Below, piece by piece: positions 1 through 64,000 of a stretch of 64,000 bases of DNA (positions within the stretch are counted from its first letter, which is position 1; the number at the start of each line of letters is the position of its first letter). The DNA is from Hexactinellida sp. DTS-2022 (Eukaryota; Porifera; Hexactinellida), in NCBI GenBank assembly GCA_028753945.1, contig JAPNXP010000002.1:2232001-2296000 (forward strand), written 5' to 3'. Made by a program: the position numbers and the translations under genes. The notes beneath the pieces were generated by a model. That model searched no databases, was not told the DNA's origin, and saw nothing but the letters and a program-made list of their open reading frames with translations.

Positions 1-1
1 A

Positions 2-469
2 TTCATGACTGATTTGTTGCGTCACGAAAATATACTCGGGTTCATAGCGGCAGATAAGTTCGATATGGGCTACTCTCTTCAGTACTGGATTATTACAGAC
101 TACGTATCTAACGGTTCTCTAATGGAGTATCTATCAGAGAGAACTTTATCAATCCTTGAGACTTTAAAGCTTGCTAAAGGCGTAGCTTCAGGTGTATCGC
201 ATTTGCATACTGAAATAAAGGGAGGTCACAGATTTAATTCTAATACTGCATTGTATAAGCCTTGTGTTACGCATAGAGATATAAAGTCTCGCAATATTCT
301 TGTTAGCGCAACAGGCGAGGCGGTTTTAGCTGATTTCGGTCTTGCGGTTAGATACGGACACAATACTGCTCAGTATTTGTGTGATTTGTTCTATAGACGA
401 GAGGGTACTAAGAGGTATATGTCTCCTGAGTTGTTGCAAGAAAGAGTAGATGAAAATGATGTATGCGAG
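2..469 (+). CDS. TGF-beta type I receptor-like Ser/Thr kinase, penultimate exon (5' partial)
   Basis: The reading frame is open from the window edge and encodes most of a kinase domain. Visible motifs are LRHENILGFIAAD (end of the N-lobe), the catalytic loop HRDIKSRNILV, the metal-binding DFG in ADFGLAVR, and GTKRYMSPELL in the activation segment. These are the signature of TGF-beta/activin/BMP receptor kinases, which sit in the plasma membrane and phosphorylate SMADs. LAVR plus the downstream RADIY favour type I; DFG is more usual in type II, since type I members normally have DLG. The exon ends at GAG|GTGAGT, a strong donor, in phase 0. The ligand-binding and transmembrane parts lie left of the window. 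The first ATG in the window (5) is internal, not a start. Confidence 0.88.
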
Positions 470-1334
470 GTGAGTTATACTATTTGACATTTACTTTGCA
501 ATAGGATAACTTTCAATTCTTCAGATTGCTTAATCATTAGTTCCTTTAAATTCAGAATATTTCAAATAGTTATAATGTTTGCAGTCAGGTTATTTTATTA
601 TGAACAATCAATGGACCAAAAATTGTGTTCATAATAGATAGACTTCATTATATGCAAACTTAACTTAATACAAACCCTAGGTAAGTTGTCAAATTTGGAC
701 CATAGGGCTTCTTCATAATGAAAATTTCTTCATATTAAGCAGAAGAAAAATTCTCTACATTAAGCATACCTTACTGTATTTGAAATGATGATTCATATTA
801 TATTTGTTATTGTGGTTATGACTAGCAACGTCTACTTGAACTATAGGAACTTATATTCTGCCGTTTATAAATTAGGCATACGAGTACTATATAAATTCTC
901 AATCTGATTCGTTCGAGTTTTGTAGGGAGCTCTGCAATGGGAAGAGAGCGTACCTAGGGGATTATTGTGTTTTTCGTCATTTTGGGACCAAAGATTTTAA
1001 TATATTTTCGAGAATATCGCACTTATTGCAATTTATTATAATCGGTTGATAATCTTATTGAGAGTCATATTAGATAAAGATATTCATCCCGGGCAGCGTT
1101 AGAAAAATTATTTGCTTCTTTTGGGTGGGGGGGGATTATTCGAGAGGGGCAACTTTTCGAGTAAAAAGTTATTTGGAAATAGCACTTTAAGACATCCCAG
1201 TTGTCAATAATATTGTCATAACTGGATTCTAGATTCTGTAAAATCTAGGTGATGTAATATTCGAATTAAAAAGATGAAGTAAAAACTCAACGTGGGCCAT
1301 CTATGAATATAATTCAGGTTCTTGGGCTTTTTTG

Positions 1335-2213
1335 TAGGGCTGAAACGAATTTACCGAATATTCGAATATTCGTTCGAAATGATTGAACGAATTTTAGTCA
1401 CGAAACGAATATTCGTTTTGACGAATATTACATTGAAACGGATATTCGTTGACTAATTTTGGACAACAACAAGACATCTATACTATTAAAACACAAGGCT
1501 GGGTGTGTGTATATATGTATATATGTATATATTTGTTTGTATGTTCCGAGTTGATTAAGAAAGTGGACGGTTTCCAAATATGATTTTCCGCATATAGGGG
1601 TAACTTTTGGCACCCGCCAACAAGTTGAGTTCCACTCAAAATTTCTCACTCCTCGCCAAAGTATGACGTCATTGTCACATTTTGAGAACCCTGAAAATTC
1701 ACTTAATCGGCCATAATTCGCGCCCTCTAAGAGATCAAAATCTAAAATTTAATATAATGTGTAGATTAATGATGCGGGCACGTTGGTCACACCAAATCGC
1801 CACTATTCTCACTCATTATCATATGATGACGTGATCATTAAAATTTCACATTGTTAAATTTGACTATTTAGGCCTATTTACGCTTTATAATCATTATTAG
1901 GAGTATATAAACCACACATCAACCGCGAAGCGGTTGGTGTGTGGTTCTGTTCCGCCGCGAAGCGACTTAACAAGCGAGCGCGCTAGTAAATATAAATTCC
2001 CACTTAAACTAGCTGATTATTAGTTAACTTGTGTATAATACACTTTGTAACTATTATTATACCATTGTAACCTTATCAAAGACATATTTTCCAAAGTACT
2101 TTGTCTCTAGAAATTGATTCAACACTTAGTCATCAAAACGAACGAATATTCGAATATTCGTTCTTTTAGAAAAAGGTTCGTTCGTTACATTTCGAATATT
2201 CGTTTCAGCCCTA
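1335..2213. mobile_element. hAT-like MITE in the kinase intron
   Basis: Terminal inverted repeats TAGGGCTGAAACGAAT (left) and ATTCGTTTCAGCCCTA (right) are followed inward by repeated CGAATATTCG motifs. The flanks are CTTTTTTG (1327-1334) and CTTTTTGT (2214-2221), a near-match 8-bp duplication as expected for hAT. There is no coding capacity. The centre is occupied by a Helitron (1477-1986), so the MITE inserted first. Confidence 0.75.
1477..1986 (+). mobile_element. Non-autonomous Helitron, complete copy
   Basis: It begins with TCTATACTATTAAAA after an A and ends with CTAG before a T. That is the Helitron signature (5' TC, 3' CTRR, A|T target, no TIR, no duplication). GC-rich short palindromic sequence lies just before the 3' end. 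Related copies are at 45785-46260 (minus, complete), 8190-8525 (minus, internal) and about 3590-4010 (plus, degraded). It is too short to encode Rep/helicase. Confidence 0.72.
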
Positions 2214-3053
2214 CTTTTTGTTAGTTTTGGGGGCCGTGCATAAATTTATTATCGAAAGATAGGTGCTAGCCAGTTCTGAATAGTTTGGATTTACAGTTTC
2301 TTTATACGTATATACATGAGTCAGCGAGTTATGAGTTTTCCCATACATCTCAAAATTCTGCAATTTACGCTTTTATTAAAATTCATAACCCTCTGCTCTG
2401 ACCAATGACTTTCACAGAAGCTTTTAATTCCAAAAGATTAATTATTGGCAACTTCGTCTCCGTCGACATTACATTTATTCCCCTAAATCTATCTACAATA
2501 CATTGACTGAATTCCACAGATCCAACAGAACTCATTTGTTCGGCCATCTTGTATCTAGCTAATTTTATCTATAGGGACATCGTACACATGTAGCTTATAA
2601 TAATAGTTTTTGGTTCTTTTACCATTTTTCTCCGAATAAACTCCCCTCCGCGTTTTGATTTATCGTGGCAAATTCGCCCTTGTTATTATGAAAATCCAGA
2701 AAATAATATTTATGTGGATTCTAATGGTTCTTAGCGACATTATTAGACAGCTAAATTACCCAATTTAGAAAAATTACAATTTTGCTTTCTACTATTGATG
2801 TTACTTTTTGTCTTACAAATGGCATTCTTATTGACCCTCCGCTTATTCAGGAAATAGGGTAATGTAACATCATATTTTTTAAATAGTATTGTCAAAAATG
2901 CTACATTTTTCAGACTCCCAAGAATCAAGGTTGCCTGTGACGACAGTCCCTCCGTTCCATTATTAATAAAATACTATTGGAATATATCATTAACAAATAT
3001 CAATAGCCATTAATTAAATTACAAAAATGCATTTCTCTTCACTGTGTCTATAG

Positions 3054-3395
3054 TTGTACAAGCGAGCAGATATCTACTCTCTATGCTTAGTCCTTTGGGA
3101 GATTTGCAGACGATGTGAGACCGATGGAATTTCTGAGCATAGTGAGCTACCTTATTTACACAGTGTGTCCAGAGAGCCCTCTTTCGATGAGATGAGGGAC
3201 TTGGTACTACTGAGAGGCGAGAGACCCCAAATTCCCAATAGATGGTCCCTTATAAAGGAACTGAATGAGATTTCTGAGATTATTCGGGAATGTTGGAATA
3301 CTGGACAATGTAAAATAGACCAGCTGTCTAACCCTACTACTCTTCCTCATCTCCTAATTAAGAAGAAATTGGTGTGTCTCTATGAACAGTTATGA
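3054..3395 (+). CDS. TGF-beta type I receptor-like kinase, last exon
   Basis: An acceptor (tctatag at 3047-3053) opens a phase-0 exon that continues the kinase C-lobe. It reads YKRADIYSLCLVLWEICRRC, then ELPY, DEMR, RPQIPNRW and IIRECW. These are the conserved C-lobe blocks of TGF-beta family receptors in the right order. The stop TGA at 3393-3395 follows a short tail (LIKKKLVCLYEQL) that matches the family's C-terminal helix, so this is the final exon. The 2,584-bp intron before it carries nested transposons. No further receptor coding sequence is visible downstream. There is no internal stop, so the gene looks functional. Confidence 0.87.
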   Translation: MYKRADIYSLCLVLWEICRRCETDGISEHSELPYLHSVSREPSFDEMRDLVLLRGERPQIPNRWSLIKELNEISEIIRECWNTGQCKIDQLSNPTTLPHLLIKKKLVCLYEQL

Positions 3396-3589
3396 GTTAT
3401 GTTGTACTATTTTAATTGCATATTATTGATATTTTAACACACACTCAAATTTGTAACCGTTCTGTTTAAACATTTTATGCAAATATTATTTTGAACAATC
3501 TTCCTTTTTCATCTTATCAGAGGAAACTTTGCGCACAAATATTAACATTTTCGATATGCACATTTTATTTGAAAGATTATGGGTTCTTG

Positions 3590-4010
3590 AAAATTAGATA
3601 GCCGAGTTGATTGAAAAACTGGACTGTTTCGAAATCTGAATTTTGGCATATAGGGGTTAGGGATAACTTTTTACTCCCGACAATAAGTTTAGGTTTCCAC
3701 TCATAATTTCTCACACCTCGCCAAGTTATTACGTCATTGTCACATAATGAGAATCGTGAAATTAAATTTAATCGCGCATGCATGATTCGCACCCTCTAGA
3801 AAATATAAATCTAAAATTATAATAGAAAGTAGACATTAATGATTCCGACTTGTGGTTACTTACACCATATTAATATATTATCAATATGCTTACAGCTTAT
3901 TCATTACCGCCTGATTGATGTAATGGTCAAATTTCACCTTGTGAAATTGACTATTTCAGCTATAACTATGTTGGAAATTTACTTTAAGCGAAAATATAAT
4001 TCCGTCCTAT
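3590..4010 (+). repeat. Degraded internal copy of the Helitron family
   Basis: The order of conserved blocks matches 1545-1880: GAGTTGATT, a TTTCC/TTTCG block, GCATATAGGGGT, CTCACACCTCGCCAAG, ACGTCATTGTCACAT, and the CACCCTCTA block. Neither Helitron end is recognisable. Confidence 0.6.
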
Positions 4011-4014
4011 TAAC

Positions 4015-4083
4015 CCTGTGAAATTTTGACCCCATTAAGTGGAGAAATTTATTAATGGGTGCTCTATAGCGGATTCAACTGTA
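4015..4083. repeat. Pogo/Tigger-like 3' end fragment
   Basis: CCTGTGAAATTTTGACCC followed by an AAGTGGAGA motif and GCGGATTCAACTGTA resembles the better preserved end at 5490-5571. It ends in CTGTA, the usual TIR-plus-TA of pogo/Tigger-like elements. Confidence 0.5.
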
Positions 4084-5428
4084 CACTAACCGGACAAAAT
4101 ATTTGAAAAGCAATAATATGTCTTCGTACATTCCAGCTTCTAGAGGCAGAATAACATTAGTACTTGCTTCAACATGGCTATTTACATCAAACGAAATGTA
4201 ACGTATAATATAATAGCAAAATTATTTAATTTACATATTATATGAGGTGTTAAACTCATTAACTATATAATTTGCTATTTTAATATAAAATTTCTGATCA
4301 TTATGATTCAATGGGAATATACAAAGTTCTGATTTCACATTTGAATTATAGTTTATCGAATTACTCTAAGTGCATAATTTCAAATACTTGCGGCTATTCT
4401 ATACTGAGATACAGCCACACGCTGGTTAGTTTATATAAAAAGATTGTGTTTCACTAATATACGGACATATAATCATTTTCATTCATAATTTTGTTTATAT
4501 AATTAATTACATAAGTTTAATCCCATACTTTAATCTTTCCCTGTTCTAAATTTCGACGTTCCAGGCTGTTCATAACACAACTAATACATTCTGTGATATC
4601 TCAATGTGTTAATATAACTTGGTAATTGATAACAAAGTATTTGTTAAGTTCACTTGATCTCGGTTATTTTCACACGTACTTAGAGCAATTTTTTGTTGTA
4701 AACAAAACGTACTGACCTTCTAGATCCCTTAAATTATAAATGAAAAATCTAGTACTCTACACCTCCACCTCCTCTATATTCTATACATCTATAAGTAACG
4801 ATTCTAACACCTCCACTTCCTCTAAATTCTAAATTTTCTAAGTACTGTTTCTTGTCCAAACAAAGAAAAGAGCTGTATATATATTTGACAATATGATTTA
4901 TGATAATTGGCTCCAGACATTTGTCTGTGCAATCCAAAATGGTGCTCTAACGCATCATTCTGTAAAAGAGAGGTCAAAACATATGAAAGCCACAGTTTTT
5001 AGTTAGATGACCTTGTACTAATGAATTTCTGGCGGGTGAATGACGCTTTGTTTTCTTTTGTTGTTGCTTCCCAGGTTTCAAACCCAACTACAATACGCTC
5101 TAGGAAAGAAAAGCGTGGATCATCTCTTACAAGGGGTTTTAAAATTCGTCTATCAACAGTATTCTTTTCTTTGGTGTACTGACATCATATATTTTCCAGA
5201 TTTTTGAAATTATGGATAATATTCGGCTGTTTGCGTTTGAATACATTCTCTCTCGAATCTTTCAGAATTTGCATGCCAGCAATAGTTTATTCATGAAATA
5301 TATGAGTCCCCTTTTTCGTTCTTTCGTTCCGTGCTTGAAGGCCAGCATTTTTAGCTATCAGATGGTGTGGAATTTTGGCGAAAGAGAGTTGTTCTTGTTT
5401 GTAGAGTATCTCGAAACAAGCTTTGTAA
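4084..5428. other. AT-rich intergenic DNA, nothing recognised
   Basis: Apart from a short direct duplication at about 4750-4840 (CACCTCCACCTCCTCTA and CACCTCCACTTCCTCTA blocks), no coding region, RNA gene or element end could be supported. The open frames here lack recognisable motifs. Confidence 0.5.
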
Positions 5429-5571
5429 TGACCCAATTAAGCGGAGAAACCGATTAACAGAAAATATTGTAAGCCAAACTGTAATTCTGTCCTATAAATC
5501 CTGTGAAATATTGACCCGATTAAGCGGAGATTCCGATTAACCGGTGTCCCAATTAAGCGGAGTTGACTGTA
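5429..5571. repeat. Pogo/Tigger-like fragment
   Basis: It contains three copies of the motif AATTAAGCGGAG/GATTAAGCGGAG and ends AAGCGGAGTTGACTGTA. Sequences like CTCCGCTTAATTGGGAC form the TIR of Tigger-like elements. Another member is at 27362-27803. Confidence 0.55.
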
Positions 5572-6172
5572 TAAGTACCTGTGTAATATTGTTGATCTGC
5601 ACCTACTTTTTGGAACCATGATATTTTCAACCTGGCCTAATTTGAATTGAAGTCGAGGGAGGTATGTAGATATCACATTATCTTTTTATTAAGTTTTTGA
5701 TCTTTTGCGGTGCACTCCTCTATTTTATCAATTGCATCAATAATGTGTAATTTAGCTCAATTAACATGACATATACACGTACTTGTAGAATCAGTCTCAG
5801 AACCAGTCTTTATAATTGAGCTACGTACAATTTCACTAAAAGAGCTTCAACTTGGCGTATATCATTTAGGGCAAAATCGGTTCGTTTTTGTAAAAAGCGT
5901 TGGTAATTATAACAGAATTAATCAATTAAATATAATAGCTATAATTAATCGAATTCTAAGCAAGACGCTGCCAAATTAACGTTGTCCGGTTTGTATTCGG
6001 ACATATTTTTCCGGAAATAATCCAGGAATATCGTCGTGATTAATGTCATGGTATGTCTAATATGTCTACGCTAGCTGGTATACAGCAAGTGATATACTAA
6101 ATATATATGATAATTGATTTGAAATATGATATAGCCAAATATTTACATTGTAATGCAATAAGTAGAGAAATA
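5572..6172. other. AT-rich intergenic DNA, nothing recognised
   Basis: No gene, RNA or repeat boundary could be supported in this stretch. Confidence 0.45.
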
Positions 6173-6177
6173 TATAT

Positions 6178-6252
6178 GCAGATCAGGGATTCGAACCCAT
6201 GATCAACTGAATGATGGCCATATATGCTAACCACTGAGATATAGTATGTGCA
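6178..6252 (-). repeat. tRNA-like / tRNA-derived SINE relic with A and B boxes
   Basis: On the minus strand the sequence has an A-box-like TATCTCAGTGGTTAGCATA, then 22 bases later a perfect B box, GGGTTCGAATCCC. The spacing fits an RNA polymerase III internal promoter. The acceptor arms do not pair, so this is more likely a tRNA-derived SINE head or a tRNA pseudogene than a working tRNA. No body or tail of a known SINE was recognised. Confidence 0.5.
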
Positions 6253-6772
6253 TATTAATGTTAGTTTATATAATTGAAGTATTTAAGTGGACGATATATT
6301 ACATAAAAGTATCAAAGAATGTCAATTTCGATATAGAAAGTGATAAATCATCAATAATGACGTCATAAAATTGACGTTCTGAAGACTTTGGGGAAATAAT
6401 TTTCAAAAAATTTGACTTCCCACATAATTCCATGATATATTAGATTCATTTCAAAATAAAAACTCGCTTTTGAATTTTAATTTTAAAAACACAGAATTTT
6501 CCTCCGAAGCATCCTTAACCGATAGACTGGCTTCAAATGATATCCTTAATTTTTCTAACTGTGGGAGTAAAAGATGAATTGAACTATCACTCAAATTCCA
6601 AATAATTCTGTTCTGAAGAGAAATCAAAACGATCTTTTGCTTCAATGCATCAAGAGTGGCAATATGCAATACAATACTTGTCCTCATCAGCTTTGAATGA
6701 TTGTTGACTCTACTGTATTACCTGAGTAAAAAATGTTATTATTTCTCCTCAAACTTCAAATTTTTAATATTA

Positions 6773-7210
6773 CAGTGGAACCCCGCGTATCGGGGCACCT
6801 CCGTCCAAGCGCTCAGCGCCCCGATACGAAGGAGTGCCCCGATATGCGGGATTCTAAGAGAACTCCAATATGTTTGGTTAAAACAATTAAGTTAGCAACT
6901 ACACAACAAATCATACACATATATTCAAAACCTAGAGTTAAGGCTGATATTTATGCAGTACTGCACATTACAATTTCACATTATACTTTACCTATTAGGA
7001 GTCACAAATCTATGATATTCACGGAATTTCTTTTTGGAAAATTCCCTCGATTATCTCAGCACGAGTCTCTAGCGTGAGTGGGTGACGCTTAGCGGCCATT
7101 ACAAAGAATACTAAGCTGCTCAAAAGTAAAAGAATGTTACTCAAGATAAAATAATCTTCGGTCGAGTGCCCCGATAAGTGAATGGCGCCCCGATATGCGG
7201 GGTTCTACTG
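6773..7210. mobile_element. Pogo/Tigger-like MITE with TA duplication
   Basis: The TIR CAGTGGAACCCCGCGTATCG (left) matches the inverse of CCCCGATATGCGGGGTTCTACTG (right), with TA on each side (6771-6772, 7211-7212). GCCCCGATA motifs recur internally. There is no transposase. A truncated second copy lies at 13246-13350. Confidence 0.78.
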
Positions 7211-7212
7211 TA

Positions 7213-7395
7213 TTGATCCTACGGGTGCTGAAAGATATGTATGACATTCTGGCAAGAAACATGGAACAGCTTCATTGCGAAGGACTGGCACTTAACGAGG
7301 GAATTCTTGAAGGGATGCTTTTGGACCTGATATCACCGACTACGTCCATGAGATTTCTTAATCTCGGAAATGTTTTTCACAAACAAAAGTTTTAG
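7213..7395 (+). other. Unrecognised short open frame next to the MITE
   Basis: The frame encodes about 60 residues (VLKDMYDILARN, then LALNEGILEGMLLDL) that look amphipathic and protein-like. It matches no family recognised here, has no clear start of its own and enters the MITE on its left. It could be a relic of a retroelement or host exon, or chance. Confidence 0.15.
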
Positions 7396-7716
7396 TAAGG
7401 TTATTTACTAAGTGCAGCGCTGTTACTCACTTCGATCCGACTTGTGGCTCCATAGGTAGATTAAACACGGTTAAATAACCATTAGTTGAACTGTAGTTTC
7501 CTAGACAGCCAGGCGCAGATCATTTGTTGGGCCTAATTTGCTAATTTAACATGTAAATATTATAGTAATAGTAGGGTCAAAATCTATGATCCCGTAAAGA
7601 ACCTCGGCAAGATAAGTTTTATGCCTGATTCTGATACTTTAGGGTGTATCTCGCGATTTAAGCACCCATGCCGGTCTCGAAAATTTGGGCAAACCTTTTT
7701 TAGCGACAAATTCAAA

Positions 7717-7772
7717 GGGCCTTAATTTTTTTTTTTTTTTTTTCATTAAAAAAAATTAAGGCCCCTCTGAAC
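7717..7772. repeat. Perfect short hairpin around a T run
   Basis: GGGCCTTAATTTTTTT is mirrored by AAAAAAATTAAGGCCC with only CATT and extra T between the arms. It would fold into a stem of about 16 bp or more. Nothing nearby suggests a gene, so a role as a terminator is unsupported. Confidence 0.55.
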
Positions 7773-8189
7773 ATTTCATAAATTGAGATTTGAGTGTTTT
7801 TGAACAGTATACAATAAGTATTAACTCCACTGAAAATTTCAACTCCATTGGGACTATACTTTTAATGTAATAGCCTTTTCAAAATTCCTACGTCATTTCT
7901 CACCCCTGGGGGTTCATCCTTTAACTATTCTTTAGGGATTTGGAGCATATATTATCCTATATACATGCAATAAACTTTTAACTCGCTATGTATTATGACT
8001 CCACGTGTTTCTCTGTAATAGACCTAAATTTAGCACTTCGACTATGTAAAATTGAAAATCCAGTCAATTGACGTCAAAATTTGATTAAAGTAGCTAAAAA
8101 AACGATTATGGGTCAATTTTCTTTGCTTCTTCACCCCCATGTGAGATCCCCAGAAGAGTCATCTATGGTATACGTCACATTGTTATACA

Positions 8190-8525
8190 CGTAAATAGGC
8201 CTAAATAGTCAAATCTAACATTGTGAAATTTTAGTGATTGCGTCATCATGTGATAATGAGTAAGCATATTGGTGATCTGGTGTGACCAAAGTGTCCGCAT
8301 CATTAATGTGCATGTTCTATTAAATTTTCAGATTTTTATCTCTTAGAGTGCGCGAATTATGTGCGATTAAGTGACTTTTCAGGGTTCTTGAAATGTGACA
8401 ATGGCGTCATAACTCGTCGAGGTGTGAGAAATTTTGAGTGAAAACCTCAAATTGTTGAGGGGTGCCTAAAGTTACCCCTATATGCCAAAAATCACATTTG
8501 GAAACCGGAAATCTAATGGTTTTTC
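8190..8525 (-). repeat. Internal fragment of the Helitron family
   Basis: The order of blocks is the reverse complement of 1560-1880: AAATAGGCCTAAATAGTC, GTGATTGCGTCATCATGTGA, GTGCGATTAAGTG and TACCCCTATATGCCAAAA. Neither terminal TC nor CTRR is preserved. Confidence 0.6.
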
Positions 8526-8939
8526 AATTTTTATAATTGGAGCCTCTCAGACTCAAGTTAAAACCCCCGAGATCGCGACGTTCCAGTCCTTATCTAAAGG
8601 AGTCTATGATATACGTACTAGTTCTATTCTTCACTAAGTTAGAACTCTCCAATACCTATTAGAGAACTACGTTTATATATTTCAAGTAGTAAAATTAACT
8701 TGGCTCAACCGGCTTTCACCCCGAAGGGACAGATTCCGGAGGGACACTCCAGAAAATGCAGTTGCTTATCTATTCCAGAGAAATCATTAGTCACAATTCT
8801 TTTAACCTCCTTGATGCATAATCACTTCCTTTTGCCTTCTCCCTATCGGACCTCCAGATGGCCCTGGGACCTTTATTTGGTAATTCTATTTCAGAGAATA
8901 TATTATTAGATAGTACCAATCCTACCAAATATATTTCAT

Positions 8940-9760
8940 TCACCACTTGAATTCCTCTGGGGCCTTCTTCGTTTGTTCTATATCCTAGGCTAAGTATGAT
9001 TAAATATTCAAGCCAAACAGTTTAATTTCTCGAAAACTATGAAAACTAGGAGTAAAACTCACTTTTCTTCCTATCCACCCCCTTGATGGGGCCACGAAAC
9101 AGGGTTGCCAATCCAATCCAATCGGGAAGATTTTCGATTGCCGATTGCTGCATTTTTTATCGATTGGATTGCTTCGATTTTTATCGAAGAAAAAATCCGA
9201 GAAACAATCCCAAAAAATCGATGATATTTGGATTGTTGATTGCGTTGGATTGTCATCCGAATAATCGATTGTCGAAATTTGGATTGCCGATTGTCCAAAT
9301 TTGGCTCGATTGGATTGGATTGTCGATTGGATTGGCAACCCTGCCACGAAGTGCTTGGTACATGTAAATTCCTTCGTTATATCCGGATTTTCGTAATAAG
9401 CGGATGGAAATTAATGCATTTGCGGGTATTTCGTTATACCGGGGCCCGGGGGTTCACTGTATGTAAAAATAGAGTATTCATATATAGTAATACAGACAAA
9501 GTAAAATCTCATAGAAATCTGTTTTTTAATCACCTCTTGATATTTCACCCCTCTCCCCTGATGGGGCTGGGGCCCTTTTTGGTTTGTACTGTATCAGAAA
9601 ATAAGTATGATTATATATTCAAGCAAAAAATTATGACCTAACAAGATATATTTATTGACACTCACTTCTTCCATCCGACCCTCCTACCCTGATGGGGTTG
9701 GTGCCTTCGGTTTTCTATAATATTTGAGAAGAGTATGAGTCGATAATCAAGGTAAATATA
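8940..9760. repeat. Degenerate dispersed repeat units
   Basis: Blocks such as CCCTGATGGGGCTGGGGCC, TAAGTATGATTATATATTC and ATTCAAGC recur near 8955-9010, 9080-9095, 9545-9625 and 9685-9755 with much divergence. They look like an old tandem array broken by the hAT MITE at 9100-9343 and by a Tigger-like end near 9380-9460. No coding sense was found. Confidence 0.35.
9100..9343. mobile_element. Short palindromic hAT MITE
   Basis: The TIR CAGGGTTGCCAATCCAATCC is mirrored by GGATTGGCAACCCTG. The body is a run of GATTGGATT and TCGATTG motifs on both arms. The 8-bp flanks CCACGAAA (9092-9099) and CCACGAAG (9344-9351) match at 7 of 8, as expected for hAT. Confidence 0.82.
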
Positions 9761-9844
9761 ATCACATTGAGGATTTACATTATTTTCTGACTTTAGGAGG
9801 TCAGCCTAAAGAAACAAACATGAATTATATTTTGGATGTTGTAC

Positions 9845-10016
9845 TACAGTCGAACCTCGTTGGTACGAACACGGTTAATATGAATTTCCGGATAAGACGA
9901 TCAAACGGTTCCACAAAATCAGGTCCCTACAATGGTTGTCAATAGGTATTACTCCGGTATAGCGAACAAATTTTCGCCGTTCGTTGTGTTAGTATTAACG
10001 ACGTTATAGTGTATGT
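9845..10016. mobile_element. Pogo/Tigger-like MITE, degraded right end
   Basis: It starts TACAGTCGAACCTCGTTGG and ends in CGACGTTATAGTGTA, an imperfect mirror. Internal motifs (GGTACGAAC, CCGGTATAGCGAAC) are those of Tigger-like MITEs. Confidence 0.5.
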
Positions 10017-10049
10017 AGTTCACACTTACCAACGTATCCAGGGGAATGC

Positions 10050-10345
10050 GGAATAAGACATAAAATTGAAGGTGGAATAAGACCCAAAATTTAAGTTGGA
10101 ATAAGACCTAAAACTTTTAAGTTGGAATAAGGCCTGTTGCATGATATTTTGAGACGCGTGAGATTCTGAGAAATTTATTAGCAAACCATGGATGTGCTAT
10201 TTGAAATTATACAGTGATATTTTGAGACACTATAAAAGGAATTTCTGGCTTATTTTTACTTTTTATTATGAATTTAATTCAAGAATGAGACTCGTGAGAT
10301 TTTGAGACATTGTATTAGCAAACCATGGGTGTGTTATTAGAATTT
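10050..10345. repeat. Two small tandem duplications
   Basis: First, about four units built on GGAATAAGACCTAAAATT (period about 25 bp, 10050-10130). Second, a diverged pair about 130 bp apart, each with GTGAGATT(C/T)TGAGA followed by TTAGCAAACCATGG. Neither is coding. Confidence 0.6.
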
Positions 10346-10509
10346 ATACAGTTATTATGAATTTAAGAAACTATGATTTTGAGATCATAATATAGATAAA
10401 GCCTATACTATTATCAAATTAATTAACTATATGAGAAACTTAATATATATACATTAATTGTCTTATTCATTTACAACAAACAAACAATCAAATCCTTTCT
10501 TATTTTGAA

Positions 10510-10898
10510 ATGAATCCAAATGAATATGACGAAATCATTCACTTTATTCGCGAAGAAAAATATCCTGAAGCATCTGAAGCTTCTCGTCAGACAAATGGAT
10601 CTACAAAAGAAGATTGTCTTCCTATTTTATTGGAGATACCAACAGACTTTTCAAGGTAATGTTGACTTCCTTATTCCCCTAGACCATTTTTAAATATCCC
10701 ATGGTTTAATTGAATTCTCCCTTTAGAGAGTAAACTGGAATGCACAGAGACAGATTTTGCAGTTCCATTGCAGTCTGAGTTGGACAGCATTTATGAGAAG
10801 TTCCATGACGAAGTTGGTCATCCCGGAATAAACACGACCCTACATTCAGTTCAGCAAAGATACACATGGGCAGGCGTTTCCCAAGACGTTAAGAATAT
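10510..10898 (+). CDS. Integrase-like fragment (H2C2 zinc-binding head, KRBA2/GIN-like), two exons
   Basis: Exon 1 (10510-10655) starts at ATG and runs MNPNEYDEIIHFIREEKYP to a GTAATG donor. Exon 2 (about 10731-10898) gives YEKFHDEVGHPGINTTL and then RYTWAGVSQDV. This is the H-x-H...C2-type N-terminal zinc domain found ahead of the DDE core in Ty3/gypsy integrases and in domesticated integrases of the KRBA2/GIN kind. The exon joins in phase if the acceptor is the third AG of TTTAGAGAG. Exon 2 meets a strong GTGAGT donor. The catalytic core is not found downstream within 1 kb. It could be a host gene start or a truncated relic. Confidence 0.5.
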
Positions 10899-10921
10899 GT
10901 GAGTTTAATTATCCGGTATAC

Positions 10922-11010
10922 TTTCCTAGGTAGCACGTGGTTCGGTCATGGCCGGACCACTTGCCATTTACAGTTACATTATTATAAAGGATAGTCCATC
11001 TTTGGCAGGA
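10922..11010. repeat. GGCCATGGCC palindrome repeat, diverged copy
   Basis: GTAGCACGTGGTTCGGTCAT and GGCCGGACCA, then an AT-rich spacer and a second GG(A/C)CCA-type motif, parallel the better copy at 29950-30065. Confidence 0.45.
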
Positions 11011-11829
11011 CCACTTCTGTATTTTGTTCAAACTTTATAAAATCTTCCTACCTATCTCGTTTCATTTGAACATTATTATTTTATTATTCAAATGGGCTAT
11101 TTTAATTTTGAATCATTTTAAATGTTTTTACTAAATGTATACTAATCCACCAAACCTTTTTGAAGAACTGAATTTTTATTTCTGAATTACAATATACTTC
11201 TCGTTTGCGTATTAAATCCTGCTGAATTAAACTACTCTCAAATAACTTTATCTTCTAATATATTTATAAATATCATGACATTATGATTATAAGTAATGTT
11301 TATCCATAGCATTCTATACACTAAGGCAATGGTGGTCACTAAAATTTTGGACCAGGGATTGGTTAAATACTTCAATTCGACAAAATGCTTTTTCGCTATT
11401 TTGTACATTAGTTTAATAAAATCCTTATTGAATAGTTACAATCAGCCTCGTTTAGTATGAATTGTGTTCATTTTGCACAATCTTTTTATTATACTAACTC
11501 GAATACTTTTCCTATTTAAATTGTTCATTGGGACAATAATTTATAAGGCTTTTAATATTGAATAGAAATTAACAATTAATTAACTATATTTTGTTCATAA
11601 TAAGCAGGCCTGACACATGAGTATACTTGTATTTGAACTGATGTTCAAAGGAACTGATATTGCGTGTCACCTATACATCTTGTTTTTATCCACCCATGAA
11701 GTGAAAGTTTACATTGGTGGATATTAATGGGATTCTAATTTTTTTTAAATTGCCCCTTCTATTCTATTCCAATCCACTCTCACTTATTCCAAATACATAC
11801 TCAACCAGTATATTATCTATCTTAATACG
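11011..11829. other. AT-rich DNA without recognised features
   Basis: No protein-like frame or element end can be supported here. The 64-codon frame over 11714-11908 runs in another frame across the start of the THAP-containing relic. Confidence 0.45.
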
Positions 11830-11879
11830 ATGTCTTGTGTTGTGCCTGGCTGTACTTCCAATTACAGATGAGAAGATTT

Positions 11880-12480
11880 CAGGGCCCGTATTCACTAAGA
11901 TTACTTAGTACTTAAGTACTAAGTATATACTTAAGTACTAAGTACGTACTTAGTTAAGTATATACTTAAGTCGTATTCACTAAGAAATATTGTTGTACTT
12001 AAGTACATACTTGTACGATATTAAATTATATTTATTCAATTCTAATTAATAGCATAGCATATTAGTGTATGGAATGCTATTGTAATAGCTTGCTGTATTC
12101 TTTTACTTTAAAAAGAATATTCTCAATGAAGTTCCTGTGATTTGTGGCTTGAGAAAAAACAGAACTTTTAGAAAACAACAACCAATAGTAATAAATGTTG
12201 AAAATAGAATCATAAACTTCCCCTAAAGCAAGTACTACTAGAAATATAATACAATGTTCTAATTAAACACCAACGTCTAAAGAGTCAATAAAAGTAATTT
12301 CTTATAAGTTAAGTCAAGTTAGTAGGTTACTTAAGTTTTGTACTTAAGTATGTACTTAAGTACATACTTAAATCTTAGTGAATACCAATCTTAGTGAATA
12401 CGACTTAAGTACATACTTAGTACTTAAGTACTAAGTACGTACTTAAGTACGTACTTAACTTCTTAGTGACACGGGCCCAG
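11880..12480. mobile_element. hAT-like MITE inserted in the THAP domain
   Basis: TIR CAGGGCCCGTATTCACTAAG is mirrored by CTTAGTGACACGGGCCCAG. Subterminal ACTTAAGTACTAAGTACG palindromes crowd both ends. The flanks GAAGATTT (11872-11879) and GAAAATTT (12481-12488) form an 8-bp duplication with one mismatch. Removing the element brings the two THAP pieces together. Confidence 0.85.
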
Positions 12481-13245
12481 GAAAATTTTTAATTTCCCAA
12501 AAGATGAGGATCTTCGGGAAAATGGTTCAAGGCTATTCCCAGACCCAGAGAAGACTACCAAAACAACAAGATTCCAAAGGCTAATTAGTAATTCTTACAT
12601 TAAAATATTGAATTTTCAACGAAACTTTGATTCAATTACTATAATAATTTAATTAATTAAGTACAAGTGTTGATTATGCAATCTGAACCTCTTTATTGAA
12701 ATTTTCCTTAGTTTGACCTCAAATACACCTTATTTAACCGCTTGGTAATAATTGATTAACAAGGTTCCACTTCAACTGTATTTTGGTATACATCTAGATA
12801 TGCATACTCCACTTTAAAGAGGAAGATATCGAAAAATCATTAAGATATTTTGATGGAAGTAAATATGTTGATGTACCTCGCCAAAGATATACCGTAGCTA
12901 AGTCTGCGATACCATGCATTTTCCCCAACTGTCCCAGGTACCTCTCTGACACCAATGAAAGATCGAGGAGATTCTCAAGAGAACAGAAAGAAGTAACCCT
13001 GACTGAAACAGCAATGAAACTAAGCAGAGAAGAGAGTGCAACCACAACGGATAAATTTTCAATTTCATTAATTGCTGATATTATTGATTAATTGTCGTAC
13101 ATTGACCTCTCCAATGGTTGGACTAGTCATATACTTGATTTATCAACAAAAATATCAAATAGATCGCTCCATGATGCAAGTTAGTTGTGGTGTTCAGAAA
13201 CACCACAACCCACTGTTACAACCTGTCTAGAAAATGCCATTAGTA

Positions 13246-13350
13246 CAGTGGAACCCCGCGTATCGGGGCACCTCCGTCCAAGCGCTCAGCGCCCCGATAC
13301 GAGGGAGTGCCCCGATATGCGGGGTTCTAAGAGAACTCCAATATGTTTGG
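13246..13350. repeat. Truncated pogo/Tigger-like MITE
   Basis: It is nearly identical to the left 105 bp of the element at 6773 (CAGTGGAACCCCGCGTATCG through AACTCCAATATGTTTGG), preceded by TA. The right end is missing. Confidence 0.72.
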
Positions 13351-14447
13351 ATAAACATATCCAAATATATTTAATGACGAAATTATTGATTTAGTCATTA
13401 AATGACGAAATGTTTGCACACTTATGTTTGAACGACTTTTAATTTAGTTTTAATGACGAAATGTTTGCACCCTTATGTTTGAACGACTCGCGATTATTGT
13501 TTCTCAAAAACTTTGTGTCTTGGCTAGTGTGCTGGAGAGCTCTTCCTACAGCGAAAGGAAAATTATCTCGTCAGACTTTCAAAAGTTTTATACATACCTG
13601 CAAGGCATTACCTTTACTACTCGAATTGATTTGTACAAAATATTGTTTCAAATACCTTCTGACATCAAGGATTGAAAACGATGCTTTAGAACACAATTTT
13701 GGTTTGTACCGGCAAATGTCAGGTTCACAGTATCACATTTCATATTGTCAAATCCTGGAGTCTGAGCGCCGCTTCAGCTTTCAAATATTCTAAAATTGTT
13801 TCAGATCGGAAGAGAATCTGATACTATTGAGAGACCTATTAGTCTCTTAGAGTATTTAAGTACATTTTTTCACTAAATAACGATGAACATGCTGCTAGTT
13901 TTGATGTAGATTCCTATTTGTCAACCTTAAATGAAATCAGCCTTCCGGAAATGGCAGCATCTCAAGTTGAGTGCCTCGCGTTTGTCGCTGGCTAAGCTGT
14001 ATTTTCTTATCTCAAAAAATCTAGTAATTGTATATTGTGCAGGGAATTTCTGTGTACTGAAAATCCTTACAAGTCAATGGTGACATGGGCAGTCAGTCTA
14101 TACTGATAGAATTGTTAGATAGAGGTTCTCTCAAATATCCTTCGAGCCATGTTCTTGAATGCATTAAGGTCATTTTTGACATATTTAGCAATATTGACAG
14201 TCATAGGGAACAATTTGACATCTTTTACTCTGGCTCTTCCCGTACAAAACTTGTTCAACTGGCATGGGCCACTATGGAACTAGAGCATAGCACACTTTGG
14301 AGATTCGTATGTGAATGCAATGTATCGCGGTGGGACATTCTACGAAAACCTTTTCTCACTGTTTCCAACTGTTTATTATCTAATAGAGTTAAGAATTATA
14401 ATGTACTAGTATTGAAGCGTGATAATAGTAAGCTTACTAAATTCTAG

Positions 14448-16090
14448 ATTTATTTTTCTTTATTTCTTTTAGTTTTATTCAGTCAACTTGTTGCTGTTCC
14501 TGTAGACGTATTAAGTGTGACTACTCCCTCTTAAAAGTATATCTCTATTTACTTATTGATGGCTTAAGCTCTTAGTATTATAATAACTTTTCTATCATTA
14601 TCTGTGTTTGTATGAGTATACTACTGTATTATATATTATATTAATTTATATATTAACTCGTTATATTTTACAATCGTTTTTATATGATATTTAAGTGACA
14701 ATAATATGTTGTCAGGGTGATGAGGGTAGCTACAATTAATGCAAAAATTGAACAAATTACCAGTTTAGAAAATGTTGGTTTGAAGTCTTAAATCACTGAA
14801 CTATTCTATAGGAACTTAGGAAGCATGAATAATTTTCTACGAGGCGATATTGCATTGTGCATCATTTATGTGCCTGTTTCCACCACTTAACACGTAATTT
14901 CCAGTGGGAAAATACAATCTTACCGTTATAAATGTAAATAAAATAAAGATTTTGTAAATCTATTCTTTTAAATTGAGGTATATTTTTTGAGATCAATCAA
15001 AAACATGTTGGTGTCTTAATGTGAATGGAAAATTGATTAAAGCGAAAGAAAATGTAAAATACTGCAAAAATGGGGAAAAGGATATTAGTGACGTCATTGA
15101 AACTCCTTGTAAGCACACATATAGGTTAGGTTTGTGAAATATTTTAAATTTCTAAATAATTATATGATGATGTAGTCCATTTTTTCGGAGTAAACCCAAT
15201 AATGATTTTTTACACAAAATCCCTATATTTTCAGTCGAAGCATCCTTGAGCTGTTTACTACATGAATTACACTGCTAATTTCCCACATAGGGAACGCTTG
15301 AAATATTTCCAAATGGGTCACCTGCAATATATTGAAATTTTTTCTCAGCCATCATATAAATATGTATTTGTAAATTTGAAGTGTAAGAGTCACATACAAA
15401 CACTTTTATAATACATTAGAAAGGTCCTTGTGAGTCAATTTGACCATTTATTAGTATCACACTTGTATATATTAATCAAAGTGTGTTATATATATAAACT
15501 GTTTAATCCAATCAAGAGAAACCCTGTATATACAAACCAATAGACACATTACAACAAATGTATGATATATAAACTGCATAAATCTTTAGTATCCCGGGAT
15601 TAAAAACCCTATTCTCTACTTATAAGGTACGTGTATTCTAAAATATAAATATGTATTTGTTAATACAAGTATTACATGTCTTACCATTAGACACATTTCT
15701 TATCTAGCACAAGAACATATCGCTGCGTGTGATATATAAATATTGATAGCAGATCAATTGATCATTTGAGTGAACAGTTGGATCTATAACCGCTCATATA
15801 ATGAAATGTAAATTCTCCCCCTATAGAATAAATGCATTAATTAATGATGAAGAATTTACAGCTTCCAAGAACTGCGATGGATAGATTGGTGCCGACAATT
15901 AGGAAATGCACCAATTAGCTGAGTTGTCAGAATAAATGACCCTGTTGTTGCATCCAATAGTGTACATATTTCCGAAATGAGATAGCTAAGAATATATATA
16001 CTCTGTGATGGCTATGCCACACATTGACAAAGGAAAAGTGCCCTCAGTAAATTAGAAACGAATCTAAGCTAATGAAATGTACGTAGTTAT
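14448..16090. other. AT-rich intergenic DNA
   Basis: No open frame with recognisable motifs, no RNA gene and no element end was found. The sequence is low complexity in places, with ATATA and TTAAT runs. Confidence 0.45.
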
Positions 16091-16093
16091 CAG

Positions 16094-16365
16094 TTAAGAT
16101 AATAATAGAAGTGGCATCTATATGACGTAAACTTGATCAAGTTACAAGGTTTCTTAATGAAAACCTAGTTAATAAGCTCAAATTAAGATAATAATAGTAA
16201 TTACATCTAAATGACGTAAACTACTCAAGTTACAAGCTTTCTTAATGGAAACCTATTAATAAGCTAAAATTATGATAATAATAGACGTGACATCTAAAGA
16301 ACGTAAACTTACTCAAGTTACAAAAGCTTCCTGAATAGAAACCAAGATAATATGCTAAATTTAGA
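16094..16365. repeat. Tandem array, three units of about 85 bp
   Basis: Each unit contains AGATAATAATAG, ATGACGTAAACT, ACTCAAGTTACAA, CTTAATGGAAACC and AATAAGCTAAAATTA with moderate divergence. Non-coding. Confidence 0.7.
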
Positions 16366-16899
16366 TACGTAGTATCACATTCCTGTGAGTCTGTGGGATT
16401 GCTAAGCTATCAATATTACTAAATCTATTTAGATATTTGCATAGAGAATACTGAATCTCAGTAAGTACAAATAGGAACAGAAATAATATATAAATAAAAA
16501 ACTTTCTTCATCAGAACAAGAACAAAATCACACTTTCGTAGCGCTGTCCTGCCTATGGATCTGTATTCCATCTTCATATTCTTCGAGCATTTCAAGTCAC
16601 TCTGACACCCTCTATCTACTACCGGTACCTTCCTTTTACAGTCCCAAGGACTCCTATCGATTCTGTTACCGATCCATCCACTTCAATAGTGCCTCCGCTC
16701 ACTCCTACAGGGCTTTGGAACTGCATTCTCCCGAGTTGAGCTGCTTTCACAAACGTCTGAAGAATCAGACGCCGCTTCATCGATAGCTCCAGGTGTCGCC
16801 AAAAGAGGAATTCATAATGTGCATCCTGGCCGATTCCAGAAGGTGGTAGGAGTGAAGAAAAGGTTTCAATTACACCAACTGCTAGAAAGCGATTACCAA

Positions 16900-17275
16900 C
16901 TAACAAGCCCAAATTCTTACTATTTGATAACGTGGAATTTTCCCCAACAAACAAACGCTCCACCGTCCAAGTTCGAAATAATGACGTTTCATCACTGCGC
17001 GATCTCTATGTTCCACAAGTTTCACAGATAATCGATAAGGAAGCACTGAGAAGTGTATTTTCTCAAGTAAAATGCACTGAATCAGGTTGTACATGTTCTC
17101 AGAAACTCTTTCAGCATTCGTTTCGAGATGGAATCCAGTCATATTGACTGCTGAAGTGCGGATACTGTCCTCTACAAATTGCCACATTCCCCACATCTGT
17201 TCCAATTCGAATGAGACGAGATGAAAGTGTTAACGATCCTCAAATGCTTCATCGCAAGAATTCAGAGGTGAACTG
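16900..17275 (+). pseudogene. Mutator-like transposase relic, N-terminal part (plus strand)
   Basis: The frame reads VPQVSQIIDKEALRSVF, then KCTESGCTCSQKLF, then after a stop LKCGYCPLQIATFP. The layout 'VDIEAL...C-x-C...F...C-x2-C' corresponds to the N-terminal zinc region of the animal Mutator-like transposases that also appear on the minus strand just to the right. It is short, broken and has no catalytic core. It stops where the oppositely oriented relic begins, at about 17276. Confidence 0.45.
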
Positions 17276-17277
17276 TA

Positions 17278-18435
17278 TTACTTTACTAGCCACTCTTTAT
17301 GTAGGTTATCTAAGCCTCCATAGGGATCTGAAAGAACCAATTTCTTGAAAGAAAACAAGTCTCCATCTCCAAAATATGTGCTGTACACCAGTTTATTGTG
17401 AGATATAGAACGCTTCCAGAGAATCATAGGAATTGCCCTTCCATTGCCTGAATCATACCAGAAAAGTTCGCTGTACATTCGGATCCATGATTTAGAGTGA
17501 GGGCATCATATTCTTCAGGGTGTACATTTTCGCGCATCTGGCCATGATAGACATTTTCGGCAGACGAGTTGTAACAAATGGTAGCTAGAACCTTACCTTA
17601 AACAAAGTTTATTGCAGCGCCAAACCCTTGGTTGCTATAACGTCCCCTAAGATGCCAAGATGCACAGCGAATAGCACCATCAATATAGGAGGGTCCACTA
17701 GAAACTCGATTTCTGACCTTTTGCTCGGCTAAAATGATTGCTTTTGAAGCAATCTGTGAAGTGGATTAGTGAGAGAATTCAAAGCGTGTTGGAACATGTT
17801 CCGTACAGGAACCAGCAAGTCCATTAGCGCACACGACCCCCGAAAATCCTGCCAACTGAGCGAGGTAGCATGAACTGTTACTAAAGATCGAGTATTGACT
17901 ACACTGGGACGATGGTGAAACATGTCACGATTGTTCACCGCTTCTATTGGTGACTCGTTAAGATGTGGTGAGCTCGAAAATCTAGCAACTACCTGATGAC
18001 ATCGGTCGCAATGGAGTAAAAGTAAGACTTTAGCTTGTCTGTGAAAGGGAACATGTGTAGGCGAAGCGTCCCATAACATGTGGGTCCTGACATTTGATTA
18101 GTTGAAATATCTTTCATAAAATTTCCATGTTCATAATTTGTGAACCAACCGGTGCAAACAACGATAAAACATGATGCTTAGATCCTTCAATCACATTTAC
18201 CGGATACGCAACTTGAAGTGTGGGTAACTTCACTCCCTTCAACATGCCACTTCTTGGAATTGGAGACCTTTTGAACTTCGAAGGTGTTGATGAAGAGGCT
18301 CGCCGCTTCATGTTTTGCCCCTTTATGAAGCGTCCTGGATGGATTTCCTTCGCTTTTCCACGGTGAACGTATAGAGGCATCATCCTGTGATTCCATAATC
18401 GCTAAATCGCTCACAGACTCGCCATGTTCCAAACT
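17278..18435 (-). pseudogene. Mutator-like transposase relic (minus strand)
   Basis: On the minus strand, fragments in three frames line up in order. First PVGSQIMNMEIL and FQLIKCQDP, then LLLHCDRCHQVVARF (C-x2-C), VNNRDMFHHRPSVVNTRSL and CALMDL. Next come IDGAIRCASWHLRGRYSNQG and finally WKRSISHNKLVYSTYFGDGD, followed by PYGGLDNLHKEW. The FxGDGDs-F-PYG block is typical of the catalytic middle of animal Mutator-like transposases. At least three frame changes and a premature end near 17278 show it is dead. Its 3' third is missing. Confidence 0.6.
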
Positions 18436-18674
18436 ATTTGTGGCTAGACATACGTTTGAACTCTCAGTGCAGGTTCTATTTGGAAAATCTTGTCATTCAG
18501 ATCGGGCTAACGAGACATGAAATTCAGTGTGGATCGGTATTTGTGGGAGATGCTCAAAGTTAAAAGACTGCTCGTTAAAAGAGATTATGGAGTTAAAGCT
18601 AAGCTAAAATTATAGCGATCTAAGTTGTAATATAACAATTAATGATACTACTGATTGTATATAAGGGCATGTAA

Positions 18675-19230
18675 CAGTGATGTGCTCCGTTACTAGTAAC
18701 GGTAACGGTAACGGAGTAACGGTAACGGTAACGGAGTAACGGTAACGGTAACGGTAACGGTAACGGTAACGGTAACGGTAACGGTAACGGTAACTGGTGT
18801 CGACAAGTAACGGTAACTGAAAAAAGTAACGGTAACGGGCCTCGCGGAGTAACGGTAACGTAAAAAAGTAAAGTAACGGAAATCCGTTACTTTTAACTAG
18901 TTGCCGTTATCTTTAATCAGTTACTCTTACCAGTACATTAACGTAACACAGTAACCGTTACTACGTTAAACTTATTCCATTACCATTACAACGTTATTTT
19001 AAATCAGTAACCGTTACATTAAGGTAAACGGATAAAATTAACAAAAGTTACGGAGTAATGGCAACGGAAAAAATAAAGTGACGGTAACGGAGTAAAAGTA
19101 ACGGGAGAAAAATAAGTAACGGTAACGGTGAACGGTAACGGAACAAATAAAGTAACGGTAACTGGAGATATAAAGTAACGGTAAGTGACTAACGGAGTAA
19201 CGGAAGATTTAGAAACGGAGCACATCACTG
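18675..19230. mobile_element. hAT MITE made of GTAACG hexamer repeats
   Basis: TIR CAGTGATGTGCTCCGTTAC is mirrored by AACGGAGCACATCACTG. The exact 8-bp duplication GCATGTAA lies at 18667-18674 and 19231-19238. The left body is an array of GGTAAC hexamers (18700-18795) and the right body has the same hexamer interspersed with AAAGTAACGG. The right part also shows the reverse complement (CCGTTACT). Confidence 0.9.
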
Positions 19231-19238
19231 GCATGTAA

Positions 19239-20884
19239 TATAAATAATAGTTTTCTTTTTCCTTTCTATCCAATTTTTTGCACATTGTCTCAATTTATTT
19301 TATTGGTTCATCAAGAACTTGTGTATAGACCAGGGTTCCGATAACTTTCATTTATATCAGGCCACATAATATTGACAAACTTTTCCTCAGGCCGCAAACA
19401 ATATTGAGAAATTTTTCTAAATTTATTCAATCCCATTATGTTGTTGTAATACTAGAGCTATAACAATTTATAAGCAAAAAGTGCATAAAGGCAATGCATG
19501 ATACAATTTCCATTGGGCTATCAGGCGACACATAAGGTTGTTTCAGACGGAATCAGACCGCATGCGGCCTGGAAAAGCTGGGGATTATTGCTAAATTTAG
19601 TCAAGAGGCGAGTTATTCACGCCAGTTTTATTCTACTCAAATACTAATTAACTGTACTATTATTTTTTAAATCAAATCTTCTAGGTTTATTTGAATTATA
19701 AATAATTGGCTACAATTCTGTAAACCACAAATCTTTTCGAAACATTTACAATTATTGTCTTATTTATTTCATATATTACTTAACTTAATGTCCTAAATTA
19801 TTATATTTCTTCATAATATGCATGCAAAGTTTGATTAGTTTAATGTAATGTAGTGATTGTGAATGACTAAATTTTCACTGCAAACTGTTGAATTCCGTAA
19901 TTTATTTCGTATTTACAAAAGTCTAAGTAATTATGAATTAAATTTATTGATTCGCACTTACACCATTGTAATCTCGAATTCGCCCAATTCGCACCTACAC
20001 TGCAACATAAATATTCAATCAACCTAAAGATCTTAAATATAATGGGTTGTCGATTCCTAGGGTGAAATAAATTAAGCTAAAATGGATACCACTAAACAAG
20101 CAGCGCGTCCAGATTGTCACACAACCTCCGCGTCATCTGATAATTGTTTGTCACAATAATGAATTTCTAAAATGATATTTATTATCTAAAAAGGGTGATA
20201 CACCATCGCATTTGCTACACCCAAAAACTCCCAATTTTATTGCGTTTTCGAACAGTACTTGTTATTCTAAGAAGGATGTGGAAACTCAGAATTTCTAAAA
20301 TCGAAACATTTGTATTAGATATTGATAGTTTAGGAGAGAGTAATACTGAATCCATACTAGTAATTCTAAATTCTAGCTATTTACTCAATTTGGCGCTAGT
20401 TCTATTATAGTGCAAGTTTAACTCTACTACTTAGCACAAGGGAATATGCAAGACAGAATTTGCCATTTAGATTTGATTCTTTTTTTCTATAATTTTTTAA
20501 TAATCACTCGATTTTATCAGAATTTGAGCATTATATAATGATTCACTCTATAACTTTGTATTTAAGTTGAAAATCGACACGTCATAATCCAAAGTACAAC
20601 TGATGAGGATCATTTTTGAGAAATAGTTTTTTTCTCTACGACTTATACTTTTTGAGATACACATAAGAATACAAATGTCACTATGAATTCTGAGCAAAAA
20701 ATTCCATATAAATTAACTATATTTTGCTATGATTAGGGCGCAAACTTAGGTTTGCGGCTGGTGCCTGGCACCCTGGCGGTGTGATGCCATGGTGCCAAGG
20801 GTCTCTGGCAACCTGACGTTTTCAAACCGAACTAACCCCACAAACTCAATTAAGTAGATTGCGAGCTAATAATTTTATCTTAAC
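19239..20884. other. Intergenic DNA without recognised genes
   Basis: AT-rich. A GC-richer patch at about 20750-20830 contains GGTGCCTGGCACC and GCCATGGTGCC palindromic motifs. No coding region or element boundary could be supported. Confidence 0.4.
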
Positions 20885-22270
20885 TTAAAATTGACAAGTG
20901 AGGTTTCCTAGTTTAGTGTCTGTTGTCACCCCTAGAGCAAATCTTTCCTGAGGTTGCTCATTCCTCATTACGAATTCATCAACAAGCTGTGATTGGTCAA
21001 GTGTGTCGATGATGTTCTTGTACACAGACATAATGCACAAGTTGTTCAGGCTGTTTTGACTCATCTTCGTCCTCATATAGTTCTTCAGGCGCCGGAGCAC
21101 AGAAAAACCTATTTCGGCTTCACAGGATGTAGATGGAAGAGTAAAATAAATCCTAAGCAGAGTTGCTAAGTCTGGAAGGAGGTTACCAGGGTGTTGTTTC
21201 TTGTCATTGCTGCTAGAAGTCCTTCACAGCTTGACTCCAGCCCGAATTCTGAAGTATATTCGAAACACAGCTGACCATTAAAACTGATAACGCTTATACT
21301 GATATCCCAGCATACAGGTCACACACTGCCTCACAACATCATGGGAGGCATTCTGCACACTGAGAAAAAAGCTCTGTCTGACCTATTTGCTCCATATTAC
21401 CAGAGTCATATCTGTTGAGCAGACCTTCACGGCAGCCTGAGAAACCTGCTTGAGAGCCTAGTATAGTGTGCTGTAATTTCCTCTTCGCTGATCTCCTCCG
21501 TTCCATTCGTTTGCCACTAAAAACGAACTATAGCATGACCTCTGGGTAGAGTTAGAAGGTCAATCTTCATGTTAGATTATTGGGACTTATCCTTCACTGC
21601 TCGGTAGAAGGTTTCTGGGGTATTTTCGTTAGCACCGTCAGCCGAAATTATGTCCACTGGAGTCTCGATTTCATTTTGGTCTCTCCAATTGTCACCTGGC
21701 GGCCTTGAAACTTCACACGTATAGGATGGACGGTCTCAAAATCCTGAGTAAATTTGAGCCAGGAAGAAAAACTGAAATCTCTCCATGTTCTGCAGATGCC
21801 CCAACGCTTTACTCCTCATATTTTCGCTTTGATTAGTATCATGGAGCATGTCTTCAAACCAGTCCATAAGAACACTGTACAAATCAACGAAGGCCTTAAG
21901 AGAGTGAGCCCTTAACACCCACCTGGTTTCACACAATGGACGTAATACGTGTCAGGCATTACAGAATCTGAAGCAACCAGTTTCTCGAAACTAGCAAGTC
22001 TTTTGGCGGAATGGCGTATAAAAGTGATGATAGCGCCAATTACGTACATAGTGTGTGCCACTTCTGGTAGCATTCTGGTTGCACCCTGACAAACAAGATT
22101 CAATTGATGTCCCACACAACATGTGAACAAAGCCTTGCGATTGAGCTCCAAGACTTTGGCATGAAGGCCGTTGTGCTTTCCACGCATATTATTTGCTCCA
22201 TCATATATTTGTCCCCGAATGTTTTCAAAGTCTAGTCCTCAGGATACCTGCACATGGCTTGGGATACTAT
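20885..22270 (-). pseudogene. hAT-family (ZMYM1/DUF4371-like) transposase relic
   Basis: Minus-strand blocks appear in order. They are MRGKHNGLHAKVLELN, then CCVGHQLNLVCQGATRMLPE, then CETRWVLRAHSLKAFVDLYS, and at the C-terminus EIGFSVLRRLKNYMRTKMSQ with FALGV. The CxxHxLNL block, the CETRW block and the final LRRLKNYxRTxMSQ block (the hAT dimerisation helix) are hallmarks of ZMYM1/DUF4371-type hAT proteins. Stops and frameshifts occur around 21.1-21.7 kb and 21.9 kb. The N-terminal half right of 22270 is not visible. Confidence 0.75.
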
Positions 22271-22984
22271 TGCTTGCATTTCTGACATTCAATCATCTGG
22301 TTGAATGCATAGGATGGTAGGCGACAAACACACCACAGGGAAAGTAATTTTATAATTCCATTTCGCTGTTATCCGTGGATGACTGTGAAGGGTTTTATAA
22401 TTTATGTTAGAAAAATTTCGCTTAAAAAGAAAAAGAACGTCGAAATGTACTTCCAAAAAAGAGTAAAGAACAACGCTGGTTTGCTTCAATGTTCAAAGAA
22501 GCAGATGAAGAAACTAAGAAAAACAACTACACAATCAGAAAAAATTGGTTTCTGAGAAAATATTATTTAGTCGTATTGTTGATAATATAATTGATATAGT
22601 AGAATATAGTGTTTCGATCATATACAAAATAAACATCAAGTTTACATATCTAGAATACGTGTACTTTTAGATATTCCTTAGAATAGCCTATGGTAAATAT
22701 ACTATGCTAATAAATTTACCCTGTGAAGCACGAAGATATATTCTATATACTTATGATTTATGACCCTTGGGGATTATCTCAGTCGTTAATGTATCATATT
22801 TTGACCTTTCCAAAGTTTCAAAGGATGGAATAATATGAGTTCCTATTGAATATTAAATCAGATGCTTCCGAGTATAGATCTATATGCCTACTTATCCCAG
22901 AAACTTAGTTTTGTTGATCCGGAATCGAATTGGTTTCTCAAGGCCCTACATAAAATTATTTTTCCAAGAAATTCCAATAAATCT
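22271..22984. other. AT-rich DNA, nothing recognised
   Basis: No motif-bearing frame or element end was found between the two hAT relics. Confidence 0.4.
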
Positions 22985-24730
22985 CCATTAACCACTTCAA
23001 TACACAGGGACGAGGATTAAACTCAGAAACCAGGGGCATGTTGTGTCGAATGTATAAATAATTCTTCTTTGTAATAGATGATAGATTAGCCCAATCTTCG
23101 GTTTTTATGAGATTGCCAAGATTTTATCAGCCTTTCAACTTCAGCTGAAGGCCTCGGATCCCCTGGAAACTGGCGGGGGCCATGCACTTGTTATTTTGTT
23201 CTATTATACTCTTCCCAATTATCTATTATTCAAGACAAAGTTTGACTCTCTAGCTCATATACTTTCCGAGATACATTGAGTTATGTAAATATGGAACTAA
23301 ATGACATATCAATTACCATAACATTAATTGAAATTTTCCTACCTGCTGGAGTGACTTGTTGAAACTGCTGGAGTGACTTGTTGAAATTTTCTGGAAAGTG
23401 TTACATTCCAGAAAATTTCAACAAGTCACTCCAGCAGTATTGAAAGTAAACAATGAATCGCTAAAAGCTATCTATTCCCCTGATGCTACTATATAGTACT
23501 AACTTTTATAGTATATATCATTGCATTGATAACTGCCCAATTCTCTAATATTTTCCTATGGGTAGGAAAATTTCAATTAATGTTATGGTAATTAATATGT
23601 CATTTAGTTCCATATTCACATAACTCAATGTATCTCGGAAAGTATATGAGCTAGAGAGTCAAACTTTGTCTTGAATAATAGATAATTGGGAAGAGTATAA
23701 TAGAACAAAATAACAAGTGTATGGCCCCCCCCAGTTTCCAGGGGATCCGAGGCCTGAATGTGGTTTTGCTGCGACAATCCGTGCAAATGCGTTACAAGTT
23801 CTTTGTGATCCGCTAATAATCCAGATTGAATTATGGATTTTACAATTTCAATTGGTGCCATATTTGCATTACCAAATGCATCACAAGCATCTCTGTATTG
23901 TAATGCAAAAGATGCAAGGTCTAATTCTGGTATAATAATCCCATAGCATTTTTTCAATTCTTCATCAGTTACTTCAGAATTAAATTTTTTCAATGGGTGT
24001 AGTTGTTTTATTCTTTCTGAGTCAAGATGGTAACTTTCCTCTAAAAAATTTATAAGAGATTCAATAATTTCAAAACGAATTGCGGAGAAATCCATTTTCA
24101 CAGAGACAAGTGTATGGTTTGTTCTCCTCTGCTTATCTATTAAATTCACACCAAAGAAAGTAGATGCTTCTTCATTGTAGTTTTCATTGAAGTTATATTC
24201 CCACCCTCCTACTAGCATTGTATACTTCATTTTGTTAAGCTGTTCAATCAAATTACAAACCCTGGTCTCCCAATCAAAATATGGAACACGGTTATCTTGA
24301 ATAGCTTTCTGAAATCTAGAATAAATCTGTAGAACATCAGCAACACAACACATGGTTCGAAATTTTGTCCTATCTATCAAGAATGTTATGTGACCCTGAG
24401 GAAATCTATCTTCTCTGTGCTGCAAATATTTTACAATAGCTTGCCAAGAAAATAGAATGCTACTGAATAAACTGTAGGAAAATTCGGTCCATCTAACTTC
24501 TAAATATTTTGGAATCTGTTTACTTTTAAATCATGGTGGGATGCTGTCATTTCTAGTTCTTTAGGAGGAATCTTGACAACCCACAGGCATCTGAAATTAG
24601 TAAATTTACTTCTTTTACTGTTTTTGACACTTTTCCAAATGCAAGGTCTGATCTATGGGCAGCGCACCATATAGTTATTAAATTTGATTGTATGGTCATA
24701 TGTGCGTTAGCTCTGAGAGTCCTGTGTTCT
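22985..24730 (-). pseudogene. hAT transposase relic, C-terminal half (minus strand)
   Basis: Minus strand, from the right: ITIWCAAHRSDLAFGKVSK (the hAT W/CxAH block), then PKYFEVRWTEFSYSLF in pieces, then a 200-residue open stretch with SRFQKAIQDN, LVGGWEYNFNE, FSAIRFEIIESLINFLEE and LKKCYGIIIPELD. It continues left of the foldback element at 23150-23754 with EVERLIKSW and NNYLYIRHNMP-like sequence near 23050-23145. This order is that of long invertebrate hAT-like transposases related to ZNF862-type proteins. Frameshifts near 24430-24600 and the insertion kill it. Confidence 0.68.
23150..23754. mobile_element. Foldback element inserted in the hAT relic
   Basis: Two arms of about 188 bp (23150-23338 and 23567-23754) are near-perfect inverse copies, beginning GGCCTCGGATCCCCTGG. 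TGAA flanks both ends (23146-23149, 23755-23758), a candidate 4-bp duplication. The loop carries a second perfect hairpin (CTGCTGGAGTGACTTGTTG on both arms, 23342-23437). Confidence 0.75.
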
Positions 24731-24869
24731 TAGTTCCTGTTTTTTGCTATTTTTCCCTAAACCTTCATATTTGGTTAATTTAAATTGTCTCTGCTTTGTA
24801 TAACGAAATTAATTGTATCTTATTCAGTTATTCTATACTACATTTCTTGTACTAAAAGAAATTAGCATA

Positions 24870-26370
24870 ATGCCAATGTCAAAAAGAAAAATAACTAAAG
24901 ATACAAAAAGCTACTGCTCCAAAAGTCCAAAATGGACACTAGATTCAATTTTCTCCAAAATAACGACTTTAACTCGGAGAAGTGACTGAAGACACTTCAG
25001 ATACTGAGCTGAATATTGATATACCAAAATTTAGTGAAGATTCTCATGAATGTAAATCTGACACTGGCAAAAACAAGAAGAAAGATTCTATCAAATCTAT
25101 TATCAAAACTAATAAGTGTATTGTAAATGTTTCAAAATCAGGCAGATCAAGATATGTATGTGAACTATGTTTTAAGTTCAAAGATACTATCGCAAAAACA
25201 ATGTCATACCGAGGCAAATTCCAGCCATTTGTACGGCTAATGGGACCATATTTCGACTTTCAGAACTGCAAGAACATCTTTCCTCTGAAATTCATAAAAA
25301 AATCATGCAGTGCTGAAAATGTATCAAAAATGTCTAATGTTGAAAAGACGACAAAAACAGAAATCGGGATGTGTATTTCAAATTAGAATGCAGCTCTTTG
25401 TAATAGAATTGGCAGTCTAATGATTGAAGTGTTCAATAATTGTAAACGAGGAACAATATCTGCATGGTCCTGGCCAAGTATTCATATCTCAAATACTATG
25501 AGCAGTGAGTTTGACATTGGATCTACGCATGTCACCTCTAACCCATCGCCGGGCATTTTCTCCTATGTGACGCCAATGCAACATGCTGATTTATTGTCAT
25601 ATATTGTTTCTGGACACAAACCTGAGTTATTCACCAAAATCAAATCTGCATTGGCAGTTTCATTGGCAATTGATGCTTCAATAGATCGTTTTCAATTGGA
25701 TAATAAGTATGTGAAATGTAAGATATATTACATCTGAAGGAGAACAAGAGGATCTTTTTTGGGGATTTTCGGAGTCAACGGAAAGGAAAACAAAGGGCAT
25801 ACCTGACAAGTGTACAGGGATTCCCTGTACAGTACAGGGATTTAAACATTTTGACGGTTCTGTACAGGCGTACAGGGATTTATTCAATTTGTACAGGGAT
25901 TTTTAATTTACTAATTATGTGTCAAATAATGCCTAAAAATGTCTACAGTGATGATCGTATATTCTGCCATGCATTATGCATTGACCACATAAAGGGACAA
26001 CTGGGTTATTCAAGCGTACAGGGATTTACCTGCACAATATATAATTAAATGGTTTCTCCTTTTCCAAGTGCTAATTTAGCAATGTAAGTGTATAGTAATT
26101 ATTTGGACGAGCGAGCGCAGCGAGCGAGAAATTTTGGGAGGTGTACAGGGATTTTGGCCAAAGTACAGGGGAAAATTGGAGCCCTGTACAGGGATATGAC
26201 TCAAATAGGTTGGCAGGTATGAAAGGGGTATGTATCTGCAGTCAAGGAAGCAGTATCTTTTACAATTACTTGGAAAGATCTGTTTGACAACATTACATGT
26301 ATTGTAACTGATGGTTAAAGTCTGAATATTGGAGAACACAACAGCTTGTGGAAAGTATTACAAGATGAAC
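24870..26370 (+). pseudogene. hAT transposase relic, N-terminal half (plus strand)
   Basis: The frame starts MPMSKRKITKD near 24870 with KWTLDSIFSKI, then (24982-25386) a zinc-binding-like VCELCFKF, then (25420-25737) MIEVFNNCKRGTISAWSWPS, YVTPMQHADLLS and LAIDASIDRFQLDNK. After a MITE it resumes with KEAVSFTITWKDLFDN, ITCIVTDG and GEHNSLW. This is the N-terminal half of the same hAT type whose C-terminal half runs leftward at 22985-24730. Stops at 25384 and in VTDG*S, plus the MITE, disable it. Confidence 0.68.
25798..26221. mobile_element. MITE rich in TACAGGGAT motifs
   Basis: Ends CATACCTGACAA and TTGGCAGGTATG form a short TIR. AAAGGG flanks both sides (25792-25797, 26222-26227). Internally TGTACAGGGATT occurs about eight times in both orientations, with a GCGAGCGCAGCGAGCGAG stretch near 26108. 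It splits the hAT frame between FGFSE/STERKTKG-like sequence and VKEAVSFT. Confidence 0.7.
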
Positions 26371-27099
26371 GTTGATATTCTACCTCAATTCCAACTCTTC
26401 CTTTAACGTAAGAGCTTAGTAATTGTTGTCATGGATCAAACCCGCAAAAACATTTTTTGATTAGATATGTCAAATTTTCAAGTTCACTGGACATTACACT
26501 CTCAGAAAGAATAATCTACTAATTAAAAATATACACATTAAAATTAAATAATAGACACTTGAAATATAAAAATACACAAAATGTCTATTTAATACACGCT
26601 AAAATAGCCTATGATATTTACTGTGCAAACTTAAATTGAATCAAACAGAAGCATATTGAGTGTACAAGCTCTTACATAACTTTTGGTTTCATATGAATTC
26701 CAGTTACATACAGCGTAATATACTTTAGCAGAAAAAAATTGCTAGTTTCGATTATAACCATCGGAATGATCTGATATTTTTATCTGAAGCTTAGAGAGCA
26801 CTATCTAAATACTGAAACCATTGCATCAGTGGCGTCGAACTTTTCCATTTTTCGGAAAATCATGACGGGGCGAGCTACAAAATTTTTAAATATCACCTAG
26901 TATAAAACTTGTCTCGTAACTGTTGTTTATTTAATGTGTAACTTTTCCAAAGGTTGGGTTTATCTTGATGAGAATTTCCCGATAAATCGATTTCTTTAAT
27001 CTTTCTGACACAACAAATACATTGCATTATTGCTATAAACATGGCGGCTTTAACGGTTCGAATTAAGATCGGACAAATCCAATTAGTTTAGTCCAATTA
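26371..27099. other. AT-rich DNA, nothing recognised
   Basis: No coding frame or complete element end was supported. A CCAATTAGTTTAGT direct repeat lies at about 27080-27108. Confidence 0.4.
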
Positions 27100-27359
27100 G
27101 TTTAATCTCGAGATTTTAACAATATTACCATATATGGAAGGGTGTGAAAATCGCATAACTTACATTCCATACAAATATTTTCGATAAACCAATATGACCG
27201 TTGGACTCCCAAAATATGACTTCCTATACGACAATAATACATTTCCTGTGTCTAGCATTAGCGGATTACGGGATATCAATAAGTAACAATACTGTTTTAG
27301 GCCTACGCTAATTTTACCGTAAAACGAAGTTTACAGTTCCTATATTATAGAAGTCCCTG
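27100..27359. repeat. Solo arm of the CAGGGACTTC foldback family
   Basis: About 260 bp from CTCGAGATTTTAACAATATT to AGAAGTCCCTG is nearly identical to the right arm of the full element at 47631-49102. The partner arm is missing, so this is a truncated or solo copy. Confidence 0.75.
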
Positions 27360-27361
27360 TC

Positions 27362-27803
27362 GGAACAAACTCCGCTTAATCGGGACAGACTAAACAAATT
27401 TGGTTCAAAATTGGTGCTCGCTCAATAGAAAATTTATATTGATCAGAACATATTTTCTAATAATGTTTGTCAAAACTGATGAAAGCAATAAAAATATCTA
27501 AATATTGTCAATTTCTTATTGATTTCAGTAATATAGAAATTTACCAGAGATTATGACCTAGTGGTTCAGGGATATATCAAACGGATCCACTGAATATTAC
27601 TGCTCATTCTATGGGTTTATGAAGAATCAAGGGTCCGCAGGCATTGGAGGATTTTTTGTAACAGCTTTAAAACCAAAAAATCTTTTAATCACAGTAAATC
27701 ATTAATTCATTACTTTATTAAGGTTTTTCGGTTAATTGGGATCTCCGCTTAATTGGGACAAGATGCCTGGAACAAACGTGTCCCAATTAAGCGGAGTATA
27801 CTG
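27362..27803. mobile_element. Pogo/Tigger-like MITE
   Basis: Left AACTCCGCTTAATCGGGACA and right TGTCCCAATTAAGCGGAGTA-TACTG are inverse copies. TA follows the right end; the left terminal CAGT has been lost at the junction with the solo foldback arm. A second CTCCGCTTAATTGGGACAAG lies near 27743. Confidence 0.6.
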
Positions 27804-27967
27804 TAGGTTCATGATCATCCGAATCAATTAGGTTCGTACTGAACTAGGATCAGAAAAACTTTCCCGAGGATGAATTTCAACTGTCACTAATTTATGTTCA
27901 TTAATTACCGTTCGATTGAAGTTTCGAACAGAGATGATATGGATTGATTTAGAATTTTTAGTTCAGC

Positions 27968-28883
27968 CATGGCCTACTTAATATACGGCTATATATGTCG
28001 CCGAGAAGGCCATAAAACAAAGAGGCCAGTTTCTAATTTTCAAAATGGAGAATTGATCTTTATTCGAATAATTAGCAATGATAGAGCTGAAAGGTGTATT
28101 ATAACTATATAGGAATATGGTATCCAGGTATAGATAGCACCCTCCAGAATTGTTTAATATCATCATCTGATGACGTTATGGTTATTTTGGTTGCGAATTA
28201 TCTTGTTTTTCAAGCATACTTTTAACATAGTTAAACGCGTTATAAATGTTCAAAATTGGAACATGGTTATACCCAGAAGTAGTAGAATAAAATATGCCTA
28301 ACTTCAATAATATTTGAGATAATGAGATAATTAACACTTAATTCAATATTTGGTAATGGCTCACTATCTCAAAAATTATTGAAGTTTGGTATATAAAATG
28401 TATTACCGATGAATAGGAATTTACCTATTCCGGACAGATCAGTACCAGTCTAGTTTACATAACATTCATAGTTTTTTAGTTATGGCATATTTTAGGAAAT
28501 ATACATTTTCCATGGCAACCGAGGAATGTGTCAACATTCCATTTATAATTTCGATATATTTTATTCTACTACTTCTGGGTATAACCATGTTCCAATTTTG
28601 AACATTTATAACGCGTTTAACTATGTTAAAAGTATGCTAGAAAAACAAGATAATTCGCAACCAAAATAACCATAACGTCATCAGATGATGACATTAAACA
28701 ATTCTGGAGGGTGCTATGTATACCTGGGTACCATATTCCTATATAGTTATAATACACTTTTCAGCTCTATCATTGCTAATTATTCGAATAAAGATCAATT
28801 CTCCATTTTGAAAATTAGAAACTGGCCTCTTTGTTTCATGGCCTTCTCGGCGACATATATAGCCGTATATTAAGTAGGCCATG
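27968..28883. mobile_element. Foldback element family A, copy 1
   Basis: 916 bp with arms of about 320 bp. The ends CATGGCCTACTTAATATACG and its inverse (…AAGTAGGCCATG) are adjacent to the exact duplication GTTCAGC (27961-27967, 28884-28890). The arms contain a 62-codon open frame that appears on both strands; this is a by-product of the repeat, not a gene. A second full copy is at 60878-61958. Confidence 0.85.
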
Positions 28884-28929
28884 GTTCAGCCGAAACCAAA
28901 AGTTTTTGGGTTCCACTCGAATCCAATCG

Positions 28930-29015
28930 AATTGATGCCGGGGCGGAACAGTGCCCGCCCCGGCATGATTTTCTTATGCCGGGGCACGCCCCGACCGCCC
29001 CGGCATTGTCGACGC
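28930..29015. repeat. GC-rich inverted repeats
   Basis: GATGCCGGGGCGG, GCCCGCCCCGGCAT, ATGCCGGGGCACG and CCGCCCCGGCATTG alternate in orientation within 86 bp. They form strong hairpins in otherwise AT-rich DNA. Probably a small MITE; no duplication was identified. Confidence 0.5.
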
Positions 29016-29372
29016 CTATGCATTGCATCCTCACCGAATGCCTATAGCCTTAAGGCCACTGTTAATTTCAATCTTGTTTCAGTTCCACCGTCCGCTTCAG
29101 ATAACACTCCCGCACAAATATTGTGATTTTTGTCTCTATTCCCATTTTTACACCTACATTTCAAAGTAATATCTTACTTTATGCCGAACGTACTTGTTAC
29201 CAAACAATTAAATATTTTATTTCCTCCTGTTTCTTTCTAAATATCTTTACTTGTACGTATCTTCACTTGTTCTAGCTTATTATGATTTTTTTGTGTCTTG
29301 AAATATTATTTTTTTCAATAATCTGTCCTAGCTCATTTTAAATAGATAGTTTTTTTTGTGTTCATAATTCAA

Positions 29373-29592
29373 ATGGGATTAGAACAAAATGATTCTCAAT
29401 CTCCCTATTCTGGACTTGATTATATTAGCGCTGAACAGCGTGCTGAATCATTTCATCAAGAATTTGGTTTTGCTTTGATTATTTTTCTTCTCTTGATCTT
29501 ATTTACTATGTTATTCATTTGGTGTTTCAAACACTACAGGATTCGTCTCTTTCATGAAACTGGTATTGCAATGATTATGGGGATAATTTTTG
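29373..29592 (+). CDS. Na+/H+ exchanger (SLC9A6/7/9-like), first coding exon
   Basis: The ATG at 29373 starts MGLEQNDSQSPYSGLD. A membrane segment (FGFALIIFLLLILFTMLFIW), CFKHYRIRLFHETG and AMIMGIIFG follow. The 'IWxFKHxRxRxxHETGxAMIxGxxxG' block is the conserved first transmembrane region of organellar Na+/H+ exchangers of the NHE6/7/9 type, which exchange protons for Na+/K+ in endosomes and Golgi. A donor (TTTTTG|GTAATT) lies at 29592/29593; the open frame beyond it loses similarity. No second exon was found to the right within 30 kb, so either the introns are very long or this is a lone exon. The N-terminus lacks a clear signal peptide. Confidence 0.65.
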
Positions 29593-29949
29593 GTAATTTT
29601 CATTTACTTAATCTCCTAACATTATATTTATCTTCAATAACTGTTATCTTATTTTCCCACATTCGAATATTTCGCACTTTTTAAGTGTTTTTTCCCCTAA
29701 AGCCTGCGTGTACATGGAGTCAGGGACAATTTACTATGCCGACTACTATGTAGTGGGTCAGTTTTGAAATCACAGCTTTTATCTAAATTGTTATTGGACT
29801 GCACGGTTATGCTAGATTTATTGGAATATTTGAAGTATGATTAGAGATCCAAAGATAAATTATAAACTTTGCTGGTTTAATATGACTTTTGACTTTTGAC
29901 TATTAGAAATGTCATAGTTTGATCTCATGTAAGTTTTTTCGTATGTACA

Positions 29950-30065
29950 CATAGGCGTAGCACGCGGTCCGGCCATGGCCGGACCAGTTTTCATTTATTT
30001 ACTATATTATATAGGACGTCCGGTTTTGGCCGGAGATTTTTCAGATCCGTGCGACGCCCGTGGTA
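29950..30065. repeat. Short element with a perfect GGTCCGGCCATGGCCGGACC palindrome
   Basis: The 20-bp perfect palindrome at about 29974-29993 is followed by a second GTCCGGTTTTGGCCGG. The ends TAGGCGTAGCACGCGG and CCGTGCGACGCCCGTGG are imperfect inverse copies, suggesting a MITE. A diverged copy is at 10922. Confidence 0.5.
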
Positions 30066-31640
30066 CAGTACAACTGTTTTTGTAAAAACATTAATAACCT
30101 CAGTTATCCGGACTGTGTATTATCCGAACTTGTTTAGAGGTCCCAAAGAGTCTGGATAATCGAGGTTACACTGTATAAGCAATTTTCCGGCGTAAATCGC
30201 AATGAAGTATTGGTTACTCACTAAAAAATAATTTGTACATTCGAAATGTAATCTTTTGCTGTATTAAATATATAGATAACCTATTAAAATATATCTGAAA
30301 GTAGAGTTAGAAAAGAAATCAAAGCTCAGTGGTTTATTGACAGAGAGTTGGACAATTTTTTACCTATTCTGATCTCTTAAAAAACGTTTTTATCTTGTTC
30401 AGCATAATCGAGAACCTAGGTAACTGTTTTTACAGTTAAAATTCCGAGTAGAATTTGAAATATAATGCAGTGTCTATAGTTTCAATGGCTAAATAAAATT
30501 GAAGAAATTTTGTGGTTAACTATTATGAATCATTTCATGCTCGTGTATCTCATTAGGTTTCGATCACAATCAGCTAATACTTTCACAGTGTTTTATTATA
30601 GTTTATATCATCCTAAAAATGTTGAATACTCTTCATATAATTATTTGTCCTTTAGTATAATTATCATTGCAAATTATGATTAGCTGGAAGTGTCCGAACT
30701 GCTAAATTCCATGTATTGGTATTGCGTAAACTTGTAGTGTCGTGTCGTGTCGTTTTACTAGCCCTATTTTTATTTAAAGTTTAACTATATAGCTTGAATT
30801 TTTACCACTTTCCAGCCGCGCGCAACCGCGCGCAAAATAAAATCTACTTGTCTATATACGGGGGCTTTGAAGATTTATATACGAACATTTTAATTTTTTA
30901 ATCAAAATTTCATCAATTAGTAAACTAAATGAATAATTTAGAAGCGTGGGATTACCTTTCAACCAAGGAAACTATACGGGTTGCTGTAAATGTAATAGAA
31001 AATGCAAGGGTGATCAAATACCAAAATTGGAACAAGAAAACTGGTCGAACCGTTGATGTTAAAAAAGCTGGTTTTTTAACTGGCCTAGGCTCTCGAATTA
31101 CATTATCAACTTAATTTATATCTACACGGCTACACCATGAATTTATTTAGAGATGCATATAAATGAATTAGCTCTAGTTTATTTGAAAATACTAATTTAG
31201 CAAATATTTGTGGAATTATGGGAATAAATAAAAACACTGACGTCATAAAAATTTGAAGCCGTACTAATTTTCTGAGTCCAAAAATGGATTCACATGTATA
31301 GATAACCCATGGGTATATAATACATTTGATAGGTCTATCTGCTCTGGAAATACCTACTTCCTGTGAATGATCCAAATATACCACTGTGCAAAGAAATGTA
31401 CATAAATGTTATAGGAAGGGGTCCATTTCAACCATGCAAAGTAAGATTTGTCAGAAATGGACCCGCCGGTCTAAATCTGCAGGGGGTCCAAATCTGCAGG
31501 GGGGTCCAATTCTGACAATACACAAAAAGTGAGAAGAATATAGTCTATTTTATTCTTCTCACCTAGGTTGTAATTGCTCGACTTCTTGAACAGGATATAA
31601 GGCTAACAAGTATTGTCCACAATATGAACTTCCATATACT
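30066..31640. other. AT-rich DNA with one Tigger-like end
   Basis: A pogo/Tigger-like right end (TCTGGATAATCGAGGTTACACTGTA) closes at about 30174. A 61-codon frame at 30929-31114 has no recognised motif. Two GGGGGTCCAA(A/T)TCTG repeats lie at about 31485-31515. Nothing else could be supported. Confidence 0.4.
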
Positions 31641-31645
31641 ATTAG

Positions 31646-31787
31646 CAGTGTTTCATCCAGACATTTAGGCAAGGAGGGGCAAAGTATAGTTTTTGGGAAT
31701 GTGAGGTGCGGCGGCTTCAGCTTTGATCAATGTATTTTTTCAAATCCCAAGGGGGGTGCAAATGCCCCCACTCTAAATGAAACCCTG
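31646..31787. mobile_element. 142-bp MITE with 5-bp flanking repeat
   Basis: The ends CAGTGTTTCATCCAGA and TCTAAATGAAACCCTG are imperfect inverse copies. ATTAG flanks both sides (31641-31645, 31788-31792). The hAT-like TIR start (CAGxGTTTCAT) is familiar, but an 8-bp duplication is absent. Confidence 0.5.
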
Positions 31788-31792
31788 ATTAG

Positions 31793-32539
31793 CTTTCCAT
31801 CGTTCCAGATAAGTGCTCCATAAGCTGCTCACAAAAAACGGATCGTAACAGATGTCTCGAAACGATGGTATTCCAAAGTCGGCGATCCATGGGTGCTAAG
31901 AATCGAACTTGATCAATTTTGAGCGTCTGGGAATCAATCTTATTTGTAGGGCAAGTTCCTCTCCCCAACTGTGAATTCGTCCCCCCACTTTGTAGCATGG
32001 ATTTAAAATGTCCAAATGCCAAGTATCTATTCTTTCCTACTATTTTTATTCTAGTTACCTTCACTCTCGAAAATCTTTTTCATTGTTATCCATGTATTTG
32101 GTTAGTACTTGATATTTATGTATTTATTTGCTCATTTGGTGCTACAAAACGCCTAAAGGTTTACATATAATCCTATATATTCCCAGACATATAGTGGGTG
32201 TTCTTTATAATTAGATTCTTGCTTAATCTATATTAACAAAATATATTGTTTGATGAGCAAGCAGGAGATGGCATCCTACCCAAAGAATATTTCTAGCATC
32301 TTTCGTGGAGTACGAAAGATAAGGAGGGAGTACTGTTGTGATAAAAATGGACCATGGACTGGTTAGAAGTCCCAAGTATTATTTTATTGAAAGTGAACAC
32401 AATAAAGTCACACAACTAAAGTAAATTCTAAGAATGGTTAACACACCTAAAGGTATTACACACAGGGTCAATTAACACACAGAAGGTTAAAACTGAGGTA
32501 AAACTAAGATTCTTTGAACTTTTTCAGCTTTCGATCTTG
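31793..32539. other. AT-rich DNA, nothing recognised
   Basis: The overlapping short frames on both strands (31789-32170) carry no family motif. Confidence 0.35.
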
Positions 32540-33870
32540 AATTGATTTCAAATGTTCTCGTTGTATCGAGTTACATTTCGAACTTTATTTGCCAGAATAC
32601 AATTGGCTGCCAGTGAACATATTTTATGAAGAACTATCCAACCTTGTTGTTTGCAACAAATACAATAATTTCTCCAGTTTTCAGACTGAGTTTCTTCAAC
32701 ATAGAGTGTTGTAAGTTTGATTAAAATATTCCGTGATGGTCCTGATAAAAATCGTTGCATTAGAAGCTTCTCACTCTCAATTGCTACATATATTTTCCAC
32801 ACTACAATAATGACATCAATGACAATGTGTGATGGCCATTTGAGAGCTCCTCGATCTATTAATTGGATAAGCTTGTTTTTGTCTTCTATGTCAACTACTT
32901 CCAATTCTCTATCTTGGGTTAACATTGATATACAAGTTTCACACTTTGAACTGGAATTTCGAATAAAGGAATGTACTGCATATCCACCAACGAAGGCGAT
33001 AGATTGTAGAAGTGAAGTACTCAAAGGTATGTTATGAATTGTGGTTAGGACAGAGAGAAATAATTCTACATTTAAAGAATTATCCAGTTGTTCGCTAGGT
33101 TGTGTAGAGTAGGATAGGAAGAATTCTTTGAAGCTGATATACTCAGTAGCCTGTTGTTTCGAGAATAATTTAAGGATGCTGGAAAGTTTGATTCGCCTTT
33201 CACTCTGTAAGATTTGTGTATATGATATATGATATTGTGCACCAGAAATCATGCGATACAATCCGAAATGATGCTCGATTGGATCATTTTGCTATCTTGA
33301 TGTGAGCACATAATCAAAACCACAATTCTCCGTGAGGTGTTGAACGATTTCTATCAAGGCACGACAGCAGTGAGAAAGACTTGTAAAAGTTTGTGGAACT
33401 TTCCATGTTTTCCTTGTCTACATTTCCAAAGGTGAAGCCAGTTAACAATGTGTTTGAGAAATGCAAATCGTTCATCATTTTGCTGAAGAGGTTTGGAAAA
33501 TTCATCATTCAGTCTGATGTGTTTATGTGTTGTGTTAACATTAAATATTTTCCATAGTTTGATTATTTTGTCTAAAAATTCCGGTGTCTTGGATTTTGAG
33601 TTAGCGTGTGTTGCATTGTAAATCGATAGAGCTGCATAAGTTGATTGGCCAAATTTTTAAGGATAAATTGACGTTTTGTCTCTCTAACATGGTAGGCCAG
33701 CAAGCTTTGGAAGATAATCGATGTGCTTGTTTAAGTAAGGAAGACTGTTCACTCTTGTACAAAAGCCTGATGTCCAGAAAACGAGCGATGTGGATCTTGT
33801 TTACATCATCATAATTAGGAAAAATCAATGGGTTTGGATAAGTAAATGTGTGATCATAATCCTTTAAGTT
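32540..33870 (-). pseudogene. P-like transposase relic 2
   Basis: Minus strand, from right: LLYKSEQSSLLKQAHRL and LERQNVNLSLKI (the LERQxVxLxLK block), a degraded middle, then DPIEHHFGLYRMISGAQYH just after an in-frame stop. A long open C-terminal part follows (to 32548) with QILQSERRIKLSS, CISMLTQDRE, LIDRGALKWPS and ILANKVRNVTRY. These are the same blocks, in the same order, as relics 1, 3 and 4. The nonsense codon directly precedes the block that closes the catalytic core. No THAP domain is attached on the 5' side; instead a NOF-like relic abuts it at about 33.87 kb. Confidence 0.78.
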
Positions 33871-34860
33871 GAGCCAGTTGTTTCGAAATGATTTGAGAAT
33901 ATGTACAAAAAACCTCATTCTCCACCGTATTCTCTTCTTAACTTTAAACAATTTTTGAGCCAGTGGGGTAAAAGCAAATTTAAACGCCGCGATCCTATCG
34001 TCTATCTTATTATAAACTGTCCTAATGGAATCAGCAGCTCGTATCCCGGTCTCTGAATTAATTATGCTGTTTAACAATTCTGAACCAATTCTCAACAATC
34101 GCATTACTGTCTGTTGCATTCTCTGACGAATTAACTGTACATAAAATTATCCCACTCCACAACGGTAGCATTGGCATATAATACGTGAGAAGAAATTCAA
34201 CTATCTGGGGATTATAAGATACACTAGGATCAAGTTGCGAATTATCTTCGAAAACTCCATTTTAAACTCCATTGCTGGGGCGCCGGCGACCCGCCGGAGC
34301 AACGGGTGCACAAGTAGAAATGATAAACCAAAACCGGGGGGGGGGGGGGGCAAAGCCCCTGCACCCCCCTTCAAAATTGACCGGAGCAACGGGTGTACCC
34401 GCGCTGCCGTCGCCCTAGCATTGTATTACATAATTTTACACTCAAACACCATTTATTCAGGAAATGTGAGATCTCAGCGGTGCTATGATCGCTACTAATC
34501 ATTTCAGCTAATGGGATCGGACTGGTGGTAAACTCCGGGTGTTGTATTGTAAGGGCATAGTAATATATTTTCTTATAACAGGAAGGGGGTTTAGAAATAA
34601 TAGAAGTCGCATCTAAATTCAAGACAAAATCTTTACTTTTCATTAGTTTTAGAATTTCCAGCTGCTTATAAGAATACATATGAATAATAAAAGGTCATGT
34701 ACGAAATACTGAACATAGCCTGGTAAGGGGGATTCAGGAAGTAGATAACGGAAATACTGCTGGGTTGCTGATATATCTTCCATATATAAATTAGAAAACC
34801 GCTCCGTAGATTTCAATTCAGCTTTAACTTTCCGCAAACAATCTTGTGATTTATGAAATT
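33871..34860 (-). pseudogene. NOF-like (foldback/Rehavkus-type) transposase relic
   Basis: Minus-strand fragments match the protein of the 36.5-44.6 kb element. LNLDATSIIS and PIPLAEMISSDHSTAEISHFLNKW (34440-34650) parallel its LHLDATGSVV and PLAEMLSSNHTNVEI. YYMPMLPLWSGIIL-like sequence, SNAIVENWFRIVKHN and RIAAFKFAFTPLAQKLFK (33950-34190) parallel its C-terminal transposase end. The middle, with the second catalytic D and the CxxH block, is missing, and a 144-bp MITE sits in the gap. No OTU domain is seen; P-like sequence follows instead in the same open frame. Confidence 0.65.
34275..34418. mobile_element. 144-bp GC-rich MITE with 5-bp flanking repeat
   Basis: The ends CTGGGGCGCCGGCGAC and GCTGCCGTCGCCCTAG are imperfect inverse copies, with CCGGAGCAACGGGTG present near both ends. 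CATTG flanks both sides (34270-34274, 34419-34423). The core contains a run of about 16 G. Confidence 0.55.
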
Positions 34861-35140
34861 ACCTTAGCAGAGACCCTGATTACTTGAATTATTAAACTGT
34901 TTATTATAAATTTTTATAATCGAATTATTCACTGATAATTCTCTCATTTTACTACGCTCACTGTAAGATAGATGGCGACTAAATGAACTCTGCCCATCTG
35001 TGTGTTGAAGTGACAAATATCCTTCTGCGTAAATTTGACAAGTATGTCATTATCTACCAAATTAGTGCATCATTAATATAAAATATATAAAATCGACAAT
35101 TTTCAAACTTACAAGACGCTCTTGCTCTGAAGAAAGGACT

Positions 35141-35980
35141 TTTGTATGCCAGAATGACTCGCATGCTAGAATGACACAAACCATGGATATTCACTATCTA
35201 TGCTAGAATGACACGCTCTACTAATTATCTAATGACTGTTAGAACTTCACAGGTTTTTCAGTTCATTCAGACAATTACATTTCACTTTTTGTTATTACTT
35301 CTTTATCTTTAGATTTTAAAATACAGTACTGTACAGAGGCGGATCCAGGGGGGGGGCCCACCCTTCGAAACTGAAATTGACTGAAATTTAGGCTGAAATT
35401 GACAAAATAATTAAGAAACCTCAGCCTCAGTTTGAATTATGGCTCTTTATAAAGAAATTAGCCTTTAAAATGACTTCTGAGTGTATATAACTAAAAAGAA
35501 ATCTGGGGGTTACCCCCAGACTCCCTTATAAGTTGGTTCGCTTTCTCGCATTATTTTTTGGGCCCCCCCTTTTCAACATGTCTGGATCCGCCACTGCTGT
35601 ATTATTGGTGACATAATCACCTTACTAAATTCATAGTATTCTACCAAACGATTTAAATACCGAAAATTGGTGTTAATCCCTATCTTAATGTCTAAATTTT
35701 AAACATACTTTTCCTTTTTCTATCAGCGAATATTGGTTTTAAAATAATGAAATCAAATACGAAATCTTAGAATTCATTAAAACAACTAGTATAATGCTAT
35801 TTTAATATCTAAGGATATAGAATCCATAACAAAAACTGAAATGTAATTGTCTGAATTAACTGAGAAACCTGTGAAGTTCTAACAGTCATTAGATGGTTAG
35901 TAGAGCGTGTCATTCTAGCATAGATAGTGAATATCCATGGTTTGTGTCATTCTAGCATGCGAGTCATTCTGGCATACAAC
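35141..35980. mobile_element. Foldback element with 6-bp flanking repeat
   Basis: Arms of about 165 bp start TTTGTATGCCAGAATGACTC and mirror at GAGTCATTCTGGCATACAAC, with CATTCTAGCAT motifs repeated in each arm. AGGACT flanks both ends (35135-35140, 35981-35986). An unrelated MITE sits in the loop. Confidence 0.7.
35334..35596. mobile_element. MITE with CAGAGGCGGATCC ends
   Basis: TIR CAGAGGCGGATCCAGG mirrors TCTGGATCCGCCACTG, with G-rich GGGGGGGGGCCCACC and GGGCCCCCCC inside. CTGTA flanks both sides (35329-35333, 35597-35601). The TIR type is common among hAT-like MITEs, but the duplication appears to be 5 bp. Confidence 0.6.
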
Positions 35981-36049
35981 AGGACTATTAACCTTGCGAT
36001 TATCAGGTTTCTTGAACCAATAATTTACAAACTTTAGAACACACATCCG

Positions 36050-36531
36050 GGCTTAATCTTTAATTTTTTCAGCAAAAACATTAGTCCAATTACTAACCAA
36101 TGAAGTTATACCAGTAGAATTGGTAATACAAATATTATCCCACTCACTCAGTTCGAGATAAAACTCCCCACAGTTACTACTCAAATTAGTTAGAACTTCA
36201 ATCTCAGAACTCTCTATCACCATTTCTGTTTCAAAGTTGTCAGTTTTAAGTTGGAGAAGAGCCTTTATTCCTTAGATACACCGTCGCGAACATATCGTAC
36301 ATACGCCATAAGTAATGCTTCGCTATCACGAAAGGTTGACTCCTCAAGCTGCAGAGCGAATTATGTCGTTTGTAGATTCAACATTTCAACATTTAAAGCC
36401 ATTTCATTGATACTAAGTTATTCCTAAATGGAATTGATTTAATTACACTAGATGCATGTTAATTTATGACAGTAGAAATGCCCTCGCTTATTGTTGGAAG
36501 AATGAGCTTTTTCCCAAATGTATGAGTTTTC
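36050..36531 (-). pseudogene. ZBED5-like hAT transposase relic, downstream piece
   Basis: Minus-strand segments include ESTFRDSEALLMAYVRYVRDG and LLQLKTDNFETE (36250-36370). They resemble the 'DESTDV...LL.FVRYV..G' catalytic-start block of ZBED5-like hAT proteins. It is cut by the 8-kb foldback/NOF-like element; the BED zinc finger of the same relic lies beyond its other end (44610-45060). Stops are numerous. Confidence 0.5.
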
Positions 36532-37045
36532 ACGAGTGTGAAGTTAGCAGCGAAATCAGCAGCGAAATCCGAGCACACTTCTGTAGCTAAATAAAATGGA
36601 AACTAAGACAAATATCAATTAGTCCTTCAAGATTATAGAGCCTACTTGTGGTACATTGGGCCAATAAATTTTCAAAACATTTGGAGATTGGGTCACCCCA
36701 TGATGAGTTTGCAAAAAAGGTAATGTTTTACGAATTTTTGCATTTGAGTTCTATACTGAGCACACTTGTTAACGTTATACATGCAAACCAAGTCACTTAT
36801 ATAGTTCTCCTTTCGCAAACTTTGAGACTAGTAGCGGTATATTAGCTCAGGAAATTTTCAAACTCATCCGAGATCTGCTTATGCCATGATGACTTTGCTG
36901 ACACATATCTGATTCCCTCTTCCAAACATACATTTTGTTTATTAATATTCTAATACTACAGAAATGTTAATTCTAAAAGTTTCTAATATACTTCTTTCTA
37001 AAACTAAACTGTGTTCTATTCTATTCTACTGTTGCTCCATTTAAA
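36532..37045. repeat. Left inverted arm of the foldback/NOF-like element
   Basis: It contains the terminal block, one copy of the 187-bp unit (36640-36900), and the inner block ending at CTACTGTTGCTCCATT. All three appear inverted in the right arm. Confidence 0.85.
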
Positions 37046-37149
37046 AACGCGGTCATCATGTTTCATATTGACAACCTTAATTAGATATTCTTTCTTTATG
37101 TGATTTTTACTGTGCCGACTATACTATAGTATAGTGGCCCAGTATTGAA

Positions 37150-38495
37150 ATCACTGCCTTTATTTTTATTTTTTTAATTTCTCCGTTGCAGGTGCCCTGG
37201 CCACACCTGTATACATTGAGGACTGAAACTTGGCATGTAGTTGCGGAGTGACCGTCTAATTTGTACCTGGGGTTACGATTTTTTATCAAATGATTTAAAC
37301 ACCTATTTAAACTAATTATAGCTCATAACATGAAATAATTAATATTGAGCATGATAAAATTTACATATACGGATAGAGAATTAAATTCTACACCTTTTCA
37401 CAGTGCACGAATTTTTAAATTGAGTTTCGTTAGTGCCACAATAGAGTTGCAAGTTTCCTTTCTTTACTAACACTTCAGTTCCATTGAAAGTGTTAAATCT
37501 AATTCCATCGTTTCAACTTGTAATAATTATATTGATTTAACTTGTTAAATCTTACTCTATTGTTTCAACTTGCGATAATTAAATTGATTTAACTTATAAA
37601 TTCCAGCTGGTTTCTATTTAATTGTAGTATTACTATATAATGGATACATAAAATAATGTTATACAAGGAATTTGTTGACTCAACTCAACCAACCGTGGAT
37701 AACATTTCTAAAATAAATAACTAATAATATAATTTATTATCAATACATAATGAATGAATGGCATTAAACTCAAGATGGTTTATGATAGAAACAAACCTCA
37801 AATTTATCTACAGTTCCTTGTGGCTCGGATCAATTAACAAATGGATCATGACACCTTGAGGCGTTGATGACTTGGCGAAAAAAAATCCAAAATTGCAGAT
37901 GTGCTGACAGTATGTTCTTTTGGAGGCACTATCAATAACCCACCAACAAAATAGTGCCACCAAAGGAACATGCGTCGGCACAGCTGCAATTTTGGATTTT
38001 TTATTATTATTTTTGTTTGTATTTCTCCGTACAGGATGCCTTGGCCATACCTATATACATTATGGGCTGAAACTTGGCATGTAGGTGCGGAGTGACCGTC
38101 TAATTTGCACGGGGTTACGATTTTTGATTAACTCATTTTGGACACAGTTTTGACACCTTTCAAAATTTGTCTGGCCCATAACTCAAAAAATGTTTTACTA
38201 AACCCCCAATTTTCATTGCACCATTGGATTCACCATAAAATTTTGCGTATGATGGGAGAAGACAAATTTTCACAATGGATTTAATTCATGCCACAAATGG
38301 GGGTTGAAATTTCTTTGTTTACTCACACTTCAGTTCAATTGAAAGTGTTAAATATAATTTTTTTGTTTCAACTTGTAATAAGTATATTAATATAACTTGT
38401 TAAATCTTACTCTATTGATTCAACTTGCGATAATTATATTGATTCACTTGTGAATTCGAGCTGGCTTCTATTCAGTCGCAGAAATACTATACAAT
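37150..38495. repeat. 480-bp direct duplication flanking a small hairpin
   Basis: Blocks at 37180-37640 (CATTGAGGACTGAAACTTGG, GGAGTGACCGTCTAATTTG, TTGAAAGTGTTAAAT, CAACTTGCGATAATT) recur in order at 38030-38490. Between them, 37878-38003 is a foldback with arms of about 52 bp (AAAAATCCAAAATTGCAG on both sides). It may be the promoter/leader region of the transposase gene. Confidence 0.75.
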
Positions 38496-38715
38496 AGATT
38501 GAAACAAATTAATTATTCTGTCTAGTCATATGTATATTGTGACACTAAGTTATTCGATTGTCCTAATTTAGATTAGGCCCTTCATAATTTTTCCACAAAT
38601 TTGCATCTTGAGTGTTGCATCTCGAATTATTTAAAAGACCAGAATTATGTAATCAATAAAGTGCTTCTGTGATATTTGTTGTTTTATTTATAATTGCGTC
38701 CCTTTGCCCGAGATC

Positions 38716-41046
38716 ATGGGCGTAGATTTTTCTGAGAAATTCGAGCAGGCAATCTCAAGATTGGATTTACCATGGTCTGAAATCCGACCCAAACTCTGTT
38801 ATTGTAATTGGCGCGATTCTTTCTCAATTTGGGGTATGTTATCTAAAATAATATTTAATAGGAATCGAACAACTGTGAGGAAAAAGCTAATGCATTTTTG
38901 GCATAACAACAAATGTAATATTCAGGACAAAGTAAATGCGAAGTACGATTCTATGGATTTAGATCAGGATAAAATTCAATTAATTGTTAGTTTTGATCGA
39001 TCAAACTTGGGTAGTATTTTTCTTTCAACAATCCAACAATCAAATGACTCAATTCTGATCTCTACAAGTCCACAAAATAGTCCTCCATCACCGGTTATTA
39101 ATGAAAAAGGATCTGGTATCATTGAAGCTGATGATAATTTATTTTCTTTCAATTCTGAAACTCAGCAACCTAAAGTTCCTAAACGATTTACACTCACTCC
39201 TCAAGAATGGATATCTATTAAGCCAAAAATTGGATGCAACAAATTACTTTCAAATTGGACCTATATTTTCAACCAGAAGCTCAGCGTTTTTTTCCCCTAT
39301 TGTGTAATCAAATTTATATACCACAGAATTAATGTGAATTCGAGTTTTCGCGAACGTCGATTTATTGTAGCTCAAGCAGTTTGCAAATTTGCTGAATGTG
39401 TTAAATTTTCACTTTGGATTGATGAAGCGCCTCAATTTGAATTGGATTATTTGACAGTTAATTTTTTTGCAGAAGCTGTTCTTTCAAATGAACACTTTGA
39501 TAATAGAACTGCATACAGTCGAAAAATATCAGGGCAACAGCGAGAATCAATAGGCGAAAATATGTCAAGCATTTCAGCTATTAATTATCATTATGACCTT
39601 TTCAAGAACTCAGATGCTTTAGAAACTGCCAAGCACGGAAATATGAACCAGTTGCATTCAACGCATGTGCTACGAAAAATTAAGTCTCAACATTTTTCAA
39701 AACGTCGGTTCGATGATGATATGTGGGAGGATATTATTATTACAAAGAAAACATATGACAGCGCAATAAAAGGGAAAGTTATTGATGGGTACCTACAAAA
39801 GATATCAAGATATCCTATTTTCATACACATACATGTATAGTGAGGAACAATTGCTTATCTTAAAGTCAATTGACAAGACTAAATTATCTCTACATTTGGA
39901 TGCAACAGGTTCTGTAGTTAGAAAGATAGATAGAGACCAAAAAAATTTCTATACTATGCTCCAACATTAAAGCACCCAATAATGAAAATAAGCCCTATAC
40001 CCCTTGCTGAGATGCTGAGTAGCAACCATACTAATGTAGAAATTACACACTTTTTACACAAATGGAGCTATGATGTGAAGTTGGTATTGAACTATGAAAT
40101 CTGCCCCGCTCACATCGAAGTGGATTTTAGTTGGGTAATGCTGCATAGTATCTGCAGGATTTTTAATAAGGAACAACTTGAAGATTCTCTTGATGCTTGT
40201 TGGGATTTATTCACAATTCACCACAGAAATTTGAGAAAAATAGAAGTGTACTACATATATGCTCAGCTCATTTGATGCACCGCATCAGCTATAAACTAGA
40301 ACTTAATATGAGAACTAGTAAAGTTGTCAAAAGATGCATTATGTTTGTAATGGCTAGGCTAGTATCGTCAACAAAATTTGAACAACTTTTCATTGCTCTA
40401 TGTATACTGTGTTTGTCGAGAAGAAAATTTCCAGAAATCAACCTTCATCTGAATACAATTGAAAATGCACTGAGATTCGAGGGAAGAAGTTACTAATGAA
40501 TTTGATTATTTAGATGAAATAGATGAAGAACTTCCCAATGACTTTGGAGATGGTAAAAGTTACAAAGATAGATCTCCATTTGGTAGATATTTTGATACTC
40601 TACTAAGAAAATGTCAAGAACGAATTAATGAATTAGAAATTAGATATAAGACCACATATTTTGAGGAAAACAAGAACTATTATCTACCAGCGTTACCTGA
40701 ATTTTTATTCATACATTATATGCCAATATGTCCTATTTGGAGTAGTCTGATTTTAAGTCCAGTTATGTCACCTGGTGAAATCAATGTAAGGCATAGTAAT
40801 GCAATCGTAGAAAATTGGATGATAATTCTTAAATCGAATATTCTTAACAACGTGAATAAACTTAGACTAGGTGATTTCTTAAGAAAATTGCGAGGAGGTC
40901 TAGAAGGGAGAATAAATGCTTTCAAATTTGGATTTGAGCCTATAAGTGACAAAACTTTTAAGAGAACAAAGTATTTTTCTACATTTCAAGATACTACATT
41001 AGTAGAAGAGATCTGGCAAAAGCGAAAGAAAAAAAAATACATATTT
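38716..41046 (+). pseudogene. NOF-like transposase (broken by frameshifts)
   Basis: The ATG at 38716 opens MGVDFSEKFEQAISRLDLPW, a 374-codon frame with TLTPQEWISIKPKIG and HWRINxN-type N-terminal region ending near 39820. The core follows in other frames: YSEEQLLILKSIDKTKLSLH-LDATG (first D), PIPLAEMLSSNHTNVEITHF, HIEVDFSWVML (second D), CSAHLMHRISYKLE (CxxH) and, in the last part, CPIWSSLILSP and SNAIVENWMIILKSN. This DATG...DFSW...CSAH order is that of NOF/Rehavkus-type MULE transposases. Four frame breaks are visible: about 39825 (a CACATACATG slip), 39970, about 40245 and about 40495. So the copy is recently dead rather than ancient. It runs directly into an OTU domain. Confidence 0.75.
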
Positions 41047-41950
41047 TGATAAAAGTATCCCCAAAAACATTAGCTTGAATTTTCTACACAAATCCGGAAG
41101 TGTTAAAACTATCAGTGACAAGAGAAACTATAAACAGACTTTTGAATGTAAAAAAACTCATCCAAATTCTAAAATTAAGAACAAGCCTAATAGCAAAAAA
41201 ATGTTTAAGGACAATATAGCAACAAAAAATAGAATGAGCAAGTCCCTTATACCAGATTTTAGTGCAGAAATATCAAGCGATGACAGTGTTGTGATAAATG
41301 ATAATCCTCAAGGTGTTAGATTATATAATCATGGTCAATTTTGTCTAGGAGATCAAATTTGGCAAAGGGAGAAATGCAAGACTTTGAAACTATCTTATGT
41401 CAGTGGAATATTATATACTAATGAATCAAAAGACAGAAGTTTGGAAATCCGAGAGCTAAGGCCTTCTAAAGAAAAGAGAATTTCTCCTGATGGAAACTGT
41501 CTCTTTAGCTCACTCTCTTATATAATCACTGGTAGCGATCATTTTCACAAAGAAGTTAGGGAACTGTTAGTAGAGAATATGAAAGGTGCTTACCGAGAAA
41601 TATGCAGTGGTTACTGTCACAGTAAAATAGATTTACTATTAGAAGTCCATTGCCATTCAATTGAACAATACATAAATGCAAGTATGATTGATCGAATGGG
41701 ATCGTGGGGTACAGATATGGAACTGTTTTTGGCCGCACAAATATTAAAAACAGACATATTTGTTTATCAAGAGGCTTATCACTGCTGGAATAAATTTTCT
41801 GGTTATGGATTCATAGATAAACGCGATTCACATAAATTAACGGGAAAAAGAATATATATTCAACTATTTATGAACCATTTCCAACCTATTACCAAAGTGA
41901 ATTCAAAGGATGAAGTACAATGCGAATCCGAAACCATACCGAGACTTTAG
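41047..41950 (+). CDS. OTU-type cysteine protease domain of the transposon
   Basis: A 291-codon open frame (41075-41950) has no ATG needed, because it continues the transposase after a nine-A run (41029-41037) that shifts frame. Residues SPDGNCLFSSLSYIITG hold the OTU catalytic D-G-N-C, then HFHKEVRELLVENM, SWGTDMELFLAAQIL and, near the end, LFMNHFQPI with the catalytic His. OTU proteases remove ubiquitin or related modifiers. The stop TAG at 41948 lies exactly at the inner edge of the right inverted arm. The N-terminal 110 residues are basic and lysine-rich, a likely linker. The active-site residues are intact, so the domain looks well preserved although the upstream transposase is broken. 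Confidence 0.8.
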
Positions 41951-44609
41951 ATTAGAGAATGGAGCAACAGTAGAATAGAATGGAACACAGTTTAATTTTA
42001 GAAAGAAGTATATTAGAAACTTTTTGAATTAACATTAAAGTAGTATTAGAATATTAATAAACAAAATGTATGTTTGGAAGAGGGAATCAGATATGTGTCA
42101 GCAAAGTCATCATGGCATAAGCAGATCTCGGATAAGTTTGAAAATTTCCTGAGCTAATATACCGCTACTAGTCTCAAAGTCTGCGAAAGGGGAACTATAT
42201 AAGTGACTTGGTTTGCATTGTATAACGTTAACAAGTGTGCTCAGTATAGAACTCAAATGCCAAAATTTTAGAATATATACATTTTATGCAAAGTCATCAT
42301 GTCATAAGCAGATCTCGGATAAGTTTGAAAATTTCCTGAGCTAATATACCGCTATTAGTCTCAAAGTATGCGAAAGGAGAACTATATAAGTGACTTGGTT
42401 TGCATTGTATAACGTTAACAAGTGTGCTCAGTATAGAACTCAAATGCCAAAATTTTAGAATATATACATTTTATGCAAAGTCATCATGTCATAAGCAGAT
42501 CTCGGATAAGTTTGAAAATTTCCTGAGCTAATACACCGCTACTAGTCTCAAAGTCTGCGAAAGGAGAACTATATAAGTGACTTGGTTTGCATTGTATAAC
42601 GTTGACAAGTGTGCTCAGTATAGAACTTAAATGTAGGGATGCACCGGATCCACTTTTTTGGATCCGGCCGTATCCGGATCTCACCGGATCCTGAATTTTC
42701 GGATCCGGATCCGCTTGGAAAGAAAATACAGTTATATTAAGTTTGTAGTAATTGATATATGGTAAAGTAAAACTTCGTTAGTATGAAGACATTTAAATTG
42801 TCTCAATCTGTCAATCAGAGATATTTAATTAATTTATGTCTCCTATTACTTCATGAAAGTTATAATAAATTTGAATTGGCGTAGAGTATGTCACTATTGA
42901 ATAGTTTTTGTAAGTAATTAGAGGTTACTTGGATTAATAGAATCAATTAAATAGTTGATACACATACAGATTCGGATCCGGTGGATCCGGTAACCTCATC
43001 TCGCACCGGCCGGATCCCGGATCCTCCACAAATGGGGAAATCCGGCCGGATCCGGAACCGGATCCAGGATCCGGTGCACCTCTACTTAAATGCCAAAATT
43101 TATGAATATATACATTTTATGCAAAGTCATCGTGGCATAAGCAGATCTCAGATAAGTTTGATAATTTCCTGAGCTAATATACCGCTACTAGTCTCAAAGT
43201 CTGCGAAAGGAGAACTATATAAGTGACTTGGTTTGCATTGTATAACGTTAACAAGTGTGCTCAGTATAGAACTTAAATGCCAAAATTTATGAATATATAC
43301 ATTTTATGCAAAGTCATCATGGCATAAGCAGATCTCGGATAAGTTTGAAAATTTCCTGAGCTAATATACCGCTACTAGTCTCAAAGTCTGCGAAAGGAGA
43401 ACTATATAAGTGACTTGGTTTGCATTGTATAACGTTAACAAGTGTGCTCAGTATAGAACTCAAATGCCAAAATTTTAGAATATATACATTTTATGCAAAG
43501 TCATCGTGGCATAAGCAGATCTCAGATAAGTTTGATAATTTCCTGAGCTAATATACCGCTACTAGTCTCAAAGTCTGCGAAAGGAGAACTATATAAGTGA
43601 CTTGGTTTGCATTGTATAACGTTAACAAGTGTGCTCAGTATAGAACTTAAATGCCAAAATTTATGAATATATACATTTTATGCAAAGTCATCATGGCATA
43701 AGCAGATCTCGGATAAGTTTGAAAATTTCCTGAGCTAATATACCGCTACTAGTCTCAAAGTCTGGCAAAGGAGAACTATATAAGTGACTTGGTTTGCATT
43801 GTATAACGTTAACAAGTGTGCTCAGTATAGAACTCAAATGCCAAAATTTTAGAATATATACATTTTATGCAAAGTCATCGTGGCATAAGCAGATCTCAGA
43901 TAAGTTTGATAATTTCCTGAGCTAATATACCGCTACTAGTCTCAAAGTCTGCGAAAGGAGAACTATATAAGTGACTTGGTTTGCATTGTATAACGTTAAC
44001 AAGTGTGCTCAGTATAGAACTTAAATGCCAAAATTTATGAATATATACATTTTATGCAAAGTCATCATGGCATAAGCAGATCTCGGATAAGTTTGAAAAT
44101 TTCCTGAGCTAATATACCGCTACTAGTCTCAAAGTCTGGCAAAGGAGAACTATATAAGTGACTTGGTTTGCAGTGTTAACGTTAACGAGTGTGCTCAGTA
44201 TAGAACTTAAATGCCAAAATTTATGAATATATACATTTTATGCAAAGTCATCATGGCACAAGCAGATCTCAGATAAGTTTGATAATTTCCTGAGCTAATA
44301 TACCGCTACTAGTCTCAAAGTCTGCGAAAGGAGAACTATATAAGTGACTTGGTTTGCATTGTATAACGTTTACAAGTGTGCTCAGTATAGAACTCAAATG
44401 CCAAAATTCTTAAAACATTACCTTTTTTGCAAACTCATCATGGGGTGACCCAATCTCAAAATGTTTTGAAAATTTAATGTGCCAATGTACCACAAGTAGG
44501 CTCTATTAATCTTGGATGACTAATTGATATTTGTCTTAGTTTCCATTTTATTAGCTACAGAAGTGTGCTCGGATTTCGCTACTAACTTCGCTGCTAACTT
44601 CACACTCGT
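41950..44609. repeat. Right inverted arm with about ten tandem 185-189 bp units
   Basis: Units begin at GCAAAGTCATC near 42090, 42288, 42474, 43117, 43306, 43494, 43683, 43868, 44056 and 44241. Each carries CATAAGCAGATCTC, GAGCTAATATACCGCTACTA and AGTGACTTGGTTTGCA. From 43117 on the units alternate between a CTCAGAT...GATAATTT type and a CTCGGAT...GAAAATTT type, making a dimeric higher-order repeat. A hAT MITE interrupts the third unit. Confidence 0.88.
42634..43084. mobile_element. hAT MITE, GGATCC family (451 bp)
   Basis: The ends TAGGGATGCACCGGATCC and GGATCCGGTGCACCTCTA are inverse copies, with an exact 8-bp duplication CTTAAATG (42626-42633, 43085-43092). GGATCCGG motifs crowd both ends. 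The middle (CTCAATCTGTCAATCAGAG on) is shared with the longer element at 46847-50899. Confidence 0.92.
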
Positions 44610-45060
44610 TGAGTTTTCCACATTATCCATTAAAAGATAAATATTGTAAGATGCTTCAAGGCCAGCGTAATTTATTAAAAGAACTTTGTTAAACATTCCA
44701 TCAATTAACTACTATATGTAAACTGCTTGTGTAGAACCTGGAAATACTTTAGATCCTTGTATTTTTTATGAGGGTGTTTCTTTGTAAAGTGTTTATACAT
44801 TCGTGAAAGTTTCATAGCTTCATTAGAAAATTCTTTATTGCAGAGTAAACAAAAGGGTAACTGTTGATTAGTTGGTGAAGCCATGGGTGGAAAAGTGGGG
44901 GGGGGGAGGAGCAGGGGCCCCCCCCCCCAAATTTACAATTTGGCCCCATGTTGTAATATGTACAACCGATAATTGATAGGTCTCGCCCCCCCAGAATTTT
45001 AGGAATTTTTAGATAATTTTCCGCTTATGGGTGAAGCGATGAACCCAAATTTCAGGTAAT
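44610..45060 (-). pseudogene. ZBED5-like hAT relic, BED zinc-finger piece
   Basis: Minus strand reads YLKFGFIASPTN, then (after removing a 148-bp MITE) QLPFCLLCNKEFSNEAMKLS and KHFTKKHPHKKYKDLKYF. The spacing C-x2-C...H-x4-H with YLKFGF in front is the BED finger of ZBED5/SCAND3-like hAT transposases. It is 5'-truncated at about 45060 and 3'-interrupted at 44609 by the foldback/NOF-like element. Confidence 0.65.
44882..45029. mobile_element. 148-bp hAT-like MITE in the BED finger
   Basis: The ends CATGGGTGGAAAA and TTTTCCGCTTATG are imperfect inverse copies. An exact 8-bp duplication GGTGAAGC lies at 44874-44881 and 45030-45037. The body is dominated by G and C homopolymer runs. Confidence 0.8.
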
Positions 45061-45784
45061 TTATAGTAATTTATATATTGTAATTAGTATATAAATGCCA
45101 TATTAATTATAAATTACTCTACGTCTATACTTTTGTTTTTCAGCGGATCACGATTCCATTAGTTCAGGTCAGGCCTTATCCGATAATCCATGATGAAAAA
45201 TCTATCCTGCCAGATCCAAGCAAGTCCCCCGATATGTTTCTCAAATTTCTTACATTATTTACATTCTATATCATTTTTTGGTTTAAATCTCTTAATTATC
45301 TGATATTTTGGTCTGCGCTTCACTCCATTTTATTTATCTAGGCTTGTTTCTACATCTTTATTTTAAAGAAGCAACTACTTTAAATACAATCCCTACCCTT
45401 CAATTATGTGATTTGCAATCAAAAGTAGGTTTCTTATTTCTTATTTCCTATTTACTGTCAATCTACATAACTTCTTCATGAATTATATTATTTCCCACAT
45501 CCCACATTTTTTTTTTACCAAAAAAGACCAAAATCTGTATTTATAATACTCTGGGTGCTAACTGCTCACCAAATTAATTCCATTTTCACGCACCCTTCCA
45601 GCATTATCCTTGTGCGCAGCGGCACCCAGATGAATTCCTGAACTGGAGTGATTCTAAATATTGCAAGATTTTTATTAATACCATCCGCTGCGCTCTGAGC
45701 ACAATCCGTCTCCGCAGAATGCATCTTTGGGTTCCTCATTATTATGAATAATCAAATAATGTTTCTTTCTTGAGATAATATTAA
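45061..45784. other. AT-rich DNA, nothing recognised
   Basis: No coding or repeat boundary could be supported. Confidence 0.35.
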
Positions 45785-46260
45785 CTAGCGTGCTTTGCTT
45801 GCTAGTTCGCTTAGCAACACAACCCCAAACCATCCATTTCGCTATTGGTGTGTGATTTAAATAGTTCTAACACGCTTATAAAGCGTAAATAGGCCTAAAT
45901 AATGAATTTTAAAATTGTGAAATTTTAAGGATTATGTCATCATGCGATAATGGGTAAGCATATTGGAAATCTGGTGTGACCAACGTATCCGCATCATAAT
46001 GTGCTTGTTCTATTAAATTTTTGCGGATTATGTGCGTTTAATTGGATAGCCACGCTTCTCTAAATGTGAGAATGACGTCATAACTTGACGAGGTGTGTGA
46101 ATTTCGAGTGGAAATCTAAACTTGTTAACGGATGCCAAAAGTTACCCCTATATGCCAACCTTCACATTTGGAAACCGTCCAGTTTCTTCAATCTACTCGG
46201 AACGTAGAAACAAATATACTCGTATACACGCATATAGAGGGTTTTTTTTAATTGTATAGA
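45785..46260 (-). mobile_element. Non-autonomous Helitron, complete copy (minus)
   Basis: On the minus strand it starts TCTATACAATTAAAA after A and ends in CTAG before T. A 3' palindrome AACTAGC...GCTAGTT lies at the end. The body matches the 1477-1986 copy in inverse order. Confidence 0.75.
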
Positions 46261-47029
46261 TAATTCGAAAAATTATATATAAATTATATTTAGTGTTTGC
46301 ATCTTTTTTCGGTGTGCATTACTTTTCTGAATACTAATTGATTGAATGCTTGAATTTACTCTCTCCCAACCAAGATTGGTTAAGAGAAATTTATCAGAGT
46401 TTCGTTAACTGTCGTTCGTTAACTGTTGATCCATTGTGATTGTTAGTTAATGCCATATAAAATAAATAACTTGTTTATCATCCCGTCCGTCCCAATTTTT
46501 TATTTACCCTAATTTAGAAGATATACAAACCAATTATTGTTCCTATCCTTTGAGACTGTGCACAGCTTCTTTCCGCGATCTCCGTACCTTATATCTTTCT
46601 GAGAAAGAAAGCTTGACAAAACTAGCTCCATGGTTAACATTTAAAGCATGTTTCCCTTCTTGTTTAGAACGTCAGAATGTGAAATTAGTTTTTATTGTCA
46701 TGCATGAATCCACAATATCTGCCTTAACCATTCAAAATGACAACGTGTGCTACATATAAATCCTACACTTCAGATTTTCTCGACATTATCTTTTTTTTAT
46801 GGAAAATGTTCAATTAAATGCTCCATACAAGCATGTTCGTTTGAACTAGAGATGCCCCGGATCCCCTTTTTTCGGTTCCGGCCGGATCCGGATCTCGCCG
46901 GATCCTGGATGTACAGATCCGGCCTGAACCGGATTTTACCGGATCCGGGTCCGCTTTTGCATATTCCATCAGTCTAATACGGACTTGTTAGATATTATGA
47001 ACACGATGAAGGAATACAAGACTCTAGCA

Positions 47030-50000
47030 CAGTGGTTCCCAACCTGGGAGGAATTCCTCCCTTGGGAGGAATTTGGCCATCTTCGGGGAGGAATTCCACA
47101 TACATACTTAGATATCTATATTATTAAATCTCGATTGTTGTGTGTTTGTTTGTGTGTTAATTATCCGGATTGTATTAAAGTGATGGGGAAAAGAAACCGC
47201 ATTTATAATTTGATTGAAACTAACTTCCAAGTATCCTGAACACGAATTTCGCGTTTATAAATTTATAATACGAGTTTTGTTGTTGTTATTTACACAAATA
47301 GGTAAACAAATTAGTGATAATTCATAATCAACCTAGAAGTTGGCTTTCAACCGGTATTATAAGTACAAGCTGCTCGTCCGCGCTACGCGCGTTCTTACAA
47401 CTTGCACTCGGGCCTAGGGCCCTCGCTTGTATTTAAAGCAGATAGCTTTTCAAATTAAATGCCGGTTAGTAATGTATGTGCATGATTGAGCTCAAACTGA
47501 TTCTAGGAGCCTATAAAAATGTCGGTTATGTAACGAAAAATTAACAAAATTATATACCCCTCCCTACATTACGATTTTTTCCATTTTGTAATAAAAAGGA
47601 CGGGCTGTAATACTTACCCCTTGGCATTACCAGGGACTTCTTTAATATAGGGACTGTAAACTTCGTTCTACGGTAAAATTAGCGTAGGCCTAAAACAGTA
47701 TTGTTACTTATTGATATCCCGTAATCCGCTAATGCTAGACATAGGAAATGTATTATTGTCGTATAGGAAGTCATATTTTGGGAGTCCAACGGTAATATTG
47801 GTTTATCGAAAATATTTGTGGAATGTAAGTTATGCGATTTTCACACCCTTCCATATATGGTAATTTTGTTAAAATCTCGAGATTACTTAACTTTATACAT
47901 ATGAAATGTATCATTTTCGTACAGGAAATCATATTTTGGGAGTCCAACGGTAATATTGGTTTATCGAAAATATTTGTGGAATGTAAGTTATACGATTCTC
48001 ACACCATTCCATATATGGTAATATTGTTAAAATCTCGAGATTAGTTAGTTTTATACATATAAATATATTATTGGCGAATGGGAAATGGGAATTCATATTT
48101 AGGGACTCAGTAGATCACATTGATTTACCTAAGGCGTTCCCATTAGCCTATATTATTATTTTGGCACTCTCCACAGGAGGATTGCCCCCCCCCCTGTTTT
48201 GTAGTTTAGCTAATTCTTACATATCAGATATCTGTCATTATATTGTTTATTAAAAAACAACAAGGCTGGATTCGGTTAACCGGTTACTGTTGCTGACATC
48301 GGTTACCGGTTAGAGATTTTATTAACCAGTTAGCCGGTCTGTTGAATAACAGTAGAGTTATTGGGAAATTAATGTATAAAGTATTCAATTTTTTTGAATT
48401 TTATCTGAATATGTTGTCCTAAATCCATTTCTCATCACCACTTAATACATTTTATTGGACAACATTGATTTAAATATAGATTTGAAAGAAACTTATCAAG
48501 ATTTTTTAATAATGTAAGAATTAACTAAACTACAAAACAGGATCGGGGCAATCCTCCTGTGGAGAGTGCCAAAATAATAATATAGGCTAATGGGAATGCC
48601 TTAGGTAAATCAATGTGATCTACTGAGTCCCTAAATATGAATTCCCATTTCCCATTCGCCAATAATACATTTCATATGTATAAAGTTAAGTAATCTCGAG
48701 ATTTTAACAATATTACCATATATGGAAAGGTGTGAGAATCGTATAACTTACATTCCACAAATATTTTCGATAACCAATATTACCGTTGGACTCCCAAAAT
48801 ATGATTTCCTGTACGAAAATGATACATTTCATATGTATAAAGTTAAGTAATCTCGAGATTTTAACAAAATTACCATATATGGAAGGGTGTGAAAATCGCA
48901 TAACTTACATTCCACAAATATTTTCGATAAACCAATATTACCGTTGGACTCCCAAAATATGACTTCCTATACGACAATAATACATTTCCTATGTCTAGCA
49001 TTAGCGGATTACGGGATATCAATAAGTAACAATACTGTTTTAGGCCTACGCTAATTTTACCGTAGAACGAAGTTTACAGTCCCCATATTAAAGAACTCCC
49101 TGGCATTACTTAAAATTCAAAGGCCCTATATACAGGTTCATTATATTACGGGGAATCATATGGGAAATTATTTAGGTGACCGCTAATGACACACATAACA
49201 GTAATGCTATTGTTTCAGGGTTGTGCCCCCCTAAGCTATATAAATGGGCCCTAGCCATAGGTATATACGTATAAGGACAGAAAAAATAAATTGGGAAATA
49301 CTAATCAGCGCCTGTACTGTCGAATATTTATGCTAATTAGAACTGACAATTTTCTAGTTATTAACGCATGTCCGTGTATAATAATATACCAACTCCCCAA
49401 TGGAAAATTAATTAAATATCACTAAGGAACTGTACAACTCTGTGGACCCCTGACTTTGGGCTGTGGAGAAGTTATTGTATTGATTGGTAATAATCAAATA
49501 GACACAATGGAATGTTAGAAATGTATGGGTCGACACATGGAACACATTGACTGATTGGATGAATGAACTTCCTCTCGACCAATTAAATTACAGTCTCAGA
49601 TAGGCATTCTATAATGCACACTTAACAATTGATAGAGACACTAAAATCCTTTTATACGAATTGAATGCTAGCTGCTAATCCATACTGGAAAACCCTCGAA
49701 TTTAATAGGCTAAAGTTTTGTCACCTTTAGGGAAGGGAACATGTGAATATTTTTCTTAGATATTAGAACTTGTTCCTAGAAACATTATTTCTCACCCTCC
49801 TGCCAAATTTCAAGTCTGTATCTCTTACCAGTTCCTCAATCAATTCCGAACAAAACAAAAACAAAATCATTGTGATTTAATATATAAGATATAACTATGA
49901 CAAATATTACTAATAAGGTAATCAATCGTTTAGCGAGGAGTAAGGCCGCGTAGCGGCCGTTAACTTGTATTATATAGCACCGATCTGTCGCAAAATGACC

Positions 50001-50262
50001 GAGACCGAAGGGCTCGTATTAATGAAATTTTCTGGATCACTTTGTCTCACTGAATGATTTAATCACTGAGTAATTAAAAATACCTAGTATTGATAATATT
50101 GACTGTTCTCATTAACAGTATTATTTATATTTTCACTTAATTTTTCAGTAACCGTATTTCAATACCAAAATTGTACATTGTAGTGCTGGGGAGGAATTAT
50201 AGCAAAAATATAGGTTAGGGGGTAATATTCTGACATTTTTTGGAAAAGGTTGGGAACCACTG
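47030..50262. mobile_element. hAT element with CAGTGGTTCCCAACC ends
   Basis: TIR CAGTGGTTCCCAACCTGGG mirrors GGTTGGGAACCACTG, and the exact 8-bp duplication CTCTAGCA lies at 47022-47029 and 50263-50270. The TIR is of the Charlie type of hAT. GGGAGGAATT occurs at both inner ends. No transposase remains. A Helitron-like start (TCTATATTATTAAATC, 47115) lies inside, but its 3' end was not found. A foldback element occupies 47631-49102. Confidence 0.85.
47631..49102. mobile_element. Foldback element family B (1,472 bp)
   Basis: Arms of about 560 bp begin CAGGGACTTCTTTAATATAG and mirror at the right end. An exact 7-bp duplication GCATTAC lies at 47624-47630 and 49103-49109. Each arm contains a near-perfect internal duplication of about 150 bp (AAATATTTGTGGAATGTAAG blocks at about 47810 and 47965). 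The loop has a GGTTAACCGGTTA / CGGTTACCGGTTA motif. A solo arm lies at 27100-27359. No coding. Confidence 0.85.
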
Positions 50263-51769
50263 CTCTAGCATATCTTACGATAAGATTAAAGTATTATAGT
50301 TGTCACGTACACACTTAATCAAAATACTAACTGAGTCCAGCTGACAGTTTTTCAGTACTTACCAACCGAAATATAATTAGATATATTTACTAGAGAATAA
50401 AAATATGTAGGTCTTATCCGAGCAACTTCTTATCCGATTAGGTATTAACCGAATTATTTATAATGCATTTGATAAGTGGGAATTCGATATTAGAGAATAT
50501 AGTGTTTATTTCCCGTGAGTAGTATGTCTTAAGCCGAGTAGTAACTAAGCGAGTTCCACTGTAATTAATTGTCTATTCAAAATAATACATTTTTTAAGCA
50601 TTCCAGATCAAACGTGAGTTCGAAGTTTCTTATCCATATTTTCCTCAATCTGTCAGTCAAAGATATTTAAATAGTTTATGTCTCCTATTACTTCATAAAA
50701 TTAAAATATATTTGAATTGGCGTAGAGTATGTCACTATTGAATAGTTTCTGTAAGTAATTAGAGGTTACTTATTGATTAATAGAATCAATTAAATAGTTG
50801 ATACGCATACAGATTCGGATCCGGTGGATCCGGTCATCTCATATCGGATCCGGCCGGATCCACCACAAATGGGAAATCCGGCCGGATTCTGCACCTCTAG
50901 TTTAAACGATCCACCCTCTCAACCATTCACCTTTAATGACGACCGATTTACTTTTCGGATCGTATAGTTTGTTGGTTAGTCGCATGGGATTCACTTCCTG
51001 GGAAAGATGGGAAATTAAGCAAACAAACCTTCACAAGCTTAATTAAGACATGTTTGCCTTGTTCACCGAAAATATCCAACTATCTTGCTGGCACTTTGGG
51101 ATATTCATACATTTTAACCTCTTTCTTACAGATGGACCCTTTAGAACATCGATTCGGACTTTTCGTATGATGTCAGGTGCCAATTACCACATTTCTTATC
51201 TGCAAATATTAGAAGCTGAGCGACGTCTGAAAATTTCAAATATTTTAAATCTATTTCCTATCAGTCTAAATCTTGTAGTTATTCTTTACAATAATTTATC
51301 CAGTCCTTTAATCTGAAGAGAGGGCATTTTCGTGACTGATATTGATTTTGACCCTTTACTTTATGAAATTCCGGATGTATCCAACATTGAGTGTGATGCC
51401 CAAAATCATTAGCTTTTGTACCCGGATATGCCGCACAAATAGCTTAAACATAGTCCACCATGCCACATATGTCAAGATATATTTATAATTGATATAAATT
51501 TCCTAATTGATGAATCAGCCGGATCTCAGTATAGGCTATTGGAACTTACTGATCGTGGAGACCTGAAATATCCATCTGAACTACTCTTGGATTCCATATA
51601 GTTAGGCTGTTAATCATAACTATTGTGCATTTTTTCCTAAAAGCATAAATTTTTTACACATGTTAAGTGACCAATAATGATTATTTTTTGATGTGGACCC
51701 CATTCATAAGTGCCCCATGTTGGCTGAAAATTAGGGTTTTTTTGTTTGATCCATTTTTTATATTGAAAT

Positions 51770-52259
51770 CAGGGTTGTATCAACTCATTTTGAGTTGGCA
51801 AAACAACTCATTTTTTGTCTACCAACTCATTCAAATTTCCTTCACCAACTCATTCAACTCATTCATTTTGCTGTTACCAACTCATTCAACTCATTCAAGA
51901 AAATGAGTTGATTCTGCCAACTCATTTTTTATTAAACTAATTGTAACTATTACTAATTAACGTATATCTTAAATCTTCAGTTTAATAATACATTTACAGC
52001 TGCGTCGGTCTGCTCTCAAAAGTGATCCGGCCAAATTTGGATCTCCCTACGCATTAATGTTACGACAAAGTGAAAGTTGTCTGGCCATGGTCGGAAGTAG
52101 GGTTGTATCAACTCATTTTTTGTCTACCAACTCATTCAACTCATTCATTTTTCTGTCACCAACTCATTCAACTCATTCATTTTGCTGTCACCAACTCATT
52201 CAACTCATTCAAGAAAATGAGTTGATTCTGCCAACTCAAAATGAGTTGATACAACCCTG
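51770..52259. mobile_element. hAT MITE with CAACTCATT repeats
   Basis: TIR CAGGGTTGTATCAACTCA mirrors TGAGTTGATACAACCCTG. An exact 8-bp duplication ATTGAAAT lies at 51762-51769 and 52260-52267. CCAACTCATTCAACTCATTC recurs throughout. A second internal TIR-like start near 52099 suggests a self-nested copy. It is non-coding and lies upstream of the Academ-like frame. Confidence 0.9.
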
Positions 52260-52554
52260 ATTGAAATACTAAAAATCCTTCCAAACTCTACTATTTTGAA
52301 TATGATTAACCATGTAATACGTATAATATTCATCTATAATAAACTCCCTTTAAATTGTGGTTTATCATGGCATACATTTTGTCGCCTATTTTATAGTCTG
52401 TATGCAAACAAAAGTGAAATTTGAATCAATTCGATTGCTTTATCATTCAAATTAAATGAAGGTGATTGATTTAATTGTTTATTATGATTCTAGATTTATA
52501 TAGATCTACTAGATTTATATAGATCTACTATAGTGTTTTCTGGTTACTGCTATA

Positions 52555-53658
52555 ATGTCAAAGCAATACAGATGTATTACTAGCTCGGCAAACAGGCCTT
52601 GCACAGAACAGTCAGACCAAATAATTTGGAAACTATGTATTCTATGTTAATGTGATACAAAAGAGCAATTGCAGATTCCTTGTCCATCAACAAGGACTAA
52701 TGATAGAGGTGTTGGATATGCTTCAATTGCTCATCATATAATTCAGTTTAATGATCTTAATGCCATGCCATCTACATTTAAACTTAATGTTGACAAGCTG
52801 GATGGTGGATCTGGAATAGAAGATACCTTAAGGTCCCACAGTGCAGCATGGCACAAATCATGTAGAAATAAAATAAATAATTTAAAACTAGACCGTGCAC
52901 TAAAGCGAAACCAAGATGTATTGCCAGTATATTTCAGTCCTATTAAAATTAGAAGATTGAACTCAGATGGTGTTCAGTCAATGTATGTCTGTATTTTCTG
53001 TGATAAAACATCAGATCATAGTAAAGACACCCTTCACAAGGCTTCTACTTTCGAGCTTGACTTTAAAGTGAGGAAGTGTGCTACAGATCTTCAGGATACA
53101 AAGTTGTTGGCAAAGCTAGCTGGTGGAGATCTGATTGCAATTGATGCTCTATACCACACCAAATGTCTATTGAATTTATATGACAGAGCAAAACAAGCTG
53201 CCAATAACCAAAGTAAAGGCACTGATAATGAACAGTCTCTAAAAGCAATAGCCTTTGCTCAGCTAGTTCAATACATAGAAGAATTCCGTGATTCTGAGGA
53301 ATGTGCTCCAGTTTTTAATCTGATGGATTTGTCAAAACTGTATTCTGCTAGACTACATGAGCTTGGTGTCAACTCTGAAGTACACAGTACAAGACGAAAA
53401 GAGAAAATTGTATCAGCCATACCAGATCTCCCAGCAAATCACCAAGGACGGAATGTTGTGTTCTTGTTTAACAGGGATATTGGAAGAGCCATAAAACAAG
53501 CTTGTGACTTAGACACGGATGCTCTTACCTTGGCAAAAGCTGCTAAAATACTACGTAGAGATATGTTTGAGCATAGTCAGGAATTATTTAATGGGTCATT
53601 CATACCGGGTTGTCAGCAAGAATCAGTTCCACTATCTATGCTTTACTGGTCAGTATGA
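52555..53658 (+). pseudogene. Academ-like element protein, N-terminal third
   Basis: The ATG at 52555 starts MSKQYRCITSSANRPC and WKLCILC; a TAA at 52648 interrupts, and the frame continues open to 53658. Zinc-binding-like pairs are CILC, CIFCDK (about residue 108 of the open part) with LHKASTFELD, and YHTKCLLNLYDR. This is the N-terminal region of a protein type common in metazoan genomes as uncharacterised transposon ORFs. The context of the stop suggests CAA to TAA. The frame ends LSMLYWSV just where the next ORF, one base behind, takes up SMILDGPSIKDQ, so the two are one protein split by a single-base deletion. Confidence 0.7.
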
Positions 53659-56600
53659 TTCTAGATGGTCCTAGCATCAAAGATCAGTCTACAAAGGAAC
53701 ATCCACATGTACCTGCCTGTTTAACTATTGCACAGCTTATGGCATTCAACACTGTTAAAACCAGGTATTCTACAACCCAGAGACACCATATAGATAGAGA
53801 GACACCATTACCCATTTATTTTGCTCTCAAAATCCACGGTGAAAGTAGGAACCGTACACTGATTGACAAATTTCACAAAATTGGGCTGTGTATATCATAT
53901 GACAGAGTGCTTAGTATCTCAACAGATATTGGCAATAGTGTATGTAGTCAATATGAACAAGACGGAGTTGTATGCCCACCAAGCTTGGTTATGAATATAT
54001 TCACAACTGCTTCTGTGGACAATATAGACCATAATCCGAGCTCCACAACTGCAAAAGATTCATTTCATGGAACAGGAATTTCTATCATGCAGCATCCAAC
54101 GGCAGAGTATAGGGGAACACCTCGACAGTTACCAGTTTTCAACGAACAGACCAAGTCATCAAAATCTAATCCATCTCTTCCCACTTCCTACACTGAAGTA
54201 CTACCAGCAGTATTGAAAACAAATGATCCCATTGTACCACATCTTAGAACAGTGAAGTTGGACAAAGTGGTATCTGATCCATTAGCCAATGAATACAAGT
54301 GGTTACAACATTTCATGGAGTTGTTTGAAAAGCCAGAAGTTAGCAAAGATGAATGGGTTTCATGGGCTGCATATGAAGCATCCTTACAGCCTTTGTTTAC
54401 AGATGGTACTACTAATGTTGCTCTGATGCCATTATTTTTGGGAAATGCCCACTCTGTAGCGATGATCTTGCACTCTATGAATGTTGTTAAAGCAGTTATT
54501 CATCACATAAATCCATCTCAGATTCCAGTTCTTGTCATGGACCAACCATTGTTTGCATTGGCCAAGAAGATTCAGTGGAATTTTCCTGACATATTGGGTG
54601 AAGATAAATTTTTCGTTATGTCTGGTGGCCTCCATATAGAGATGGTATCACTGAAGATACTTGGTGATTGGCTACAAGGTAGTGGATGGAGCAATCTCCT
54701 ATATACAGCAGGAATTGCTTCAAGTGGAATTTGTGATTCATTTCTCAAAGCAACACATGTGACTAGGACAAGACATGCTCACCAGGTGACAGCAGCAGCA
54801 CTCTATATTTTGCAACATAGGGCACACCAGGAATTTGCAGCGACAGCCGTAGCAGACTACATAGAGTTTGAACCTTGGTGTATCAAAAAGTCAGAGGAAC
54901 AGCCTCAATTTCTCTATTGGTCAAAGGTGTTGCAACTAGAATTGTGTTTACTTAAGCTTGTTGGTTCCATTAGAAAAGGTCATTTTGCTGATTACTGTGA
55001 AGCAATAGCACATCTTATTCCATGGACATTTTCACTTGACCACACAAACTATGCTAGGTGGCTGTCTGTTCACATAAGAGATATGTGTTCCTTAGTGGAG
55101 GAGCATCCTTCTCTATATCAAGAGTTCACTGCTGGTAGATTTGTATCTCACAAGACTTCAAAGCCATTTTCTGGTATGGCTTTGGATCAGGCCCATGAGC
55201 AAGTCAACTCAATGGTTAAAGGGGATGGTGGGGCAGTTGGACTGACAGAAAATGCAACTGCACTTCATCGGTGGATGGTTTCTGGTCCTGAAATTTCACG
55301 AATGATTCAACAGTTTGAGGGTCTGTCAACGACAATGTCTTCTAAGCATCATGAGCAGATACCAAGTGTCCAGGCTAAATTTATTCATGAAGTTGAAGCT
55401 GTTGTTAACACGATTCTGGACTTTGGAAATCCATTTACTGAAGATAGTGGGGATCTTCTCACCTTAGATACAAAAAATATTCTAGCTTCTGACGTTGTTA
55501 AATCTGTTCAAATGGTTCCAAAGGTTGGAGATGATCAATATCAGTCTTTTGTGAAAGAAAGATTCATCGACAGATCAAAATCAATAAATGATCCCATTAA
55601 AAGAAACAACCTGCCACTATTATCAGTGAAAAAGACTTCACAGAAGCAAAAATCTCAAGTAAAAGCTTTGAAGGATAATTGCAGTTTATTCTCCAGATTA
55701 TATATTGCGTGCCAGTCTAGAGATGGGGACCTCGAGGATTTTTTTAAGCATGAAAATCAACCTTGGCCACCGTCTTTAGCTAAACTGGAAGAAGTCAGGT
55801 CTGGTACCAAGGCAGATCTCCTTCCCTGTTTGGAGAAACTCATGCAAGCTCCAGAACACTGTCCACCAGTGGATGCATTGATACTGGATGGCGCTGTTAT
55901 AGTACAGATGTTAGTTCCAAAGCAGGTAAACACATTTGGAGAATATTTTGAGAAAATCTTCAAGCCATACATATTGAAGCAACTTCAGACTGTTGTTAGA
56001 CTGGATGTAATATGGGATGTTTATAGACAGGACAGCCTGAAAGGAGCTACAAGAGAAAACAGAGGCACTGGGATCCGAAGAAGAGTGAAACTTACTACCC
56101 ACATTCCAGGAAACTGGCAAAGTTTCCTACGTGTAAATGAAAACAAAACTGAGTTGTTCCATTTATTAGCTGAGCAAATAACCTCTATTAAAATGGATGG
56201 AAAAGAAATCTATTGTACTTTGGAAGATCAAGTTCTATCCTTACCAAACCTCACACAAGATGACAAGGTCCGAATAGAGCCATGCACACATGAGGAGGCT
56301 GATACAAGAATCATGCTTCATGTTGCAGATGCTGCCGAACATGGTTTCAAAAAAATTATGGTCAGAACAGTGGATACTGATGTTGTTGTCATACTCATTT
56401 CCCACATACAAGACATTTTGGCTCAAGAGGTATGGATAGCATTTGGTATAGGTAAGAATTACCGTTTTATTTCTGCCCATGAAATCGCTTCCAAACTGGG
56501 AACAAGCAAGTCTAAAGCACTTTTGATGTTCCATGCCATCACAGGATGTGATATGGTTTCTTTCTTTTCTGGTAGAGGTAAGAAGACAGCTTGGAATACC

Positions 56601-57092
56601 TGGGATGCATTTCCACAAGTTACAGATGCTTTTGCAAATCTGTCAAAAACACCATTTGAAATTTCCACAGCTATCATGGATGTGGTGCAAAGATTCGTTG
56701 TAATTTGGTATGACCGAACAAGTGAACTGTCTAAAGTGAATGAGTCACGCCAACAATTATTCTCAAAAGGAAAAGTAATTGAAAATATCCCACCCACGGA
56801 GGAAGCTTTGAAACAGTATGTTAAGCGAGCAGCATACATCGCAGGATATGTATGGGGACAATCACTGGTAAAAGACCCGAAAATCCCAAGCCCAGCTGAT
56901 TGGGGATGGATAATGTCAGATGGTAATTGGAAGCCATTTTGGACAGAACTACCACAGGCACAAAAAGTGTGCTATGAACTAATCAGCTGCAACTGTAAGA
57001 AGGCATGCAGAGGTCTGTGCAAGTGTGCCAAGGCCAGCCTTAACTGTACTGCACTTTGCAGCTGTGGAGGAAAATGCTTTGACGAAAGCTAG
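53610..57092 (+). CDS. Academ-like element protein, C-terminal two thirds (1,160 codons)
   Basis: One uninterrupted frame. Its first ~17 codons overlap the upstream frame and are probably not natural start sequence; similarity begins at SMILDGPSIKDQ. Blocks typical of this protein family follow: RETPLPIYFALKIHG, IGLCISYDRVLSIS, TASVDNIDHNPSSTT, DSFHGTGISIMQHP, LPLFLGNAHSVAMILHSMNV, HIEMVSLKILGD and KATHVTRTRHAHQVTAAALY. Near residue 894 HEEADTRIMLH, then VRTVDTDVVVILIS, resemble the acidic I-region of XPG/FEN1-type nucleases. The C-terminus is a cysteine cluster (CNCKKACRGLCKCAK to CSCGGKC), probably a zinc-binding CXC-type module. Its length and openness indicate recent activity. Confidence 0.72.
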   Translation: MSARISSTIYALLVSMILDGPSIKDQSTKEHPHVPACLTIAQLMAFNTVKTRYSTTQRHHIDRETPLPIYFALKIHGESRNRTLIDKFHKIGLCISYDRVLSISTDIGNSVCSQYEQDGVVCPPSLVMNIFTTASVDNIDHNPSSTTAKDSFHGTGISIMQHPTAEYRGTPRQLPVFNEQTKSSKSNPSLPTSYTEVLPAVLKTNDPIVPHLRTVKLDKVVSDPLANEYKWLQHFMELFEKPEVSKDEWVSWAAYEASLQPLFTDGTTNVALMPLFLGNAHSVAMILHSMNVVKAVIHHINPSQIPVLVMDQPLFALAKKIQWNFPDILGEDKFFVMSGGLHIEMVSLKILGDWLQGSGWSNLLYTAGIASSGICDSFLKATHVTRTRHAHQVTAAALYILQHRAHQEFAATAVADYIEFEPWCIKKSEEQPQFLYWSKVLQLELCLLKLVGSIRKGHFADYCEAIAHLIPWTFSLDHTNYARWLSVHIRDMCSLVEEHPSLYQEFTAGRFVSHKTSKPFSGMALDQAHEQVNSMVKGDGGAVGLTENATALHRWMVSGPEISRMIQQFEGLSTTMSSKHHEQIPSVQAKFIHEVEAVVNTILDFGNPFTEDSGDLLTLDTKNILASDVVKSVQMVPKVGDDQYQSFVKERFIDRSKSINDPIKRNNLPLLSVKKTSQKQKSQVKALKDNCSLFSRLYIACQSRDGDLEDFFKHENQPWPPSLAKLEEVRSGTKADLLPCLEKLMQAPEHCPPVDALILDGAVIVQMLVPKQVNTFGEYFEKIFKPYILKQLQTVVRLDVIWDVYRQDSLKGATRENRGTGIRRRVKLTTHIPGNWQSFLRVNENKTELFHLLAEQITSIKMDGKEIYCTLEDQVLSLPNLTQDDKVRIEPCTHEEADTRIMLHVADAAEHGFKKIMVRTVDTDVVVILISHIQDILAQEVWIAFGIGKNYRFISAHEIASKLGTSKSKALLMFHAITGCDMVSFFSGRGKKTAWNTWDAFPQVTDAFANLSKTPFEISTAIMDVVQRFVVIWYDRTSELSKVNESRQQLFSKGKVIENIPPTEEALKQYVKRAAYIAGYVWGQSLVKDPKIPSPADWGWIMSDGNWKPFWTELPQAQKVCYELISCNCKKACRGLCKCAKASLNCTALCSCGGKCFDES

Positions 57093-57736
57093 ATGGCGGA
57101 AAACACATTACACTAAGCTATAGTACACATATGCTATTTATAAATCGTAGACTTCAGCCACCAGGAGGTACTGGTAACTTGAGTCAACATAAAATTATAT
57201 TTAGTGGTTCCTCTAGCCACATACCGGATTTGATGCTCATGCAATACATATATAGGCTATAACCATGTAGAAAATGTTATAAAATGGAAAAAACTGGGAA
57301 ATTTTTTTTTTGGGCCACCCGAGGACACTGCAGAGTGGGGTCCACATTAAAAAATAATCTCTAGGGGTTACTCTACAAACATGCCAAATTTGATGCTTTT
57401 AGGAAAAAGTGCACGATTGCTGCTTATATTCTGATTAACCGCCCCACTAATAGGAGCTGTTTGGAAGATTTTAACTATTATCGAAGGAAATACAGAATTT
57501 GATGCGCATATTTGTTGAGGGACTATCTAGCAGATTCTACAGTACACGATCTTGTTTGTTCAGTTGTTGATGGAAGTTGGACAGAACAATGTCCCTCTTG
57601 CAAATTAAATATGTCATTGATTCTTTCCAAAGTTGTATTCATTGGAGTAAATTGTTTAATAGTTAATAAAGTGAAAAATTACAATTCTAAGGTAATTTCT
57701 AAAGGATTAGAAGAAACGAAATTTGAAAAAGTTTAA

Positions 57737-58572
57737 TTATTAGTTCTTTCATTGGCAGCACAGATCCTCCATTTTACGTTTTTCTTACTTAAGTTCAGGT
57801 TCATAGGAAGATAAAGATTTTGTTACTATTTGTAATAATTAGGTTCATAGTTTTTATTCTACTAGTATTTGTTTATTATCTTAACAATTAAAATGCTAAA
57901 AGTTCATATTCCTAAAGAATTTCCATTTCTGATTCACTGAATTTGGCAATATAATAGAATAAATCCATTTCGTATTTCATCCACTATTGCATCCTTGGCC
58001 CAAATTTCTCTTAAATAAGTGAAGTATTATGTTTGGTAGACCATGATTGACCAAATTTGACAATCGGAAGAATAAATCGTATATTTCATAATCGATCGGC
58101 GACCCCATCCCTGGTCCAAATTTCAATAGTTACAGTGAGACCTTATGTATATGGATATGGTTAGATATGATTGAAAATTTACATTCCTATGTTTTTTTAA
58201 ATACTCAATTTAATGGAGGAAATTATTAAGTGAGCTGGTGTTACAATAAAAAGTTACCTATTTCCACCTAAATGTCCACTGTGTATCATATCTATACGAG
58301 TTAGTTTACTTGTCTTATCTTGTCTTGACTATCATACGATCATTTCGCTAAAACATTCAACTCGTTATTGTATTTCGTGTTAATTCGGATTGTCAATAAT
58401 GTCACCAGGAAAATTATCTTCAACATCAAAGATTTTAGAAGGAGATTGCAATGATTCGAGTAGATTTTCATATTACTGATAATATAATACGTATATACTT
58501 ACTTCATATAAAAGAACTCAACTTTATACAAACTCTATTTCTATTTTGAAATTGGGATCACATATGGCTTGT
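57737..58572. other. AT-rich DNA, nothing recognised
   Basis: No coding motif or element boundary could be supported between P-like relic 3 and the MULE. Confidence 0.4.
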
Positions 58573-58885
58573 TTATAATGGGGACGCTGCATCAGATCGA
58601 ATTCTTTAGTTGTCGATAGATCGAAAATGAACAATTGTCGATAGATCGACTCCACTTCTAAAGTTGTCGATAGATCGACTCCATTTCTAAGGAGTTTGTC
58701 GATAGATCGACTCTCTTTTTATTGGAGGTTTACTAATAAACTGGCTCATTTTTTACTGATAAAGATTGAAAAGTGAATTGATTTTGAAAGAATGATTAAT
58801 TGATGTTAAATAATAAAAAATGGATAAGAAATATTATAATGAAAGAGTAATGATTGAAAGAAATCTTTTTTGAAAGAATAGATGA

Positions 58886-60032
58886 TTAAATAAATATCTG
58901 AAGTCTCTTTTCAATTGGAGCTCGACAAACTGGGCATGGTTGTTCTAAGTCTACTATTATTTGGCTGCAGGCCGAGCAACAGGTAGCGTGTCTGCAAGGC
59001 ATAAATAACCAAGTTGTTGTGCGAACTGTCAAACAAACCGCGCATGTATGATCTGTAATTTGATCAGCAACTTCATTCTCTTAATTCGATTCTATGTCCG
59101 AAATTTCTGTCTCAGCTGTCACAACACTTCCAAACTTATCGCTAATTGCTGGTATATACTGCCAAGGAGTGTATGCTCCACTCCGTAGTTTTTCCTTGCA
59201 GGTTTCCCGCCTTTCTTCTAATATGACATTCTTCTTCTTCCTTTGCCTTGATATATCTTTTTACCAGTCTTAGTCTACCAATTTCATTATCATTTTCAGC
59301 TATTATATCATTTAATGTTGTCATAAAATTCCAAATTCTTCAATGAGATATTTTTATAATTGATTTAAGTTTCGCTTGCTAGGTTTCTGCACCATTGTTT
59401 GTTGTCGCTTTAGCTTCGTATATAGAGAGTACCTCAGGAGTTGTCTGGAGCAACCAACGTCTTTTGAAAGCGTTGGTTGCTCCAGAATTTATGAAAAATT
59501 TATCCATTTTCATAGATTCTGTTGCAGACACATCCGGAGCTTGAATGAATAGGTAAGTTGGACTTATTAAACTTGCAGCTAAAAAAGTGATTGCGATCAG
59601 CTGCTTTACAAATTTAATAATTTCACTGTTCTCATGGAAACTTTGAGTGAGACTGAGCTTTTGTACTTTTGCCCAAATGCGTTGGGTATAATGGAACCAA
59701 CAACCAGGAACGGTATAATATGTTCCGTCAAATTGGATGTCTGTGATTTCGGGCAATAAATTCATCATAGTTTCAGAGTAGAATATTACTGCAACTTGAG
59801 TATGTAGAGATATCCTAAACTTATGGTGTTTTCGTACCTGGTAACATTTCAGAAAATTCTTCAGCACTAAGAGGAATCCTTGGTAGTGTTTCCTTCGTGA
59901 TCTGTACATAGAAGACTCACATTCGTTGAATGAAATTCTACATGCGAAAGGGTCCGTTCTAGTTTCATCATCAAATAGTTTTCTTAAACTACCTTGTGAA
60001 TTTCTCGCGATCTTCTTGCATCGGTTTTTCAA
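58886..60032 (-). pseudogene. MULE transposase with C-terminal RING finger
   Basis: Minus strand. 60032-59379 is an open frame with ISFNECESSMYRSRRKHYQG, EITDIQFDGTYYTVPG (first catalytic D region), CWFHYTQRIWAKVQKL (the MULE CxxH block) and IAITFLAASLISP. The stretch between FDGTYYTVP and CWFHY is too short, so the segment with the second D is deleted. Downstream are a lysine/glutamate-rich, coiled-coil-like stretch (59142-59324) and then, after one stop, a RING finger: CAVC, PCRHATCCSACSQI, CPVC, ending KRLQIFI and TAA at 58886. RING fingers are E3 ubiquitin ligase modules. Frameshifts around 59330-59380 and a stop at about 59085 break the gene. Confidence 0.7.
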
Positions 60033-60220
60033 ATCAAATACTTCTGATTCATATGCATGATATCATGGTTATGAATAGTACATGGATGTATAAAATCAGA
60101 TTCAAGATTCAATTTACCTGTCCCTTTACAACAATTTTCCATAAAACACATCTCAAATATGCTCTTGTCTCCTTAACCTTGTATTTCACGTACTTGAAAC
60201 CATCGCTTTTTGTATATGTT

Positions 60221-60575
60221 ATGTCGATTTTGTCAAATAGTCGATTTTACAAAATCAACATCCAAAATGTCGATTTTGTCAAATAAACATACAAACTTAA
60301 GTTTAATTTGTAAAATAGTTGATTTTATAAAATCAACATATTTTATTCGTTGATTTTGCAAAATTACCCTGGAATATTTTTGTCATTCTAATAAAAAAAT
60401 TCCTTTTGATAAAAAATTCTTCATACAAGTCGGTATATACTTGGATGATGCGAATTCTGAACAAAATGCAATTAAACCTAGGCTTATCCGAGTAATATAG
60501 CCAAAGTCGAGCACTTGTTTTAGCTCCTTTGATTCATGTTGATTTTGTAAAATCAACATTTGACAAAATCGACAT
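60221..60575. repeat. Inverted repeat with TCGATTTTGTAAAATC motifs
   Basis: ATGTCGATTTTGTCAAAT at the left is mirrored by ATTTGACAAAATCGACAT at the right. GTTGATTTTACAAAATCAAC palindromes recur at about 60240, 60310-60360 and 60538. It looks like a MITE in the MULE; no flanking duplication was identified. Confidence 0.55.
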
Positions 60576-60877
60576 ATCATATATATTTTCCGACCAGTGC
60601 GCACGCATATAACTTACTAAGGTGTATTCCATTATTTCGAATATTTTAGATATGAATTTGTTGATGAAATTACCAAGTAACTAGCTTTTGATGAAAAGTC
60701 GATCAAATCGATTGATGTTTTTATATAATAGAAATGTGATAATAATTATAAATGGTATCAAATCATTTGTTTCTAAATATCTGTATGTCACGACTACTTT
60801 ATGTATTCAAAACCCACAAACTATCGATCGACAGATTCGAGCTATCGATCGACATTCTCCTTAGAAATGGAGTCGAT

Positions 60878-61958
60878 CATGGCCTACTTAATATACGGCT
60901 ATATATGTCGCCGAGAAGGCCATAAAACAAAGAGGCCAGTTTCTAATTTTCAAAATGGAGAATTGATCTTTATTCGAATAATTAGCAATGATAGAGCTGA
61001 AAAGTGTATTATAACTATATAGGAATATGGTATCCAAGTAAACATAGCACCCTCCAGGATTGTGATATGTCATCATCTGATGACGTTATGGTTATTTTGG
61101 TTGCGAATTATCTTGTTTTTCTAGAATACTTTTAACATAGTTAAACGCGTTATAAATGTTCCAAATTGGAACATGGTTATACCCAGGAGTAGTAGAATAA
61201 AATATATCGAAATTATAAATGGAATGTTGACACATTCCTCGGTTGCCATGGAAAATCTATATTTCCTAAAATGTGCCATAACTCAAAAACTATGAATGTT
61301 ATGTAAACTAGGCTGGTACTGATCTATCCGGAATTGGCAACTTCCTATTCATCGATAATACATTTTATATGCCTAACTTCAATAATCTTTGAGATAATGA
61401 GATAATTAACACTTAATTTATTATTAGGTAATACACTCATTATCTAAAGATTATTGATGTTAGGCATATAAAATGTATCATCGAAGAATAGGAAGCTACC
61501 TATTCCGGATAGATCAGTACCAGACTAGTTTACATAACATTCATAGTTTTTGAATTATGGCACATTTTAGGAAACAAACCTTTTCCATGGCAACCGAGGA
61601 ATGTGTCAACATTCCATTTATAATTTCGATATGTTTTATTTTACTACTTCTGGGTATAACCATGTTCCAATTTTGAACATTTCTAACGCGTTTAACTATG
61701 TTAAAAGTATGCTTGAAAAACAAGATAATTCGCAACCAAAATAACCATAACGTCATCAGATGATGACATATCACAATCCTGGAGGGTGCTATGTATACCT
61801 GGATACCATATTCCTATATAGTTATAATACACTTTTCAGCTCTATCATTGCTAATTATTCGAATAAAGATCAATTCTCCAATTTGAAAATTAGAAACTGG
61901 CCTCTTTGTTTCATGGCCTTCTCGGCGACATATATAGCCGTATATTAAGTAGGCCATG
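60878..61958. mobile_element. Foldback element family A, copy 2
   Basis: 1,081 bp. The ends CATGGCCTACTTAATATACG and their inverse are identical to copy 1, with an exact 7-bp duplication AGTCGAT (60871-60877, 61959-61965). The arms exceed 400 bp and the inner ends differ from copy 1 mainly in the loop. It interrupts the GTCGATAGATCGAC array of the MULE. Confidence 0.88.
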
Positions 61959-62352
61959 AGTCGATCTATATACAACGTTCTTTGAAATGTAGTCGATCTA
62001 TCGACAACCTCCTTAGAAATGGAGTCGATCATTTGGCCATTGTTCATTTTCGATCTATCGACAGCTAAAGAATTCGATCTAATACAGGCGCCCCTTATAA
62101 TAAATGTTTACTCATAGCCTACTCTATATATGTCCTGACAGTAACCTAGAAAATGTGGACCAAGGATGAAGGAGAAGATGGTAATATTTATCCAACCACA
62201 ATATTTAATTTCAAAAATAATACCACATTAATTAGAAATATTCTTGAAATATATACAATTATTGATCATATTTTATTCCAAACTCTTCTATTGACGTAAA
62301 ATCTCATCCTTTTAATTTCGCTTTGGTATTTTATTCATATTAGCTTCTATTC

Positions 62353-64000
62353 ATGCCTAACTCGTGTTCTGTCCCCGGATGCAAGAGCAACTACAACCCA
62401 GATGACCATGTTCCCTGTGTTCAAGATGCCTCAAAATCCACCAACCCTGAATCATGCCTGGACATACGCTCTTCGTCGCGAGGATATCGGTGACCTGAAG
62501 GTGGTCTATGTATGTATCAACCATTTTCAGAAAGAAGACATAGACTACACTTTCCAAGCCCCAAGAGGAGATAGTACTTTTACTGAAGTACCGCGGGCAA
62601 AGCCAAAGCTGAAGGAAGGCGATGTACCAAGTTTACTAACTCGCTGCCCAGCATATTACTTATCCAAACCTTACAAACGGAATCGCTTCTCATACGATGC
62701 AAAAGAGGAAGAATTGATGAACCAAACACTACAACTCAGCTTGAGATCCGAGAGTCAAGAGTAAGAGAAGTTTGTGGTAACTCTCCACAGGACTTGAAAG
62801 ATAAGTTAACCTTGATTTATTTACCTTATAGTTGGTTGGTGTGGTTCCGTAATGAAAGCAACATAACGTTTGTTCTCGCTAAAATGGCTGAAAAAATATC
62901 TCAGTAGATTTGTACCTTGAAATCAATGCTTATTTATCCACCTCAGCCTATTTTAATGGACAGAGTATATCCGTTTCCATTGCTTCAATTCTTGGCATCC
63001 GAGAAATTGAATCTGTTTTGCAAGAACTTGCTTTAAAATACAACTCTAGTTCTTATTGTGATTATCCCCTTAAGTTCGGTTGTGCATCCTTTGAAGATGT
63101 ATGTCAATTATATAATTCAGAAAGAACAAGTTTATCCAAGTTAGCTCCTCATTTGACTATGGAGTCATGTTTTCCGTCTAGCATAGAGCGTCAAAATGTA
63201 AAACTGGTTTTGAAAGTCGTTAACGAATTAACAATATCTGCGCTAACTAGCTATCCAGAATATAGAAATAATACTCCTGAGTTTGTTGATACCCTTCTTA
63301 CTGTTTGGAAATTATTCAACGTGAACACACCATATAAAGGAATACGTTTGAACGATAATTTCTCTAGACCTAGACCTTTGACTTTTTATGACGAGCGATT
63401 TCTATTTTTGACTCGTGTAGTTTTGGTTAGATGCTTGGCAAACTTTACTAGAAAAAATTGGCAAACTGAGTAAACAAACACACACCAGTTTTAGACATGC
63501 TTGTATTGCCTTACCACAAATTACCAATCATTTGACTCAATCTTGTGGCTTTACATATCTGTGGTCCTCCTTTCTACAGACGGATCCCTTGGAACACCAT
63601 TTCGGTCTATATCGTATGATGTCGGGTTCTAATTATCACATCTATCTTCAAATCCTTGAACCGAGCGTCGACTTAAACTTTCTAGCATAATGAAACATAT
63701 TTACTGACCAACAAGACACTTCCTTTCAATCTATTCAGTCATTTGTTAAGTCATTTTCTTCTCCGTATAGCGTATTCGACTACTGGTGAGTTCAATTTGG
63801 AGCCATTTCTTGATGAGATTAATGATCTATCAACAATAGATTGTGGTTCATAGTTGCTTCAATCATTAGCCTTTATTGCAGGCTATACTGTCCATCAGTA
63901 CCTGAAACAAACAAAACCGTGTCATGTCTGTCTACATATGCTAATAGTTGATATAGAATTTCTGCTTGATTTAGACCTGGACTCTCAGTATAAACTTCTG
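62353..64000 (+). pseudogene. P-like (THAP9/P-element family) transposase relic 4, 3' partial
   Basis: ATG at 62353 starts MPNSCSVPGCKSNYNPDD (THAP C-x4-C half). A one-base shift near 62415 moves into a 120-codon frame with VFKMPQNPP, AWTYALRRED (THAP W) and VCINHFQKEDID (C-x2-H). From 62910 the transposase reads ISVSIASILGIREIESVL, LYNSERTSLSKLAPHLT, SIERQNVKLVLKVVNELTIS and DERFLFLTRVVLVR. After 63480 it gives FRHACIALPQITNHL, DPLEHHFGLYRMMSGSNYH and CLHMLIVDIEF. It carries the longest N-terminal stretch of the four relics and several frameshifts. The C-terminus lies beyond the window. Confidence 0.8.

Follow-up and report, generated by a model that had tools for sequence, protein, structure and literature searches.

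Does a foldback transposon of a hexactinellid sponge encode a transposase joined to an OTU protease, and what would such a protease do for the element? The question is raised by a locus in the window, the whole 64,000-nucleotide stretch of Hexactinellida sp. DTS-2022 DNA analysed here. We found that the element in the window is an inactive copy of an autonomous foldback transposon of the cut-and-paste type, and the fused protein that its relatives encode is almost certainly real.

A defunct foldback transposon in the window

The segment 36532-44609 (8.1 kb) is a foldback DNA transposon. As the original prediction stated, it is flanked by exact 9-bp target-site duplications, TGAGTTTTC, at 36523-36531 and 44610-44618; the same 9 bp occur one additional time in the window, on the same strand. 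The inverted arms of ~510 bp were recognised by minus-strand blastn matches and, for the right arm, by alignment to other copies. The left (5') arm (36532-37041, plus strand) starts ACGAGTGTGAAGTTAGC and pairs with the right (3') arm (41958-44609, minus strand) in an outer part, 36532-36898 with 44242-44609 (94.6% over 369 bp), and an inner part, 36571-37041 with 41958-42429 (85.9% over 474 bp). The arms had been described as tandem-repeated, and this holds for the right arm only, where TRF identified a 187-bp array of 2.9 copies (42101-42633) and 7.3 copies (43084-44443); TRF found no tandem array in the left arm. A nested MITE-like insert of 451 bp (42634-43084), which we take to be hAT-like, was read by eye, as were its inverted ends, TAGGGATGCACC and GGTGCACCTCTA, and its 8-bp duplication, CTTAAATG. 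In the 5' non-coding region, 37110-37997 (plus strand) represents an ~888-bp insertion or partial duplication that is missing in both copies compared, L033 and L035, which join 36531-37109 straight to 37998 onward.

The element had been called near-complete, which is true of its structure but not of its gene: several interruptions of the coding frame have left the window copy dead. The N-terminal transposase piece is a plus-strand open frame of 395 codons (38653-39840) with an interruption after it, and it matches the ORF start of L031, L030 and other copies. On the same strand lie a transposase core fragment (39934-40275), supported by its open frame and by copy alignment, a piece at 40194-40496, and a C-terminal transposase fragment (40474-41049) whose open frame and alignment include a conserved ENW with the candidate catalytic Glu. 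The last open frame, of 314 codons (41006-41950), encodes a basic linker and the OTU protease domain, the latter identified by a PF02338 match. The motifs that had been predicted were all found on the plus strand: DATG (39899-39910) with the first catalytic Asp of the DDE core, DFSW (40123-40134) with the second, CSAH (40260-40271) as the CxxH motif between the second Asp and the Glu, DGNC (41489-41500) with the OTU catalytic Asp and Cys, and NHF (41873-41881) with the OTU catalytic His.

Close relatives of the window element were found as eight more copies in the genome at 95-98% DNA identity. The terminus ACGAGTGTnnnnTTAGC is common to distant subfamilies, and a 17-bp terminus pattern with 13 fixed bases occurred at 114 + 118 genome sites compared to 0 + 0 for the reversed control. 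The element is thus more than a chance arrangement, since it has these eight copies and a terminus pattern far above control. Among 100 terminus sites listed, 32 neighbouring pairs face inward, and 17 of these 32 span a listed transposase core. The target duplications of the foldback elements are 9 bp long and varied in sequence; they were exact at 7 of 10 other elements, carried one mismatch at one and were absent at two.

A sister family, L054, has amplified recently. Its element at C4 1926156-1932531 has inverted ends of 339 bp (99%), an exact 9-bp duplication, a 333-bp tandem repeat (x2) in the 3' arm and one ORF of 1255 aa, with no second frame >200 aa on that strand. Besides itself, the 3' end has 14 matches at 99-100%, of which two are separated by 7 kb on C16, and therefore about 13 further elements exist. 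The 5' part has 10 matches at 99-100% over ~1.74 kb.

Related copies encode an uninterrupted transposase-OTU fusion

The transposase-OTU fusion is old and conserved. That the same coding region continues into the OTU domain was borne out by the open frames of other copies, but not by the window copy with its several breaks. In the window's own subfamily, L033 has an uninterrupted transposase and OTU frame of 819 aa, and at ~50% identity L052 has one of 1023 aa from an ATG. Further uninterrupted frames were present in the L054 family (1255 aa), L055, L056 and L057; such frames reach 1349 aa at ~35% identity, and some have many copies that are 99-100% identical. In the intact relatives, the protein runs from a transposase of the DDE type (D, D, CxxH, E) through a basic linker to an OTU cysteine protease at the C-terminus.

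Other copies do not generally lack the OTU region, which lies downstream at 77/82 transposase-core loci and was not seen in the DNA read at five of the 82. Nor do all of them have a stop between the two domains: among 31 long matches (query residue <=44 to >=776), 23 are stop-free and eight contain stops, while two-domain matches starting later (residues 122-164) had stops in 4/4 cases. The L033 residues D130, D205, C251/H254 and E439, which we take to be the DDE triad and the CxxH motif, are invariant in 12/12 aligned proteins, and so are the Asp, Cys and His positions of the OTU domain; these include the catalytic Asp, Cys and His residues of the window motifs. Separately, one open-frame copy, L085, has DRNC in place of DGNC.

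The OTU domain and the selection acting on it

The region 41460-41910 is placed in the OTU family by Pfam and PDB profile matches. Window positions 41006-41947 matched PF02338 with E 1.3e-9 and 39.1 bits (cut-off 23.3), and L033 (37.6 bits), L027 (44.7 bits) and five open-frame relatives (24.8-39.3 bits) also scored above this cut-off. An OTU-only profile matched PDB chains of OTUD1, OTUD5, OTUD3 and OTU2 (best E 3.2e-6), the best-matching chains being ubiquitin-cutting OTUs. Of the 12 PDB matches at E<=1, 11 were OTU domains, viral ones included. OTU enzymes characteristically act on ubiquitin and Ulp1 on SUMO, so SUMO is a less likely target of the OTU than ubiquitin. Not every OTU-fold enzyme is a deubiquitinase, which counts against a deubiquitinase role.

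The pairing of transposase and OTU is kept by selection. Pairs for this comparison were intact frames, picked for being intact, and two were informative. The OTU dN/dS was 0.018 for L056/L081 (14 synonymous and 1 non-synonymous; p 5.5e-9) and 0.129 for L054/L083 (p 1.1e-11), and the transposase dN/dS was 0.215 and 0.21, respectively. In both pairs, compared by point value, the OTU had the lowest dN/dS of the three regions, and purifying selection appears to act on it more strongly than on the transposase. In the window's subfamily, young copies drift, as expected of dead copies: their transposase dN/dS against L033, where computable, was 0.54-1.56. In the older copy L019 the OTU dN/dS was 1.53. 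The transposase tree and the OTU tree have an identical main split with support of 100. The identity of the linker between subfamilies is merely 13-36%, suggesting that this part of the fusion protein is fast-evolving.

Proposed role of the OTU domain

Taken as a whole, the locus is probably explained as a defunct foldback transposon copy with relatives that encode a transposase tethered to a cis-acting deubiquitinase. The transposase would bind the shared ACGAGTGTnnnnTTAGC ends within the long arms and integrate the element with a stagger of 9 bp. The OTU tethered to it would be a deubiquitinase that works in cis and most likely strips ubiquitin off the transposase itself or off proteins at the cleaved ends. 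Ubiquitin removal could keep the proteasome from clearing the transposition complex, or adjust repair at the donor and target sites. Judged from sequence, this cis role is an even call, and the pairing suggests that, to move, the element may manipulate the ubiquitin system of the cell. Deubiquitinase precedents in transposons are described in PMC9741609 and PMC2836005.

The physical fusion in the open-frame copies fits targets in cis and in trans equally. The OTU may instead act in trans on host chromatin or repair targets, such as ubiquitinated histones and repair or silencing factors, with the fusion merely delivering it. Unrelated transposition enzymes carry modules of this class as well, in a Ginger1-type element (rve integrase) of this genome and in Helitrons as described in PMC9741609, and PMC2836005 proposes that such domains activate repair factors; both points favour trans targets. 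Action in trans is nevertheless a possibility that we consider rather unlikely. Some positive-strand RNA viruses have self-processing proteases of the OTU fold, and the OTU might similarly cut the linker and free a mature transposase. The order of transposase, linker and protease suits such processing, as does a long, fast-evolving linker between two conserved domains, but a flexible tether would be expected to evolve equally fast, the linker sequences, with 13-36% identity from one subfamily to another, show no obvious conserved site for cleavage, and the best profile matches are to ubiquitin-cutting OTUs. We regard self-processing as improbable.

It is quite improbable that the OTU has lost catalysis and now functions in ubiquitin binding or dimerisation, since its Asp, Cys and His are unchanged in all 12 aligned proteins, although inactive transposon-derived deubiquitinase domains do exist (insect VTD; PMC9741609). 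Captured fragments are frequent in plant Mutator-type elements according to PMC6431247, and the OTU could be a passenger of this kind, a piece of a host gene that does nothing for the element. Its frame, however, is retained across subfamilies at ~35% identity, its active site is invariant, its dN/dS is the lowest in both informative pairs, and it is present at 77/82 core loci. The passenger reading appears largely refuted and is extremely improbable; a single capture confined to a dead copy was rejected on the same cross-subfamily frames, 12/12 active sites, locus counts and dN/dS.

Foldback elements give rise to inversions and other rearrangements. The workings of their transposases, and the host factors required, are little understood. 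A conserved deubiquitinase-type domain on a foldback transposase, encoded by intact and recently amplified copies, provides a concrete enzyme activity to test. Ubiquitin control as a part of transposition, as proposed in PMC2836005, would become directly testable.

Comparison with known transposons

The architecture is Rehavkus/NOF-like in its 9-bp duplication, 3' minisatellite and single ORF; the transposase, whose core was originally read as NOF/Rehavkus-like, is at most a candidate member of that family. Judged by the description of Rehavkus, the element is not filed there, because neither a PHD finger nor a Pfam MULE match was found. Rehavkus is described as having a 9-bp target duplication, one ORF and a minisatellite adjoining the 3' inverted repeat (PMC6446971), and Rehavkus-1_TC of Tribolium as 9.5 kb long with a 164-bp tandem unit within its inverted termini (PMC10218199), compared to 8.1 kb and a 187-bp unit in the window element. 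As in Rehavkus and FB-NOF, 9-bp target duplications flank the window element, the L054 element and 7/10 others; the minisatellite by the 3' inverted repeat is the 187-bp array in the window and the 333-bp repeat in the L054 element, and the single ORF is 1255 aa in the L054 element and 1023 aa, from an ATG, in L052. By description, the two are set apart by the PHD finger reported for Rehavkus and the OTU found here. No Pfam match to a PHD finger was obtained in the window pieces, L033, L027, L052, L054 (including its N-terminus) or L031, nor in L055, L056 and L057, scanned without their N-termini; the word 'OTU' is absent from the main text of PMC6446971 and from the main texts of PMC13359780 and PMC10045372. 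Tm1, a Mutator/Foldback element of root-knot nematodes, is likewise flanked by duplications of 9 bp and has inverted repeats of a composite, foldback-like kind, but its transposase is Phantom-like, and the main text of PMC3169594 does not mention OTU.

MULE-type traits present in the foldback elements are a DDE triad, a CxxH between the second D and the E, and 9-bp duplications. The Pfam MULE profile PF10551 had no match in the foldback proteins scanned at E<=1 or E<=10, and none of the 150 PF10551 genome matches listed begins within 3 kb of the 82 core loci. Any sequence link to canonical MULEs is weak: hhalign of the foldback transposase to the L105 MULE gave P 0.061 and a probability of 0.9%, with the first two Asp co-aligned. 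The Pfam scans revealed no domain in favour of a Helitron or P-element assignment, which was rejected, the 18 and 33 pattern matches in viral and prokaryotic collections yielded no confirmed relative, and the NCBIfam search and an Rfam search of the window returned nothing useful.

OTU modules on transposons are already known from Ginger1 and Helitrons. Ginger1 has a C-terminal OTU or Ulp1 (PMC2836005, Table 1), and foldback proteins likewise end in a C-terminal OTU on a DDE enzyme. Ginger1 differs in its Gypsy-like integrase (rve), for which Pfam gave no match in the foldback proteins scanned, and in its CCGG/CCGT target sites, whereas foldback elements have 9-bp duplications. A Ginger1-type element of the same genome has an OTU that can be aligned with the foldback OTU along 184 residues, pre-OTU segment included (E 5.6e-16), which suggests that the module may have been exchanged. 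We tentatively entertain the idea that a pre-OTU WQxxxC and OTU cassette was passed between unrelated transposon superfamilies, the Ginger1-type integrase elements and a foldback DDE lineage, and is now obligatory and selected in the foldback transposase, and that ubiquitin removal is a general cut-and-paste step in these animals. A MULE ORF and an OTU ORF side by side at L105 initially seemed a real association; this second independent OTU association was rejected, since a MULE of 2 kb has landed there within a separate repeat that bears the OTU and of which L106, a Ginger1-type element, is another copy.

Helitrons and Helentrons have a rolling-circle Rep/helicase without a DDE transposase and are not known to leave a target duplication. 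Those with an OTU or VTD resemble the foldback elements in that the transposition protein bears a deubiquitinase-type domain; the VTD domains cut ubiquitin chains in an assay that did not extend to OTU domains (PMC9741609). KI-MULE and Mutator elements are associated with the ubiquitin-like protease Ulp1, of the SUMO protease family, rather than OTU, in the examples from hydra, lancelet and plants cited in PMC2836005. Together with Ginger1, Helitrons and the Ulp1-bearing Mutator elements, the foldback elements would add another transposon class that carries a ubiquitin-type protease.

Anatomy and state of the window element

The foldback element occupies window 36532-44609 and is flanked on both sides by the exact 9-bp duplication TGAGTTTTC, confirming the original prediction on this point. 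Inverted ACGAGTGTGAAGTTAGC forms both of its extremities. The left arm is ~510 bp long and the right arm is the left-arm sequence again, enlarged by a 187-bp tandem array (2.9 + 7.3 copies). A 451-bp MITE, which we take to be hAT-like, is nested in this 3' tandem array at window 42634-43084 and has an 8-bp duplication, CTTAAATG. The motifs DATG, DFSW, CSAH, DGNC and NHF, all of which had been predicted, were found in the coding region between the arms. This region is broken into several frames, the last of which matches the OTU protease domain of Pfam (E 1.3e-9), in keeping with the predicted placement in the OTU clan. A profile built from eight OTU segments of the family gave 12 PDB matches at E<=1, namely 11 OTU domains and one cystatin (0.19). 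These included OTUD1 (3.2e-6), OTUD5 (4.8e-5), OTUD3 (0.0014), OTU2 (0.0081) and OTU1 (0.036), together with viral OTU domains.

Directly to the left of the element, at window 33793-36250 (-), lies a decayed relic of another subfamily of this foldback transposase, which matches the open-frame relative L056 at 57-95% in pieces; no OTU part was found for it within the window. Elsewhere in the window, a TGF-beta type I receptor-like kinase fragment is found at 2-484 (+) (PDB match, E 4.3e-34), which identifies the host as an animal. A THAP domain at 62300-62761 (+) (E 6.6e-7) may belong to a P-type transposon or to a host gene. Two long overlapping open frames of 335 and 1166 aa at 52651-57089 (+) gave no Pfam match at E<=0.01.

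The transposase and OTU are joined in one frame in other copies

DNA searches of the genome (112.4 Mb, 18 contigs) found eight young copies besides the window element, with 95-98% DNA identity, as well as older relatives. The young copy L033 has, without any mending, an unbroken 819-aa frame that spans the transposase core and the OTU through to its end; all other young copies have interrupted frames. The prediction that a single coding region continues from transposase into OTU therefore fails for the window copy itself, with its several frames, and holds for other copies such as L033. A whole-protein search, in which the best 55 of 1130 candidates were scored so that the counts are lower bounds, also detected the two-domain protein in much more distant relatives, with identity to the query down to 34-36%. 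At least 23 of the 31 listed matches spanning query residues <=44 to >=776 were stop-free, so a stop between the domains is not common to all copies. At least four more two-domain matches begin at residues 122-164, and all four contain stops. Among the distant relatives, L052 has a 1023-aa frame that starts with ATG, and the L054 family has a frame of 1255 aa.

To count copies by their transposase, a 500-aa core was used alone as the query; 86 of 686 candidates were scored and 89 matches listed. These represent 82 loci after C1:14203211 and C1:14204423 were merged and six rows that were fragments of counted copies were dropped. At no fewer than 62 loci, OTU evidence lay at most 3.5 kb from the core and on its strand; a few of these OTUs may belong to an adjoining element. 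For the remaining 20 loci the downstream DNA was inspected (1.3-2.2 kb each for 19 of them, plus L045), and 15 had whole or partial OTU sequence. The OTU is thus found at 77 of the 82 listed core loci. In the DNA read at the other five (L086, L088, L097, L098 and L099) it is lacking, and the family protein ends within or after the transposase. At L088 an internal deletion has brought the transposase end up against the extreme C-terminal tail.

Shared termini and recent spread of the family

The ends of ten other elements carried an exact 9-bp duplication in seven cases, one mismatch in one (on contig C3) and none in two. The L054 family, whose protein is 34% identical to that of L033, has an element bounded by ACGAGTGTTATCTTAGC. 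Its 9-bp duplication, AGTGAAATT, is exact, its inverted ends extend over 339 bp (99%), and its 3' arm contains a tandem repeat of 333 bp. Its 5' part (~1.74 kb) has 99-100% matches at ten other places and its 3' end at 14, showing a recent amplification of the family. The genome has 114 + 118 sites that match the degenerate terminus ACGAGTGTnnnnTTAGC, compared to 0 + 0 for the reversed pattern. Among the 100 of these 232 sites that were listed, neighbours within 15 kb formed 32 inward pairs, one outward pair and one pair in the same direction. Seventeen of the 32 inward pairs enclosed a transposase core listed in the core search; elements of the window, L054 and L055 subfamilies are among them. 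An 826-bp element at G000:C7:1291076-1291901 has the same inverted ends, without a clear duplication, and is likely to be a non-autonomous foldback derivative.

The OTU domain is under purifying selection

At D, D, C, H and E of the transposase, and likewise at D, C and H of the OTU, there was no variation among the 12 aligned proteins, which had been selected for long open frames. dN/dS was calculated for 66 pairs; ten had dS <2 in both domains, most of them nearly identical sequences, and two were informative. The ratios for the OTU and transposase were 0.018 and 0.215 in L056/L081, and 0.129 and 0.21 in L054/L083 (L080 and L084 are near-duplicates of L054 and L083). The OTU differences comprised 14 synonymous versus 1 non-synonymous (p 5.5e-9) and 37.75 versus 25.25 (p 1.1e-11), respectively. 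The OTU is therefore under purifying selection, the p values concerning the OTU itself and not the difference in ratio between OTU and transposase. Against this, L085, an open frame, has DRNC in place of DGNC, with OTU ratios of 0.52 and 1.05 from very few changes, and the OTU ratio of L019 was 1.53. For young copies of the window subfamily, the transposase ratio was 0.54-1.56 wherever it could be calculated, as expected of dead copies.

The transposase and OTU trees have the same deep split (support 100 and 100), the order within the halves being partly weakly supported, and linker identity between subfamilies is 13-36%. Such a pattern would be expected if two functional domains, held by a flexible tether, had been joined a single time, ahead of the divergence of the subfamilies.

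A possible source of the OTU

For an animal genome of 112 Mb, this one is very rich in OTU frames (440 candidates) and in transposases of the canonical MULE type (961 candidates, of which 150 were scored). All 150 of the PF02338 first-look candidates that were scored passed the cut-off, and 35 of them are no more than 5 kb away from one of the listed transposase cores. One large OTU set is a 227-aa frame belonging to a Ginger1-type element. At L106 2905-5809 (-), this element has an OTU (E 1e-10) and, upstream and in a separate frame, an rve integrase (E 1.3e-6), whose 29.1 bits fall short of the 32.6 required by Pfam. A GPY-like motif was discerned by reading, its meaning for Ginger1 being taken from PMC2836005. 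The OTU-bearing repeat at L105 1-1127 and 3063-3501 is a copy of the same element, and its OTU part matches 35 places, L105 included. The 2-kb canonical MULE in L105 (FLYWCH + MULE, 478 aa) was set aside as nested inside this copy.

The match between the Ginger1-type and foldback OTUs covers 184 query residues (E 5.6e-16) and takes in a pre-catalytic segment with a WQxxxC motif. When the pre-OTU segment was included in the profile, the score of the Ginger1 type rose from 73.0 to 89.6 bits. Two other OTUs of the genome, of cellular types (OTUD5- and OTUD7-like by reading), scored only 22.6 and 11.2 bits. With the catalytic domain profile, L110 ranked first of seven non-foldback sequences at 90.6 bits, compared to 73.0 for the Ginger1 type. 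These similarities suggest that an OTU cassette may have moved between transposon classes.

Proposed mechanism and comparison with known systems

The best-supported reading is that the family encodes a cut-and-paste transposase with a built-in deubiquitinase that acts in cis. The transposase would bind the conserved ends of the element, and the OTU would remove ubiquitin from the transposase or from proteins at the cut ends. This reading builds on what was observed in the foldback family: its anatomy, its termini and duplications, the fused protein and the selection on it. That the OTU cleaves ubiquitin, what it would act on and how this would affect transposition are proposed from OTU biochemistry and the Helitron precedent.

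Rehavkus elements of arthropods and annelids are reported to have a 9-bp duplication, one ORF, a PHD finger and a minisatellite before the 3' repeat (PMC6446971), and Rehavkus-1_TC is 9.5 kb long with 164-bp tandem units in its termini (PMC10218199). Compared by these published descriptions, the architecture of the window element and its family agrees with Rehavkus. Pfam scans of the foldback proteins detected no PHD finger, unlike what is reported for Rehavkus. Because of this, and because the likeness is one of architecture, we call the element Rehavkus-like and do not assign it to Rehavkus. No match to Pfam MULE was seen in the foldback proteins scanned, and profile comparison with a single canonical MULE gave a weak score, with the first two Asp positions aligned to each other.

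Among the papers listed in searches of the open full-text literature, none was seen to describe an OTU within a transposase of the foldback, Rehavkus or Mutator type; Repbase Reports and subscription papers lay outside this search, and an earlier database note on such a fusion is thus possible. OTU and VTD domains have been described in Helitrons, with activity measured for VTD and not OTU (PMC9741609). A C-terminal OTU or Ulp1 is likewise already published for Ginger1 (PMC2836005).
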